From: a virus | Length of the DNA stretch: 52,512 bases | Reading direction: 5' to 3' (one strand) | IMG/VR virus record: IMGVR_UViG_3300021368_000894 | Location: 1-52,512 of that record | Shown here: one piece after another, positions 1 through 52,512 of the stretch | Numbering within the stretch: the first letter of the stretch is position 1 | Layout of the letters: every line of letters starts with the position of its first letter | The notes under the pieces: model-generated | The model's input: only the letters and a program-made list of their open reading frames with translations | What the model was told of the DNA's origin: nothing | Databases searched by the model: none | Program-made: the position numbers and the translations under genes

Positions 1-225
1 GCTTTCTACTTCTAACGTATCAGTAGGTTCCTTATCAATAACAACTGGTCTATGTGGAGCAAGGTAGAAACTACCAAGCACATCGCCACCAGCATTCTTG
101 TGAATAATCAAGTGAGCGTTACCACCATTATGGTTATGCTGACAGAGAATTCTTTCACCAGAGTCAATGTTATCTGGTGTTGTGGAAAGTTGGGTTACTT
201 GACCCAAGAGTTTGATTACGTTCAT
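1..225 (-). CDS. small beta-rich virion-like protein, 3' end outside window
   Basis: Function not known. The first 75 residues are visible, starting MNVIKLLGQVTQL, and the frame is open to the window edge. The start ATG overlaps the TGA of the preceding gene by 4 bases (ATGA), implying translational coupling. The segment GSFYLAPHRPVVIDKEPTD has the look of small beta-sandwich proteins of marine phages, where an 'aG-x-x-v-x-I-x-K-x-p-x-D' strand precedes a short tail; probably only a few tens of residues are missing. Its layout resembles the upstream 148-aa protein (short N-terminal strand, a G-E/P-x-x-x-I-x-K strand, D), so the two may be paralogues. A decoration or head-surface role is a guess from size, fold type and position next to the packaging genes. 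Confidence 0.75.
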   Translation of the reverse strand, partial: MNVIKLLGQVTQLSTTPDNIDSGERILCQHNHNGGNAHLIIHKNAGGDVLGSFYLAPHRPVVIDKEPTDTLEVES

Positions 226-668
226 CCTATTACGGTAACGGGGGAAGCATAGACATAACCAGTGCCAGCAGTTTGGTTTGGTGCCAATCTTATCTGGATA
301 GTTTCTCCACCAGATTTTGGTTGATCCAGATAAGTTGGAATATTGGGATCGTCATAATCAGTAGAAGTAGATTCTTTTCTGATGTAGATAGTCTCGCCTG
401 CAGCAATAATAACATCATGATAGTTAAAGGTCTCTACATTATTCTGCTGGAAAATACTAAATGGTTCTCCAGTAGCAGGATTAAGAGCCTGAACTACAAC
501 TACTCTGGCACAAACAGGTTTGTCTGATTGATTGTCAATCTTAACTACACTTGCTCGAAGGATTTCTTTTCCATTTAACATTCCTCCTCCATTACCAGAA
601 GGATATCCTGCATCAATATCTGTAGCAGAATCCAACGAAGTAATTTTACCAATTGGTGTGACTAGCAT
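222..668 (-). CDS. hypothetical beta-rich virion protein between gp16 and the next small ORF
   Basis: 148 aa, no recognised family. The sequence is beta-rich with no membrane segment or signal peptide; it opens MLVTPIGKITSLDSATDIDA and contains AAGETIYIRKES, a strand pattern also seen in the following partial protein. The ATG overlaps the gp16 stop by one base (TAATG) and is preceded 4 bases upstream by AGGAG, a strong ribosome binding site, so this start is well supported. A late promoter box (AATAAATA, 691-698) lies inside the 3' end of gp16 and could serve this gene separately. In T4 the large terminase gene 17 follows 16 directly; here at least two small genes are inserted first. A structural role is inferred from context only. 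Confidence 0.8.
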   Translation of the reverse strand: MLVTPIGKITSLDSATDIDAGYPSGNGGGMLNGKEILRASVVKIDNQSDKPVCARVVVVQALNPATGEPFSIFQQNNVETFNYHDVIIAAGETIYIRKESTSTDYDDPNIPTYLDQPKSGGETIQIRLAPNQTAGTGYVYASPVTVIG

Positions 669-1087
669 TACTCTCCTGATTCTTCACTTTTATTTATTTG
701 TTTCAGCATTTTCTGGAGGTCTGCTGTGCTACCAACAAATAGATTATTAGTAGTATTATTAGTCTCCCTCTTGGTAGGTGCCTCAAGGTTCTTCATCTTC
801 TGCTGAAGATCGATGAGTTTGTCAGTAGCGTCTGCAACCTGCTTCATGGCGTTCACAGCGACTTCATACGCTCTAGGGTGCCCAGACTCCTGTGCTACCT
901 CTAGCGCCCCGTCTAGCGCCTCCTGACCCTTGCTGAGCAATGAGTATAATTGACCACGGGTAAACTCGTAGTCTTTTGTCTGATCGTCCTTCTCTTCTTT
1001 AGGAGGTTTAGGTTTTGATGGTTCAATGTCAGTCGATTCAACTTCGATATCGAAAATGTCTTCCATGTTATCTTCAAACTTGCTCAT
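668..1087 (-). CDS. gp16: small terminase subunit (T4 gp16-like)
   Basis: 139 aa (T4 gp16 is 164 aa). The small terminase recognises DNA and stimulates the gp17 packaging motor. The central helical part carries the typical pattern: a GQLYSLLSKGQEALDGAL helix, then AQESGHPRAYEV and a second helix ending in K-x-x-x-x-L-x-x-K-M-K, matching T4's 'A-D-S-P-R-H-M-E-V' region. Near the C-terminus NNLFVGSTADLQKML parallels T4's 'VFMGSPTELM'. The first 45 residues are acidic and Lys/Pro-rich, probably disordered. The start overlaps the gp15 stop by 4 bases (ATGA). Order 13-14-15-16 is as in T4. The assignment rests on remembered motifs and synteny. Confidence 0.85.
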   Translation of the reverse strand: MSKFEDNMEDIFDIEVESTDIEPSKPKPPKEEKDDQTKDYEFTRGQLYSLLSKGQEALDGALEVAQESGHPRAYEVAVNAMKQVADATDKLIDLQQKMKNLEAPTKRETNNTTNNLFVGSTADLQKMLKQINKSEESGE

Positions 1088-1887
1088 AGTAGTTCAATGC
1101 CTTCATTAAATCCAAAGTCGTCAGTAGATACCAGCAGTGCGTCATCGGCAGCATCGATAACACCATCGTTGTTCTTGTCTTCGAGTGCCTTGGGTGTATA
1201 GGTAACCTTGGTTGTTCTTTGTGGAACAGCAGCGTTGATACCTTCGTATACAATTGCTTTCTTGATGACGCTTGATTGATCGAATGGACCGTAGATGTAA
1301 GACTTAGCAGTAAAAGATAAAGTCCAAGTAATATATCTACGCTCAAGAAAAGAGTCATCCCATGTATCATCATACTGAACACTATTCAATACAATAGCAA
1401 CATCACGCTTCTCATTCATGTCTGGGATCATGTTGAGAGTAATATTAAAGGTTGGTTGGAAGTATGGTAAAATCTGCTCAAGAATCTGAAGTCCGTCGTC
1501 TTGATTTTTAGCGATAATACCAAGTTCAAACTCAATATTATATGGCACAGGAACATACTGCTCCTTTACCTCGGTGCCATCGTCTTGAACAATGGTTCTA
1601 TATTTTTGAATAGGAGATGTTTTACGTTGAGCATCATACCCAATACCAGTCATCTCAAAATAAAGACGTGGTAATGTGATAGCAACTTTACGTGCCACAT
1701 CAGGATTCTGTTCCAGACGTGTTAAGAACTTTGCCTTTGGACCATATGCCAAAGGAACTTTCTCTTCTTCAAGAACAGTAGTTCCATCAGTAGGATCAAC
1801 CTTCTTCAAAGAAATGTTATTGAATAGGGTTCCAAACCCAATAATATTTCTACGAATAATTTCGTTATAAAAATGTGACCCTAACAT
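1084..1887 (-). CDS. gp15: tail sheath stabiliser and completion protein (T4 gp15-like)
   Basis: 267 aa, close to T4 gp15 (272 aa). In T4, gp15 caps the finished tail tube and sheath as a hexameric ring and joins the tail to the neck. The N-terminus, LGSHFYNEIIRRNIIGFGTL, follows the family pattern of a short G-x-x-F/Y-Y-N motif followed by a basic helix. ITLPRLYFEMTGI and the ITWTLSFTAKSYIYGP segment fit the family core, and the C-terminus is acidic. The start overlaps the gp14 stop by one base (TAATG). It sits directly between gp14 and gp16 as in T4, and this synteny is the strongest support. No odd features. Confidence 0.88.
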   Translation of the reverse strand: MLGSHFYNEIIRRNIIGFGTLFNNISLKKVDPTDGTTVLEEEKVPLAYGPKAKFLTRLEQNPDVARKVAITLPRLYFEMTGIGYDAQRKTSPIQKYRTIVQDDGTEVKEQYVPVPYNIEFELGIIAKNQDDGLQILEQILPYFQPTFNITLNMIPDMNEKRDVAIVLNSVQYDDTWDDSFLERRYITWTLSFTAKSYIYGPFDQSSVIKKAIVYEGINAAVPQRTTKVTYTPKALEDKNNDGVIDAADDALLVSTDDFGFNEGIELL

Positions 1888-2765
1888 TAGATACTACCTG
1901 TAAAGTTACCTGCTTCACCGAATGGGTTGCCCTCAGTCCAATCAATAATATTGTCAGCGGCATCTTCGATCTCTCGATTTTGATCATACTCGCTGTTGGT
2001 ATTATTTAGAGTATCAAATGTACCTACTGCATATGCAGCACCACTATCATTTCCAGTTAGAGATTCTCCCTCTGTAAATGTACCAGTTCTGTTGATAATC
2101 TGAACAATTCTTGAGGGAGCATCCCAAGACTTGACTTCACCAGTAGCATTACTGGTTCCTCCGGTAACAGTTTCACCGACTTCATAGTTTCCAGTTCCAC
2201 CTGCTACCATAGTAAGAGCGATAGCACTGCTGAATAAAGTTTCTATCTGATCGATATCAGTCATTCCGGTAGAAATATCATCACTACCAACTTCATAGAT
2301 CTCTGCTGTCATTGTATAGAATTGAAGTTTACCAAACTGGTAAAATGGGTTCTCTCTTTCTACAAACTTAATTTCGTAAAGATCTTTAGTTAATGGGAAA
2401 TAAAGTAGATCGCCTTCGTTAGGTCTACCTTGTACAGTAAGATTGTAGTTTACTGACGTTGTGTCCCATCTTCTAGTAGATACTCGGAACTTAACTTCAT
2501 CAGTAATTCTCAATCCAAACTTACTAATAAACTCAGATGTATCTCCAAATCCAGTTACATTTTCTAATAGCATCTCAATTACAAACTGTGTTTGAAACTT
2601 AGAATAGATGATATCATCCAGAGTGTTATCCTTTAGGATAGTTCTTGGCATGTAATAGATATCTGTGCCGAACAATTTAATCTGTTCGTCAACAAGATCC
2701 TGGATGAGATTTTGCTCACCAGTAAAACCTTTATATTGTTGTGGGAAGTAAGGACTAGTAGGCAT
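1887..2765 (-). CDS. gp14: neck protein (T4 gp14-like) with inserted beta modules
   Basis: 292 aa (T4 gp14 is 256 aa). With gp13 it completes the head after packaging and forms the head-tail connector. The N-terminal part, with DIYYMPRTILKDNTLDDII and a following conserved block to about residue 175, and the C-terminal NIIDWTEGNPFGE look like the family. Between them, about residues 181-250, sits a low-complexity insert with two copies of an 'F/Y-x-x-G-E-x-x-x-G-x-x-S-x-A-x-G-x-V' motif (VGETVTGGTSNATGEV; EGESLTGNDSGAAYAV) that also occurs in the large baseplate proteins of this window. The insert accounts for most of the extra length. It follows gp13 by 4 bases and overlaps gp15 by one. Confidence 0.9.
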   Translation of the reverse strand: MPTSPYFPQQYKGFTGEQNLIQDLVDEQIKLFGTDIYYMPRTILKDNTLDDIIYSKFQTQFVIEMLLENVTGFGDTSEFISKFGLRITDEVKFRVSTRRWDTTSVNYNLTVQGRPNEGDLLYFPLTKDLYEIKFVERENPFYQFGKLQFYTMTAEIYEVGSDDISTGMTDIDQIETLFSSAIALTMVAGGTGNYEVGETVTGGTSNATGEVKSWDAPSRIVQIINRTGTFTEGESLTGNDSGAAYAVGTFDTLNNTNSEYDQNREIEDAADNIIDWTEGNPFGEAGNFTGSI

Positions 2766-2769
2766 ATTC

Positions 2770-3600
2770 TTATCCGATCATGTCCATTGGAGGAAGACTG
2801 TACTTAGACATCATATCTGCTTCTAATTGCATAATTTCTCTATTTCCATCCTCCCAGATCTGACGACCATTAAGAGTGATGCCACCAGGAAGTTGTACAT
2901 TATTGTACTTAATCAAGTTTGCTCCCCATTGTCTTTTGATTAGAGCAGTCGCATATTTTTTGACAAAACTATCGTTATAAACTTGAGTAAAAGTATTTGG
3001 GTCTAGATAGCGATGGCAATCAATAAGAAGATATTGATCTTCAACAATTCGTTTCTTATCAATATCAATATAAAGTCGATCTTGTCTCTTGTTAAATCTA
3101 TATTCAATTAAAGCACCTGTATTGATAATCATATCAATAGTTTCAAAGTGCTGCTTGATCATGAAGTAGTTGGTCAGATCAAAATTACCAAAACTAAATG
3201 CAGAACCTGATGAGAATGAGAACAAGTCCATCAAATAGTATTGGTTGCTCATACCAAACAAGTTGTTCCTCATAAAGTTTGAGGAGACACCAAAGACTTT
3301 GGAAACACCAATAACTGCATCAGGGACTTCGATGTAGTTATTTCTGTTTTCCCATGCATCATTATTAGGAGCAGTAGTATCCTGATCTGATTCGTCAAAA
3401 CGAGTTACATCATCAGCAGTGAATTGATGTTTAAGATACATCCTTTCCACGCCATCAAAATGATATTCATGATAATATTGAATAGCATCATCAATTAGAT
3501 CATCTACCTGATCATCATCCACATTGATCTCTAAGACAGGTGCTCCAAGTCTTCTAAGACAATAATCAGTAAACTCCGCTCTACTTGACGGTTGTGCCAT
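2770..3600 (-). CDS. gp13: neck protein (T4 gp13-like)
   Basis: 276 aa (T4 gp13 is 309 aa). A head-completion and neck protein that works with gp14 to form the platform for tail attachment. The N-terminus SRAEFTDYCLRRLGAPVLEI followed by D-D-Q-V-D-D-L-I-D-D-A-I-Q-Y-Y-H-E-Y-H is the hallmark of the family, as is the C-terminal helix containing FVKKYATALIKRQWGANL. The family-typical LPGGITLNG-Q-I loop is present. Start ATG is preceded by a weak AGG and, 22 bases upstream, by a late promoter box CATAAATA (3622-3629), so gp13-16 probably form one late transcription unit. Confidence 0.93.
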   Translation of the reverse strand: MAQPSSRAEFTDYCLRRLGAPVLEINVDDDQVDDLIDDAIQYYHEYHFDGVERMYLKHQFTADDVTRFDESDQDTTAPNNDAWENRNNYIEVPDAVIGVSKVFGVSSNFMRNNLFGMSNQYYLMDLFSFSSGSAFSFGNFDLTNYFMIKQHFETIDMIINTGALIEYRFNKRQDRLYIDIDKKRIVEDQYLLIDCHRYLDPNTFTQVYNDSFVKKYATALIKRQWGANLIKYNNVQLPGGITLNGRQIWEDGNREIMQLEADMMSKYSLPPMDMIG

Positions 3601-3621
3601 TACTTCAACCTACTTTTTAAG

Positions 3622-3629
3622 TATTTATG
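3622..3629 (-). promoter_or_regulatory. T4-like late promoter box upstream of gp13
   Basis: Minus-strand CATAAATA, one mismatch to the T4 late consensus TATAAATA, 22 bases before the gp13 ATG. It is flanked by a 6-base inverted repeat (3610-3615 and 3644-3649) that may be chance. Confidence 0.7.
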
Positions 3630-3641
3630 GAAGTCTAAAAG

Positions 3642-4250
3642 TCAAGTAGATAACTGTTTAATCATTACTCTACATGTGTCAGCTATAGTTACTGCGGCTC
3701 CAGTAACTGTGCTAAGTCTTCTCATTGTAAATCTAAAATCATCGCCACTAGTAAAACTTTCAATTGTATGAAGGTTATATGCAGTTTCTTCAGCGCCACT
3801 GCTGCGACGGATATATCCATCTTCAATTCTAGCTAGTAATGTTCCACTATCTGAGTTTAGACGCATATCTAGTTGACCCGTATATCTATAGTTACTTCCT
3901 GCAGTGCCTCTAAGACAAAACTCAATATTAACTTCATACACTCCTGTTTCGTTTATCGTATAAATGCCACCACTTTCTGAGTAGATAGAATCATTAAAAG
4001 ATGATGCAACATCAATATTACTAATTCTACTAGCAGTGGTGCTGTTAAAGTTTTCATTACCAGTAGGATCTTTATAGATAGCAACTTTCATTGCAGATGA
4101 TCCACCACTAGGAGCATCAACCCAGCTTGTCCCAGTTGCAGTAGAACTTAATAGTTGACCAGAGGTTCCTACATCACCAGAACTATCCGTTAGAGTCCCA
4201 TCTACTTGAAGACTCCCATATACTCTACTTCCACCTTTTAACTTTGCCAT
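3642..4250 (-). CDS. C1q-like jelly-roll virion protein
   Basis: 202 aa. The N-terminus (YGSLQVDGTLTDSSG, then GTSGQLLSSTATGTSWVDAP, residues about 11-47) is a phage-fibre attachment segment. Residues about 55-202 form a C1q/TNF-like jelly roll: a strand with GGIYTINETGVYEVNIEF, then SSGAEETAYNLHTI and TSGDDFRF, which is the usual 'G-x-Y-x-x-x ... L-x-x-G-D' pattern. It is the fourth member of a family whose other three genes lie at 15374-16955. Such domains usually trimerise at fibre tips, so host binding is a reasonable inference. It sits between the large adhesin gene and gp13, preceded by its own late promoter box. Confidence 0.8.
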   Translation of the reverse strand: MAKLKGGSRVYGSLQVDGTLTDSSGDVGTSGQLLSSTATGTSWVDAPSGGSSAMKVAIYKDPTGNENFNSTTASRISNIDVASSFNDSIYSESGGIYTINETGVYEVNIEFCLRGTAGSNYRYTGQLDMRLNSDSGTLLARIEDGYIRRSSGAEETAYNLHTIESFTSGDDFRFTMRRLSTVTGAAVTIADTCRVMIKQLST

Positions 4251-4269
4251 CAGTATCTTAGTTTTTTAC

Positions 4270-4277
4270 TATTTATT
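4270..4277 (-). promoter_or_regulatory. late promoter box abutting the stop of the adhesin gene
   Basis: Minus-strand AATAAATA directly after the TAA stop of the 1346-aa gene and 19 bases before the next ATG at 4250. Confidence 0.6.
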
Positions 4278-7200
4278 TTACGAACCAGAATAGTCTGGAT
4301 TTTGAATAAATGGAGCAAAGTTTTTTACTGAGTTTTGGTAAATATTTTTTATTTCTAAATCATCTAGTTGTCTACTGTACAGTAATACGTTTCCAATTAC
4401 TCCATCAAAATACGCCTCAGCTCCAGACGTGTGTTGTTCTGCTCCAACTTTAACGGTATTAATACCACTGGTACTATATGTGTTTGTTGGACTTAAAAAA
4501 CTAAGATCATTACCAGTTTTAGGTTCTCCATTCACATAACATTTTATATCACCAATAGTTCCCGAACTTGCCATAGAAAAAGCAATCATTTGATATGAGT
4601 TTCTTTCATATCCTTCAGCTTCGATAAGGTTCATTACTGAACTATCAATTTCAACATAACCATTTCCAAGTTCTAGTCTAGCAGCACCTTGACCTGTTAC
4701 TCTAACAGTAAATCTTTCTCCTGATTGGTTTCGACCATATGAAAATAATCTAGCATTAGTAGCATCAGTTTGATTATATTTAAATCCAACTATAATAGTC
4801 CTTGCTGCTGATCCTGTAACACCATTATAAGAAGAACCACTATTAGAACCATCACATGCTCCATATCTAGCAGTGCCATCAAATCCCACACCGCGATATT
4901 TTATATCAGTATTATCAGGAATGAAAAGAACACCAGGAATATTTGGACTAACAGGTCCAGTTGTATCTCTATCTAGATCTTCAATAACAAAAGCATTCCA
5001 TTCTTGTGCTTGAGGTGGAATGATAAGTTTTCTGTCTCCTGATACTGGATACTTGGTTGCTGCATAAAAATATGGATTACTAGAACTAACATCCGCTTCG
5101 TTTGCTCCAGCAGCTAATAGTTTTGCATCTCCTATTGCTACAAGTTTTCCCCAATTTGAAAGAGTTGTTATATCAGTACCTCCTTGAAAAGATTCTGGTT
5201 GTGTTTCACCATCATTACCAAAAATATATGTTGTATTAAGAAAACCTGTTGTAGTTCCAAATAATCTGGATCCTCCAACAATAAGAGTTCCATCCGACCT
5301 ATCAACGTCTAAGGTACTTCCAAAAAAAGTATTAGCAGTACCTGTAGGATTAGAGATCTTATATTCATTTGTTCCATCTAAATCATAACGATAAACTGCT
5401 CCTTTTTTGGAATCATGCCCAGGAGCTCCTACGTATATTTTGCTATTTCCTATAGCAACACAGAATCCAAACTCATCATCACTGGATCCATCGGAAGCAG
5501 TAATTTTAGTTTCTCCAGTTCCATCTACATTGAATACATAAACTGCTCCTTCCGCAGAATTAATGCTACTATCTCCTACTACAATTTTACCATTTGCCAT
5601 AGCACCAGAAACGCCCCATGATGTAGTAATATTAGAATCGGTAGAAGTAATTTTAGTTTGGTATGTTCCATCTAAGTCAAAAACATATGCTGCTTGTCTA
5701 GCAGTAACTAAAATCTTTCCATTATCAATATCTACATCATATCCAAATAATAAATCATCTGCGGAATCTGGGGGAGTGACCCAACTTGAATAATCAATTG
5801 ATTCACCTGAAGCAGTTAAACTAATAATAGTTATTGCTCCTCTATCGTCTCCAACAGATCCAAAAGCTTTATCTTTAGGAGCACCTACAACAACTGTATT
5901 TTCAGCAACGGCAACAGCAAATCCAAACTGATCACCATCTCCCAATCCCTGAAGAGAAGAAAATATAATTTCTCCTGTTCCATCTAAATTATAGATAGAT
6001 ACTTGAGACAATTCGCTAGTCGAAGGACTAGGATTACCAATAACAATTTTTCCACTTCCTATAGAGATAGAATTAGAATATAAAGCATAACCCGCATTGT
6101 AATTTCCATCCAATGATGTTAATGGAAAGAAATGTTCTGAACCTACCGTATTAACAAAATTATAATGAATATTAGTACCAGTAAGAGGGAACTCTTCATA
6201 TGATGGAATTACTGTTTTTTTTATAAGTGTTGTAGGATTATTACCAGAACTAGAAACAGTGCCATTACTAGATATACTGACATCTAAACCATTATTACCT
6301 GCTGAATATAATCTATATTTGGGGTTTCCAAAAAGACTCTTCTGATTTCTAACAAGAATCTCTACACTTTGTCCTACTTGAACTTTTGGATTTGCAGAAC
6401 ATATCAACCAGTAATCATCTCCCGAGCTGGATTGTCCACCTCTACTTCCATTTTTGGTGAAGTTACTATTAATATTTAAATGCCTATTATTACCACTAAG
6501 ATCATCCCATGTAGTTACAGCAGTAGTAACGGTTTGATCTGCTGTGAGTGTTGTTGGATATTCTCTACCCGTTCCCCAAATAATCCTAACGATACCATTT
6601 GCACCATCTCCGCCATCTTGGTTGTCTTTACCGCCACCGCCACCGCCACCATACAATCCTCCATTACCACCATTATCATTTGATGTGGTTTGCCCTTGCC
6701 CACCACCGGAACCGCCACCACCGCCAGTTCCGCCTATTCCGGCAAATCCATTAGTTAATGATGTAGCCGTCACTCCTACACCACCACCGCCACCACCTGC
6801 AGCAGACACCCCGCCGCTGCCACCGCCACCACCGCCACCATTAGTACCAGCACTAGCATTATTGGATCCTCTATCACCACCATCACCGCCATCACCACCA
6901 TAACCAGCAGCACCACCACCGCCACCAGCTCCATTAGTGGAATCTGAAGTAGCTCCACCAGCACCACCATTTGCCGCTCCATATCCTGTCAGCGTGAATA
7001 TTGATGTCCCAACTCCACCAGCACCACCACCGGATTGATTTTCATCAGTTGATGATCCACCTTCTCCACCAGTTGCCTGCGCGTATACCCTCGTAATTCC
7101 TACATCGGATGATATAGAAGAAGTTCCACCAGTAGCACCAATATCACCACCAGCACCACCTGCACCAACTACTACTGAATATTGTTGATATGCTCTTGCA

Positions 7201-8318
7201 CTCAATTTAGCATAAGCAAGTCCACCACCACCGCCACCTGCTCCGGGTTCATCGTCATTAGTAGCGTTTCCACCTCCACCACCGCCACCAACGACAATAG
7301 CAGAAGAATCGGAAACACCTGCAGGCATTGTAAATGTGTAACTTCCTGGAGTTGTGTAGTCAATCTGTCCTTGAGTATCTCCAGTGGTAGTGAAGGTTCC
7401 ATTTATATCAAAATGAAGTTCTAAACCATTTGTAGGAATATCATCAAAAGGCTCTATTTCATCAATGTTTCCTAAAGTAAAAAGAGTTCCAGCTGGATCA
7501 GTTCTTATTGTAGGAGTATTGTCAATTTGTTTTGGTTTAAGTTCAAGAGTAATTGCTGCATATGAATCACTGCCACTACCACCAAATGCTCCTGGATTGA
7601 TGGATCCAGCGGATACATTAGATTGGTAAGCAGCCATTACAGTAGCTCCAGTGGATCCATCGTCACTTTCGGATTCAATCATAGTGAAACCAGTTGGAGC
7701 TGTAACAGGAAATACTTGATCATCATCTAGAAATCCAATAATAACAACAGTCGAACCAGCACTTACTGTTAGTGCTCCTGGATTAGGCATACTAAAATTA
7801 CCAGTAGAAGTTATAAAATTAATACTAGAAGGAGTAAGACATTCAGGATCAACTCCACTAAAAGCAAACTGAATATTTGGAGCTCCAGATATAGTTGTAG
7901 CAGATTGAGAACTATTCCCAACATTATAATACGACAATGCATAGTTTGGATTGTCATTAGTACCTCTATCGATACCTACCCATTTAAGTGGATAATCTAC
8001 CTCATTAATATCATGACAATGTGCATGAAAAACAACATCACCTGACTCTACTGATGCCATTGTTGTTAGAGAGGTGGATCCATCATAATCAGCACTTGAC
8101 CCTAGTGAAATAGTTTCAGTAGAAATAGAAGATATAGATGTTTGTTCATCAATTTCAGTACAAAGAACTTTAGACTCCTTAGTAACTTTAAAGTCACTAA
8201 CGTTTGTATCTCTCTCGTCAAACTCAACCGCACGAAGGTTTCCCGGTGTAGGAAATTGTTCCAAGACAACATCTCCTGGTGGTAACTCCCTTCCTGTTAG
8301 TTTTGCAACGTTTCCCAT
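4278..8318 (-). CDS. large adhesin: Gly-rich domain, FG-GAP propeller and LamG-like domain
   Basis: 1346 aa, a putative receptor-binding fibre-tip protein. Residues 1-330 are a beta-rich N-terminal part of unknown family. Residues about 336-576 are extremely Gly-rich, with runs of 6-8 glycines, resembling the polyglycine-helix tips of phage adhesins such as S16 gp38. Residues about 730-1090 hold repeated 'I-x-V-G-A/G ... G-A-V-Y-x-Y/F-x-x-D-G-T' units (for example NSKIYVGAPGHDSKKGAVYR), the FG-GAP beta-propeller pattern. Residues about 1110-1343 look like a concanavalin A/LamG domain, ending with GVIGNVLLYSRQLDDLEI. The start is 2 bases after the stop of the preceding fibre gene with no clear ribosome binding site, so coupling is likely. 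Carbohydrate binding is inferred from the domains. Confidence 0.85.
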   Translation of the reverse strand: MGNVAKLTGRELPPGDVVLEQFPTPGNLRAVEFDERDTNVSDFKVTKESKVLCTEIDEQTSISSISTETISLGSSADYDGSTSLTTMASVESGDVVFHAHCHDINEVDYPLKWVGIDRGTNDNPNYALSYYNVGNSSQSATTISGAPNIQFAFSGVDPECLTPSSINFITSTGNFSMPNPGALTVSAGSTVVIIGFLDDDQVFPVTAPTGFTMIESESDDGSTGATVMAAYQSNVSAGSINPGAFGGSGSDSYAAITLELKPKQIDNTPTIRTDPAGTLFTLGNIDEIEPFDDIPTNGLELHFDINGTFTTTGDTQGQIDYTTPGSYTFTMPAGVSDSSAIVVGGGGGGGNATNDDEPGAGGGGGGLAYAKLSARAYQQYSVVVGAGGAGGDIGATGGTSSISSDVGITRVYAQATGGEGGSSTDENQSGGGAGGVGTSIFTLTGYGAANGGAGGATSDSTNGAGGGGGAAGYGGDGGDGGDRGSNNASAGTNGGGGGGGSGGVSAAGGGGGGVGVTATSLTNGFAGIGGTGGGGGSGGGQGQTTSNDNGGNGGLYGGGGGGGKDNQDGGDGANGIVRIIWGTGREYPTTLTADQTVTTAVTTWDDLSGNNRHLNINSNFTKNGSRGGQSSSGDDYWLICSANPKVQVGQSVEILVRNQKSLFGNPKYRLYSAGNNGLDVSISSNGTVSSSGNNPTTLIKKTVIPSYEEFPLTGTNIHYNFVNTVGSEHFFPLTSLDGNYNAGYALYSNSISIGSGKIVIGNPSPSTSELSQVSIYNLDGTGEIIFSSLQGLGDGDQFGFAVAVAENTVVVGAPKDKAFGSVGDDRGAITIISLTASGESIDYSSWVTPPDSADDLLFGYDVDIDNGKILVTARQAAYVFDLDGTYQTKITSTDSNITTSWGVSGAMANGKIVVGDSSINSAEGAVYVFNVDGTGETKITASDGSSDDEFGFCVAIGNSKIYVGAPGHDSKKGAVYRYDLDGTNEYKISNPTGTANTFFGSTLDVDRSDGTLIVGGSRLFGTTTGFLNTTYIFGNDGETQPESFQGGTDITTLSNWGKLVAIGDAKLLAAGANEADVSSSNPYFYAATKYPVSGDRKLIIPPQAQEWNAFVIEDLDRDTTGPVSPNIPGVLFIPDNTDIKYRGVGFDGTARYGACDGSNSGSSYNGVTGSAARTIIVGFKYNQTDATNARLFSYGRNQSGERFTVRVTGQGAARLELGNGYVEIDSSVMNLIEAEGYERNSYQMIAFSMASSGTIGDIKCYVNGEPKTGNDLSFLSPTNTYSTSGINTVKVGAEQHTSGAEAYFDGVIGNVLLYSRQLDDLEIKNIYQNSVKNFAPFIQNPDYSGS
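6590..7310 (-). repeat. low-complexity Gly-codon tract in the adhesin
   Basis: About 720 bases rich in GGT/GGC codons (seen as CCACCACC on the plus strand), encoding poly-Gly runs. It produces long but meaningless proline-rich and valine-rich open frames in other phases. Confidence 0.9.
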
Positions 8319-8320
8319 AA

Positions 8321-11300
8321 TTATGATGCGTTATATACGAAGTCTAGACTGTCGTCAGTTTCATTATATAGTATCTCAAATCTCTCGGTAGATGCTGAGT
8401 TCTCGCATCTTACTGCTCCTTTAACTGTAACATCTGCAGTAGCAGTTAGTGTTCCTGTTACCGTAGCACCAGAAGTAGTAGTTTCAAGTTTTTTGGAATT
8501 GTTGTGATAGAGATCTACACTACCATCTTTAGTAGCGGTAAATAAAGTGTCTGAATTGGTTGTCTCACTCATAGTGAAGACACTACCATTCCAACTCATA
8601 CTCATATTATCTTGAATACCACCAGTAACATCATCAAAAACTAGTGTTGGAGTATCAGATTGAATCCAAACTTGACCTGTACCTTGCGTAAAAATCTTAA
8701 GATCTTGACCTGTAGCAGTCGTAATCTGATTAGTTGCGCCTGCTGCATCATGATAAATCTGTAGGTCTTGAGAAGCACCAAACTGTAACCTATCATCGGT
8801 GGCACTACTACTATCGCCAAATTGAATTAGATTACCATTGGTGTCTAATGTTCCACCAAGTTGTGGTGTTGTATCTTCTACAACATTGGAGATTCCACCA
8901 CCACCACCAGTGCTAACAGAACCATCTGCCATCAAGAACTGGGAAGATGTTCCGCCAGACTTAACGATTGAAGTTGCAGTTAGTGCTCCTGTTACCGTAA
9001 CGCCAGAAATGGTAGTTATCAAAGTTTGAACATTGTTGTGATAAAGTTCACATGCTCCATCAGCATTAAACAATGCAATATTTTCAGTGCCACCTGTTTG
9101 TTGGATAGCAAATAAATTACCAGCAGGAACGCGAGTAAGTAGGTTACCTGTTGAATTATCTATGTATGAACTCGACCCATCATGATAAATCTGCAGATCT
9201 CGGCCATCGCCAAAATGTGCTCTATTAACCATTTCACCACTACTATCAGGAAATTCAATTACATTACTATTGGTATTTAAATCTCCACCAAGTTGTGGTG
9301 TAGTGTCATTTACAACATCAGATGAGATTCCACTCAGTCCAGAACCGTCGCCAGTTGGTGTGAGATAATCTGTGCCAGCAACAGCAGCAGAAATAGTTGT
9401 TCCATTAGACTTGACAATTCCATTAATGGCAGCAACTACAGGATCAGTTTCTGTATAAGAAGTTAGATATGTTTGAAGATCACTAATCTGAGATTCTGTA
9501 ATAGATAATGCTGCCTGGTGCTGTGTTACAGAACTTTCAGTGATATTAGCATTAGGTACATTTGCCCAAGTAACCGCAGAAGAAAGATCATTAGTTTCTG
9601 TATAAGAAGTTAGATATGTTTGAAGATCACTAATTTGAGATTCAGTGATACTTAATGCTGCCTGATGTTGAGTTACACTCGATTCGGTGATATTAGCATC
9701 GGGTACATTTGCCCAAGTAACCGCAGAAGAAAGATCATTAGTTTCTGTATAAGATGTCAAATACGTAGAACTATCAACAGAACCATCTGCCTTTAAGAAC
9801 TGGGAAGATGTTCCGCCATTTTTAATAAATGCTTCTGCTTCAATATCCTTATTAGAGACCCACTTAGTTCCACTATGAGAATAGTTAAAGGTAGCACTAG
9901 CACCGTCAACAGTTAAACCTGCACCATCTGCTGCAGCAGAGTCAGCAGCACCTGAAGCAACAGTGATGTTTAAATCCGAGACATCTAGAGTGGTCGTATT
10001 TAGAGTTACCGTAGTTCCATTGACAGTAAGGTTACCACTCAAAGTGAGATTTGTACCAGTAGCATTTGTTGCCAATGCACTAGCAGTTGCAGCATTACCT
10101 GAAGTGTTAGCACTTAAAGTATTTGTAGATGCATTATAAGTGTAGTTAGCACTATTAGTGAATATCTGTTCGTCTCCTGTCGCAGTTCTAACGAACACAG
10201 GGAAACATGTAGTATCACTAGCGTTGTTTCCTAAGTCAACGGTAGAGGCAACTGAAGCAATATCAGCAGTTCCAGCAAGATTTGCACTAATTTTATTTGT
10301 AGATGCATTATACAGTAAACTAGAACTATTAGTGAATATCTGTCGATCCCCTCCAGAATCTTTAACGAATGTCAAGAAACATGTAGTATCACTAGCGGTG
10401 TTTCCTAAGTCAACTGTAGAGGCAACAGAGGCAGTTCCAGTAAGATTTGCACTTATAGTATTTGTAGATGCATCATAAAGTAAATTAGAACTATTTGTAT
10501 TTATCCGTTGAGCTCCTGATGTGGCTCTAACGAATGTTAGAAAACATGAACTATCGGTAGCGTTGTTTCCTAAATAAACCAACTCAGCTTTAGTTGCATT
10601 TGCAGCAATACCTGAGGTGTTAGCACTTATAGTATTTGTAGATGCATCATAAGTGTAGTTAGCACTATTAGTGAATATCTGTTGAGTTCCAGTTGTATCT
10701 CTAACAAACAAAGGGAAACATGTAGTATCAGTGGCGTTGTTTCCTAAGTCAACCTTATCAGCATCAGTCGCATTAGAAGCAGTTCCAGTTAGATTTGCAC
10801 TTATAGTATTTGTAACTGAATCATAAAGTAAATTGTTACTATTAGTGAATATCTGTCGATCCCCTCCAGAATCTCTAACGAATGTCAAGAAACATGTATC
10901 ATCACTAGCGGTGTTTCCTAAGTCAACTGTAGAGGCAACTGAAGCAGTTGTTGATAAAACATTCGTAGATGGATTATATGTAAGACCAGTATCAACTTCT
11001 GGTCTTTGAGATCCTGTAGATCCATCAACAAAAACTAAGTATACTGATTCATTAGTGTTGTTATTTTCGTGGACATCGATATTCTGAGCAAGAGTTGCTT
11101 CTGATGCAGTAACAGAACTCCATGTTACATTACCAGAACCATCACTAGTTAAAACATATCCACTAGTTCCATTTGTAGTTGGATAAGATAGTCCCCCAGC
11201 AGTAAGAGAACCTGTAATGGTTGCATCTCCACTAGCACTAATACTACCTAGAGTTGCACTGGTAGCAGTTACATTAGGAATATTGAACTCGCCAGTTGAT

Positions 11301-11584
11301 GGAACGTATCTTAAACTCGTATCAGTTCTGAGGTTTTCATCTCCAGTTGTAGCATCAACAAAAGTGATGTAATGAAACCCAGATGCACTATTTGTAGCAG
11401 TTAGAGATACAGTCTCTGCATTAGCACCAACATCTACAATACTTTCCGTTCCGTCAACATTTTTCTTGATGAATACTTTTCCATCATACGTATTGATCGC
11501 TACTTCTCCCAACGCCAACTGTGTAGTTGTGGGAACTGAATTAGCCGTAGCAGATCTACGTAATTTAATTGTTGGGGCTGCCAT
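8321..11584 (-). CDS. tail-fibre-like protein with LRR adaptor and tandem TCF repeats
   Basis: 1087 aa. The N-terminus (TIKLRRSATANSVPTT, then LALGEVAINTYDGKVFIKK) is a phage fibre adaptor of the type found at the start of Mtd-like and many marine-phage fibres, probably for anchoring to the baseplate. Residues about 60-500 hold seven imperfect repeats of 55-60 aa; five contain a single Cys in 'D-T/S-T/S-C-F-x-x-F-V' followed by 'T-N-S ... Y-D/N-A-S-T-N-x-I-S-A'. Next comes GNLTVNGTTVTLNTTTLDV, two 49-aa repeats (SYTETNDLSSAVTWANVP ...), and two copies of an 'F-G-x-x-x-D-L-Q-I-Y-H-D' unit. The C-terminus is ESLDFVYNAS-like. Function: elongated trimeric fibre shaft, inferred. It is 17 bases from the small coiled-coil gene before it. 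Confidence 0.85.
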   Translation of the reverse strand: MAAPTIKLRRSATANSVPTTTQLALGEVAINTYDGKVFIKKNVDGTESIVDVGANAETVSLTATNSASGFHYITFVDATTGDENLRTDTSLRYVPSTGEFNIPNVTATSATLGSISASGDATITGSLTAGGLSYPTTNGTSGYVLTSDGSGNVTWSSVTASEATLAQNIDVHENNNTNESVYLVFVDGSTGSQRPEVDTGLTYNPSTNVLSTTASVASTVDLGNTASDDTCFLTFVRDSGGDRQIFTNSNNLLYDSVTNTISANLTGTASNATDADKVDLGNNATDTTCFPLFVRDTTGTQQIFTNSANYTYDASTNTISANTSGIAANATKAELVYLGNNATDSSCFLTFVRATSGAQRINTNSSNLLYDASTNTISANLTGTASVASTVDLGNTASDTTCFLTFVKDSGGDRQIFTNSSSLLYNASTNKISANLAGTADIASVASTVDLGNNASDTTCFPVFVRTATGDEQIFTNSANYTYNASTNTLSANTSGNAATASALATNATGTNLTLSGNLTVNGTTVTLNTTTLDVSDLNITVASGAADSAAADGAGLTVDGASATFNYSHSGTKWVSNKDIEAEAFIKNGGTSSQFLKADGSVDSSTYLTSYTETNDLSSAVTWANVPDANITESSVTQHQAALSITESQISDLQTYLTSYTETNDLSSAVTWANVPNANITESSVTQHQAALSITESQISDLQTYLTSYTETDPVVAAINGIVKSNGTTISAAVAGTDYLTPTGDGSGLSGISSDVVNDTTPQLGGDLNTNSNVIEFPDSSGEMVNRAHFGDGRDLQIYHDGSSSYIDNSTGNLLTRVPAGNLFAIQQTGGTENIALFNADGACELYHNNVQTLITTISGVTVTGALTATSIVKSGGTSSQFLMADGSVSTGGGGGISNVVEDTTPQLGGTLDTNGNLIQFGDSSSATDDRLQFGASQDLQIYHDAAGATNQITTATGQDLKIFTQGTGQVWIQSDTPTLVFDDVTGGIQDNMSMSWNGSVFTMSETTNSDTLFTATKDGSVDLYHNNSKKLETTTSGATVTGTLTATADVTVKGAVRCENSASTERFEILYNETDDSLDFVYNAS
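9555..9754 (-). repeat. 53-base exact direct repeat with 147-base period
   Basis: The stretch 9555-9607 recurs without a mismatch at 9702-9754, offset 147 bases (49 codons), within the fibre gene. The surrounding 147-base units are also highly similar. This is a likely site for repeat-number change. Confidence 0.85.
10325..10939 (-). repeat. near-identical 102-base direct repeats in the TCF array
   Basis: Bases 10325-10426 and 10838-10939 differ at three positions by eye, offset 513 bases, a multiple of three that keeps frame. They belong to the larger 10090-11400 protein repeat array and point to recent duplication or conversion. Confidence 0.8.
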
Positions 11585-11601
11585 GGTGATACCTATCTAG
11601 G

Positions 11602-11835
11602 TTAAAACTCACCACCATCCTTAACTGTATCTACAGTTTTCTTACGAGTAGATGGTGATTTTTTTGAAGCGTTATCTAACGCTTTTTGTAACTCGGAAAC
11701 ATTATCTAATGTTTCCTGTAATTTTTTTTCATGACACTTAATACGTGCCTCCAAAGCAACAATCTGGCTGAGTTGTGTTGACAATTTTTCAGTCATCACC
11801 TCAACCAGAGTTGCGTAATCTACTTGAACATCCAT
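11602..11835 (-). CDS. small coiled-coil protein between two fibre genes
   Basis: 77 aa. Residues about 8-57 form heptad-rich helix (MTEKLSTQLSQIVALEARI, then K-L-Q-E-T-L-D-N-V-S-E-L-Q-K-A-L), followed by a basic Ser/Lys tail and a C-terminal VKDGGEF. No family is recognised. Size and architecture resemble the T4 fibre chaperone gp57A (79 aa, coiled coil), and it lies between two fibre genes, so a fibre-folding or trimerisation role is a hypothesis only. A late promoter box, GATAAATA, precedes it; no Shine-Dalgarno is obvious before the ATG. Its last five residues resemble those of the two fibre-region proteins before it (D-x-G-T-Y). Confidence 0.75.
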   Translation of the reverse strand: MDVQVDYATLVEVMTEKLSTQLSQIVALEARIKCHEKKLQETLDNVSELQKALDNASKKSPSTRKKTVDTVKDGGEF

Positions 11836-11855
11836 AATAAAAATACAATATCAAT

Positions 11856-11863
11856 TATTTATC
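11856..11863 (-). promoter_or_regulatory. late promoter box overlapping a stop codon
   Basis: Minus-strand GATAAATA, whose GA lies within the TGA stop of the 521-aa fibre gene; 20 bases before the ATG at 11835. Confidence 0.65.
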
Positions 11864-13427
11864 AATAGGTTCCAGCATCAACTACTAGGTTCTGGAGGTA
11901 TCTTCCAGCGGTTGCACCATCAGGAGCATCACCAGCAGCAAGGTAACTAATAACTGCTTCGTTAGTTCCGGCAGTGTCTGTTACATTATAAGCAAGTGAT
12001 AAGAATGCAACTGGTGTTGGAGCAGCATCACTGCCACTACCAGCAATAGCAGTAGTACCAGCAACGAATAAATCCGCTCCTTCGTCATAACCAATGAATA
12101 CATTGTCTAATGAACCACGATTAACAATCAGACCAGAATCTGAAGTAGGAGCAGTGCTACCACCAAGTCCCTGTTGCAGTTCAAGGATAGCATCTGTGAC
12201 TGTCGTATTTGTTGTATTGACAGTAGTAGTTGTTCCATTAACTGTTAGGTTACCTTGGATCGTAACAGTAGATCCATTATCAGAAATAGAACTATTTACA
12301 AGTTGATCAGTAGACCACTTAAGAACTGCATTGTCTGTCAAGTTAGCAGCGTTCTTAAATGCTACGCTATCGGCAGCAACTGCAATACCATCTCCAGCAC
12401 CAACATTCAAACCTACAGTTTGACCTTCGCTTGCGGTTCCAGTCTTGGTAAGACCATTTCCTGCGGTTACATCCTCAACATAGTTACCATTAGTATCAGT
12501 GCTAAGATCAATAGGTCCAAGAGTAATTTCTTGACCAGAGATGCTTAGATAATCATGTGATGTATCATCAAGAGTTACATTAGTAGAATTATCTGTTCCT
12601 GCTGCATCAACACCTAAAGTTCCTCTAGCAGTAGCAGCATCTGCATCATCAATTAGAGATCTACCAAAAGCACTGATGGCAGTAGTAGCAGCACTAGTAG
12701 CAGAATCAAAGTATGGGAATGTATTTGCTGCTTGAGTTAATCCAGCAAGATCAGCAAGAATAGCATTCTGTGCTTGAACGTCTGTGCCGATAGTTAATCC
12801 GAGAGATGCTCTAGCAGTTGCTCCAGATTCTAGAACAAAGTTTGATCCATTACCAACAATGAATCCGCCATCAGTTGTCGATAAACCAGCAACATCAGCA
12901 ACAGTTCCTGTTCCAGCGATAGAGATAGCATCACCGTTTGTAGTGACAGTAACAGCGACTCCACTACCTCCAGAAGCAGTAAGTGTTTCACCATTAGAAA
13001 GAGTAGTGGTATTAGAACCATCTGAAATGGTCCAACCCGTATAACCACTTTCCTGGGTTACCCAAGACAAGTTGCCATTAGTATCTGACTGGAGAATCCT
13101 ATTTCCTCCAGGAGCATCTGGCCAAGTATATGTAGAATCGTTAGCAGTATCTGCAACCTTAAAGGTAACAGATCCACCACCACTACCATCAGTTCTGGAT
13201 AGAATTACAACTTCTCCAGATGCTGTAGCAGTAGCAGCTACCAGTGATTCATCGACACGAGCGGTAAAAGAACTACCACCAATAGTAACAAAAGAAGCAG
13301 ACCCATCTGCGATGTAAAGAACACCTGCGGTAGTATCTACAAAAGGTTCACCAATTAATGCATTATTAATACTTGCTGCGGAAGGAGACTGAGTTCCCCT
13401 TCTTAGTCTTAATCTTGGTGCTGCCAT
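11862..13427 (-). CDS. tail-fibre-like protein with LRR adaptor
   Basis: 521 aa. The N-terminus has the same adaptor as the 1087-aa fibre: PRLRLRRGTQSPSAASI, then LIGEPFVDTTAGVLYIADG, the pattern of Mtd-type N-terminal domains. The middle carries the common phage fibre repeat 'A-R-x-x-L-G-L-x-I-G-T-D-V-Q-A ... L-A-G-L-T ... F-G-R-S-L-x-D-x-x-x-A-x-x-A-R-x-T-L-G-V' at about residues 190-270. Then follow beta-rich segments including GNLTVNGTTTTVNT, shared with the 1087-aa fibre. The C-terminus is NLVVDAGTY. Function: trimeric fibre, inferred from family resemblance. Preceded by late promoter box ACTAAATA. Confidence 0.82.
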   Translation of the reverse strand: MAAPRLRLRRGTQSPSAASINNALIGEPFVDTTAGVLYIADGSASFVTIGGSSFTARVDESLVAATATASGEVVILSRTDGSGGGSVTFKVADTANDSTYTWPDAPGGNRILQSDTNGNLSWVTQESGYTGWTISDGSNTTTLSNGETLTASGGSGVAVTVTTNGDAISIAGTGTVADVAGLSTTDGGFIVGNGSNFVLESGATARASLGLTIGTDVQAQNAILADLAGLTQAANTFPYFDSATSAATTAISAFGRSLIDDADAATARGTLGVDAAGTDNSTNVTLDDTSHDYLSISGQEITLGPIDLSTDTNGNYVEDVTAGNGLTKTGTASEGQTVGLNVGAGDGIAVAADSVAFKNAANLTDNAVLKWSTDQLVNSSISDNGSTVTIQGNLTVNGTTTTVNTTNTTVTDAILELQQGLGGSTAPTSDSGLIVNRGSLDNVFIGYDEGADLFVAGTTAIAGSGSDAAPTPVAFLSLAYNVTDTAGTNEAVISYLAAGDAPDGATAGRYLQNLVVDAGTY

Positions 13428-13462
13428 GTGCCTTTTCTACGTAAAGAACAATATCCTTCCTA

Positions 13463-13470
13463 TATTTAGT
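13463..13470 (-). promoter_or_regulatory. late promoter box overlapping a stop codon
   Basis: Minus-strand ACTAAATA containing the TAA stop of the preceding 117-aa gene, 35 bases before the ATG at 13427. Confidence 0.6.
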
Positions 13471-13819
13471 AAGTTCCGTAATCTAAAGCATCATCGTCAG
13501 TTCCATCTGCTTGATCTAACACCTCAAACTTAGTTATATGTTCGTATTTTAATGTACCAGCATTCCATACTAACATACTACCATCGTGTCTTCTAGAAAT
13601 ATCAACATCAGTTGATGCTCCTAATGTAGTGGGACTAGGTGTACCCCCACCACCTGGATTGCTTGGTCCAGATCCTCCTCCGCCAGAATTACCTGATCCA
13701 CCGCCACCAACATTACCAAATCCTGGATTACTAACGACAACAGATGTGGCAACTTGTGACACACTCGTAGACACAACGTTACCACCCCGACCAGTGTTGA
13801 CTGTTATTTGATATGCCAT
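13466..13819 (-). CDS. Gly-rich linker protein of the fibre cluster
   Basis: 117 aa, no recognised family. Residues 1-33 are beta-like (MAYQITVNTGRGGNVVSTSV), residues about 34-62 are a Gly/Ser/Pro linker (GGGGSG repeats), and residues 68-117 form a small globular part with 'D-G-S-M-L-V-W-N-A-G-T-L-K-Y-E', a motif common in marine-phage fibre adaptors. It ends DDALDYGTY, close to the DAGTY end of the next gene product. The start follows the 119-aa gene by 8 bases. Possible role: flexible connector or short fibre; this is inference. Confidence 0.72.
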   Translation of the reverse strand: MAYQITVNTGRGGNVVSTSVSQVATSVVVSNPGFGNVGGGGSGNSGGGGSGPSNPGGGGTPSPTTLGASTDVDISRRHDGSMLVWNAGTLKYEHITKFEVLDQADGTDDDALDYGTY

Positions 13820-13827
13820 TTAAATTA

Positions 13828-14187
13828 CTACGAAAGTACAGAAGGTTCTACTTCAATGATACCCTCAATAACTTTTTCTTTTACTTCGGTGCTAGTATTT
13901 TCAATGAAGATATTATATACATATCTTCCTACCTTTAAACTAGTTGTTGTAGTTGTAAGAGCACCTCCATGATCAGGCATACTAATTCTTATTAGTCCTT
14001 CCGATGCATTTAAATCTCCCTGAGCATTTAGGGAAATTACATTGGAAGTAGTATAGTTTCTTGCCATAAAGGCACTTACAGTATATCCAGTTAGGTCAAT
14101 AAAATTACCATTAACGTCCTTGAGATTAAAGTCCGCATTGAAATCAGTGCCCTTAGTAATTGTTAAATTAACAGGTATTGCCGCCAT
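13828..14187 (-). CDS. Ig-like small baseplate/fibre protein (BppU-N-like)
   Basis: 119 aa. The pattern 'I-T-K-G-T-D-F ... L-K-D-x-N-G-N-F-I-D-L-T-G-Y-T ... A-F-M-A-R' followed by 'E-G-L-I-R-I-S-M-P' and 'V-G-R-Y-V-Y-N-I-F-I' is that of a beta-sandwich family frequent in tailed-phage baseplates and fibres (like the N-terminal domain of BppU). No catalytic motif. The ATG is supported by GGAGG 8 bases upstream; that ribosome binding site is the 3' arm of a long hairpin with a late promoter in its loop, suggesting late-specific translation. Confidence 0.75.
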   Translation of the reverse strand: MAAIPVNLTITKGTDFNADFNLKDVNGNFIDLTGYTVSAFMARNYTTSNVISLNAQGDLNASEGLIRISMPDHGGALTTTTTSLKVGRYVYNIFIENTSTEVKEKVIEGIIEVEPSVLS

Positions 14188-14191
14188 GAAA

Positions 14192-14227
14192 AAACCCTCC
14201 CATATTCTTATTTATATGAGAGGGTTT
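14192..14227 (-). terminator. 14-bp hairpin with late promoter in loop and RBS in 3' arm
   Basis: Arms 14192-14205 and 14214-14227 pair over 14 bp with one G-T wobble and an 8-base loop. On the minus strand the 3' arm runs into TTTTTT, the form of an intrinsic terminator. The 3' arm contains GGGAGGG, the only ribosome binding site for the gene starting at 14187, and the loop/5' arm holds TATAAATA. Confidence 0.8.
14209..14216 (-). promoter_or_regulatory. perfect T4-type late promoter box inside the hairpin
   Basis: Minus-strand TATAAATA, exact match to the T4 late consensus, 21 bases before the ATG at 14187. A transcript starting about 6 bases further on would lack the 5' arm of the hairpin. 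Confidence 0.8.
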
Positions 14228-14230
14228 CTA

Positions 14231-14431
14231 TCATTCTTCAGTTGTCTCTGGAGTCTCTGGAGTCTCTTCAGATTCTTCTTTAGGACTCAGAAGTTCTAAG
14301 GTTTCCATACCTCCTTGAAGTTTTAGTTTATACTCTTTTGCTTTAGCAAGGTTTGATTCTAATTCGGCAATCTGCTTATCTGTGGTAGCAAGTTGCTCTT
14401 CAAAGTTTGCTCTAAGTTGTTCAGTGTCCAT
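14231..14431 (-). CDS. small coiled-coil protein with acidic tail
   Basis: 66 aa from the ATG at 14431; an upstream in-frame TTG at 14440 would add three residues but is less likely. Residues 1-47 are a continuous heptad helix (DTEQLRANFEEQLATTDKQI ... LAKAKEYKLKLQGGMETLEL), followed by a Glu/Pro/Thr tail (EESEETPETPETTEE). No family is recognised; size and architecture recall T4 gp57A, the fibre-folding chaperone, which also ends in an acidic tail. A gp57A-like role is a hypothesis. Two late promoter boxes precede it, and a terminator hairpin starts just after its stop. No Shine-Dalgarno is apparent. Confidence 0.7.
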   Translation of the reverse strand: MDTEQLRANFEEQLATTDKQIAELESNLAKAKEYKLKLQGGMETLELLSPKEESEETPETPETTEE

Positions 14432-14446
14432 TGTAATCAAAAAAAT

Positions 14447-14454
14447 AATTTATA
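14447..14454 (-). promoter_or_regulatory. candidate late promoter box (TATAAATT)
   Basis: One mismatch to the T4 late consensus, 15 bases before the ATG at 14431. A second box is 5 bases further upstream; either could be used. Confidence 0.5.
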
Positions 14455-14458
14455 CTAG

Positions 14459-14466
14459 TATTTAGT
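14459..14466 (-). promoter_or_regulatory. candidate late promoter box overlapping a stop codon
   Basis: Minus-strand ACTAAATA containing the TAA of the 111-aa gene, 27 bases before the ATG at 14431. Confidence 0.5.
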
Positions 14467-14797
14467 GCCTAGGAACGGCGGGGTTTGTTGGAGGATCGAT
14501 TTTGAAAGGAAGAAATGATTCAGGGAGTTCTTGATTTGCTCGATAAACAATATTCAAATGCCATCCTGGCAGAGGAGTTGCAGAATTATCTACAGGTTCT
14601 TCTTCTCCAGTTAACTCATCAATTTCATATCTTCTAGTGCTTTCATCGTAGAGAGTTCCTACTACATCGATAAATCCTGGACCAGGAACATCAATAACAG
14701 TGTCCCCAGTTGCATCATATGTTTTTACATATTCCAGTGGTTCAGCAAGTTCTAAGAACTGCTCCATGGAATCAAATCTCATATAATGTACTAACAT
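14462..14797 (-). CDS. hypothetical protein of the fibre cluster
   Basis: 111 aa, family not recognised. A helical N-terminus (FDSMEQFLELAEPLEYVKTY) is followed by beta-rich sequence with 'I-D-V-V-G-T-L-Y-D' and 'P-L-P-G-W-H-L-N-I-V-Y', then a Pro-rich C-terminus. Proteins with a similar WHLN segment accompany fibre genes in other marine phages as far as I recall, so an assembly or small virion role is possible. The start is the first of three Met codons; AAGGAG lies 11 bases upstream. Preceded by late promoter box ACTAAATA. Confidence 0.75.
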   Translation of the reverse strand: MLVHYMRFDSMEQFLELAEPLEYVKTYDATGDTVIDVPGPGFIDVVGTLYDESTRRYEIDELTGEEEPVDNSATPLPGWHLNIVYRANQELPESFLPFKIDPPTNPAVPRH

Positions 14798-14819
14798 TGG
14801 TAAGTCCGCTCCTTTTCTA

Positions 14820-14827
14820 TATTTAGT
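14820..14827 (-). promoter_or_regulatory. late promoter box overlapping the oxygenase stop codon
   Basis: Minus-strand ACTAAATA containing the TAA of the oxygenase gene, 22 bases before the ATG at 14797. Confidence 0.6.
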
Positions 14828-15377
14828 AATTCCAGAATTGATATGCCATACTATATCTTGGCGTATCTACCGTAGTACCACTACCAGAATGAAGAACATC
14901 TCCTGGAATAATTAAAAGTCTTCCAGGCATAGGAGAAATTAAATCTGTTTTCATTTCTCCTGGTACTCTATTTGGCGAGAAAAATATTTTTGTTTCTCCT
15001 CCCCATTCAGGTTTCCATTTTGTGTTGGGGTATATAATAAAAGTCCAACAACCTTCAACTAAAGAATCTGTGTGTGGAAGAGGTTTGTCGTCTTTTTCAA
15101 AACAATTATACAACACTCTATCAAATTTTTCAACTTTTGGTATCTCAAGAAAATCTAACTCTAATATTTTATTGAGATACTTTTTTTCTATAGATGCAAA
15201 ATCTTTTTCTAAAACATGAAACCCTTTGGAAGATGGTTGTTTGAAGTTTGATTCTTGAACATCATCAAACATAATCCATTCAATCGATTGAATGTGATTA
15301 GTTAACTCTTCTATTTCTGTTTCTGTTAAAAAATTATCAATCACCCAGCAATCTGGTCTAACAATCTTTAGTATCAT
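14823..15377 (-). CDS. 2OG-Fe(II) oxygenase (prolyl-4-hydroxylase type)
   Basis: 184 aa. A non-haem iron dioxygenase that would hydroxylate a substrate using 2-oxoglutarate and O2. The double-stranded beta-helix motifs are complete: H102 and D104 in PHTDSLVEG (iron), H163 in GDVLHSGSGT (iron), and R174 in TPRYSMAYQF (2-oxoglutarate carboxylate). EWGGETKIF and PMPGRLLIIPGD are typical flanking strands. The N-terminal VIDNFLTETEIEELTNHI is the usual leading helix. The substrate cannot be read from the sequence. The gene overlaps the last of three C1q-like genes by 4 bases (ATGA), so it may act on a fibre or adhesin product of this cluster; that is inference. It is the only clear enzyme in the window. 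Confidence 0.88.
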   Translation of the reverse strand: MILKIVRPDCWVIDNFLTETEIEELTNHIQSIEWIMFDDVQESNFKQPSSKGFHVLEKDFASIEKKYLNKILELDFLEIPKVEKFDRVLYNCFEKDDKPLPHTDSLVEGCWTFIIYPNTKWKPEWGGETKIFFSPNRVPGEMKTDLISPMPGRLLIIPGDVLHSGSGTTVDTPRYSMAYQFWNY

Positions 15378-15904
15378 GGAGAAGCAATTTTAATAATAGT
15401 AATTACACCTGATGGAGCAGTAATAGTTCCAGTATTTCCTAATTGAGATCCTCTAAGTCTTAATGTAGAATTAGATCCAACCTGAAACAAAGCAGTTCCT
15501 GTATCACTACTAAAATTGTGGGTTCCGCCTTGCTGTGCTCCACCACCTCTACTATAGTTTGATTGATATCTGAAGGGTTGAATACTTCCATTAATATCCC
15601 ACTGGAAACCAGCATTGGTTCTAACTCCACCAGTAAGTCTACAATTAAAAGAACATTGATATGTTCCTTCATCAGCAATAGTGATGGTAGTTCCATTAGT
15701 CAAAGATGTGATACCACCAGGATCAAATACAAGTGCCAAACCATCAACATAGTTAGTAGTATTTAAATTAGTTCCACTACCAAAACTATATTTTGCTGCT
15801 AGTGTGTAAGCAGCACTTCCTGGTCTAATATCTTCTCCCGCGTAATTTTCAACAGCTGTTGCTGCTTTAATTACATCTACATGTAGTTTACCTGTTCCTG
15901 GCAT
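15374..15904 (-). CDS. C1q-like jelly-roll protein, copy 3
   Basis: 176 aa from ATG 15904 (MPGTGKLHVDVIKA). A TTG at 15919 in frame would add five residues, but GGAGG lies 8 bases before the ATG and inside those extra codons, so the ATG is chosen. It overlaps the stop of the previous gene by one base (TAATG). The jelly-roll pattern is seen in TITIADEGTYQCSFNCRL, a Gly-rich loop, and TGTALFQVGSNSTLRLRG, ending VITIIKIASP. It is the most diverged of the three tandem paralogues. A trimeric fibre-tip or surface role is inferred from the fold. Confidence 0.8.
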   Translation of the reverse strand: MPGTGKLHVDVIKAATAVENYAGEDIRPGSAAYTLAAKYSFGSGTNLNTTNYVDGLALVFDPGGITSLTNGTTITIADEGTYQCSFNCRLTGGVRTNAGFQWDINGSIQPFRYQSNYSRGGGAQQGGTHNFSSDTGTALFQVGSNSTLRLRGSQLGNTGTITAPSGVITIIKIASP

Positions 15905-16428
15905 TATGCAATCCTCCAAAGTGTGATGTAACTATCTCCAGCAATGATAGTTGTATTTTGTCCTGCCGCTCCTGCTTGACCAAATTCCATTGCAACTGTA
16001 TCTCCAGCATTTAAATTGTAAGCAGTTACCAATTCAGTGCTTGCTTCATTATGACCACTTGCTACTCTAATATACGAAGATCTAGATTCTTCAAACTGAC
16101 CGCTAGAATTAATACGAAATCTAAATCTAGGAGAATCACGAGCTGCTGAATTATTATATGCCGTACTAGCCATCACAATATACATTCCTGAAATAGGAAT
16201 GGTAATAAATGTAGCGTCATTAGACCAAGCACCAGTTTCCGACTGATTAATGATTGGAGATGTATTAAACACTGTTCTCAAAGTAAATCCAGCTGTGTCA
16301 TTTGGATTTGGATTTGCAGTCAAGTTTGTTTGATACATCGCTGTAGAATTATAACCAGTAGATACTGATCCAGTACCTTCTTTGGTTACAGTGTTTGCTT
16401 TAATTGTTGTTACTGTTAAAGATCCCAT
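15904..16428 (-). CDS. C1q-like jelly-roll protein, copy 2
   Basis: 174 aa. The N-terminus MGSLTVTTIKANTVTKEG is a fibre-attachment-type strand. The jelly-roll core includes TIPISGMYIVMASTAYNN, then SSYIRVASGHNEASTELVTA and LNAGDTVAMEFGQAG, ending SYITLWRIA. The segment S-Y-I/C-R-x-A-S-G-x-x-x-A-S-T is shared with copy 1 and, more loosely, with the 202-aa protein at 3642-4250. Two bases separate its ATG from the stop of copy 1. Function: probable fibre-tip or surface adhesin. Confidence 0.82.
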   Translation of the reverse strand: MGSLTVTTIKANTVTKEGTGSVSTGYNSTAMYQTNLTANPNPNDTAGFTLRTVFNTSPIINQSETGAWSNDATFITIPISGMYIVMASTAYNNSAARDSPRFRFRINSSGQFEESRSSYIRVASGHNEASTELVTAYNLNAGDTVAMEFGQAGAAGQNTTIIAGDSYITLWRIA

Positions 16429-16430
16429 TA

Positions 16431-16955
16431 TTATTCTGCAATTTTGTAAACTAATGCGTGACTAAAATCTAGCAATGTACAATCATTGCCATTGAATCCT
16501 GTGCCATGATAGAACTGCAATCTTAAAGTAGAACCTTGATTAAGCTGATACATAGTTGCTAATGATGTAGATGCTGTGTACTGACCGCTAGCATCTCTAC
16601 AATAAGAACCTCTAGCTTCTTCTGGTTGAGCAGATCCATCAACAACCCATCGATGCCAAACAGTCCAACGATATGAACTATCTTGGGTAGTACTCTCAAT
16701 ATATCCTACATTAGCATAGCAATAATAGATTCCATCTTCTGGAACAGTGATTTCAGAAGTAGAAACAGTAAAACCACCCTGATTAATAACAGTAGAATTG
16801 AACACATTTTTTTGTGTCCAATTAGTTCCGCCATTAGTCATGTTAGTCCCAGCAGGTCCTAATCTAACTTTGACGAGGGGGATAACTGATGATCCCCCTC
16901 CTTGTGGTGGTTCTACCGAGTTATAAAGTAACTCGTCGCATTCAATAGCACTCAT
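16431..16955 (-). CDS. C1q-like jelly-roll protein, copy 1
   Basis: 174 aa. Residues 1-60 are an N-terminal adaptor (MSAIECDELLYNSVEPPQGG). The jelly roll follows: TVPEDGIYYCYANVGYIE, RGSYCRDASGQYTASTSLAT, LNQGSTLRLQFYHGTG, ending HALVYKIAE. It has several Cys residues that the neighbours lack. GAGGAG lies 14 bases before the ATG, a rather long spacing. A late promoter box, GATAAATA, overlaps the stop of the giant fibre gene, so copies 1-3 and the oxygenase probably share a transcript. Confidence 0.82.
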   Translation of the reverse strand: MSAIECDELLYNSVEPPQGGGSSVIPLVKVRLGPAGTNMTNGGTNWTQKNVFNSTVINQGGFTVSTSEITVPEDGIYYCYANVGYIESTTQDSSYRWTVWHRWVVDGSAQPEEARGSYCRDASGQYTASTSLATMYQLNQGSTLRLQFYHGTGFNGNDCTLLDFSHALVYKIAE

Positions 16956-16979
16956 TGCTTTTGTATAGACTCCTCATTC

Positions 16980-16987
16980 TATTTATC
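16980..16987 (-). promoter_or_regulatory. late promoter box overlapping the giant gene's stop codon
   Basis: Minus-strand GATAAATA sharing GA with the TGA stop of the 3590-aa gene; 24 bases before the ATG at 16955. Confidence 0.65.
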
Positions 16988-19900
16988 AAAGTATCTGCCA
17001 GATGCCATTGACGATTACTGTATTTCCACTAGCGATAACAACGTCTCCTGTAGAGAATGCATTAGTTCCTGCAGGAACAGTTACATTTTCAGAAATAGTA
17101 GATCCTGAAGCCTTGATAATACCCTGACTATCTAACCATTGAGCACTTCCATTAGCTTGTAATCCAGACTTAGCATTAATAACACCAGTAACATCAGCAC
17201 CGCCAGTAGTGATAGTTAGAGCACCTTCAAGTCTAGATGTACCTTGAACACGAAGGCGACCAGATTCACCATTATCAGTGAAGTCCTCGCCAACATCAAG
17301 AGTATATGCTGGTGTTGTTTCACCAATACCAACTCTGGAGTTTCTGTAGATATTAGTTCCATTTTCAGTCCAACGTGAGGTGACAAACTCACTATCATTC
17401 TGATAGAGAATACCAGAGAAGTTGACATCACCAGCAACGTTTAGAGAATACTGAGTAGTGCCATTTACAAATGCAGAAGTACCAATTCCAATCTGATCAT
17501 TACCGATGAAAGTATTACCACCATGAGGATTAGCATGATGTGGAGTTCCGCTATAGACTCTAAAGTTACGGCAAGAAAGAACATTACTTGCTGTTCCATT
17601 AATAGCAGTACCACCAGAATTGGTAACCGTCATTGCAAATACAATGGTATCACCTGGATTTAGATTGGTGATAGCAGCAGAGAAGTTTCTGTACGCAGTT
17701 GCATTAGCAGCATTACCATCCAGATAAGTAACTGAATTGTAATCATCTGTAATTACAGGTGTTCCATTAACACTAATTCTATATCCATAGAATCCAGAGT
17801 TAGTTTTAGTGGACCACTTAATTCTAAGATCACCAGTCTTCTCAGCAACAAATGTATTTACATCGTAGTAATTTGAGTTGCCATTATTATTTGCTGTCTC
17901 AATTTCTCTATCGTTAAAGAATACCAGATAAGCATCCTGATCACTGTAACTAATAGCAGAAGCATTTTCTGTGTGTACTTGACCATTAACAGATAACTTA
18001 TATGGAATGTTTAATGGAGACTGACCGATACCAACATTTCCAGAACCTGTTTCAATGTCTCCACCAGCTCTTAGTAGTAGAGAAGTTGAGAGACCAGTGA
18101 TATCAGCATCTGCTCCGCTACCAGCAGCACCATTGAAATACAAATCAGCAAGAGATGTTGTCGCTGGATTATTGGTGCCATAATCAGATGGTGCTCTAAA
18201 GATGTTCCAGGTATAAGCATATCCACCATTCTGGAAAGCAATACCTTGTTCGTGTTCGTTAGTACCAGTTCTGATAGTTAAAGCACTACGGAAATCATTG
18301 CCAGTAGTGAATACATTCAACTTACCATTTTGAGATGGTGTTGCTGAAGGTGATGTGCCTACAAGTACGTTACCGTTTGCTTGATCAGCATAGATCAAGT
18401 TATTACTAGAATCAACTCTAAAGGTTCCTTCAACATCTAGTGAATCAGTAACATCAACATCCCCATTGACTGTTAGCAATCTAGTAGTAGCATTACCAAT
18501 AGTTAAGTCGCCATCAAGTGTTCCACCTGTAATTGGTAGGTTACCAGTTGCAGCACCATCTAGAGTTGCTGTAATAGTACCCGCAGCGAAGTCGCCATTA
18601 GAATCTCTGGCAACCAATTTACCATTAGCATTAGTATCATATCCTACAGGATTATTGCCATCAAGACCATCATCAAATAGTAAATTAGCAGCGTTGAATA
18701 CTACGTTATTATTGACTGTAAATGAATCATTATTAACAACTTCAACATCTAGAGTTCCTCCTCCATTGCTTCCGTTACCTCCAGATGCAATGATACGAGA
18801 ATCATATGTAACAGATGTAGAACCAGATCTGAACTCTACAGATGGTGTTGTACCACCAGAAGGATCATCTTTTCTACCAAGAGTTAACTTGCCATCTTCT
18901 AGTTTAGCACCTTCATAAACAGTTTGAGTGGTTTCATTATTAGGAGGAAGGATGATTCTATAATCAGCAAATGGTGGTCTATTAGAAGCACTACCAATAG
19001 TTAATGCGCCAGTAAATCCTCCATTAGTAATGTAACCAATGATAATACTATAGTCACCGGATGTATCTTCAGCAGATGCAGGGTTTGGTGGTACAGGTAT
19101 CTCATCATTTGTGATGATGTTTGTAATCTGGAAAGAACCTACCGCGTTTGAAGTCGAATCGTAAAGGTTAACTACCTGGAAAGAACCATTATCAATAAAT
19201 GGTAATCCTGTCAGCAATTGACCAGGAACATAAACTTCATAATATTCAAAGTTGTTGATCTTTCTAATGGTAAGGGAATCCTTTACATTAGTTTCATCTA
19301 GGTATTCTGGGATTCTGTTGGTAGATAGAATACCAAAATTAATATTGTAAGCAGTTTGATACCACTTGCCTTGCTTGTTATCAAGTTTGTCGGCATCAAG
19401 ACCAGTGTCTACGCCATCGTTTAGAGATGTCCAAACTTTATACCAACTACCAAAATTATTTGCAGGTGTAGTACCAGAACCACGAATCCATAGATTATTG
19501 TTATCAGTAAATGCTAACTGTCTTACACCACCATAAGTAGCGTCAGTTCCACTAGCACCATTTCTTGCAGTTAGTACCAAGTGACGGATACCACCATCAT
19601 CTAGTCCATCAGCAGAATTATTTTTAGTTTCTGCTTTGAAACCAGCTGGGAATTGAGATGGGTTAGAAGAAGAACTTAATGCACCTACATCTGTGTTCAA
19701 TCTCAAGGTATTACCAGAGGAACCAGAAATATTAATATTATAAGTACCAGACAATCTATCTGTTGCTAATAGACCTGCTGAGAGGTTACTAGCGTTTGTA
19801 TAGTATGTTCCTTGGAATCCGTCAAGCAAGTCAGCATTGAGGTTACTTCCATCACCAGTCTTGAGTTCTACAGAACCATTACCATCAAGTCCAACATTAA

Positions 19901-22900
19901 ATTGCGACTTCTTAAATCTAGAAACACCAACTGTGCCATAAAGATCCTGAGAGATAGTCTGCTCAGTTACTCTCTTAACATCAATAGTTGTGTTAGCATA
20001 GTTTCTAGTTACTTCACCAACTTTTGCCAAAAGAACGGCATTAGAACCTGCTCCCAATTGAGGTGGTAGTGAGGTTACTGTGAAATCTCCAGTAGTATAT
20101 CCACTACCACCGTCAGTTACAACAATGGTAGTAATATTTCCGGTTCCATTAACAGTGATGTTCGCTTTTAGACCAGAACCATTTCCACCAGTAAGTGGAG
20201 TGTCATTATATGTTCCAGGTGTGTATCCAGTGCCCTGATTAGATAGGATGATATTATCAACAAAAGCGCCGATAGTAAATGTTGATTCTAATACAAGAGG
20301 AGAACTTCCTCTTTCAAACTCAATTACTGTTCCAGAAGGGATTTCTTGAGTTAAAGTCTTATCAAGAGAGATTTCTGTAGTTCCAGCAGAAGTAACTACA
20401 TTAGTAATTAATGTATCTGCTTGGATACCAGAAACATTATTAATTACCTCATGACCTTTAAGTACATCTGAGTTAGTTGCGAAAGATAATGTACTAGAGT
20501 TAATAGCACCAGTAGCACTAGTAATAGCAAAGTATCTTGTTTCTGCTCCCTTCAGTGATTGCATGACGGGAGCGAACGCTTGGTCTCCACGTAAGAATGT
20601 AAACGAGTTAGCAGCAGCTGAGTTTTGTGCTAGTCTCGATGTGGAGATAATTCCAGATGTAATATCAGAAGCAGCAATCTGGTTAGAGGATAGTGCTACC
20701 CAGTTAGCAGCGTTAGTAGAAGAGGTATTATATACTCTAGTTAGATTGACAGTAGCACCATTGTCATCATCGATGAAGTCAGTATCCTCCATCTTAACTG
20801 CGTTAACAATGTTACCATACAATCTACTTTCAATTAGAGCAGTTGCAGTTGCTTGAGTTCCACCGCCACCAGGAGCATCAATAGTAATATTTGGATTAGC
20901 GGTATATCCTAAACCTCCAACATAACCATTGAATAGATTAATAGTCAGAGAAATAACGGAACCATTAGCAACAGTTGCGGTTACATCTGCTGCTTGAGTT
21001 GGTGTTCCTCCATCAGAAGGAGTTACAGTTACAGTTGGTGTTGATACATATCCAGAACCACCTGCTGTAATGTTTACTTTGTAAACTACACCTGCTCTAT
21101 ATTCTGTTGCCTGAATCTGAGATCCAGAACCACCTAAAGATCCACCAGAATCTCTAGAAACATACACGTCATTGACGGTGAATGCTAGAGCAGGGTTTTC
21201 ATTAAATGCTAAGAACTGACTTTCAGTATCATCATTAAGAATGAATGATTGTGATGTATCATTCTGAATAACAATGTCACCTGCAAGAGCACCACTATCT
21301 CCATAGATTGTATTTTCGCTAATTCTTGCTGCTTGATCTGCTACAGTGTAAACACTGAAAGGTCTTAGTGCAGGAATCTGATCTAGAGAAATCTTACCAG
21401 AATCAGTAAGTTCAACTAGTGCTCTAGGAACAGCGTTCGTAGAGTATGGTTTGTTGATGTAAGGTCCAAGGTTGTTAGTGATGAAGTCCTTAACCGCCTT
21501 CTGAGTTGGGATCTTACTATCAGAAGAAGTAGCGCCACCGAGTGTATTGGATGCGTCGAAACCAGTAACAACAACGTCGCCACCCTTCAGTTTCAAGAAC
21601 TCAACTTCCGAGATGGTAACCGTACCTGTGAAGGTGATAGCACCAGTTCTGTTCTCAATCTTAGCGAAAGTACCAACCTTAAAGTCACCCAGTTCGTCAG
21701 TACCAGAAACATATACACGACCGTAGTCTTCCGATACTTGCTCATTGGCATCAACCTTAACGCCACCATTCTCGGGTAGAGCATTATAGTTTGTACCAGA
21801 ACCTGCAAACTCCCAAGTGTGAGAAGAAGAGTTAACGATAGAAGGTCTGTGTAGAGAAACTTTAGGATTACCTCCATAGTTTGCTACATTGTAAGCAACT
21901 AAGTCTGTACTTAGAACAACTTGATTGGTAGCTTCATCAATTAGTTCTAAAGCATCTCCTGTTCCATTATCAAGTGTTAATGCAGAATTGAATGGAGGTC
22001 CTACAGTTCCACCAGTTAGAGATTCGATGAAGTATTCATCATCCGGGTCGGCGTTTCTATAACCATCAACTTTTACAATATAATCTTCTAGAGGTCTTCT
22101 TCCAAGATTCTCTACATTAATAATAGTTCTTCCTGTAACTGTGTTGGAGACCGAAGCAATGGTAGCGCGGATATAAGTACCACCACCTGTTGTATAACCT
22201 TGATCAAACTCATATGCATCTTTTCTGAATCCTCTTGCCCTTAGAGCAAACGTACCAAAGTTTGTAGCAGAGTTGGTGATAGATGCGTAACCACCAGATT
22301 CAGAAAGGACGCCATTTTCAGCAAAGATGACGAAGACAGAAACTAACTGGGTATAACCATCATTGGTAACCTTATATCCTGTACCACCAAATGTGATAAT
22401 AGTAAAGGCAGCAGCAACCATTGACTTACCCTGGTTGGGGAAAGATGCTGTTCCATCAAGTTCCAGACCAGGGAAAGGTGAGTTAGGTTGAGCAACCTTA
22501 TCTCCGTCGATCTCAGCACCGCCACCACCTAGGAAGGAGATAACAGAAGCGTTCTGAGTATATGGTGATGCCTCAATGATGGGCAGATCATCATATGTAG
22601 TGGTTGGAGTAATTAACTTATTATCTTGATCATACAGATAATTATTTGGTCTGCTTAGAATATTAGTTGTGTCAAATAATGTTCCATATGTACGTGTTGT
22701 TGCACCAGGAAGAATAGTTCCATCTAAAATCTGCTCAAGCAAGAGCATGGAAGTATTAATTGTAGTAGCAACATTGTTGCACATTGGTTGATCACCAGTT
22801 GTGTAAATGGCGATCGAGTTGTTTTGAGTTCTTACAAAAGTGTGAGCAGACTGTGGAAGGTGCTTGACACTATTAGAAGTTGCACTAACAAACGTATGTG

Positions 22901-25900
22901 GAGATTGTGGAAGATGTCTTACAGCATCTGCAGTAGCAGTAAGAAGTGTCGCGTAACCAACAATTCCAGAAGTAATGTTAACAGTAATCTGACCATTTTG
23001 TCTCTTGACTCCGTTAGCAGTTGCACTAACAAAAGTGTGTGCTCCTGTATATGCAGATGATCCTACCTCGATATCAAAAGTGTTTGTAGTTACGTTTTTA
23101 ATAGGTAACCAGCGACCACTTGGATAATCATATCCAGCACGAGGATATGATTTGTTGATTGGAGAAGACTCTCCTTCTGGTTGACATGAGAATGTCAATG
23201 AAGAATCATCTACTTTAATATAATCACCTTCAGTAAAGTTGTGAGAAGCAATAGTTAATGTTACGACACCGATCATAGCGTCATAAACAGCATTAGTCAC
23301 GGTGTGATCAGAAGAACCAACACTTGTGATAGATAGAGACTGTCCAGAGAAAGAATCTACTCCAGGACGTGGTAGAAGTCCACCATCAAATGTTAGTGAG
23401 TTGTCTGTTAGAATGACTCCACGACCAACACCCAGTCCATGCTGACCAATATCAAGAACTAAATCGCCAGATCCAGAATCGTAACTACCAGATGTTGGTT
23501 GGAAGTCTACATTATCAGCAGACTTGCCTGCATTAATTGTAATTGTGGTATCAGTAACTGCTGAGATAGGAATAGATCTACCAGCAAATGGATCAATTCC
23601 TGGACGTGGATAAGTCTTGGTAGACTGGTTGCCGTCCATGTCGCAAGTAAACGACAAGGAGTTGTCGTCAAGTACAATACCCGCACCAATGTATAGACTA
23701 TGTGTTCCAATAGTTAGCGTTAGTTCTCCAGAAGCAGGATCATATGTAGCAGCGGTAGGAGTAAATTGTACATCCGCCGCAGATGCTCCTACATTTACAC
23801 GAAGCGTATTTGCATCTACTACTGTTACTGGCAGATCGCTATCAAATGCTGTTTGACCAGCGCCTGGGAGGTAGTGTTCAGTCTTGTTGCTATCCATAGC
23901 ACAAGTGAACGTAAATGACTGAGGAGCAATTCTCATCGAGTTGCCACTTCCAGTCAATCCATGACCAGTTACAGTAACATCAAAGTTACCTGTAGCAGGA
24001 TCGTATGTAGCATTAGAAGGAGTGAATAGTTCTTCTAGATCCGCATTAACATCAGGGAGAATATTCCAATCCTCAAATCTAGATGCAGTGAAAGGACTAT
24101 CTAGATCAATTTCTTCTGGGACAATAAACGTTCCATTTGCTAATGCAGAAGCAAAGGTATGTGCTACACCAGCAGCAGTTCCAGCATCACCAACGTTTAC
24201 AGTGATAAGAGTATTAGCACCGGAAGTAGATACAGCAGTAATTAAAGTGCTCTTACCATAATTACGGTCTGTTGGAGTTGGACTTGCATGAGTTCCAGCA
24301 CCGCCACCAGGATCGCATGTAAATGTGAGAGCACCTTCTTTAAATGCAACTCTATCTCTGTTTTCTACAGGAACAAACGTCAGTCCCGATGTTGTTACAG
24401 TAAGAACTACATCTCCAGTTGTTGAATCGTATGTAGCAGTGGATGGAGTAACCTGGAAGTAGTTTCCATTTGTCCAGTTACGCATCGCTTGACGAGCGTA
24501 CTTACGTGCTTGTCTGAAAGCATAGATAGTTGCTCCTAACTGTGCTTCAGGAACTCCTGTAAGTGCTTGTCCGGTATAATAGTTCTCAGCAGCATTAACA
24601 ATGCCTCCATTTCCACCCAGAGCGAGATCTCTAACTAAACCAGATAGAACTAGTTCAATATCTCTCTTGCACTTGTATGCTCTGTCTGTGGATAGTTTAA
24701 GAGCAGGATAGAAAGAAATTGCATCTCTATATGATTGATCAGCAATTAGAGTTTTGTTTCTAGCAATTAGATAAGCAGCATCTAGATATGTTCCATTAGT
24801 ATTGTTAGCAAGGATATCATTAAATAAGAAGACAAGAGTGTTGATGGATGCCTCTACATCAGCACAGACTGGAGTGCCAGCAGTTGTGCTAATTACAGTT
24901 GGATCTTTATATCTACTTAGAGCAGAATACTCTGGTACATACTCTGGATTATCAGAAGTTCCATCTCCTGTAATCCAATTTCTCATAGCAAGAATAATCA
25001 ACTGTCTAGCATATTCAAATGCTCTTACAGTTTGAATAATCTCATTATCTACATAATCAACTCTAGCTCCAGCGATATAATAATTTGCTGCTTCAATAAC
25101 ATGAGCATTAGATCCATACTCAAGATCCATTAGAATCGCATTTACAAAGTGACCTACATCTCTATAGCACTTAGAATCTCCACCAGGGATATTGAATCCA
25201 GGATAAATCTTCTGACCCTGAGAACATGAAATTACAATATCTTCGATTTTAACAACTTTACCATCTTTCAGTCCGGGGATTCCTGCAGTGGTAACAGTTC
25301 CAATACCTGTAGTATTATCATATACAAATCCAGTTACAGAATACTCAGTTCCTTCAAATGTTACTGTTCCTCCAGAAACATAAGTATGAACGAAATCATT
25401 TGGATTAGTTCTTACTTGGAAAGTGTTTAGAGAAGTATCAACACCTTCTACAGCAAAATGCTTTTTAGCAAACTGATCATTTAGTTTTAGAACAACTTCA
25501 TCTTTGATGAACTCAATATTATTTCTGATTAGATTGCAAGCATCTTGATATCTTCTAGAAACATATGCTGCTCTAGAAAACTTGTTTGGAGAGTTGAGCA
25601 AAGATAATGTCATGTAAGACATTACAGACTTTACTTCAACAACTCCTGTTGGTTGGTAATTATCTGTAGTGAGAACTGTAGTCTTTTTAGGAATAACAAA
25701 TCTTCTGGATCTGCCATCAGCATCTCTCAAGATTTTATAGATTCTCTGCTTACCATTAAGGAAAGAAAGATCTGGTCCAGAAGTTGGCAAACCAGTGATT
25801 TCAATTTCTTGACCTTCTTTGAAATCATGTACATTTGATCTTCCTACGAGATCATTTGTATAGAAAATGATACCACCTAGATCTTCTGCATTACCTTCTA

Positions 25901-27758
25901 CTTCAGAACCAAAACCACCTTGAGCAGCTTCTGCAGTGCCTTGTTTGGAGAAGTCAATTCTTGTAATTGGTAGAGTAGTAGAATAATCTGTTCCTGTCTC
26001 TACAACTTCACCTTCAGCACGAATTGATTTGATATCTGTAGAAACAAACTCATAAGCATCTCTCAGATACGTAAGTTCTGCTGTTCCATTATTTACTGCT
26101 CCAGAAGTATGAGTTGGAATTGACGTTCCTGTAGTACCGCTAGCAGTGACAGTATATACGTTACCAATCGCCCATAAAAGTTGACCTGATGTTACAGCAG
26201 TTTCTTCAATAAACTTAAGTGTTCCATCGCCACCATATTGGAAAGTTTCACCTGTACTAAAGGTTCCATTTGTGATATCAACAGAAGCTTTACCATTAAT
26301 ATATGCATTCTGTCCAGTCGTCTCGTCAAATGATAATTCAAATAGTTGACCTGTCGCACCAGTGTTAACACCTCTAACAGGAAGTCCGTTAACTAAGTTA
26401 GCAAGACCAGTATTAGTTTGGAATGTTACTTCAATTCTTGGTGGACCAAAGATTTGGTGACCGATAGGTAATGTCCTACCAAAACCTCCACCAGATTCTT
26501 TGTCAAAGTATATTCTCTGCTTATCATCAAACACCATGGCAAAATCCCAGGTTGCCACAGGATCGCCATTGGAATCAATCTGGTCACGGAATGTGATGCC
26601 AGTTAAATAGTTTTTATCTCCAAACTTAAATACGTGCTTTCTAGCGTTTTGTGGTCTTACAATAACCAAACGTAGGTTATCACCAACAATAGAACAATCA
26701 GGTGGAATAGAAACTGGGTTGTCTTCTACATAGTCTCCACCAGAAATAATGACAGTTTCTTTTACACCAGGAGTAGACCAAGCAATCTGACATGCTCTCT
26801 TGATTGTTCTAACTGGGTTAACAGCAGAACGACCATCATTTAAATCATCACCAATTTGCTGAGAAACATAGATACGACCACCAACGTCATTCGTTGCTAG
26901 GTTGAGGACGTATTCTGTAGTTGCAATCTTGTCTGATCTATCTCCCAATTTGGGAGTAATAGATCTTGGGAAAATACCAGCTTCTCCTGTTTCTGCAAAG
27001 TATGGTTGGTTTTGATCGTTTACCCTAAAACCAATATGCTTTAGTTGAGCATCACCATTTGCTTCAATACCATCAACATGATCTGGTGGCGTATTACTGG
27101 TGAGACCTGCAGTAGTTACTTGATATACATTAGTCTCGTGATATCTATAATCACCTACCTGGACAATAGTGCTTTGTGCCCAAGGTGTTCCAGTATTGTT
27201 CTGGAAAGTTTTTAGATTAGGAGCTCTAAAAGCAGCGTCAGCAGTTACAAAGTTATCAATATCAAGGTTGAGGATACGAGCAGTATCTGAAATAATTGAA
27301 GTAGATGTTCTTACAGCACCATTAACATCTAGTTCAAATAAAACTTCATCCAGGAAAGCTTCAGCAGCAACACCTACGCCGCCTCCGCCATCAAAAGTTA
27401 CGGTAGGAGCAGTTTCATAACCATCACCGGGATTATCTACAACAATTGCAGTTACAGAACCATTAACAATAGCAGCGGATGCCTGAGCTTGAACAAAAGG
27501 TGCTCTAGTAGGAGGACTGAGTTCTACCGTAGGTGGTAAAGTATATCCATTACCTGCTGAAAGGAGAGTAATTTTCTCAACCCTTCTGCCAGTTCTATTA
27601 ATACCTACTCTAGGTAATGCTGTTTCAGATAATTGAGCTCTAAAAATCTCTCTTTCTTGAGCACCAGCGCCAGTTCTAATAGTAAATTCGGATGATCCGT
27701 AAATAGATGGATTTACGCCCGAGATTCTTTCGCTATCCGAGTTAAACTTAAAGCTCAT
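16986..27758 (-). CDS. giant 3590-aa fibre-like virion protein
   Basis: One uninterrupted frame of 10.8 kb. Regions in order, approximate: residues 1-60 N-terminal anchor; 64-140 G-x-G-Y beta modules (SAGNGYTLPPTVEL); about 206 and 535 a 'Y-x-V-T-x-x-G-x-T ... P-x-H' module; 260-290 a fibre motif (DRSDKIATTEYVLNLATN); 293-450 a pectate-lyase-like parallel beta-helix start (IYVSQQIGDDLNDGRSAVNP); 730-1095 helical repeats with C-x-x-D-I/V and A-R-Q-A/L-x-x-A-M-R-N-W; 1097-1600 tandem 'A-T-Y-D-P-A-T-G-x-x-x-L-T-I' units; 2220-2560 more G-x-G-Y modules; 2560-2700 two 'L-D-x-x-x-G-x-Y/W-Y' fibre units; a jelly-roll-like part before the C-terminus (DAYLVFFNDREIETA); end NTVIVNGIWQIL. No catalytic motif. 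Probably a long fibre or baseplate-peripheral structure. Confidence 0.85.
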   Translation of the reverse strand: MSFKFNSDSERISGVNPSIYGSSEFTIRTGAGAQEREIFRAQLSETALPRVGINRTGRRVEKITLLSAGNGYTLPPTVELSPPTRAPFVQAQASAAIVNGSVTAIVVDNPGDGYETAPTVTFDGGGGVGVAAEAFLDEVLFELDVNGAVRTSTSIISDTARILNLDIDNFVTADAAFRAPNLKTFQNNTGTPWAQSTIVQVGDYRYHETNVYQVTTAGLTSNTPPDHVDGIEANGDAQLKHIGFRVNDQNQPYFAETGEAGIFPRSITPKLGDRSDKIATTEYVLNLATNDVGGRIYVSQQIGDDLNDGRSAVNPVRTIKRACQIAWSTPGVKETVIISGGDYVEDNPVSIPPDCSIVGDNLRLVIVRPQNARKHVFKFGDKNYLTGITFRDQIDSNGDPVATWDFAMVFDDKQRIYFDKESGGGFGRTLPIGHQIFGPPRIEVTFQTNTGLANLVNGLPVRGVNTGATGQLFELSFDETTGQNAYINGKASVDITNGTFSTGETFQYGGDGTLKFIEETAVTSGQLLWAIGNVYTVTASGTTGTSIPTHTSGAVNNGTAELTYLRDAYEFVSTDIKSIRAEGEVVETGTDYSTTLPITRIDFSKQGTAEAAQGGFGSEVEGNAEDLGGIIFYTNDLVGRSNVHDFKEGQEIEITGLPTSGPDLSFLNGKQRIYKILRDADGRSRRFVIPKKTTVLTTDNYQPTGVVEVKSVMSYMTLSLLNSPNKFSRAAYVSRRYQDACNLIRNNIEFIKDEVVLKLNDQFAKKHFAVEGVDTSLNTFQVRTNPNDFVHTYVSGGTVTFEGTEYSVTGFVYDNTTGIGTVTTAGIPGLKDGKVVKIEDIVISCSQGQKIYPGFNIPGGDSKCYRDVGHFVNAILMDLEYGSNAHVIEAANYYIAGARVDYVDNEIIQTVRAFEYARQLIILAMRNWITGDGTSDNPEYVPEYSALSRYKDPTVISTTAGTPVCADVEASINTLVFLFNDILANNTNGTYLDAAYLIARNKTLIADQSYRDAISFYPALKLSTDRAYKCKRDIELVLSGLVRDLALGGNGGIVNAAENYYTGQALTGVPEAQLGATIYAFRQARKYARQAMRNWTNGNYFQVTPSTATYDSTTGDVVLTVTTSGLTFVPVENRDRVAFKEGALTFTCDPGGGAGTHASPTPTDRNYGKSTLITAVSTSGANTLITVNVGDAGTAAGVAHTFASALANGTFIVPEEIDLDSPFTASRFEDWNILPDVNADLEELFTPSNATYDPATGNFDVTVTGHGLTGSGNSMRIAPQSFTFTCAMDSNKTEHYLPGAGQTAFDSDLPVTVVDANTLRVNVGASAADVQFTPTAATYDPASGELTLTIGTHSLYIGAGIVLDDNSLSFTCDMDGNQSTKTYPRPGIDPFAGRSIPISAVTDTTITINAGKSADNVDFQPTSGSYDSGSGDLVLDIGQHGLGVGRGVILTDNSLTFDGGLLPRPGVDSFSGQSLSITSVGSSDHTVTNAVYDAMIGVVTLTIASHNFTEGDYIKVDDSSLTFSCQPEGESSPINKSYPRAGYDYPSGRWLPIKNVTTNTFDIEVGSSAYTGAHTFVSATANGVKRQNGQITVNITSGIVGYATLLTATADAVRHLPQSPHTFVSATSNSVKHLPQSAHTFVRTQNNSIAIYTTGDQPMCNNVATTINTSMLLLEQILDGTILPGATTRTYGTLFDTTNILSRPNNYLYDQDNKLITPTTTYDDLPIIEASPYTQNASVISFLGGGGAEIDGDKVAQPNSPFPGLELDGTASFPNQGKSMVAAAFTIITFGGTGYKVTNDGYTQLVSVFVIFAENGVLSESGGYASITNSATNFGTFALRARGFRKDAYEFDQGYTTGGGTYIRATIASVSNTVTGRTIINVENLGRRPLEDYIVKVDGYRNADPDDEYFIESLTGGTVGPPFNSALTLDNGTGDALELIDEATNQVVLSTDLVAYNVANYGGNPKVSLHRPSIVNSSSHTWEFAGSGTNYNALPENGGVKVDANEQVSEDYGRVYVSGTDELGDFKVGTFAKIENRTGAITFTGTVTISEVEFLKLKGGDVVVTGFDASNTLGGATSSDSKIPTQKAVKDFITNNLGPYINKPYSTNAVPRALVELTDSGKISLDQIPALRPFSVYTVADQAARISENTIYGDSGALAGDIVIQNDTSQSFILNDDTESQFLAFNENPALAFTVNDVYVSRDSGGSLGGSGSQIQATEYRAGVVYKVNITAGGSGYVSTPTVTVTPSDGGTPTQAADVTATVANGSVISLTINLFNGYVGGLGYTANPNITIDAPGGGGTQATATALIESRLYGNIVNAVKMEDTDFIDDDNGATVNLTRVYNTSSTNAANWVALSSNQIAASDITSGIISTSRLAQNSAAANSFTFLRGDQAFAPVMQSLKGAETRYFAITSATGAINSSTLSFATNSDVLKGHEVINNVSGIQADTLITNVVTSAGTTEISLDKTLTQEIPSGTVIEFERGSSPLVLESTFTIGAFVDNIILSNQGTGYTPGTYNDTPLTGGNGSGLKANITVNGTGNITTIVVTDGGSGYTTGDFTVTSLPPQLGAGSNAVLLAKVGEVTRNYANTTIDVKRVTEQTISQDLYGTVGVSRFKKSQFNVGLDGNGSVELKTGDGSNLNADLLDGFQGTYYTNASNLSAGLLATDRLSGTYNINISGSSGNTLRLNTDVGALSSSSNPSQFPAGFKAETKNNSADGLDDGGIRHLVLTARNGASGTDATYGGVRQLAFTDNNNLWIRGSGTTPANNFGSWYKVWTSLNDGVDTGLDADKLDNKQGKWYQTAYNINFGILSTNRIPEYLDETNVKDSLTIRKINNFEYYEVYVPGQLLTGLPFIDNGSFQVVNLYDSTSNAVGSFQITNIITNDEIPVPPNPASAEDTSGDYSIIIGYITNGGFTGALTIGSASNRPPFADYRIILPPNNETTQTVYEGAKLEDGKLTLGRKDDPSGGTTPSVEFRSGSTSVTYDSRIIASGGNGSNGGGTLDVEVVNNDSFTVNNNVVFNAANLLFDDGLDGNNPVGYDTNANGKLVARDSNGDFAAGTITATLDGAATGNLPITGGTLDGDLTIGNATTRLLTVNGDVDVTDSLDVEGTFRVDSSNNLIYADQANGNVLVGTSPSATPSQNGKLNVFTTGNDFRSALTIRTGTNEHEQGIAFQNGGYAYTWNIFRAPSDYGTNNPATTSLADLYFNGAAGSGADADITGLSTSLLLRAGGDIETGSGNVGIGQSPLNIPYKLSVNGQVHTENASAISYSDQDAYLVFFNDREIETANNNGNSNYYDVNTFVAEKTGDLRIKWSTKTNSGFYGYRISVNGTPVITDDYNSVTYLDGNAANATAYRNFSAAITNLNPGDTIVFAMTVTNSGGTAINGTASNVLSCRNFRVYSGTPHHANPHGGNTFIGNDQIGIGTSAFVNGTTQYSLNVAGDVNFSGILYQNDSEFVTSRWTENGTNIYRNSRVGIGETTPAYTLDVGEDFTDNGESGRLRVQGTSRLEGALTITTGGADVTGVINAKSGLQANGSAQWLDSQGIIKASGSTISENVTVPAGTNAFSTGDVVIASGNTVIVNGIWQIL
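22960..24465 (-). repeat. tandem beta-domain repeats in the giant protein
   Basis: Five diverged units beginning near 24450, 24020, 23760, 23500 and 23300 on the minus strand, each with 'Y-D-x-x-x-G-x-x-x-L-T-I-x-x-H-x-L ... D-x-x-L-T-F-x-C ... Y-P-R-x-G', followed by short 'H-T-F-V-S-A-T-x-N-x-V' units. Confidence 0.75.
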
Positions 27759-27790
27759 GTTACTGCTCTAAACCGCTTTTTTCCTACCTA

Positions 27791-27798
27791 TATTTAGC
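27791..27798 (-). promoter_or_regulatory. late promoter box before the giant fibre gene
   Basis: Minus-strand GCTAAATA, 32 bases before the ATG at 27758 and just after the TAA of the 169-aa gene. Confidence 0.6.
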
Positions 27799-27799
27799 A

Positions 27800-28309
27800 T
27801 TAAGACCAGTCAATAGATACGACTTCTGTAGAGGCAACCCACTTAATTGTATCGGTAGTTCCTGTCCTTGATGTAATGTAACTAAACCTGTTTGGAGATC
27901 CACTATCAAATCCTTCAATGGTCCACTGTTGTCCAGTTGGAATAGTATCTCTAATGATAGTAACCAATTCACCAATTTCCTGTACATCTCCAGCGCCACC
28001 AACAGTTACTGCTGATTCAATTTTAACAACATAAAATCCACCTCCAACAGCGTTAGATGCTACTATGGTTCCTGTAATAAAATTGATTGTATTGTTAGAT
28101 AAAGGAATCTGGTCTGATGCACCATCGAGCGACAAGACGCCTGTATTCTGACCACTCAAAATATACTTGGTGGTATTGGCATTAGAAAAATTATAGTTCT
28201 TAATTTCTAATGTATTTACGTTTTTAACGTTTTTGAGATTATCTACAATCTCCGACTTACCTACAGAAAATCCTCCTGTAGAGTCAAAATTTCTTAAGTT
28301 AGTTGGCAT
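27800..28309 (-). CDS. hypothetical virion protein
   Basis: 169 aa, no recognised family. It starts MPTNLRNFDSTGGFSVGKSE, then a helix-like segment with NVKNVNTLEIKNYNFSN, and is otherwise beta-rich with no membrane segment. The start is well supported: AGGAG lies 9 bases upstream, within the last codons of the 1265-aa gene, and the intergenic gap is 5 bases. Lying between the gp9/10-like protein and the giant fibre, it may connect a fibre to the baseplate; this is inference from position only. Confidence 0.75.
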   Translation of the reverse strand: MPTNLRNFDSTGGFSVGKSEIVDNLKNVKNVNTLEIKNYNFSNANTTKYILSGQNTGVLSLDGASDQIPLSNNTINFITGTIVASNAVGGGFYVVKIESAVTVGGAGDVQEIGELVTIIRDTIPTGQQWTIEGFDSGSPNRFSYITSRTGTTDTIKWVASTEVVSIDWS

Positions 28310-28314
28310 TTAAA

Positions 28315-31300
28315 TTAACTCCTGTAAGTCGTAGATACTGCTTTAATATTTACCAATTCAGCATTTAGCACATCATTAGTCAATTCAATAGTAGCAATCA
28401 AGTCTCCACTAGGATCGAAAGTAAACTCTGTACTAATGAGTGGTGTGCCAGTATTAACATTTCCATATTCTGTGTGGAAAATGTCCGTGTTTCTATGAGT
28501 AATCAAATACTCATATACTTCTCTATCGAGAGAAGATTGATTGAATACGGAAATGATTAATTTAGATGAAGATCTCGTTGTTGGATCTAAAATAAGAATT
28601 GTTCCCGAATTGGTAGTTCCTTTGGTTAACATAAACTCAGTGGACTGTACCATGTAATCTCTTTGATTTAACATAGTCATGTCTTTATCAACCAAAGTCA
28701 TGTAAGAACTTGTAGATGTTCCAAATCCAGTATTAATCTTCACATCACCATCTGTTGTTAGTCTCAGTAAAGGAGTTGTTACCAATCCAGTAGCATGACC
28801 AAAATCTAGATTATCTCTAGACGTGAAGACAAAACTGTCAGTAGCATTCGCAGTATTATTACGGATGCTCATGGAAGCACTAACGAAATCTACTTCTTCA
28901 CAATTAATACTTAGAGTATTTAATGTAGAAGCATTGATAGAACTGATACTATTAAAATCAATGCTAGATTGCTGAACATTAAGGGAATTGACTGCTTCAT
29001 TATAGAAGTACAAAGTGTTCTCATCAGCACCAGGAGAAGTTTCTGGAATAATATAAGTATTTCCATCTACATCTCTAACACCACCCAGAGATGACCATGA
29101 AGTAGAACTAGCAATGTATCCTTCAAACTGAGAAGTATCTGTATTGAATCTAATAGATCCGCCAGCTGGAGTTCCTCTCTGTCCTGTAGTACCAACAGGA
29201 ATAGCAAAAGAAGATGTAGAAAGAACTTGTACTTTTTGACCAGAGTTTGGTTGGATAATTAAATCACTTGTGTCAGTAGAAAGTGTATTAGCATCAATTC
29301 TAATTTCATTGCCAACAGATAACTGTGATCCTGGAGCAATCTTTACTTCATCAATTTCACTAAATGTTAAATCATCAACAGCAATGGCAAACCATGTAAA
29401 CTCTGCTGTTCCTGATGTAACTGCTCCTGAAGTATGAACGGGTTCAGCACCAGATGTTCCAGAAGTTCCAGCGGATGTTACTTGATATAGATTTTTTTGA
29501 TATCTAACATAGTCATTTAAATTATAAGAAGTGTTGGTAGAAAAATCTACATATGCTGGAAGACCAGTCTTAGAAGAAGAAATATTTTTGACAGAAATAA
29601 AGTCTAACTTTTGAGGAGTTAGTTGGAGAGTATTATCTCCATCATTATAGAAATATAGAATATTGTCATTAGCACCTGTAGATGCTTCTGCTTCAATGTA
29701 AGTATTACCATCAATATCTCTAACACCACCTAGCGAAGACCAGGAAGATGTAGCAGCACTATACCCTTCATACTGTCCACTATCTGTATTAAATCTGATC
29801 GCACCATTTGCTGCCAGAGTTGTAGGTCTCTCAGCAGAAGTACCTGCAGGAATCTGGAAAGAAGTATTGGTGTTTACTTTAACAACTTGAGAAGATGCAG
29901 GTGTTAAAACAATATCATTATTAAGTGTAGAACCAATAATGTTATCTTGAATAGTTAATCTATCCGAAGAATTAAAAGAACCATTAGTTTTTAATTCTCC
30001 TGAAGTTGTAAAATCTCCTGTAGATTCTACTACTTGGATTGTAGATCCAATATCAAAGTTTCCATTTACTTGAGTTCCAGTTGCAGATGTAATGGTAAGA
30101 TTAGTTGTTGATGTTAATGCGGATGCATTAACGGTAGGTGCATTTAAAACTTGTGTCGAAACACTAGTATTAGCATTAATGGTTGGAATAGTTGCACTAG
30201 TTCCTACAAAAGAAGTTGCACTAACTTCTCCAGTCTCAATACCTAGAGTAACAGAATCGGAACTTCCAACGCTATCTAATGTGATAACTAAACCAGAACC
30301 AAATGTTTTGGGATTATTTGGATCTTGAGGGAAGAAACTATAGTTAGGAGCATAACCTCCATAACTATCTGCGGTTTGACTATAATAATATAAGTTTGGT
30401 GTATTATCTGTAACTGTAATTTCTAGATAATCCGCACCTCTAAATACTCCCTCTGTATATTCAATGCCAGTAAATCTTAGAGTCGCTGTTCCATCTCCAG
30501 TTGGCAAGTTGTCTAAAGTTAAAGTAGTAGCATTGTCAACAGACTCAACTACAGTTCCTGCTTCAAGAACACCAGTTCCACTTTCAATTGAAACTGTCAT
30601 GCCAGCAGTGATTCCTGCCGTACTAGTTACGGTTAAAACTCTAGACCCGGTACTAAGTGTTACACCTGCTTGATCTACAAATCCAAATGTACCGCCAGGT
30701 GTTTGTGAGAATGAAAATAAATCTGCTTCATATCCCGAATAACCAAACCTGTATGTACTACCACTATAGATTGTAAGATCTCTAGCATACTTGATATCAT
30801 TTGTTTCTACAACGTCGAACTCGCCAATCAAAAACTGAGTTGCACTATCTACTGCAGAAATTTCAAATGTATCTCCAAATGCTGCACCAACAGCACCAAT
30901 TCTTCCTCCAACTGCTTGGTTATTATCTTCTACTACAATAGAATCAATATTTCCACCAGTAGAATAAACTTCTAAAACTGAAACAGCGGTGTAGGATGTC
31001 ACAGTTCCTACATTGACTTGTGCTCCTGCAATTCCTCCGATACTTCCAGCAGGAACATTAATAATTTCATTATCTGTAAATAAATATCCGCTTGAAACGA
31101 CAGTATCAATTTGAAGTTCTCCGGTACTATCTGTAGAGAAATCAATTACAAGACCTGTGCCAGCTGCTCCAGTTAAAGAAACTCCAGCAAAAGTTTGACT
31201 TGCAGCTCCAGTGTAAATACCATTCAAAGACGGAGAGAGAACTTCTCCTCCTACGTTTTGTACACTAACACCTTCAGTAAACTCAGCAACAGCAACCGTA

Positions 31301-32112
31301 GATGAAAACTGAATCTTTTTGGTATCTGTATCTGTTACTGTATAAAGAAGAGGAGATGTTAGATCAGAAGCATTTACAGAAAGTGTGTCATTTTCTACGT
31401 ATCCAAGACCACCAGATGTAATGTTTACACTAGTTACAGTATGAGTAAGACCAACTGTATAAGCAAAGGGAGTAGTTGGTGTTCCTAAAGACGCTGGTAG
31501 ACTTAATACATCTCCAGTAACATATGATGTTCCATCATCGAAAACAGAAATATCAAAAGATGTTACAGTACCATTGGCATCAATAGTAACGTCAGCAGTT
31601 GCCCCACTACCATTTCCTCCTGTTAATACAGTGTCTGGATAGTCACCTTCTGTATATCCAAGACCACTGTTGGTAATAGATCCAGTGTAAGCAGTTACAG
31701 TGACATCTCCAACTGCGCCAGCACCAGAACCACCAACAAAACTAACTCCATTATAAACACCATCATCATATCCAGATCCCTGAGATGTTAAAACTAAACC
31801 AGAAGTTGTAGCGATCTGTTTTCTTACTACAGCATTTTTGAAAAAGACTCCTTCGTTCTGTCTAATATCAAAAACCTTTTTGGCATTACTGACAAAACCT
31901 AATTCATTTTGAGCAACTTTAAAGATTCCTAAAGTAGCATCACTAGTAAATGCTAGAGACGGTACAGTTCTAGAACCATCTCCTAATTTCAATAGACCAG
32001 TTGAAAGATCACTTCCACCTTGAGAAATGCTAAAAAGGTTCGTACCAATTTGGTTAATTTTTTGCCTTTGAATCTCAAAGGTGTCTGATTTAGCGACGTT
32101 AATTGCTGGCAT
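28315..32112 (-). CDS. 1265-aa baseplate/fibre protein with gp9/gp10-like N-terminus
   Basis: The N-terminus INVAKSDTFEIQRQKINQIG (residues 4-23) fits the short 'I-N-V ... D-x-x-x-x-x-x-x-K-I-N-x-x-x-x-x-L' helix-forming motif that begins T4 gp9 and gp10, which trimerise on the baseplate. Residues about 110-240 carry G-x-G-Y beta modules (TSQGSGYDDGVYNGVSF; SGLGYTEGDYPDTVL). Residues about 747-850 and 967-1070 are two copies of one module (IRFNTD, E-G-Y, SWSSLGGVRD, NTYI, LYFYN), separated by a 'Y-Q-V-T-S-A-G-T-S-G-T ... P-V-H-T-S-G' unit. The C-terminus is beta-rich. The start overlaps the previous 64-aa gene by 14 bases with only a weak ribosome binding site. Likely a baseplate-attached trimeric fibre. 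Confidence 0.8.
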   Translation of the reverse strand: MPAINVAKSDTFEIQRQKINQIGTNLFSISQGGSDLSTGLLKLGDGSRTVPSLAFTSDATLGIFKVAQNELGFVSNAKKVFDIRQNEGVFFKNAVVRKQIATTSGLVLTSQGSGYDDGVYNGVSFVGGSGAGAVGDVTVTAYTGSITNSGLGYTEGDYPDTVLTGGNGSGATADVTIDANGTVTSFDISVFDDGTSYVTGDVLSLPASLGTPTTPFAYTVGLTHTVTSVNITSGGLGYVENDTLSVNASDLTSPLLYTVTDTDTKKIQFSSTVAVAEFTEGVSVQNVGGEVLSPSLNGIYTGAASQTFAGVSLTGAAGTGLVIDFSTDSTGELQIDTVVSSGYLFTDNEIINVPAGSIGGIAGAQVNVGTVTSYTAVSVLEVYSTGGNIDSIVVEDNNQAVGGRIGAVGAAFGDTFEISAVDSATQFLIGEFDVVETNDIKYARDLTIYSGSTYRFGYSGYEADLFSFSQTPGGTFGFVDQAGVTLSTGSRVLTVTSTAGITAGMTVSIESGTGVLEAGTVVESVDNATTLTLDNLPTGDGTATLRFTGIEYTEGVFRGADYLEITVTDNTPNLYYYSQTADSYGGYAPNYSFFPQDPNNPKTFGSGLVITLDSVGSSDSVTLGIETGEVSATSFVGTSATIPTINANTSVSTQVLNAPTVNASALTSTTNLTITSATGTQVNGNFDIGSTIQVVESTGDFTTSGELKTNGSFNSSDRLTIQDNIIGSTLNNDIVLTPASSQVVKVNTNTSFQIPAGTSAERPTTLAANGAIRFNTDSGQYEGYSAATSSWSSLGGVRDIDGNTYIEAEASTGANDNILYFYNDGDNTLQLTPQKLDFISVKNISSSKTGLPAYVDFSTNTSYNLNDYVRYQKNLYQVTSAGTSGTSGAEPVHTSGAVTSGTAEFTWFAIAVDDLTFSEIDEVKIAPGSQLSVGNEIRIDANTLSTDTSDLIIQPNSGQKVQVLSTSSFAIPVGTTGQRGTPAGGSIRFNTDTSQFEGYIASSTSWSSLGGVRDVDGNTYIIPETSPGADENTLYFYNEAVNSLNVQQSSIDFNSISSINASTLNTLSINCEEVDFVSASMSIRNNTANATDSFVFTSRDNLDFGHATGLVTTPLLRLTTDGDVKINTGFGTSTSSYMTLVDKDMTMLNQRDYMVQSTEFMLTKGTTNSGTILILDPTTRSSSKLIISVFNQSSLDREVYEYLITHRNTDIFHTEYGNVNTGTPLISTEFTFDPSGDLIATIELTNDVLNAELVNIKAVSTTYRS
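28900..29870 (-). repeat. duplicated ~100-residue module within the 1265-aa gene
   Basis: Two similar segments, about 29560-29870 and 28900-29210 on the plus scale, both encoding 'S-F-x-I-P-x-G-T ... I-R-F-N-T-D ... E-G-Y ... S-W-S-S-L-G-G-V-R-D-x-D-G-N-T-Y-I ... L-Y-F-Y-N'. Confidence 0.75.
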
Positions 32113-32293
32113 TTCTTACGATCTCTGCTAAAAGTTGCTTGATGTCAGATAGTTCTTCCTTCAATGTATTTATGTCACTCCTCATTAGCGATATAGTTTG
32201 AGACGCAGACTTTTTAGGGGGCAACTGCTTGTTTACAATTGCCCCTGTCTCTGGATCTCTATAAAGGTTATCGTGACCTTCGACTTTTATCAT
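32099..32293 (-). CDS. small protein with coiled-coil C-terminus
   Basis: 64 aa, embedded by overlaps on both sides: the ATG overlaps the previous stop by 4 bases (ATGA) and the end overlaps the next gene by 14 bases. The first 20 residues (IKVEGHDNLYRDPETGAIVN) match a motif I recall from small T4-like phage proteins; residues about 32-60 form a heptad helix (MRSDINTLKEELSDIKQLLA). No function is known. Length, overlaps and a clear amino-acid pattern argue that it is real. Confidence 0.75.
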   Translation of the reverse strand: MIKVEGHDNLYRDPETGAIVNKQLPPKKSASQTISLMRSDINTLKEELSDIKQLLAEIVRNASN

Positions 32294-35200
32294 ACCGAAG
32301 CAACAACTCTAATATCTTGGATCTTAGGAACATATGATGGGTCGTCAGTCTTCATTGAAATCTTAACTCCGAATGAAGTAAACTCATCTAAATTGTCCAC
32401 TGTGTATCTAAACTCTTGATACGATGTCTGCTCTTCTTTTTGAGCGGAGATTGTATTTTGTGGTGTGGCGAGTTTAGGTGTATCCTCAAATCCAGTTCCA
32501 TTAAACAACTCCCATTCAATATCTTCAAACTTCTTCTGGACAGAAGTTGTCTTGGTCTTGTATGCGAGTTGGATGTTCTCACTATCAGTTACATTTGCAG
32601 TGATGATAACATCAATTGCAGTTGCACCTTGTGTAAGACTAATCTCCTTAGTTGTATACTTGGCAACAGAAGAAGTGTCTTTTGCACTGTCTTCAGAAAC
32701 AAAGTCTACACCGTCAGAGAATGTCATCTTCTTGACTTCATAATATCTTTCATCTCCTGCTCCTAGATTCGACCAAGAAACAAGATCGCCAACTCTAAAG
32801 ATATCAGCAGACTGATCAGCAACTTGCTGGGTTCTAATGAAAGAACCAGTTCCACTAGCACTAGAGTAATCAGAATTGATTGGTTGCTTATCATTCTCTA
32901 AAGTCAGAGTCTGAGAAGGAACATCCCAAATACGGACGGTTCCGTTGATCAAGTTGTCGTATTTTTCAGTAGTATTAGAAGGATTGATTCCAGTAACCAA
33001 TTGACCGAAGGAGAAACTTGGATTTACCTTGATTGCTCCAGCAGCACTTACCACAACTGTGTTACTTTCTAATGCACCACTCTCTTGTGATTGTAGTGAG
33101 AAGAAGAGTTGCTCATTTGCTTTGAAAACATTGTTATTCTTAACTTTAACAAAGATAGTATTGTCGGAGTTTCTATACTTAACAACCTCACCACGAGAAC
33201 CAGATGCCTGGATATTTTGAGCATCGTTACCAATACCTTCAACAGTCTGACCAACATTGATAACAATTGGATTGCTGTTACCGTCTAGGTTACCACTTAG
33301 AGTCAATCTGTATACAGGATAGAACTCAATAACTTGATATCTCTTACCATATCTGTTCTCTTTACCAGAAGCATTCTCGATTCTGTTAGAAGATAGTTTG
33401 ATAGAAGATGTCTTGAGATCAAGGATCGGAGACAGATATGACTTAGTAGAAGAAAGTGTCAGTCTGTAGACAAGACTATTGCCGAGGTTATTAAGTAGAG
33501 TATTGATGTCTGATGCAACAACCTTTTGATTAATAAAGAACTGTTCTTCATTGAGGAACGTTCTTTCAAAATCAGCAACAGAATAAGAAGTATAGTTTTC
33601 AGTATTAGAGTCAACTGGAACTACATTAGTTGTCTTGATTGAAGTATCAATGTTCGTAGATGGAGACTGAATATATGAGAACTGAGCAAGAACTCTCTCA
33701 TACTTCTTATTAGAAGTAATAAGTCCACTAGCACCACCACCAAATACTGTATCTGCTGCTCTACCAATTCCTGACACACAGAATGTATCAACACCACAAT
33801 TAGATACCTTGAACAGAGTGGTGTTCAGTGCTCCTTGTGTGAATCCAGCAGTAGTCTCTAGATTCTTGAAGAACACATATGAACTACCATCTTCAAATCC
33901 ATGGTTCTTATGGTTGACTTTGATAATATTGTTGTTATTCTTGAACAACTCAGATGTTGCATTAGCATTAGCAAATGCATAAGTCTCAAGAGGATCATTG
34001 ACCATTTTCTCATAACCAAGTGACTGGTTAGTGATGTCAATGGTTGCGTTGGAAGAGATGTCAAACTCAGCACGATATAGAGTGAACTTGATATCTTCAA
34101 ACAGATCCTCTACCCATGAACCAGTGTTCTGTGACTTGTAGACAGAACCAAGTGATGGGTTAGTAGTAACTGTAGTATTGGTTGCGATTTCAGTCTCACC
34201 AAGTTTAGACGCCCAGATGCTATAATCTTGAGAATCTGTCTCAACAACCAGAGCATACTCGGTATTGTTCTGTAGATATACGGGATAGTCGAAGTGGAAC
34301 TTGGTTGGAGTTGTAGATGGAACAACGCCAGTGGTGTCTGTAGCAACACCCATTCTAACAGCAGGTTCTGTAATTTCGATCTCTGCTTCAATAACTGCTC
34401 CGCCATTGCCGAGTCCTGTACCTCTAATAACAATCGAAGGTGGTTCAGTATACCCTCTGCCAGCAAGAGTGATAGTAGAATCGTAGATTAAACCACCAGA
34501 GACTACAACCGTGCCTGTTGCGTTGCTACCGCCAGGTAGACTTGGAGACTCAACAGTAATAGTAGCAGTGTCATAGTTATCACCAGCATTAGTAACCTTC
34601 AGACCAGAGACAACACCAGAGTCCTTAGCAATTCTTGCAGTAATCTCAGTGTTGTTTGCATTGTTGAATGTAGTGATAGAAGAGATCTTCAGACGCTCAT
34701 CAGGAACGAATGAAATGCCATTGTTGTTGTCAAGAACGACAGTGTAAACTTGCTCATTGGTCAAGACAATCTCATTATCTTCTGAGATAGCAAGTTCATT
34801 GTTGTTCTTATCAAGAACCTTCAATACAGGACCAGATGCGTTGCTAGACTCTCCAGAAATGATCTCGTCCTTGAGAATAGTAACAGTGTCAGAAACGTAT
34901 ACCTTTAGGTAGGTATAAGGTTCGACAACAACCTCAGTTCCAGGAACAACATTCTTGCCTGGTTTCTCGGAGTTGACATCAGTCAGATATACACGAAGAG
35001 GAATGGTGTCGCTCTTAGTGCTGAGGAACAGATCTACACCAGTTGTGAATACACCACCCTCATAGTTCTCAACCTTAAAGGTTTGAGCGAGTGGGTTTGG
35101 TTTCTGCTCTTGCTCGGTGTTGCTAGAGACCAACTGGGTTCCTTCATTAGACTTGAAGTAAGCAGGTTTCGTAGATACGATAGAAGCAGGATTCTCTGGT

Positions 35201-38200
35201 AGCAGACCAGTTGCATAGAACTTAGTTTCTGCGAAGGTCTCTACGATTGCCTTATCTGCATTGGTGCTGCTAGATGTAAATCTGAGAGTCTTCTCACCAG
35301 TAGTGATTTTGACTTCTTCAGAACTTGCATCATAGGAAACAGTCTCTGCATCACCTGTCCATTGTGCTGCTTGACGTGGTGCCTTACCAGCAGGAATTAG
35401 GATGATGCCACTTGCATTACCATTTGCATCAGTAATGATAGGAGCATTGAATGTAGACAGAGAGTTGCCAGGGATTCCAGTGAATCTGATATCAGGAACA
35501 ACCCAACGGTTGATCTTCTTGCCTTCTAGGAATACAAATACTTCAGTCTTGGGTTTCAGTCTACGGATGTTGAACTTAACAGGAATGCTACGAGCAAAAT
35601 ACTGCAAGGAGTTGACAATAGACTTGCCACCACTTGTCTTAGTAGATACGCCCTTAGGAGTTTCGTTGTTCTGTGGACTGATGTTAGAAGAACTTGCAAC
35701 AGATGCAGGTGTTACCTCTTCTGCAACAATCTCATCATTCGTCTTAGACAGACCGTTGATATTATAGAAAGATCTCTCGGTTCCATTCCATGTTACGAGG
35801 AATGAGTTATACAGACTGCTGAATGCAGACGAGATATCATCCTTAGCAAGGAAAGGAACAAACAGGTTGGTGTTGTTATCTGTTACCAGAGGAACAGTGT
35901 TTCTGTCATACCAGGAATCAACATTAGGATCTACAGCAAGATCACCAACATACTGGAGAACAACAAATGGGTTTGGATTGATAGTCTTGGTAGCAAAGTT
36001 ATTACCAAGTAGTCTCTGGTTTGTGAATGGCAGAGAAAGAACACCATTGTTGTTTACATAACCAGCAACTCGTCTCTGGTCTTCTCTGGTGTTGACTTCT
36101 TTGACGAGGAGACTCTCTTCACTAACTTGTGGTCTCAAAACAGACTGCTGAGAATCGATAGCACAAGAGTAGTCAATAGACTTGACATCTCCCTTATGTG
36201 TTTCAAAGTTATCAACATAGAAACCAGTCTTAAATCTGTCTAGACCAATCTCATCCTGAACTTGCATATTCAATGCTTGCTGCTCAAGGATGCTTAGTGA
36301 TGTGTAATACTCAAGACGCTCGACACGTTGATTGAGTTTACCGATGTCCTTCATCGTGTAACGCTTGTTCTCTACAGGAACAATTCTTACATCTCTATAA
36401 CTATCGGTGTATGCAGGAACATACAGATAGAACAAAGGAATAGAATCACTAAGCGTCTCGGGTCTAGATGGGTTCAGTGAAGAGTTGCCCTTCTTGACAA
36501 TGAAACTACCTTGAGTGTTCAGGAATACACCATCAATTCTGTCCAGATACTGATCCTTGTTATACTTAACAGTCCAAGGTAGATTTGCATCATCAGATGG
36601 TGTGCTGGATGGAATACCAGAGGTTGCAGTGAATGACAGATATTCGTTCTGTGCAAGGAAGGATCTATCCTGATATCCAGGAAGGATGTTTGTGTTGTCA
36701 ACCTTAGGTCTGAAGTCAATGACATCCTTGAGGGATACCAGACCACTGACAGAAGAGTTGAATGTAGGAATCTCAGTCTCGGTAACACCTGCTTCATGCA
36801 GATAAGAGTCAATGGTGCAGAAGTCACCTTGTGAATGCTCGAAGTAATCGAATGCAATGATCAACTGTCCTGTAGGAGCAGATACTCCTGGTTTCAGAAC
36901 TAGTCTTGCAGTATCATAGAAAGTATCTCTTTGACCATTGTCGAAAGTATACTTATCAGTTACATCTACTCCAGAAACTAAGTTACCACCTGCATCTACA
37001 GTAGGAGGTGCAGATACAGAACCTTCATAGACATATCTCAGTTTGTATACGTCAGAATAAGAGACGATCTGGATAGTCTCACCACCGTTCTCTTGTCCTC
37101 TAAATGGAACAATATTTGTTCCACCAGACTGAACAATAATTTGCTTGTTTTCAACAGAAGTCTTCAGTCTTGGTTTTGCCTTAGATACCTGCAGTGTAGC
37201 AGTCAACTTCAATGTTGGGAAGTTGATAGCAGGAACATCGAATGTAGGATCTCCTACCTCTGGATTAGCAACTCTATTCTCTAGTGCTGCTCTAATTTGG
37301 TCAATGTTGCCAAAGTAGTTCTCTGGGAAGTTAATGGTAACACTACCAGCAGTCAGGTTGCTATCAGACTGCTCAATGGTTACAAATGAAGGGTCAATGT
37401 ATACAACGTCACCCTTCTTCAGTGCTCCTGTGAATGGAAGCAAGACAGGAGGATCATTGACAGGATCTGCTGCTGGTTCGGAATCGTGAATTGCAACACC
37501 AGGATCGAGAACAGTAATCAAGAAGTTTTCTTGAGTGAACTCAGCAAATCTCTGTGTTCCGAATGGGAGTTGTGCAGCAAACGTTAGGTTACCGCTACCA
37601 GAAGATGCAGTAGTAATGAAGTCTCTTCTAAAGTAGTAAGTGATCTTAGAATCTTCAGATGAATCAATCAGTGACTTGATCTGCTTATCGCCTGTTGGGA
37701 ATACTAGAGTTCCTACTGGATTCTCGATAAGAGGTCTCTGGTTTACAACAGATGCATTGACAACATCTGCTTGCAGAGTGCGATCTAGATAGATTCTTGA
37801 TCTCTTGACGCCATCAGGTCTAGTTGCATATTGAACAACATACTTGTATACATTGCCATCAACGTCGGAGAACTGAACGAGGTCGCCTTGGACAAGATTT
37901 CTCGATGCATCACCATTGAAACCATTACACTCAATGAACTTGTATCCTCTGGTTCCAGAGAATGTAAAGTCGGTGATAGAAGTAGTTGTGGTATAACCAG
38001 TTCTCTCTAGTTCGATGTCAGCAGAGAACTTGTTCTTGCTACCAGAACCAAAAGCAGAATACAGAGACTTGACGTTCTTAGGTGAGTAAGTATATACTGT
38101 ATTCCTAAAGAGAACAGGAACAATTGTTGCTGTGTTCAGTGGAAGTGGAGTAACGCCACCAATTTCTACTACAGGTGGTTGTGAGAAAATTTGTGTAACT

Positions 38201-40563
38201 GCTGTCCTGTCTTTGACAAATACTCTAGAGATAGCACCAGACCCTTGAATTACCATCTCAATGGCACTTCTAGGATACTCGACACCATCTAGAGAGATGA
38301 CAGGGTTTCCTACGTTGTAGGAGTCACCACGCTTGACACAGATAAAGTGAGATACGGTGTTCTCTACAGCAATCTTGAGAGTTCCACCATCTTCTCCGAG
38401 GATGGTTTCTCCAGGTGAGAATACACCAGTCACCATAGTGACAAATAGTTTATTGATAGATGAATAGGTTGCAGATGTGCCGCCTTCAATGACAGCAACT
38501 GCTCCACTAATAGCACCGTAAACATACTTACCAGGAGTGAACTCATCTCCTACAATAGTCTCTTCAAGAAGAAGACGAGTGAAGAACTCAGGAGCAAAGA
38601 ATGAGAAGTCGAAGATAGAGTTATACTTTTCGACACCACCAGTCAGTTTGCCCTTAGAAATGATCTTGTCAGTGTCCTGGTTGAAACCAGAACTTACTTC
38701 CTTAAGTGCAATGTTCTTTGGTTTTGCCAGACCTACAATAGGTGTAATAGATTCGTTGTAATCTCTAATATTAAATAGAGGAGAGTTTCTTGTTTGAACT
38801 TCAACCTCAGTCTTATACAGTTCACGAATAAGGTTGACAGAATCTGTTAGATCATAATCAACTAAGAATAAATCTAGTTCACCACGATTACCCTTAACAG
38901 TCAGTTCAATATATGTTGCTGCTCCAGTTCCATCAATCTCAGGTCTTCTAACTTTAGAGAAAGAAAGAACATCAACATATGAATAAGTATTAGTATTTCC
39001 ACCGTCAGAACGAGTCTTGATGAACCACAGTCTAGAAATAGTTGACTCTAAGAAAGCATCAGTAAAACTATCTGCATTGTAAGCAGTATCTTCAATAGAA
39101 CAGTAGATAGTTTTGATGCCATCAGTTACTTCATATCCCAATCCACGGCGATCAATAGTCTGCTTAACGTCAGCATCTGCTTCAGTATCATTCAAACCTA
39201 CAGTACCATCATTATATACAGAGTTCAAGAATACAGTAGGATATGCATTCAGTTCTGCACCTTCTGAGTTTAAAGGTGTAGTGCCATATACATTAGTAAT
39301 ATAGAATGAAGTCAGACCAGATGTCTTAAGAGTTTGATTTTCTCTCTTAAGTGTATCTCTTGCTTTGTCAATATCAATATACTTGGTCTCTTTGTTCTTG
39401 ACCTCATATCCTTTGATGTATGCTTTACCAGCACCAATAGTTCCTACTAGTTTTGCTTCAGCAGTATTAGGGTCTAAACCATTAACAAGATCGTTGTCAT
39501 CCTTAGTATAGAATCCAAGGTTATCATTTTGTTGGTAGTATTCTCTAACTTGCAGAGGGAATGGTTCTACAACATAGTCGCCAGACTCATCAAAAGTCTT
39601 TTTAGCAAGTGCTGCTTCAACCAAAGAGAAGTCATTCGCTTTGAGTTGCTTCTGAATGACACCACTCTTGACGAGCAGTAGTTGGATGAAGTTCCTATCA
39701 GTTAGAGCAAAGTATTCATACTTGACCAGTTCAAGATCAATCTTGAGACGATGTGCTCCAGGTGCAGAGAAGTTAGAGAAACCTCTTGCGTTGTCATATA
39801 GAGATGAATCTTGTTCTGGTGTTACCAGACTTTCAGAAATTTTAAAACCAACCTTAGCGGATGGTTGATCGTAGTATTTGTTAATAACGAGCAGTTGCTC
39901 GGAGTTTCTTACAAAATATCCATTCACAAAATAAATACCTTCTTCTACTTTAACAGCAGAAGCATACCCCATTGCAGGACTGTCTAAGAAAGACTCTACG
40001 CCTGTATCAGGATCGGTTACAGTGATTGATGTAGGCAGAGAGACCCCATCAGTTCCAACGACCAACAGAGGAGAGTTGACGCCCCCGACAACCTCCAATG
40101 TTTCGCCTTGACGGAATCTCTCTTCATCACCAGATGCACCACTATCCAGGTAGTTAACGTAGATAGTGTCAGATTCTGTATCAGAACCATATTCTGTTGC
40201 TACAACAGTAGCAACAACACTCGAAGAAATGCCCTGAACCTTTAGACCGACAAGGGTCTTGATGTCATACTTCTGGTAAGTAATGTTGCCATCATCATCA
40301 GTAACTGCTACTTCAGATACCGACGATAACTTAACAAAATTGAGTCTTGTGTTGAGACCTACTTCTCCAGGCACAACAAGATCGCCTTGCTTGAAGACGT
40401 TTCTACCAAAGTTTTCTAATTGAGTCTGCAGAACAGACTGGAGGGTGGTTAACTCTCTAGCCTGAACTGCATACCCTGGTCTGAATAGAACCTTATAGAA
40501 ATTTTTCTTTGGGTCAAAGTCTTCAAAGTAAGGCGATGTATTTAAGTTAGTATTCTGGGGCAT
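32290..40563 (-). CDS. 2757-aa baseplate-associated protein, DUF4815-like
   Basis: The N-terminus (YFEDFDPKKNFYKVLFRPGY followed by A-V-Q-A-R-E-L-T-T-L-Q-S-V-L-Q-T-Q) is the hallmark of DUF4815-type virion proteins of large phages. The N-terminal half includes a helical stretch (RVERLEYYTSLSILEQQALN) near residue 1420. Near residue 1654 VKFNIRRLKPKTEVFVFLEG fits the Ig-like strand of this family. F-x-x-G-E modules occur near residues 673, 715 and 1900 (EIISGESSNASGPVLKV), G-x-G-Y modules at about 1990-2045, then beta-rich sequence to the end. No enzymatic motif. Position between gp8 and the gp9/10-like gene implies a baseplate or proximal-fibre role. Preceded by a hairpin with a late promoter box in its loop. 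Confidence 0.82.
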   Translation of the reverse strand: MPQNTNLNTSPYFEDFDPKKNFYKVLFRPGYAVQARELTTLQSVLQTQLENFGRNVFKQGDLVVPGEVGLNTRLNFVKLSSVSEVAVTDDDGNITYQKYDIKTLVGLKVQGISSSVVATVVATEYGSDTESDTIYVNYLDSGASGDEERFRQGETLEVVGGVNSPLLVVGTDGVSLPTSITVTDPDTGVESFLDSPAMGYASAVKVEEGIYFVNGYFVRNSEQLLVINKYYDQPSAKVGFKISESLVTPEQDSSLYDNARGFSNFSAPGAHRLKIDLELVKYEYFALTDRNFIQLLLVKSGVIQKQLKANDFSLVEAALAKKTFDESGDYVVEPFPLQVREYYQQNDNLGFYTKDDNDLVNGLDPNTAEAKLVGTIGAGKAYIKGYEVKNKETKYIDIDKARDTLKRENQTLKTSGLTSFYITNVYGTTPLNSEGAELNAYPTVFLNSVYNDGTVGLNDTEADADVKQTIDRRGLGYEVTDGIKTIYCSIEDTAYNADSFTDAFLESTISRLWFIKTRSDGGNTNTYSYVDVLSFSKVRRPEIDGTGAATYIELTVKGNRGELDLFLVDYDLTDSVNLIRELYKTEVEVQTRNSPLFNIRDYNESITPIVGLAKPKNIALKEVSSGFNQDTDKIISKGKLTGGVEKYNSIFDFSFFAPEFFTRLLLEETIVGDEFTPGKYVYGAISGAVAVIEGGTSATYSSINKLFVTMVTGVFSPGETILGEDGGTLKIAVENTVSHFICVKRGDSYNVGNPVISLDGVEYPRSAIEMVIQGSGAISRVFVKDRTAVTQIFSQPPVVEIGGVTPLPLNTATIVPVLFRNTVYTYSPKNVKSLYSAFGSGSKNKFSADIELERTGYTTTTSITDFTFSGTRGYKFIECNGFNGDASRNLVQGDLVQFSDVDGNVYKYVVQYATRPDGVKRSRIYLDRTLQADVVNASVVNQRPLIENPVGTLVFPTGDKQIKSLIDSSEDSKITYYFRRDFITTASSGSGNLTFAAQLPFGTQRFAEFTQENFLITVLDPGVAIHDSEPAADPVNDPPVLLPFTGALKKGDVVYIDPSFVTIEQSDSNLTAGSVTINFPENYFGNIDQIRAALENRVANPEVGDPTFDVPAINFPTLKLTATLQVSKAKPRLKTSVENKQIIVQSGGTNIVPFRGQENGGETIQIVSYSDVYKLRYVYEGSVSAPPTVDAGGNLVSGVDVTDKYTFDNGQRDTFYDTARLVLKPGVSAPTGQLIIAFDYFEHSQGDFCTIDSYLHEAGVTETEIPTFNSSVSGLVSLKDVIDFRPKVDNTNILPGYQDRSFLAQNEYLSFTATSGIPSSTPSDDANLPWTVKYNKDQYLDRIDGVFLNTQGSFIVKKGNSSLNPSRPETLSDSIPLFYLYVPAYTDSYRDVRIVPVENKRYTMKDIGKLNQRVERLEYYTSLSILEQQALNMQVQDEIGLDRFKTGFYVDNFETHKGDVKSIDYSCAIDSQQSVLRPQVSEESLLVKEVNTREDQRRVAGYVNNNGVLSLPFTNQRLLGNNFATKTINPNPFVVLQYVGDLAVDPNVDSWYDRNTVPLVTDNNTNLFVPFLAKDDISSAFSSLYNSFLVTWNGTERSFYNINGLSKTNDEIVAEEVTPASVASSSNISPQNNETPKGVSTKTSGGKSIVNSLQYFARSIPVKFNIRRLKPKTEVFVFLEGKKINRWVVPDIRFTGIPGNSLSTFNAPIITDANGNASGIILIPAGKAPRQAAQWTGDAETVSYDASSEEVKITTGEKTLRFTSSSTNADKAIVETFAETKFYATGLLPENPASIVSTKPAYFKSNEGTQLVSSNTEQEQKPNPLAQTFKVENYEGGVFTTGVDLFLSTKSDTIPLRVYLTDVNSEKPGKNVVPGTEVVVEPYTYLKVYVSDTVTILKDEIISGESSNASGPVLKVLDKNNNELAISEDNEIVLTNEQVYTVVLDNNNGISFVPDERLKISSITTFNNANNTEITARIAKDSGVVSGLKVTNAGDNYDTATITVESPSLPGGSNATGTVVVSGGLIYDSTITLAGRGYTEPPSIVIRGTGLGNGGAVIEAEIEITEPAVRMGVATDTTGVVPSTTPTKFHFDYPVYLQNNTEYALVVETDSQDYSIWASKLGETEIATNTTVTTNPSLGSVYKSQNTGSWVEDLFEDIKFTLYRAEFDISSNATIDITNQSLGYEKMVNDPLETYAFANANATSELFKNNNNIIKVNHKNHGFEDGSSYVFFKNLETTAGFTQGALNTTLFKVSNCGVDTFCVSGIGRAADTVFGGGASGLITSNKKYERVLAQFSYIQSPSTNIDTSIKTTNVVPVDSNTENYTSYSVADFERTFLNEEQFFINQKVVASDINTLLNNLGNSLVYRLTLSSTKSYLSPILDLKTSSIKLSSNRIENASGKENRYGKRYQVIEFYPVYRLTLSGNLDGNSNPIVINVGQTVEGIGNDAQNIQASGSRGEVVKYRNSDNTIFVKVKNNNVFKANEQLFFSLQSQESGALESNTVVVSAAGAIKVNPSFSFGQLVTGINPSNTTEKYDNLINGTVRIWDVPSQTLTLENDKQPINSDYSSASGTGSFIRTQQVADQSADIFRVGDLVSWSNLGAGDERYYEVKKMTFSDGVDFVSEDSAKDTSSVAKYTTKEISLTQGATAIDVIITANVTDSENIQLAYKTKTTSVQKKFEDIEWELFNGTGFEDTPKLATPQNTISAQKEEQTSYQEFRYTVDNLDEFTSFGVKISMKTDDPSYVPKIQDIRVVASV

Positions 40564-40586
40564 TGTGTATTACTAACATTCTGATT

Positions 40587-40614
40587 TTCCTAACCTTATT
40601 TAGCAGGTTAGGAA
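40587..40614 (-). terminator. 9-bp perfect hairpin after gp8 with late promoter box in loop
   Basis: Arms 40587-40595 and 40606-40614 are perfect 9-base complements around a 10-base loop that contains TAAATA. No T-run follows on either strand, so intrinsic termination is uncertain; RNA 3'-end stabilisation of the gp8 message is an alternative. Confidence 0.6.
40597..40604 (-). promoter_or_regulatory. late promoter box in the post-gp8 hairpin loop
   Basis: Minus-strand GCTAAATA, 33 bases before the ATG at 40563; the same octamer precedes the giant fibre gene. Confidence 0.6.
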
Positions 40615-40618
40615 TAGA

Positions 40619-42523
40619 TCAGAACTCAATTACCAACTTAATGTCTTCAATTTGGTCAGCAGCACGGGTGATCAATCTTCTGTTCTCAACATAGATGATA
40701 TCACCGGAGTTAGGTTCAATCTCAGGAACACCGAAACCATTGGTGAATGATACACCAAGTAGTGTGGTTGCAGTAGTCGTAGCGTCAGGTGAACCAGCAG
40801 ACAGCGAAGCAGCACCAGTGATAGGAGTGCCTGCCTCGAAAGGTCTTACAACACCATTATCAGAGTGGAGATCAGGTGACTGGATATACTTAAGAACACC
40901 CTCAGTGGTTGAACCAGAATCCAGGGTCCAGGAAACAACGGTGCCGCGAGCGGTGCCTCCACCTGCAAGAGGTTGAGTGATTACTTCGTCCTGAACGTAA
41001 TCAGTTCCACCAGTACCAGAAATCTTAACAGCAAAGAGACCGTTGAGAGTGTCTAATGTTGCGAAATCAGTTGTACCCCAGTTGAATGGGTCCTTGATGA
41101 TGCCGATACGACGGAAGTCGTTGTCAACAGGGAAGTCGCCAGAACCTTCTGCATAGGTCAGACGGATGTTCGTCATAACGCGCTTAGCGTTAAGTTCCAG
41201 TTCAAAGTCAGAACCGTGACCACCTTGAGGAGGAAGAATAGGCTCAAGTGCGCCAGTTCCAGTAACACCAGTACGTGCAGTAGTTAGTGCTTGATCCGCA
41301 TAGAGACCATACTTCAGACCACCAACAGTTGCACCGTCGTCAAGTGCGATAGAAGCATAGGTGTAACCTGCACCAACAGTAACCATCTTAACGGAATCGA
41401 TTGTTCCGCCGCTAACTACGATCTCAGCAACTGCTTCAGTTCCAGAAACTTGTCCATCACCCAAGACAGGTGCGTAGTGAGTTCCGTTTGGAAGACCGGA
41501 TCCAAGATCTTCAATCAAGCAGATGTCAATAGCACCATCAACAGCAAGTGCTTCAGTTGCTGCACGAGTTGATTCTGCAGTTGAATAAGGAGTTGCGCCA
41601 AGGTTAATTGGCATGAAGTTGGTAGAAAGGAATCTCAGAACATCATCGGTTGGGATGGTGTACATGTACTTCCAGATGTAACCTGAACCAGCAGCTGCAG
41701 CGACAGTAGTATCAGCAGCTTCAGTAAAGATTCCAGTTCCTGCGGTGTAAGTTCCTTGACCTGCAGAAGGAGTAGTCTTTGGTTCATAAACTGGGTTAGG
41801 ATCAACCTGACCTGGGAACTCACCATTATAGAGACACTTAAATACTTCGTAGTTGCTGTTAACAACGTAGAACTTAGCGTCACCAATGTTGCTAGCACCA
41901 GTAGTAGATTGCTTACCTACTTGACCAGTTGTGGTTGCGGAATAATCAGGTTTCCACATATCAAAACGTGGTTCCGTTGCAAGAAGGTTCCAATCGTAAC
42001 GTGTAACAACGCTTCTCGCAAACTGATCAGTGATACGCTTAGCAGCAATAATCTCATCGTAGACATCAAACTTCTCACCTTGGTTGTCAAGAGGAGTAGG
42101 AGGAGTATCTTCTGTTGCGTAACGGTAAACTCCAGCTTTTGCTTCAGCACCAGTATCTGCTGATCCGTTCCAACCTTCTAAGGTTGCACCTGGAAGAGGA
42201 GCAGAGTTTACGGAAGGAGTTACATTACTAAGAACGAGTGAGTTATCATATACTTCTTCAATAGTAGCTCTAAATGGGGAGTTTGTCCAAGTATATGTTC
42301 CGTTGGCATCAGAAGCGACATAAACGGATTGGTTAGCGACAAAAGCAGTAGCATTCGCGGAGAAAATCTCAAGGAATGCGTCCCAGCGTTGGGGGCGACC
42401 AACGAAGAAATACATTCTAGTCTTTTCTGCGCTATCCTGACCGCCGCCTACTGGTTCGCTAAGCGACTCTAAAAATTGTTTCGCGTTAAAAATACGAAAC
42501 TTATCTGAGATGATTGCAGCCAT
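40619..42523 (-). CDS. gp8: baseplate wedge subunit (T4 gp8-like), enlarged
   Basis: 634 aa against 334 in T4. In T4, gp8 dimers form part of the baseplate wedge with gp6, gp7, gp10 and gp53. Conserved landmarks: a start with AAIISDKFRIFNAKQFLES; MYFFVGRPQRW near residue 40 (T4 'F-I-T-F-G-R'); GSGYIWKYMYTIPTDDVLRF near 280 (T4 'G-Y-V-W-E-Y-L-F-E-I-P'); RRIGIIKDPFNWG near 470; and a C-terminal GDIIYVENRRLITRAADQIE followed by 'D-I-K-L-V-I-E-F', nearly the T4 ending. The extra length includes G-x-G-Y material around 361-397 (TVGAGYTYASIAL) and about 500-515. Two late promoter boxes precede the gene; its ribosome binding site is weak. Confidence 0.92.
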   Translation of the reverse strand: MAAIISDKFRIFNAKQFLESLSEPVGGGQDSAEKTRMYFFVGRPQRWDAFLEIFSANATAFVANQSVYVASDANGTYTWTNSPFRATIEEVYDNSLVLSNVTPSVNSAPLPGATLEGWNGSADTGAEAKAGVYRYATEDTPPTPLDNQGEKFDVYDEIIAAKRITDQFARSVVTRYDWNLLATEPRFDMWKPDYSATTTGQVGKQSTTGASNIGDAKFYVVNSNYEVFKCLYNGEFPGQVDPNPVYEPKTTPSAGQGTYTAGTGIFTEAADTTVAAAAGSGYIWKYMYTIPTDDVLRFLSTNFMPINLGATPYSTAESTRAATEALAVDGAIDICLIEDLGSGLPNGTHYAPVLGDGQVSGTEAVAEIVVSGGTIDSVKMVTVGAGYTYASIALDDGATVGGLKYGLYADQALTTARTGVTGTGALEPILPPQGGHGSDFELELNAKRVMTNIRLTYAEGSGDFPVDNDFRRIGIIKDPFNWGTTDFATLDTLNGLFAVKISGTGGTDYVQDEVITQPLAGGGTARGTVVSWTLDSGSTTEGVLKYIQSPDLHSDNGVVRPFEAGTPITGAASLSAGSPDATTTATTLLGVSFTNGFGVPEIEPNSGDIIYVENRRLITRAADQIEDIKLVIEF

Positions 42524-42544
42524 TATTGTTTTTCTCTGGGACGT

Positions 42545-42552
42545 TATTTATC
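42545..42552 (-). promoter_or_regulatory. candidate late promoter box upstream of gp8
   Basis: Minus-strand GATAAATA, 22 bases before the gp8 ATG; second of two closely spaced boxes. Confidence 0.5.
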
Positions 42553-42557
42553 TGATT

Positions 42558-42565
42558 TATTTATA
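42558..42565 (-). promoter_or_regulatory. perfect T4-type late promoter box upstream of gp8
   Basis: Minus-strand TATAAATA, 35 bases before the gp8 ATG, lying between 6-base inverted repeats ATCTGA/TCAGAT at 42550-42555 and 42577-42582. Confidence 0.7.
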
Positions 42566-42581
42566 TTGATTTATTTTCAGA

Positions 42582-43112
42582 TCACTCTGGACCAGAAAAT
42601 TGCACCAACTCATCATTGTTATTTAGCGTGCTTGGTCCACTTACTACGTATCCTGTAAAAGTAGTTGCGGTTTTTTCCGTATACTTGATCAAGATTCTTG
42701 ATGAGGTGAACAACCAACCACTATCATCAAAGTTAGAAGTATTATCTACATTGATTGTAGTAGGATCAGTTGAAAGAGCAGAGAGTGGTTGAAGACCATC
42801 AGCAAAAGTTAGTCCCATCACCATTGCGGATGGTCCTATGTTAAACTTAGCTCCATTCATAGTAATGCTCGATAGACGACGTTCCTCAAAGTCTCTAATA
42901 GCAAGACTCGGAAATGCTCTAGACACATCTTCAATAATGATGTCTCCTTCAAACTTATACTTTTCAAAACTTCGGAGTTGAAATCCAGCATTTCCGCTTG
43001 TAAAAGGTTCAAAACCCTCTGGGACTCTTTGCTGGAAGTTTTCTACTAGAATAGTAGTTCCATCTCTTTTAAGAACCTCATTATAAGGTGATGCTAATTG
43101 TAATTCTGCCAT
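42582..43112 (-). CDS. hypothetical baseplate-region protein
   Basis: 176 aa, no recognised family. It begins MAELQLASPYNEVLKRDGTT and is mixed alpha/beta, with 'F-E-G-D-I-I-I-E-D-V' and a C-terminal part ('T-I-N-V-D-N-T-S-N-F ... S-R-I-L-I-K-Y-T-E-K') that resembles the small 'G-x-x-x-I-x-x-E-x-x-x-Y' modules in the giant protein upstream. The ATG overlaps the stop of the giant gene by one base (TAATG). Lying between the gp7-like and gp8 genes it is probably a wedge component; that is inference from position. Confidence 0.78.
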   Translation of the reverse strand: MAELQLASPYNEVLKRDGTTILVENFQQRVPEGFEPFTSGNAGFQLRSFEKYKFEGDIIIEDVSRAFPSLAIRDFEERRLSSITMNGAKFNIGPSAMVMGLTFADGLQPLSALSTDPTTINVDNTSNFDDSGWLFTSSRILIKYTEKTATTFTGYVVSGPSTLNNNDELVQFSGPE

Positions 43113-46100
43113 TAGTTTCTAGTCTTAATAGATGTTTGTAGGACAACAAGTTCTTCAACGAAATCAACAATACCTGTCTGTCTTGTAATTGTTACATCAG
43201 CTGGTTTTGATCTTCCATTAACAACTGGTAGGTCAACGGCAACATTGTATGTAGTAGAAGAGATTCCACCAATACTCAAGTTAACAATAGTTTCAGCATT
43301 ACCAGAAACTGTAGAGATTGCAGTTGTTCTCTTGTGTCCCTCGAACTTAGTGATTTCTGTAGCAACCTGCATTCCAGTAACAAGGTCAATTGAAATGCCA
43401 ACTTCAATTTCCGCAGAAACAGAAATCGTGCTTAGAGTATCTGACTCAATTTCAATCTGAGATTTAACTTCAACGCACTTAGCATCAGTCATACTGACAC
43501 TAGATTCACTAGTGAATGAAGTAGTGCCAACAGGTAGAACAACAACCGTATTTGGAATAGTTCTCAGATACTGACCTGCAGGATGTGCTTGTGCCTGCGT
43601 GCCTTCAGCACCTCGGGTAACGTTATAGAATCTATCTTCGAGTTTGCTTTCATAAGATACAATCTCTTTTCCAATCTGTAGCAATCCGCTGTCTGGGAAG
43701 AGAGATGTACTTGTAACGTATACAGTGTTTGCTGATGGAGACAATGGAGCATCCAAGAATGCACCAATAATATTGTAAGATTCGTCCTTAATATAAGCAA
43801 TCGGTGTATTGATTTGCTTAATTAAAGTAGAAACGATTTCATCGCTAACAGAATCTACATTTTGAGTAGTTGCAACTGACTGGACAGAATTGATCGTACA
43901 AGTAATAACCTGCTCATTGACAATAAGTCTAGTTGCAACTTCATCCATTACTGTTGGATCGAAGATCAACCACTGTTCAACTGGTGCAGTTGTAAGTTGA
44001 TCTCCAGAACTGACTGCATCTGGCCAGATGTGGTCTGTTATATCATCACCAGATACAAGATTTACAGATCCTGCAACACCAAATGTTAGAATAGAGAAGA
44101 TACTGCTGACTGCACCATCTCCACTGACGGTAACTTCTGTTTGAACAACAGATAAAGCACCACCGGCAGCAATGTCAGTCTCGATATTAAGAACTGATAG
44201 AGAATCAATGATTCTATTCTCATTTCTCTTGACAATGTATCCTCTGGTGACAACTGCTTTTGGTGGTTGAGTATAACCATGACCAGGGTCAGTTAAAACA
44301 ACATCTAAGATTTGACCATCTTTAGTAAGAACCTCAGCACGCGCACCACCACCATTTCCATCAACAGGAACAAACTTAATCTGGGGAGGAACAAAGTATT
44401 GATATGCAGTTGGTTGTAAAAGAATACCAGTATCAAAGAATAACTGAAGATCTCTCTTATTCCATGATAAGTCACTAAATCCAAGAGCACTTACTCTACC
44501 AGTAGAATCAATCTGAGTTGTAATGCTCAGACCTTCACCTCTTACGATACCATTGTAGTTGGTAACGTCAACCTTGGCAAAGTGCTCATACTTAGCAGTT
44601 TGACCTTCACCGAAGTTCCTAAGATTTGCAGTAGTTGGAATGAACTCAATTTTTCTGTATTCATTCTCTCCGTCTACAAGAACCTCATCTCCAGGTTGAA
44701 TATCAAGGAGTTGATTGAACTTAGCATAGTATGCACTATTACCAAGTTCAGAACCTCTCAACCAACCAGGAACGTCACGAACAAGAATACGACGACCTTC
44801 ATCATCCACAGAATAAGAAAGATTGACAGCGTATTCTTTATTGTCTACATTAAAGGAGATTGCATCGGAGAAATCACCTTCAATAGAAATATAAAGACCA
44901 GAAACTCTGGTATCATCAGCAACGTTTTGTGTTGGATCATATGTTAGATTTTCAAAGTCAAAGTTTTGTGCATTCAAAACCGTCATTGTGATTCTGTTTG
45001 CAACAACACCTAACTTAGATGTTCCCAAAGTAGATCCATCTGCCAACTCATCAAATCTAATTTGAGAGATTTTACCAATCATTTTTCTAGTGCCATCACT
45101 AGTGATAGTAAATAAGTTCTTAGGTCTTGATGGGTTGAACTCATTAATTCTACCCTGCCATTCTAGATACTCGGCATCACCAGCAGCAGAAGTAATCTTT
45201 CTCTCAATAGAAATGGTAATTTCATTTGTTAGAGCACAACGGTCAAAGTCATAGAAAGATAGAGTCTTGGGAACATCTCTACCATATAGAGAGATTAGTC
45301 TAACTCTATTTTGAATTGCTGGACCAGTCTCAGGAGTATACTTACTAATAGGTGATAAGAATGTAAGGTTAGGACCATTAATAATATAACTATTGGTATT
45401 TTGTAGAACACCATCAACGAATACTAAGATAAATCTATCATCAGTAATATTCTTAACTCTTCCATCAACCTCACCAAATACGAGGTATGGACCAACTCCT
45501 CTATAAGGAATTAGATTATTGTCAATTCTAAATCTATCATAACTACCAACACCATAACCATAGAAATTTTCTCTTTGATCCAATTGAACAGGAACAGGAT
45601 CAATATCATCTGCAAAGTTTCTAGGTGGTTCTGCAAATACAATAGCATCTGGTTGTGTGCCAGTTCTTCTCAGAATATAATATGCATTGCCCATTGGCGC
45701 TTCTGCAGATTCTTTTGCTTCTTGCAGAACACCATTGATAAAGATCAAGAAGTTTTCGCCAGAATCTGCCTTGACTGCGGTGCCATCTTCCCAATAAAGA
45801 TCAAACTGATCAGCAACGCCATCAAACTGAGGAGAAAGGTCCTTAAGTTTTCTTAGATATCTTGAGTTGTAAGTATCTTCTTTGAACTTAAATGCTCTAC
45901 AGATAAATGCTGCAGGATCGGTCTCATAAGTATCATCTAGGTTCTCGCCAGTTTGTGGGAACAGAGGACCAAGAGGTGCTTCACTGAATGTGATCTGGGA
46001 ACCAGAAACTCTAAATGCCTTGCCAGGTTCCTGAGCAATACCATTCAATGTGAGGAACAGTTCCTGCTCATTGTATGGTGAGTATGGAAGATTGTTCGCT

Positions 46101-49100
46101 TTGTCTAGCAGTGTAAATGTCTTTCTACCAAGAATGTTGCCATTACCAATGACACCCTCTACAGGATCATATGCAGGAGAGTCGATTTCAAGAACTTCAA
46201 CTGTAATGTAAGATGTTGCGTTCTCATAGAAAGTGATCTGGTCACCAACTTCAAACCCAGATGAAATCTTAGAAAAATCAGATTCAGGAGATTCAATAAG
46301 TCCACCAAACTCAAAAGGAGTATCATCAGGAGGATTGATAGCAAAATCACCAAATGGGAACATATAACCAATCGTCATGGTGTTGATCAGTGTTAGATCA
46401 AAAATACCTGATCCAGTAGTTGCATATTCATCATTAGGGAAGATTACATAGTTTGCATTACCGTCCCATGCCTGAGGTGGGGATTGCAGTGGACTATTAA
46501 TACCATAGAAAGGTCCATTAGCAGGTTGGTTATCACTGTTGCTAACCATCTTAAATCTGACCCAGTGAGCATACTCACCCTCTGCGATGGTGTTTGCTGA
46601 TCCAAGACCTACATATGCAAATGTTCCACTGATGTTGCCTGCTTTAGTAATTGCTTTAATAGAACCTACATAATCTTCCTTAGTAGCATAGCGACCATTG
46701 AAAGGTTGTGCCAGGACTAGTTCTCTAGCAATGATGCCTTCAGTATCATACTCATCGATAGAGATAGAACCAACACCTCTACGAATAACTGAAGTAGCAA
46801 CACTGACAAAAGAGTTCTGAACAACAGTGCTCTTTCTTTCTACAGTTACTGTCTTGGGAGCAAGTTCGATATAACTGATGGAAGTAGTTGGAGTCTGACC
46901 AGTTGGCATTGATGCTTCCTGTTCAGAATCAATCAGAACTTCGCCAAACAGTTGGAAACCTGCTGGGTGTGTGGTCTGCTTAATTAGATCTCTCCATACA
47001 TCAATAGCAGTTCTAGACTGAATGACATATGAGAAGTCTTGGTAATAATAAGAATCAGTTATCTTTTGATATCTACTGCCAACTTTACCTTTGTCGGATG
47101 CATATCTACCAAGGTTGTCAAAATAAGTTCTGATGTCAGAATCAAAGTCAGTATACAGAACATCTGATACTTCAACATTTCTACTTGGGTCTAATGTAGA
47201 AGAAAGACGCAGACTGGTATCTACAACACCATCTACTTTGTCAAGTCTGAGAATGTTTGATCCTACTCTCCAACCTTTATCAGCAACATAACCACTAAAA
47301 ATCAATGAAGAACCAACACGCTGCTCTACACGTTCTCCCTTAAAGAACTTGGCATCTCCTTTATAGATGATAGCGTAGTTTGATCTATAAGTAGACTCAA
47401 TTGTTGCATCATTATGGAAAGATCCGCCATTACTAATAATACTAATGTCTTGTGGTAGACCAATGGTTTCAGATTCAAAAAATGCATCAATACCACCCTC
47501 ATACACAGATACCGTGGGAGAGAAAGTATAACCACTACCACCTGACAATACATCGATTCTAGTGATTCTACCTTGGTCACTTGTTACGCTAAAGGTAGCA
47601 CCAACGCCATCTCCATTAGTGACAATTGCCTTAGGATTAATATAGTTCTTACCGCCATCATCAATTTGAACACCTTTAATCGATTGAGTGATAGAATCCC
47701 AAGATACATTTAATAGTGGTTCATTATTATCTGTTACAATACAACCCTCAACAATAGGAGATCTCTTATATCCTGCCCCAAGATTGTTGATTGTAGTTTT
47801 GGTAATCTTACCTTCTGCAAAAGGTGAAGATGTAGTATATGTAATGGTGCCTGTTCCTTGATAATCAGGAACGTCAGACAATTGATATGCAAACTTCGTA
47901 GGTGTTGTAAACTTGACTGTCTTAGGTCCAGTCAAAGGATCATCAATGACTTGCAATGCAGCATTATCCGTATTAACATCACTAGATGCCTTAATGAAAT
48001 AATAGTATGTGTCAAAGTTGACTGGGAACCTTTGTTGATCAAGACCAGCAATATTAGGACCAAATCCTAGAGTGATGGCAACAAACGAACCAGCGTTTCC
48101 TGGTTGAATGCCACTCACTTCTTTCTCTTCAGTAAAAATAGTTCCTGTTCTACTAGCAGAGAAATCAAGGAAAACACCATTCATAGAAAAATGACTGGTG
48201 TCAAACAAATAACGATAGTATTTCTGAATACGAATGTCAGTGTTTTTGCCATACGTTGCAAAGTTGACATCTTTAGAGAACTCTAGATTATTCTCGCCAG
48301 GAGTAGATGCAGCAATATTAATGGACTTTCTAGGAGAACTGTCATCCTGGAAAATACTGCTATTAGTAACTTCTCTAGGAGAAGGAGCGCCATAGTTATA
48401 TGCTAGAGTTACCTTCTGAGTTGTTGCATCGTAATCAATAACATAAGGGTCATTAGTACCATCACCTAGAGGTCTTGAGTCTTCTTGGAATCTATAAATG
48501 CCATTATAAAGTTTTACGGTAGCATTATCAAAGTGATTGGTAACGGTAGTGTCAAATTGACCTCTTTCAACAACAGCAGTTCTTTCATTACTATCAATAG
48601 ATGTAACCTTTACAATCTCACTATTAATTTGTAAATAGTCATTCTCAGACAGTTTCTGAACTGTTCTCAACTGCAATACAGTATTAGTTAGAGAGAAACC
48701 AACATGATCAACCTCTAATGCCAATCTTTGAGTTGATGTAGATTGATCTAGTCTATTGAGAGATGTATCAGCAACTGATAGAATATCACCCTTGATGTAA
48801 TTCTCTCCTTTGGATGTAATAGTAACTACACTGACACTACCATATCCAGTGCCATTGAAGTCACTAACAACAACAGTTGCTCTTGCGTTATCTGGATCAC
48901 CAACAGATCCAATATCAGGTCTTACTTTACTTTGATCAAAGAAAATGAGTTCAACATCCTCATATGTTCCCGCTTGATAGTCTACACCACCATTAAGAAC
49001 TTCCGACTTACCAACACCACTATCAGTCATCACTGTAGTGAAAGAAGGTGCTCGTAGTGTAACTTCTTGATAGAATCTCTTTCTTACATAATAAGTTGTT

Positions 49101-52100
49101 GTAGTGTCCACCTCACTAGGAATGAGATCCATATTCACAGCACTACCAACACCAACGTTATGTGGTTCAGATGTAGATACTAAAGCATAATTGTTATCAG
49201 CAGCAAATGCTTCAATATTTTTGCTTAGTTCATTGTAGGTTACAACTTCTAAACCTACAGTGTCTCCAAGAACTGTACTCTGGAGAAAATAGTTTCTATC
49301 AGCAGTTTCTGGAACAACAAACTCTCCTTGAGTTACTTCAACTCTAATTGAGTTCTGATTTGATACAGACTCAAGGATTCTACCTCTAGCAAGAACATCA
49401 TCATCACCATCTGTTAGGAGTAGTGTTGCGTTTGCACTAAATGTTCCATTGCCAGTCAAGATAAGACCAACAATGTTACTAGAAGAGTTTAATTTTTTAC
49501 CAGACTGGAAAGTTCCTGATACATTCTCAAGGACAAACTCATTTCTATTAGAAATGTCTCCAATGACTCTACCAGTATAATCACTATTTTCCTGAGTAAC
49601 AACATCTCCTTCAAACAAATAACATGGAGCAATAGTCTCAATATAAGAAACTGCTAATGTATTGCTAGGATCTAGATCATTTGACTTGAGAGATGTGACT
49701 GTCTTACCAGTAACCTCTGCAACAATTGCTGAGGCACCAGATCCTTCTGTTTCATTATCATTAACAATAAAACTGTTGCCAACTTTGAATGACGCTGGAG
49801 AATCCTCTACTTTTAATGAAGATACACTACCACTAGTGGTTTTGTTGATTTTTAAAACAGTATTGCCACCATTAGTAGGCATTCCTAGAGTTTTTAATCT
49901 CTTTGCATACTTGGGTAGATCATCCTGAGTCAGGTCTGCGTTATAGTTAGAATCAACAGGCAGTGAGTAGTAATTTGATCCTAGGATATATGGGAATGCA
50001 GGATCGCCATTAATATCAATGGTAATAAAGTATGCATAAACACCCTCTGGATAATCTGGTGTTACACAAAATCTTCCATTATTTTCATCTAATTCTAATT
50101 TGCCAGTCTGTGTGCTAGGTCTCCACTCATAATCTTCAATAAAAGTTCCAAGTGGGAACTCAGATGGATTAGGACCACCTAGTCTGTTGTCCTTTAGATA
50201 ATATGCTGATGATAGTCTACGGACTGCACTATTACCGTCTAAAGGGTTCTCAAAACCATAAGGACCATAAATGGGATTGCCATCATAAGCAAATCCCAAA
50301 ATAGGAGAGTGTGTAGTTCCATCGTCATTTAATTCTGTTCTAAGGGCAGTAGGATTAGCAACAATGCCATAACCAAATCCTTTCGTAGGATTATAGTTTT
50401 GGAATGAATATCCATTAGAAGAATCTAATTCAGACTGTAGTTTATTGTAGCGATCTTTGGTATATGTAACGATCTCAGATGTTGCTTCTGCCCCATCACC
50501 AACAGGTAAAATATCGATAATTACATTTCCCTTAGAGTAGAACTTACCTTCGTCTACTTGCTCAAAATCAACAATTTTACCATTTTCCAAAACAGCATTG
50601 TATTCTGCAAAACGACCTCTACCAAGACGGTCGATAATTCTTACTGTAGGAGGTGTAGTATAGTATTCACCTGCATCAATTACTTGAATACTTGTAATTC
50701 TACCAAAGGTAACAGTAGCAGATGCTTTTGCATTTCTACCAGAAGTAATAGTTACAGTTGGTGGTTCTGAATATGTAGACTGATCAAGAAGTTCAATGCG
50801 ATCAACAACCTCACCTGCTAAGAAAGATCTTGCCCTTCCTGGAATGTTGTTAACCAAAACATTAGGAGGATCTTGATATCCACCACCCTTCTGGAAAATA
50901 TTGAACTTGGTGATAGGACCAAAAGTAACTTGATCAAAATCTCTATAACTGAAAGCAAGAGTTCCATCAACAAAGATACCAACATCTCTTTGTGTTGTTG
51001 GATAAGATTCAGTAATAACCTGAGGATTCTTACGAATCAGTCTCATCGTCTTCTGATCTTGCAACGTCTGCTGAGTATTTGCAAGAAGAATAGGTCTAGT
51101 TGGGAAAGAAGACGAACAGATGTAGTAATAGTTGCTATCTTCGTATACAGCAGCAACGTCACCAGGCAGATCTCCAATCTGAGATTGAATGGTGGGATTT
51201 GTTGCTTCAGCATTCTCTTGACTTAGAATCCAACGAATGCTGTTTTCTGGAGTAACAATAATAGGATCTCTAGTCTCAAAACCTGCACCAGATACCTGAA
51301 TACGATCTCCTTCCTCAGAATATGGGGCAGGAGCATCAGTGCTTAGATTATAAAGGACACCAAGAACTAGAAGTTTGACATCTCCAGAGGTAACTGTGGA
51401 AACACTATAAACAGATTCTCCAGAAGAGTAGACAATATTGCTTTCTCTGCTACTTACTAAAAACTGAGTAACAGACTTGTCGCTATACTCAAACTCCTCA
51501 CCACGGATCATGAGTCTACCAGTAGGAGCAAATCCTTCTGTGGAAAACACATTGATACGATCACCAACAGTGAACCCGTTGTCAAAGTCTGCTGTCAGAA
51601 CAGTTTTAGACGCAATCTTAAATGTATTATTGACAGAAGATGTATCAAGAGCAATTTCATACAGTTGCTCACCATCAACAACACCAGCACTAAAAACATT
51701 GTCAACAATAGCAGATGCATAACCTGCCTTAGGATCAAATGGATCTACACTTTGAATAATCTCTTCACCAACGAGATCTGTTGCATCTCCCTCCAGAACC
51801 TTTACTTTTAGTGAGTAAGAGGTAATCCAGTCAGATGTAGACGCTTTAACAGTAAAGTCTTTTGGTTTTACAACCTCTGGGGTGTCATTGCCTACCAGAG
51901 TGTTGAAAATAAACTTGATTGATCTATCGGTGCCTTTTGCACGATAGAAACTAGAAATATTCTTGATTAGAGTTCTCTTGTCTACCTTCTCGTTCAGATA
52001 CTTCTCTGGGAACGATGCAAGATAGTCAGACTCAAAGTTCTTGACAATAGCATACAAGAACAGATTACTGATGTTCTGAACTCTAACGCCTGAGTTATGA

Positions 52101-52512
52101 CCTGCAGCAAGCGTTGTTACGAAGTTGCTTGATTCGTAAAGGTCTCCTAGTTTTGTATTGCCACTGACACCACGAGAGACATCACTGAGAGTGTTTCCAC
52201 TTCTTTCTTTATAGAACAAAATCTCATCATTAATCTTGATGTATCCGTTTTCCACAGGGAAAGATGATCCATCAACCAACTCAATAGTAGTATCACTCGC
52301 AGATACTGCTACTGCTAGTTCTGTGCCTTGTGCTAGAAGACTTTTCTCATAAAAATCGATATCACGATATTTCGTGATATTCTGAATCACGTCGAGAGGT
52401 TGACCTCTAAGTTCTAACTGCTCGTAATATTTTTCTACAACTTTAGAAAAATTTTCGTAGTCAGAAGAAATGAACTCAGGTAGTTGACTCTCAATTAGAG
52501 TAGATATTCTCC
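43112..52512 (-). CDS. giant gp7-like baseplate protein with YHYH domain, 5' end outside window
   Basis: At least 3132 aa. The frame is open to the window edge: 40 codons precede an in-frame GTG at 52390 and encode RISTLIESQLPEFISSDYEN followed by a helix, so the true start is beyond 52512. Visible residues about 120-210 (EKYLNEKVDKRTLIKNISSF, then 'K-G-T-D-R-S-I-K-F-I-F-N-T-L' and DATDLVGEEIIQS) resemble the C-terminal half of T4 gp7. Residues about 735-860 contain GFAYDGNPIYGPYGF, the YHYH-domain signature. G-x-G-Y modules occur near 540-640, 1575-1665 and 2745; modules of the type 'F-P-x-x-G-x-I-x-I-x-x-E-I ... R-G-x-x-G' near 80, 1300 and 2940. The rest is beta-rich. Followed by a 176-aa gene and gp8, the place of gene 7 in T4. 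Confidence 0.82.
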   Translation of the reverse strand, partial: RISTLIESQLPEFISSDYENFSKVVEKYYEQLELRGQPLDVIQNITKYRDIDFYEKSLLAQGTELAVAVSASDTTIELVDGSSFPVENGYIKINDEILFYKERSGNTLSDVSRGVSGNTKLGDLYESSNFVTTLAAGHNSGVRVQNISNLFLYAIVKNFESDYLASFPEKYLNEKVDKRTLIKNISSFYRAKGTDRSIKFIFNTLVGNDTPEVVKPKDFTVKASTSDWITSYSLKVKVLEGDATDLVGEEIIQSVDPFDPKAGYASAIVDNVFSAGVVDGEQLYEIALDTSSVNNTFKIASKTVLTADFDNGFTVGDRINVFSTEGFAPTGRLMIRGEEFEYSDKSVTQFLVSSRESNIVYSSGESVYSVSTVTSGDVKLLVLGVLYNLSTDAPAPYSEEGDRIQVSGAGFETRDPIIVTPENSIRWILSQENAEATNPTIQSQIGDLPGDVAAVYEDSNYYYICSSSFPTRPILLANTQQTLQDQKTMRLIRKNPQVITESYPTTQRDVGIFVDGTLAFSYRDFDQVTFGPITKFNIFQKGGGYQDPPNVLVNNIPGRARSFLAGEVVDRIELLDQSTYSEPPTVTITSGRNAKASATVTFGRITSIQVIDAGEYYTTPPTVRIIDRLGRGRFAEYNAVLENGKIVDFEQVDEGKFYSKGNVIIDILPVGDGAEATSEIVTYTKDRYNKLQSELDSSNGYSFQNYNPTKGFGYGIVANPTALRTELNDDGTTHSPILGFAYDGNPIYGPYGFENPLDGNSAVRRLSSAYYLKDNRLGGPNPSEFPLGTFIEDYEWRPSTQTGKLELDENNGRFCVTPDYPEGVYAYFITIDINGDPAFPYILGSNYYSLPVDSNYNADLTQDDLPKYAKRLKTLGMPTNGGNTVLKINKTTSGSVSSLKVEDSPASFKVGNSFIVNDNETEGSGASAIVAEVTGKTVTSLKSNDLDPSNTLAVSYIETIAPCYLFEGDVVTQENSDYTGRVIGDISNRNEFVLENVSGTFQSGKKLNSSSNIVGLILTGNGTFSANATLLLTDGDDDVLARGRILESVSNQNSIRVEVTQGEFVVPETADRNYFLQSTVLGDTVGLEVVTYNELSKNIEAFAADNNYALVSTSEPHNVGVGSAVNMDLIPSEVDTTTTYYVRKRFYQEVTLRAPSFTTVMTDSGVGKSEVLNGGVDYQAGTYEDVELIFFDQSKVRPDIGSVGDPDNARATVVVSDFNGTGYGSVSVVTITSKGENYIKGDILSVADTSLNRLDQSTSTQRLALEVDHVGFSLTNTVLQLRTVQKLSENDYLQINSEIVKVTSIDSNERTAVVERGQFDTTVTNHFDNATVKLYNGIYRFQEDSRPLGDGTNDPYVIDYDATTQKVTLAYNYGAPSPREVTNSSIFQDDSSPRKSINIAASTPGENNLEFSKDVNFATYGKNTDIRIQKYYRYLFDTSHFSMNGVFLDFSASRTGTIFTEEKEVSGIQPGNAGSFVAITLGFGPNIAGLDQQRFPVNFDTYYYFIKASSDVNTDNAALQVIDDPLTGPKTVKFTTPTKFAYQLSDVPDYQGTGTITYTTSSPFAEGKITKTTINNLGAGYKRSPIVEGCIVTDNNEPLLNVSWDSITQSIKGVQIDDGGKNYINPKAIVTNGDGVGATFSVTSDQGRITRIDVLSGGSGYTFSPTVSVYEGGIDAFFESETIGLPQDISIISNGGSFHNDATIESTYRSNYAIIYKGDAKFFKGERVEQRVGSSLIFSGYVADKGWRVGSNILRLDKVDGVVDTSLRLSSTLDPSRNVEVSDVLYTDFDSDIRTYFDNLGRYASDKGKVGSRYQKITDSYYYQDFSYVIQSRTAIDVWRDLIKQTTHPAGFQLFGEVLIDSEQEASMPTGQTPTTSISYIELAPKTVTVERKSTVVQNSFVSVATSVIRRGVGSISIDEYDTEGIIARELVLAQPFNGRYATKEDYVGSIKAITKAGNISGTFAYVGLGSANTIAEGEYAHWVRFKMVSNSDNQPANGPFYGINSPLQSPPQAWDGNANYVIFPNDEYATTGSGIFDLTLINTMTIGYMFPFGDFAINPPDDTPFEFGGLIESPESDFSKISSGFEVGDQITFYENATSYITVEVLEIDSPAYDPVEGVIGNGNILGRKTFTLLDKANNLPYSPYNEQELFLTLNGIAQEPGKAFRVSGSQITFSEAPLGPLFPQTGENLDDTYETDPAAFICRAFKFKEDTYNSRYLRKLKDLSPQFDGVADQFDLYWEDGTAVKADSGENFLIFINGVLQEAKESAEAPMGNAYYILRRTGTQPDAIVFAEPPRNFADDIDPVPVQLDQRENFYGYGVGSYDRFRIDNNLIPYRGVGPYLVFGEVDGRVKNITDDRFILVFVDGVLQNTNSYIINGPNLTFLSPISKYTPETGPAIQNRVRLISLYGRDVPKTLSFYDFDRCALTNEITISIERKITSAAGDAEYLEWQGRINEFNPSRPKNLFTITSDGTRKMIGKISQIRFDELADGSTLGTSKLGVVANRITMTVLNAQNFDFENLTYDPTQNVADDTRVSGLYISIEGDFSDAISFNVDNKEYAVNLSYSVDDEGRRILVRDVPGWLRGSELGNSAYYAKFNQLLDIQPGDEVLVDGENEYRKIEFIPTTANLRNFGEGQTAKYEHFAKVDVTNYNGIVRGEGLSITTQIDSTGRVSALGFSDLSWNKRDLQLFFDTGILLQPTAYQYFVPPQIKFVPVDGNGGGARAEVLTKDGQILDVVLTDPGHGYTQPPKAVVTRGYIVKRNENRIIDSLSVLNIETDIAAGGALSVVQTEVTVSGDGAVSSIFSILTFGVAGSVNLVSGDDITDHIWPDAVSSGDQLTTAPVEQWLIFDPTVMDEVATRLIVNEQVITCTINSVQSVATTQNVDSVSDEIVSTLIKQINTPIAYIKDESYNIIGAFLDAPLSPSANTVYVTSTSLFPDSGLLQIGKEIVSYESKLEDRFYNVTRGAEGTQAQAHPAGQYLRTIPNTVVVLPVGTTSFTSESSVSMTDAKCVEVKSQIEIESDTLSTISVSAEIEVGISIDLVTGMQVATEITKFEGHKRTTAISTVSGNAETIVNLSIGGISSTTYNVAVDLPVVNGRSKPADVTITRQTGIVDFVEELVVLQTSIKTRN

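What the first reader, a model, noticed from the sequence alone, without database searches (positions are those of the whole stretch)
14185..14232. Late promoter inside a hairpin that hides the next gene's ribosome binding site
A 14-bp hairpin holds a perfect TATAAATA at its loop, and its 3' arm is the GGGAGGG ribosome binding site for the gene at 14187, followed by a T-run. Read-through RNA would fold, hiding the site and perhaps terminating; RNA started at the internal late promoter would lack the 5' arm and be translatable. T4 uses the same logic for genes such as e, soc and I-TevI. Here it controls a small Ig-like baseplate protein.
Basis: partly seen in the sequence, partly recalled or inferred. 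Interest (0 to 1): 0.72.

Follow-up and report, generated by a model that had tools for sequence, protein, structure and literature searches.

The report
Phage stop signal hiding a start
In a marine virus of bacteria, one short hairpin appears to stop RNA copying from the gene before it while holding, in its loop, the late start signal for the next gene; relatives keep this layout, which suggests how these viruses may insulate and time genes in very little space, though no experiment has yet tested it.

Summary
On the minus strand, 14227-14192 forms a 14-bp stem with an 8-nt loop (-24.9 kcal/mol, z -6.7; 0 of 200 shuffles as good). TATAAATA (14216-14209) spans the stem tip and loop, the 3' arm is GGGAGGG, then TTTTTTC and ATG (14187). 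The phage is a T4-like cyanophage fragment. Across relatives with the same upstream gene (T4-GC834), TAAATA is invariant (24/24) while the stem changes with compensation (7 pairs changed on both sides; covariation reached by 0/500 shuffles), and the U-run stays. A scan of all IMG/VR contigs finds 60 such hairpins directly before an ATG (31 distinct, at least 10 protein families), against 7 for a reversed-box control, none of them before a real ORF. So the conserved element is an intrinsic terminator with a late promoter in its loop. By T4 spacing, late RNA would start at about 14203, inside the 3' arm, and so bypass the terminator. It looks like a lineage-specific addition. No RNA ends are mapped.

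The parts
14214..14227 (-). 5' arm of the hairpin, AAACCCTCTCATAT
   Evidence: compensatory changes with the 3' arm in relatives
14209..14216 (-). T4-type late promoter box TATAAATA, spanning stem tip and loop
   Evidence: TAAATA invariant in 24/24 homologous hairpins; 21 nt from ATG, like other late boxes in the window
14206..14213 (-). hairpin loop AAATAAGA
14192..14205 (-). 3' arm ATATGGGAGGGTTT; holds predicted late transcription start at about 14203
   Evidence: start inferred from the T4 rule, box at -13 to -6 (PMC1524935)
14195..14201 (-). GGGAGGG, Shine-Dalgarno-like sequence inside the 3' arm, 7 nt from the start codon
   Evidence: P(unpaired) 0.00 in read-through RNA, 0.36-0.51 in late RNA
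14189..14194 (-). U-run TTTTTT, tail of an intrinsic-terminator-like signal and spacer before ATG
   Evidence: U-run kept in relatives
13828..14187 (-). downstream gene, 119 aa, phrog_1084 / phrog_3304 (L-shaped tail fibre assembly), LtfC/BppU-like beta-sandwich
14231..14428 (-). upstream gene, 65 aa, phrog_580 = T4-GC834, whose 3' end carries the hairpin in many relatives

Best explanation
A combined intrinsic terminator and late promoter. RNA polymerase coming from the upstream gene (T4-GC834 or earlier) transcribes both arms, the RNA folds, and transcription stops at the U-run, so upstream RNA does not run on into the fibre gene. Late in infection the gp55-type polymerase recognises TATAAATA in the loop and starts about 6 nt downstream, inside the 3' arm. 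That RNA lacks the 5' arm, so it cannot form the terminator and runs on into gene 13828-14187. In this phage the 3' arm (GGGAGGG) also serves as the Shine-Dalgarno site, 7 nt before ATG, so read-through RNA that escapes termination would also be poorly translated. Shown here: the fold, the box, covariation of the stem around an invariant box, the U-run, and the enrichment of the layout. Inferred: termination, the late start point, and the translational effect.
For: Fold and shuffle tests. Homologous junctions keep hairpin, box and U-run: 24 distinct hairpins, TAAATA invariant, 88.2% of cells paired against 76.8% shuffled and 41-61% slid, 7 pairs changed on both sides, covariation 0.324 against 0.148, 0/500. 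Where the hairpin is absent in relatives the box often remains at a similar place (L064-L069, L138), as expected of a promoter. Elsewhere a terminator stands directly before the box (L018, L126, L474-L505), so terminator and late promoter go together. Whole-collection scan: 60 hairpins with TAAATA before ATG (31 distinct, 25 with at least 7 bp, 21 before ORFs of 60 aa or more, at least 10 protein families) against 7, 5, 2 and 0 for the reversed box. Downstream genes that could be named include late structural genes: neck gp13, baseplate hub, tail tube, terminase, DNA end protector. gp55 homologs occur in records holding such hairpins. Late boxes in S-PM2 are NATAAATA (PMC2984593); CTAAATA is the Aeh1 form (PMC1524935).
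Against: No RNA ends, termination assay or reporter data for any of these phages. In nine complete or nearly complete T4-like genomes, hairpins around TAAATA in general (no U-run or start codon required) are no commoner than around permuted boxes: 21 of 1,327 against 1.1-1.8%. The element is rare per genome, about one, and only 5 of 12 complete genomes matched the motif. Some relatives carry a second ATAAATA just upstream of the hairpin (L007, L017, L049, L130), which could be the main promoter there. gp55 was not detected in about half of the scanned records, so the wider set may not all be T4-type.
Confidence: 0.66

Rival explanations
1. T4 gene e type timing switch: the hairpin's main role is to hide the ribosome binding site on early read-through RNA, and late RNA from the internal promoter is translatable. 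The U-run is only a spacer.
For: SD fully paired in read-through RNA, partly free in late RNA. Same geometry as T4 e. Similar masking predicted at L152, L154, L155, L248 and L221. Precedent for e, soc, 49 and I-TevI (PMC3014915, PMC2988022).
Against: In homologs of this junction (L205, L236, L222) and in the gp13 class the start codon is 13-20 nt past the stem and the 3' arm is not the SD, yet hairpin and U-run are conserved. The upstream genes themselves have late-type boxes, so early read-through is not shown.
Confidence: 0.2
2. Plain terminator of the upstream gene, with the box in the loop by chance or serving only weakly.
For: U-run and strong stem. TAAATA in hairpin loops is not enriched without the terminator and start-codon context.
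Against: TAAATA invariant in 24 hairpins whose stems differ. 60 against 7 in the box-reversal control. Box kept where the hairpin is lost.
Confidence: 0.07
3. The hairpin acts in another way, for example as an RNA processing or 3'-end stabilising stem, or as a DNA inverted repeat affecting the late polymerase; termination and masking are side effects.
For: A second hairpin-embedded box in the window (40603) has no U-run and no nearby start codon, so neither termination nor masking explains it.
Against: That second hairpin is present in only part of the relatives, whereas the U-run is kept at the GC834 junction.
Confidence: 0.07

Closest known systems
T4 genes e, soc, 49 and intron gene I-TevI: late promoter inside an RBS-sequestering hairpin
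   Same: Late box at the hairpin tip or loop, SD in the 3' arm, late RNA lacks the 5' arm (PMC3014915, PMC2988022; T4 e found by the same scan).
   Different: The T4 e and soc hairpins have no U-run and are not described as terminators in the papers read. In relatives of the present element the terminator part is conserved and the RBS part is not.
Rho-independent terminators of T4-like phages
   Same: GC stem with U-run at the end of a gene. Terminators at conserved places in T4-like genomes are reported (PMC1524935).
   Different: Ordinary terminators have no promoter in the loop. Here the loop holds an invariant late box that lets one kind of transcript skip the terminator.
T4-type late promoters of cyanophages and relatives (NATAAATA in S-PM2, CTAAATA in Aeh1)
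   Same: Same box and same distance to the start codon as other late genes in the window.
   Different: Most late boxes in the window are in unstructured DNA; this one is inside a strong hairpin.
PeSL cassettes of T4-type phages (early promoter plus stem-loop; recalled from memory, paper not held)
   Same: A promoter coupled to a terminator-like stem-loop.
   Different: PeSLs carry early promoters; here a late promoter lies inside the loop. Not tested.

Membership tests
T4 gene e type RBS-sequestering late hairpin | Shine-Dalgarno site paired in the long transcript | tested here: met
   P(unpaired) 0.00 for 14201-14195 in read-through RNA by folding
T4 gene e type RBS-sequestering late hairpin | late promoter placed so that late RNA lacks the 5' arm | tested here: met
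   box 14216-14209 and T4 spacing put +1 at about 14203, inside the 3' arm; sequence only, start not mapped
T4 gene e type RBS-sequestering late hairpin | earlier transcripts read through the site untranslated | not testable with these tools
   no RNA data; upstream genes carry late-type boxes
T4 gene e type RBS-sequestering late hairpin | RBS masking conserved in relatives of the junction | tested here: not met
   start codon 13-20 nt past the stem in homologs; so it is filed as working like this family in part, not as a plain member
intrinsic (Rho-independent) terminator | stable GC-rich stem directly followed by a U-run | tested here: met
   14 bp, -24.9 kcal/mol, TTTTTT; stem and U-run kept in relatives
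intrinsic (Rho-independent) terminator | RNA 3' ends at the U-run | not testable with these tools
   needs RNA 3' end mapping or in vitro transcription
T4-type (gp55) late promoter | TATAAATA or close variant a short way upstream of late genes | tested here: met
   9 of 10 coding-strand ATAAATA lie 19-54 nt upstream of ORFs
T4-type (gp55) late promoter | phage encodes gp55 | tested here: inconclusive
   the window record is only a 52.5 kb fragment; gp55 is present in relatives S-PM2 and others

The most novel reading that the evidence does not exclude
Marine T4-like phages carry a recurrent bifunctional element, a late promoter inside the loop of an intrinsic terminator. One sequence blocks all upstream transcription, yet lets the phage's own late transcripts pass because they begin inside the 3' arm. 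In a subset, including this window, the 3' arm is also the ribosome binding site, so transcription stop, late start and translation control are packed into about 40 bases.
Probability: 0.55. Interest if true: 0.7.

Novelty: new variant of a known kind. Interest (0 to 1): 0.58.

Why it matters
If true, marine T4-like phages solve insulation and timing in about 40 bases: the signal that ends one unit contains the start of the next, and a transcript's start point decides whether it can be stopped there. The layout recurs at unrelated late genes with different stems, which suggests repeated selection. It also affects annotation, since terminator and promoter predictors treat the two signals apart, and operon maps of these phages cut at terminators. 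It gives direct tests in cultured phages such as S-PM2 and Syn1, which carry it before gp13.

Tried and rejected
Rfam: no match in the window. Generic terminator scan: hairpin not listed. Chance box: rejected by position and conservation, although TATAAATA by count alone is not enriched. General enrichment of TAAATA in hairpin loops over nine complete or nearly complete genomes without U-run or start-codon context: not found, 21 of 1,327 against 1.1-1.8% for permuted boxes, so the claim is limited to terminator-type hairpins before genes. MAFFT puts L205, L236, L222 and L007 one base out of register, which lowers the covariation score, so that result is conservative. Close homologs of the fibre gene in viral contigs: only one at 44%; more came in through the pattern scan (L205, L236, L222). 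Cyanophage transcriptome and PeSL papers are not held; paper searches found no description of a late promoter in a terminator loop, which is weak evidence because the library is partial.

Full report
What is there. On the minus strand the stop codon of a 65-aa gene (14231-14428) is followed by TAGAAACCCTCTCATATAAATAAGAATATGGGAGGGTTTTTTC and the ATG of a 119-aa gene. The sequence folds into a 14-bp stem (one G-U) with an 8-nt loop, -24.9 kcal/mol, z -6.69, 0 of 200 dinucleotide shuffles as stable, and 0 of 5000 when the box is held fixed. TATAAATA (14216-14209) covers the last three stem bases and five loop bases. The record is a 52.5 kb viral fragment. Its genes match T4-like cyanophage structural genes (neck, head closure, baseplate wedge, fibre families), and DNA relatives of the region are Synechococcus and Prochlorococcus myoviruses.

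The box is a late promoter. Intergenic DNA is only 632 nt of the window, yet 8 of 10 ATAAATA on the coding strand lie in it and 9 of 10 lie 19-54 nt upstream of an ORF start. CTAAATA also lies 22-35 nt upstream of five ORFs. NATAAATA is the late motif reported for S-PM2 (PMC2984593) and CTAAATA for Aeh1 (PMC1524935). By the T4 rule (box at -13 to -6) transcription would start at about 14203, inside the 3' arm, giving a 16-nt leader.

The hairpin is conserved with the box. The upstream gene is T4-GC834 (phrog_580). In about 50 IMG/VR relatives, S-PM2 and Syn1 it is followed directly by neck gene 13, and between them stands a hairpin with (A/C)TAAATA in the loop and a U-run. Stems differ widely (CCCTACTTC/GAAGTAGGG, CCCTGCCTG/CAGGTAGGG, CCCTTCTTAC/GTAAGAAGGG, CCCGTCTTAC/GTAAGACGGG, CCCTTCGTATA/TATACGAAGGG). 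On 24 distinct hairpins TAAATA is invariant; 88.2% of pair cells are standard against 76.8% in shuffles and 41-61% when slid; 7 of 12 pairs change on both sides; the covariation score of 0.324 is reached by 0 of 500 shuffles. In the window about 10 kb of fibre genes (14187 down to 3642) lie between this hairpin and gp13 (2770-3600), so the hairpin has stayed with GC834 and now precedes a fibre gene; gp13 has its own CATAAATA without a strong hairpin.

Terminator first, masking second. In relatives with the same upstream and downstream genes (L205, L236, L222) the start codon lies 15-16 nt or more past the GGG of the stem, and in the gp13 class 13-20 nt; only the window has 7 nt and a GGAGG in the arm. 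Folding predicts complete masking of the SD in read-through RNA for the window (0.00 against 0.36-0.51 in late RNA) and strong masking for several unrelated junctions (L152, L154, L155, L248, L221), but less for the gp13 class. Other relatives have the box without a hairpin (L057, L064-L069, L001), or a terminator immediately followed by the box (L018, L126, and many upstream of the homolog of gene 32290-40563). The constant is a late promoter, often coupled to a terminator; the loop form is the compact version.

How general. A scan of all IMG/VR contigs for CCCT-gap-TAAATA-gap-AGGGNTTTTTNATG gave 60 hits: 31 distinct cores, 25 with at least 7 uninterrupted pairs, 21 followed by ORFs of 60 aa or more, in at least 10 protein families. 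The reversed box gave 7 hits, 5 distinct, 2 with such stems, none before an ORF of 60 aa. Named downstream families include head-tail adaptor, baseplate hub and tail lysozyme, tail tube, terminase large subunit and DNA end protector. gp55 homologs were clear (E 9e-53 or better) in 7 of 18 tested records, with one weaker and one marginal hit, so not all hits are proven T4-type. Without the terminator and start-codon context there is no enrichment in nine complete or nearly complete genomes.

Compared with what is known. T4 e, soc, 49 and I-TevI use a late promoter inside or next to an RBS-masking hairpin (PMC3014915, PMC2988022), and the same scan recovers T4 e and soc. The present element works like these as regards the late start point, but adds a U-run, and it is the terminator part that relatives conserve. 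Paper searches found no description of a late promoter in a terminator loop, but key cyanophage transcriptome papers are not held. It is filed as a new variant of a known kind.

The downstream protein. phrog_1084/3304; LtfC-like beta-sandwich in a homolog just below Pfam's cut-off (25 bits against 27); model pLDDT 86.9 with a phage 80alpha baseplate chain as best PDB match (E 4.8e-5, TM 0.63).

What is inferred. Termination, the start point near 14203, the use of GGGAGGG by ribosomes and the timing are all predictions from sequence.

Noticed in passing
window 40573-40627, minus strand: A second late-type box, GCTAAATA, sits in the loop of a long hairpin (10-bp inner stem TTCCTAACCT/AGGTTAGGAA plus an outer stem, -23.4 kcal/mol) upstream of the 2757-aa gene at 40563. 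It has no U-run and the start codon is about 30 nt away, so neither termination nor masking explains it. Close relatives and Syn1 keep the hairpin; many others keep only the box or have a terminator in front of it.
   Followed up: partly
window 3642-14187: About 10 kb of fibre and adhesin-like genes separate T4-GC834 from gp13, which are neighbours in S-PM2 and most relatives; the terminator-promoter hairpin stayed with GC834.
   Followed up: partly
L139:140-200, L140, L141, L145 upstream of gp13: A different geometry with possibly the same logic: TTATAAATA overlaps the 5' arm of AAATACCCTTAG-gaaa-CTAGGGGTATTT followed by a T-run and ATG, so late RNA would start inside the terminator.
   Followed up: no
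window minus strand 14826, 14465, 13469, 27797: CTAAATA, partly overlapping stop codons, lies 22-35 nt upstream of several ORFs; this phage may use both ATAAATA and CTAAATA late boxes.
   Followed up: partly
L007, L017, L049, L130 upstream of gp13: A second ATAAATA lies just upstream of the hairpin whose loop holds CTAAATA or TAAATA, so two late promoters may flank and fill one terminator.
   Followed up: no
window 10150-11000, minus strand: The sigma-70 scan lists repeated promoter-like sites about 174 bases apart inside the 1087-aa fibre gene; they most likely reflect its internal protein repeats, not promoters.
   Followed up: no
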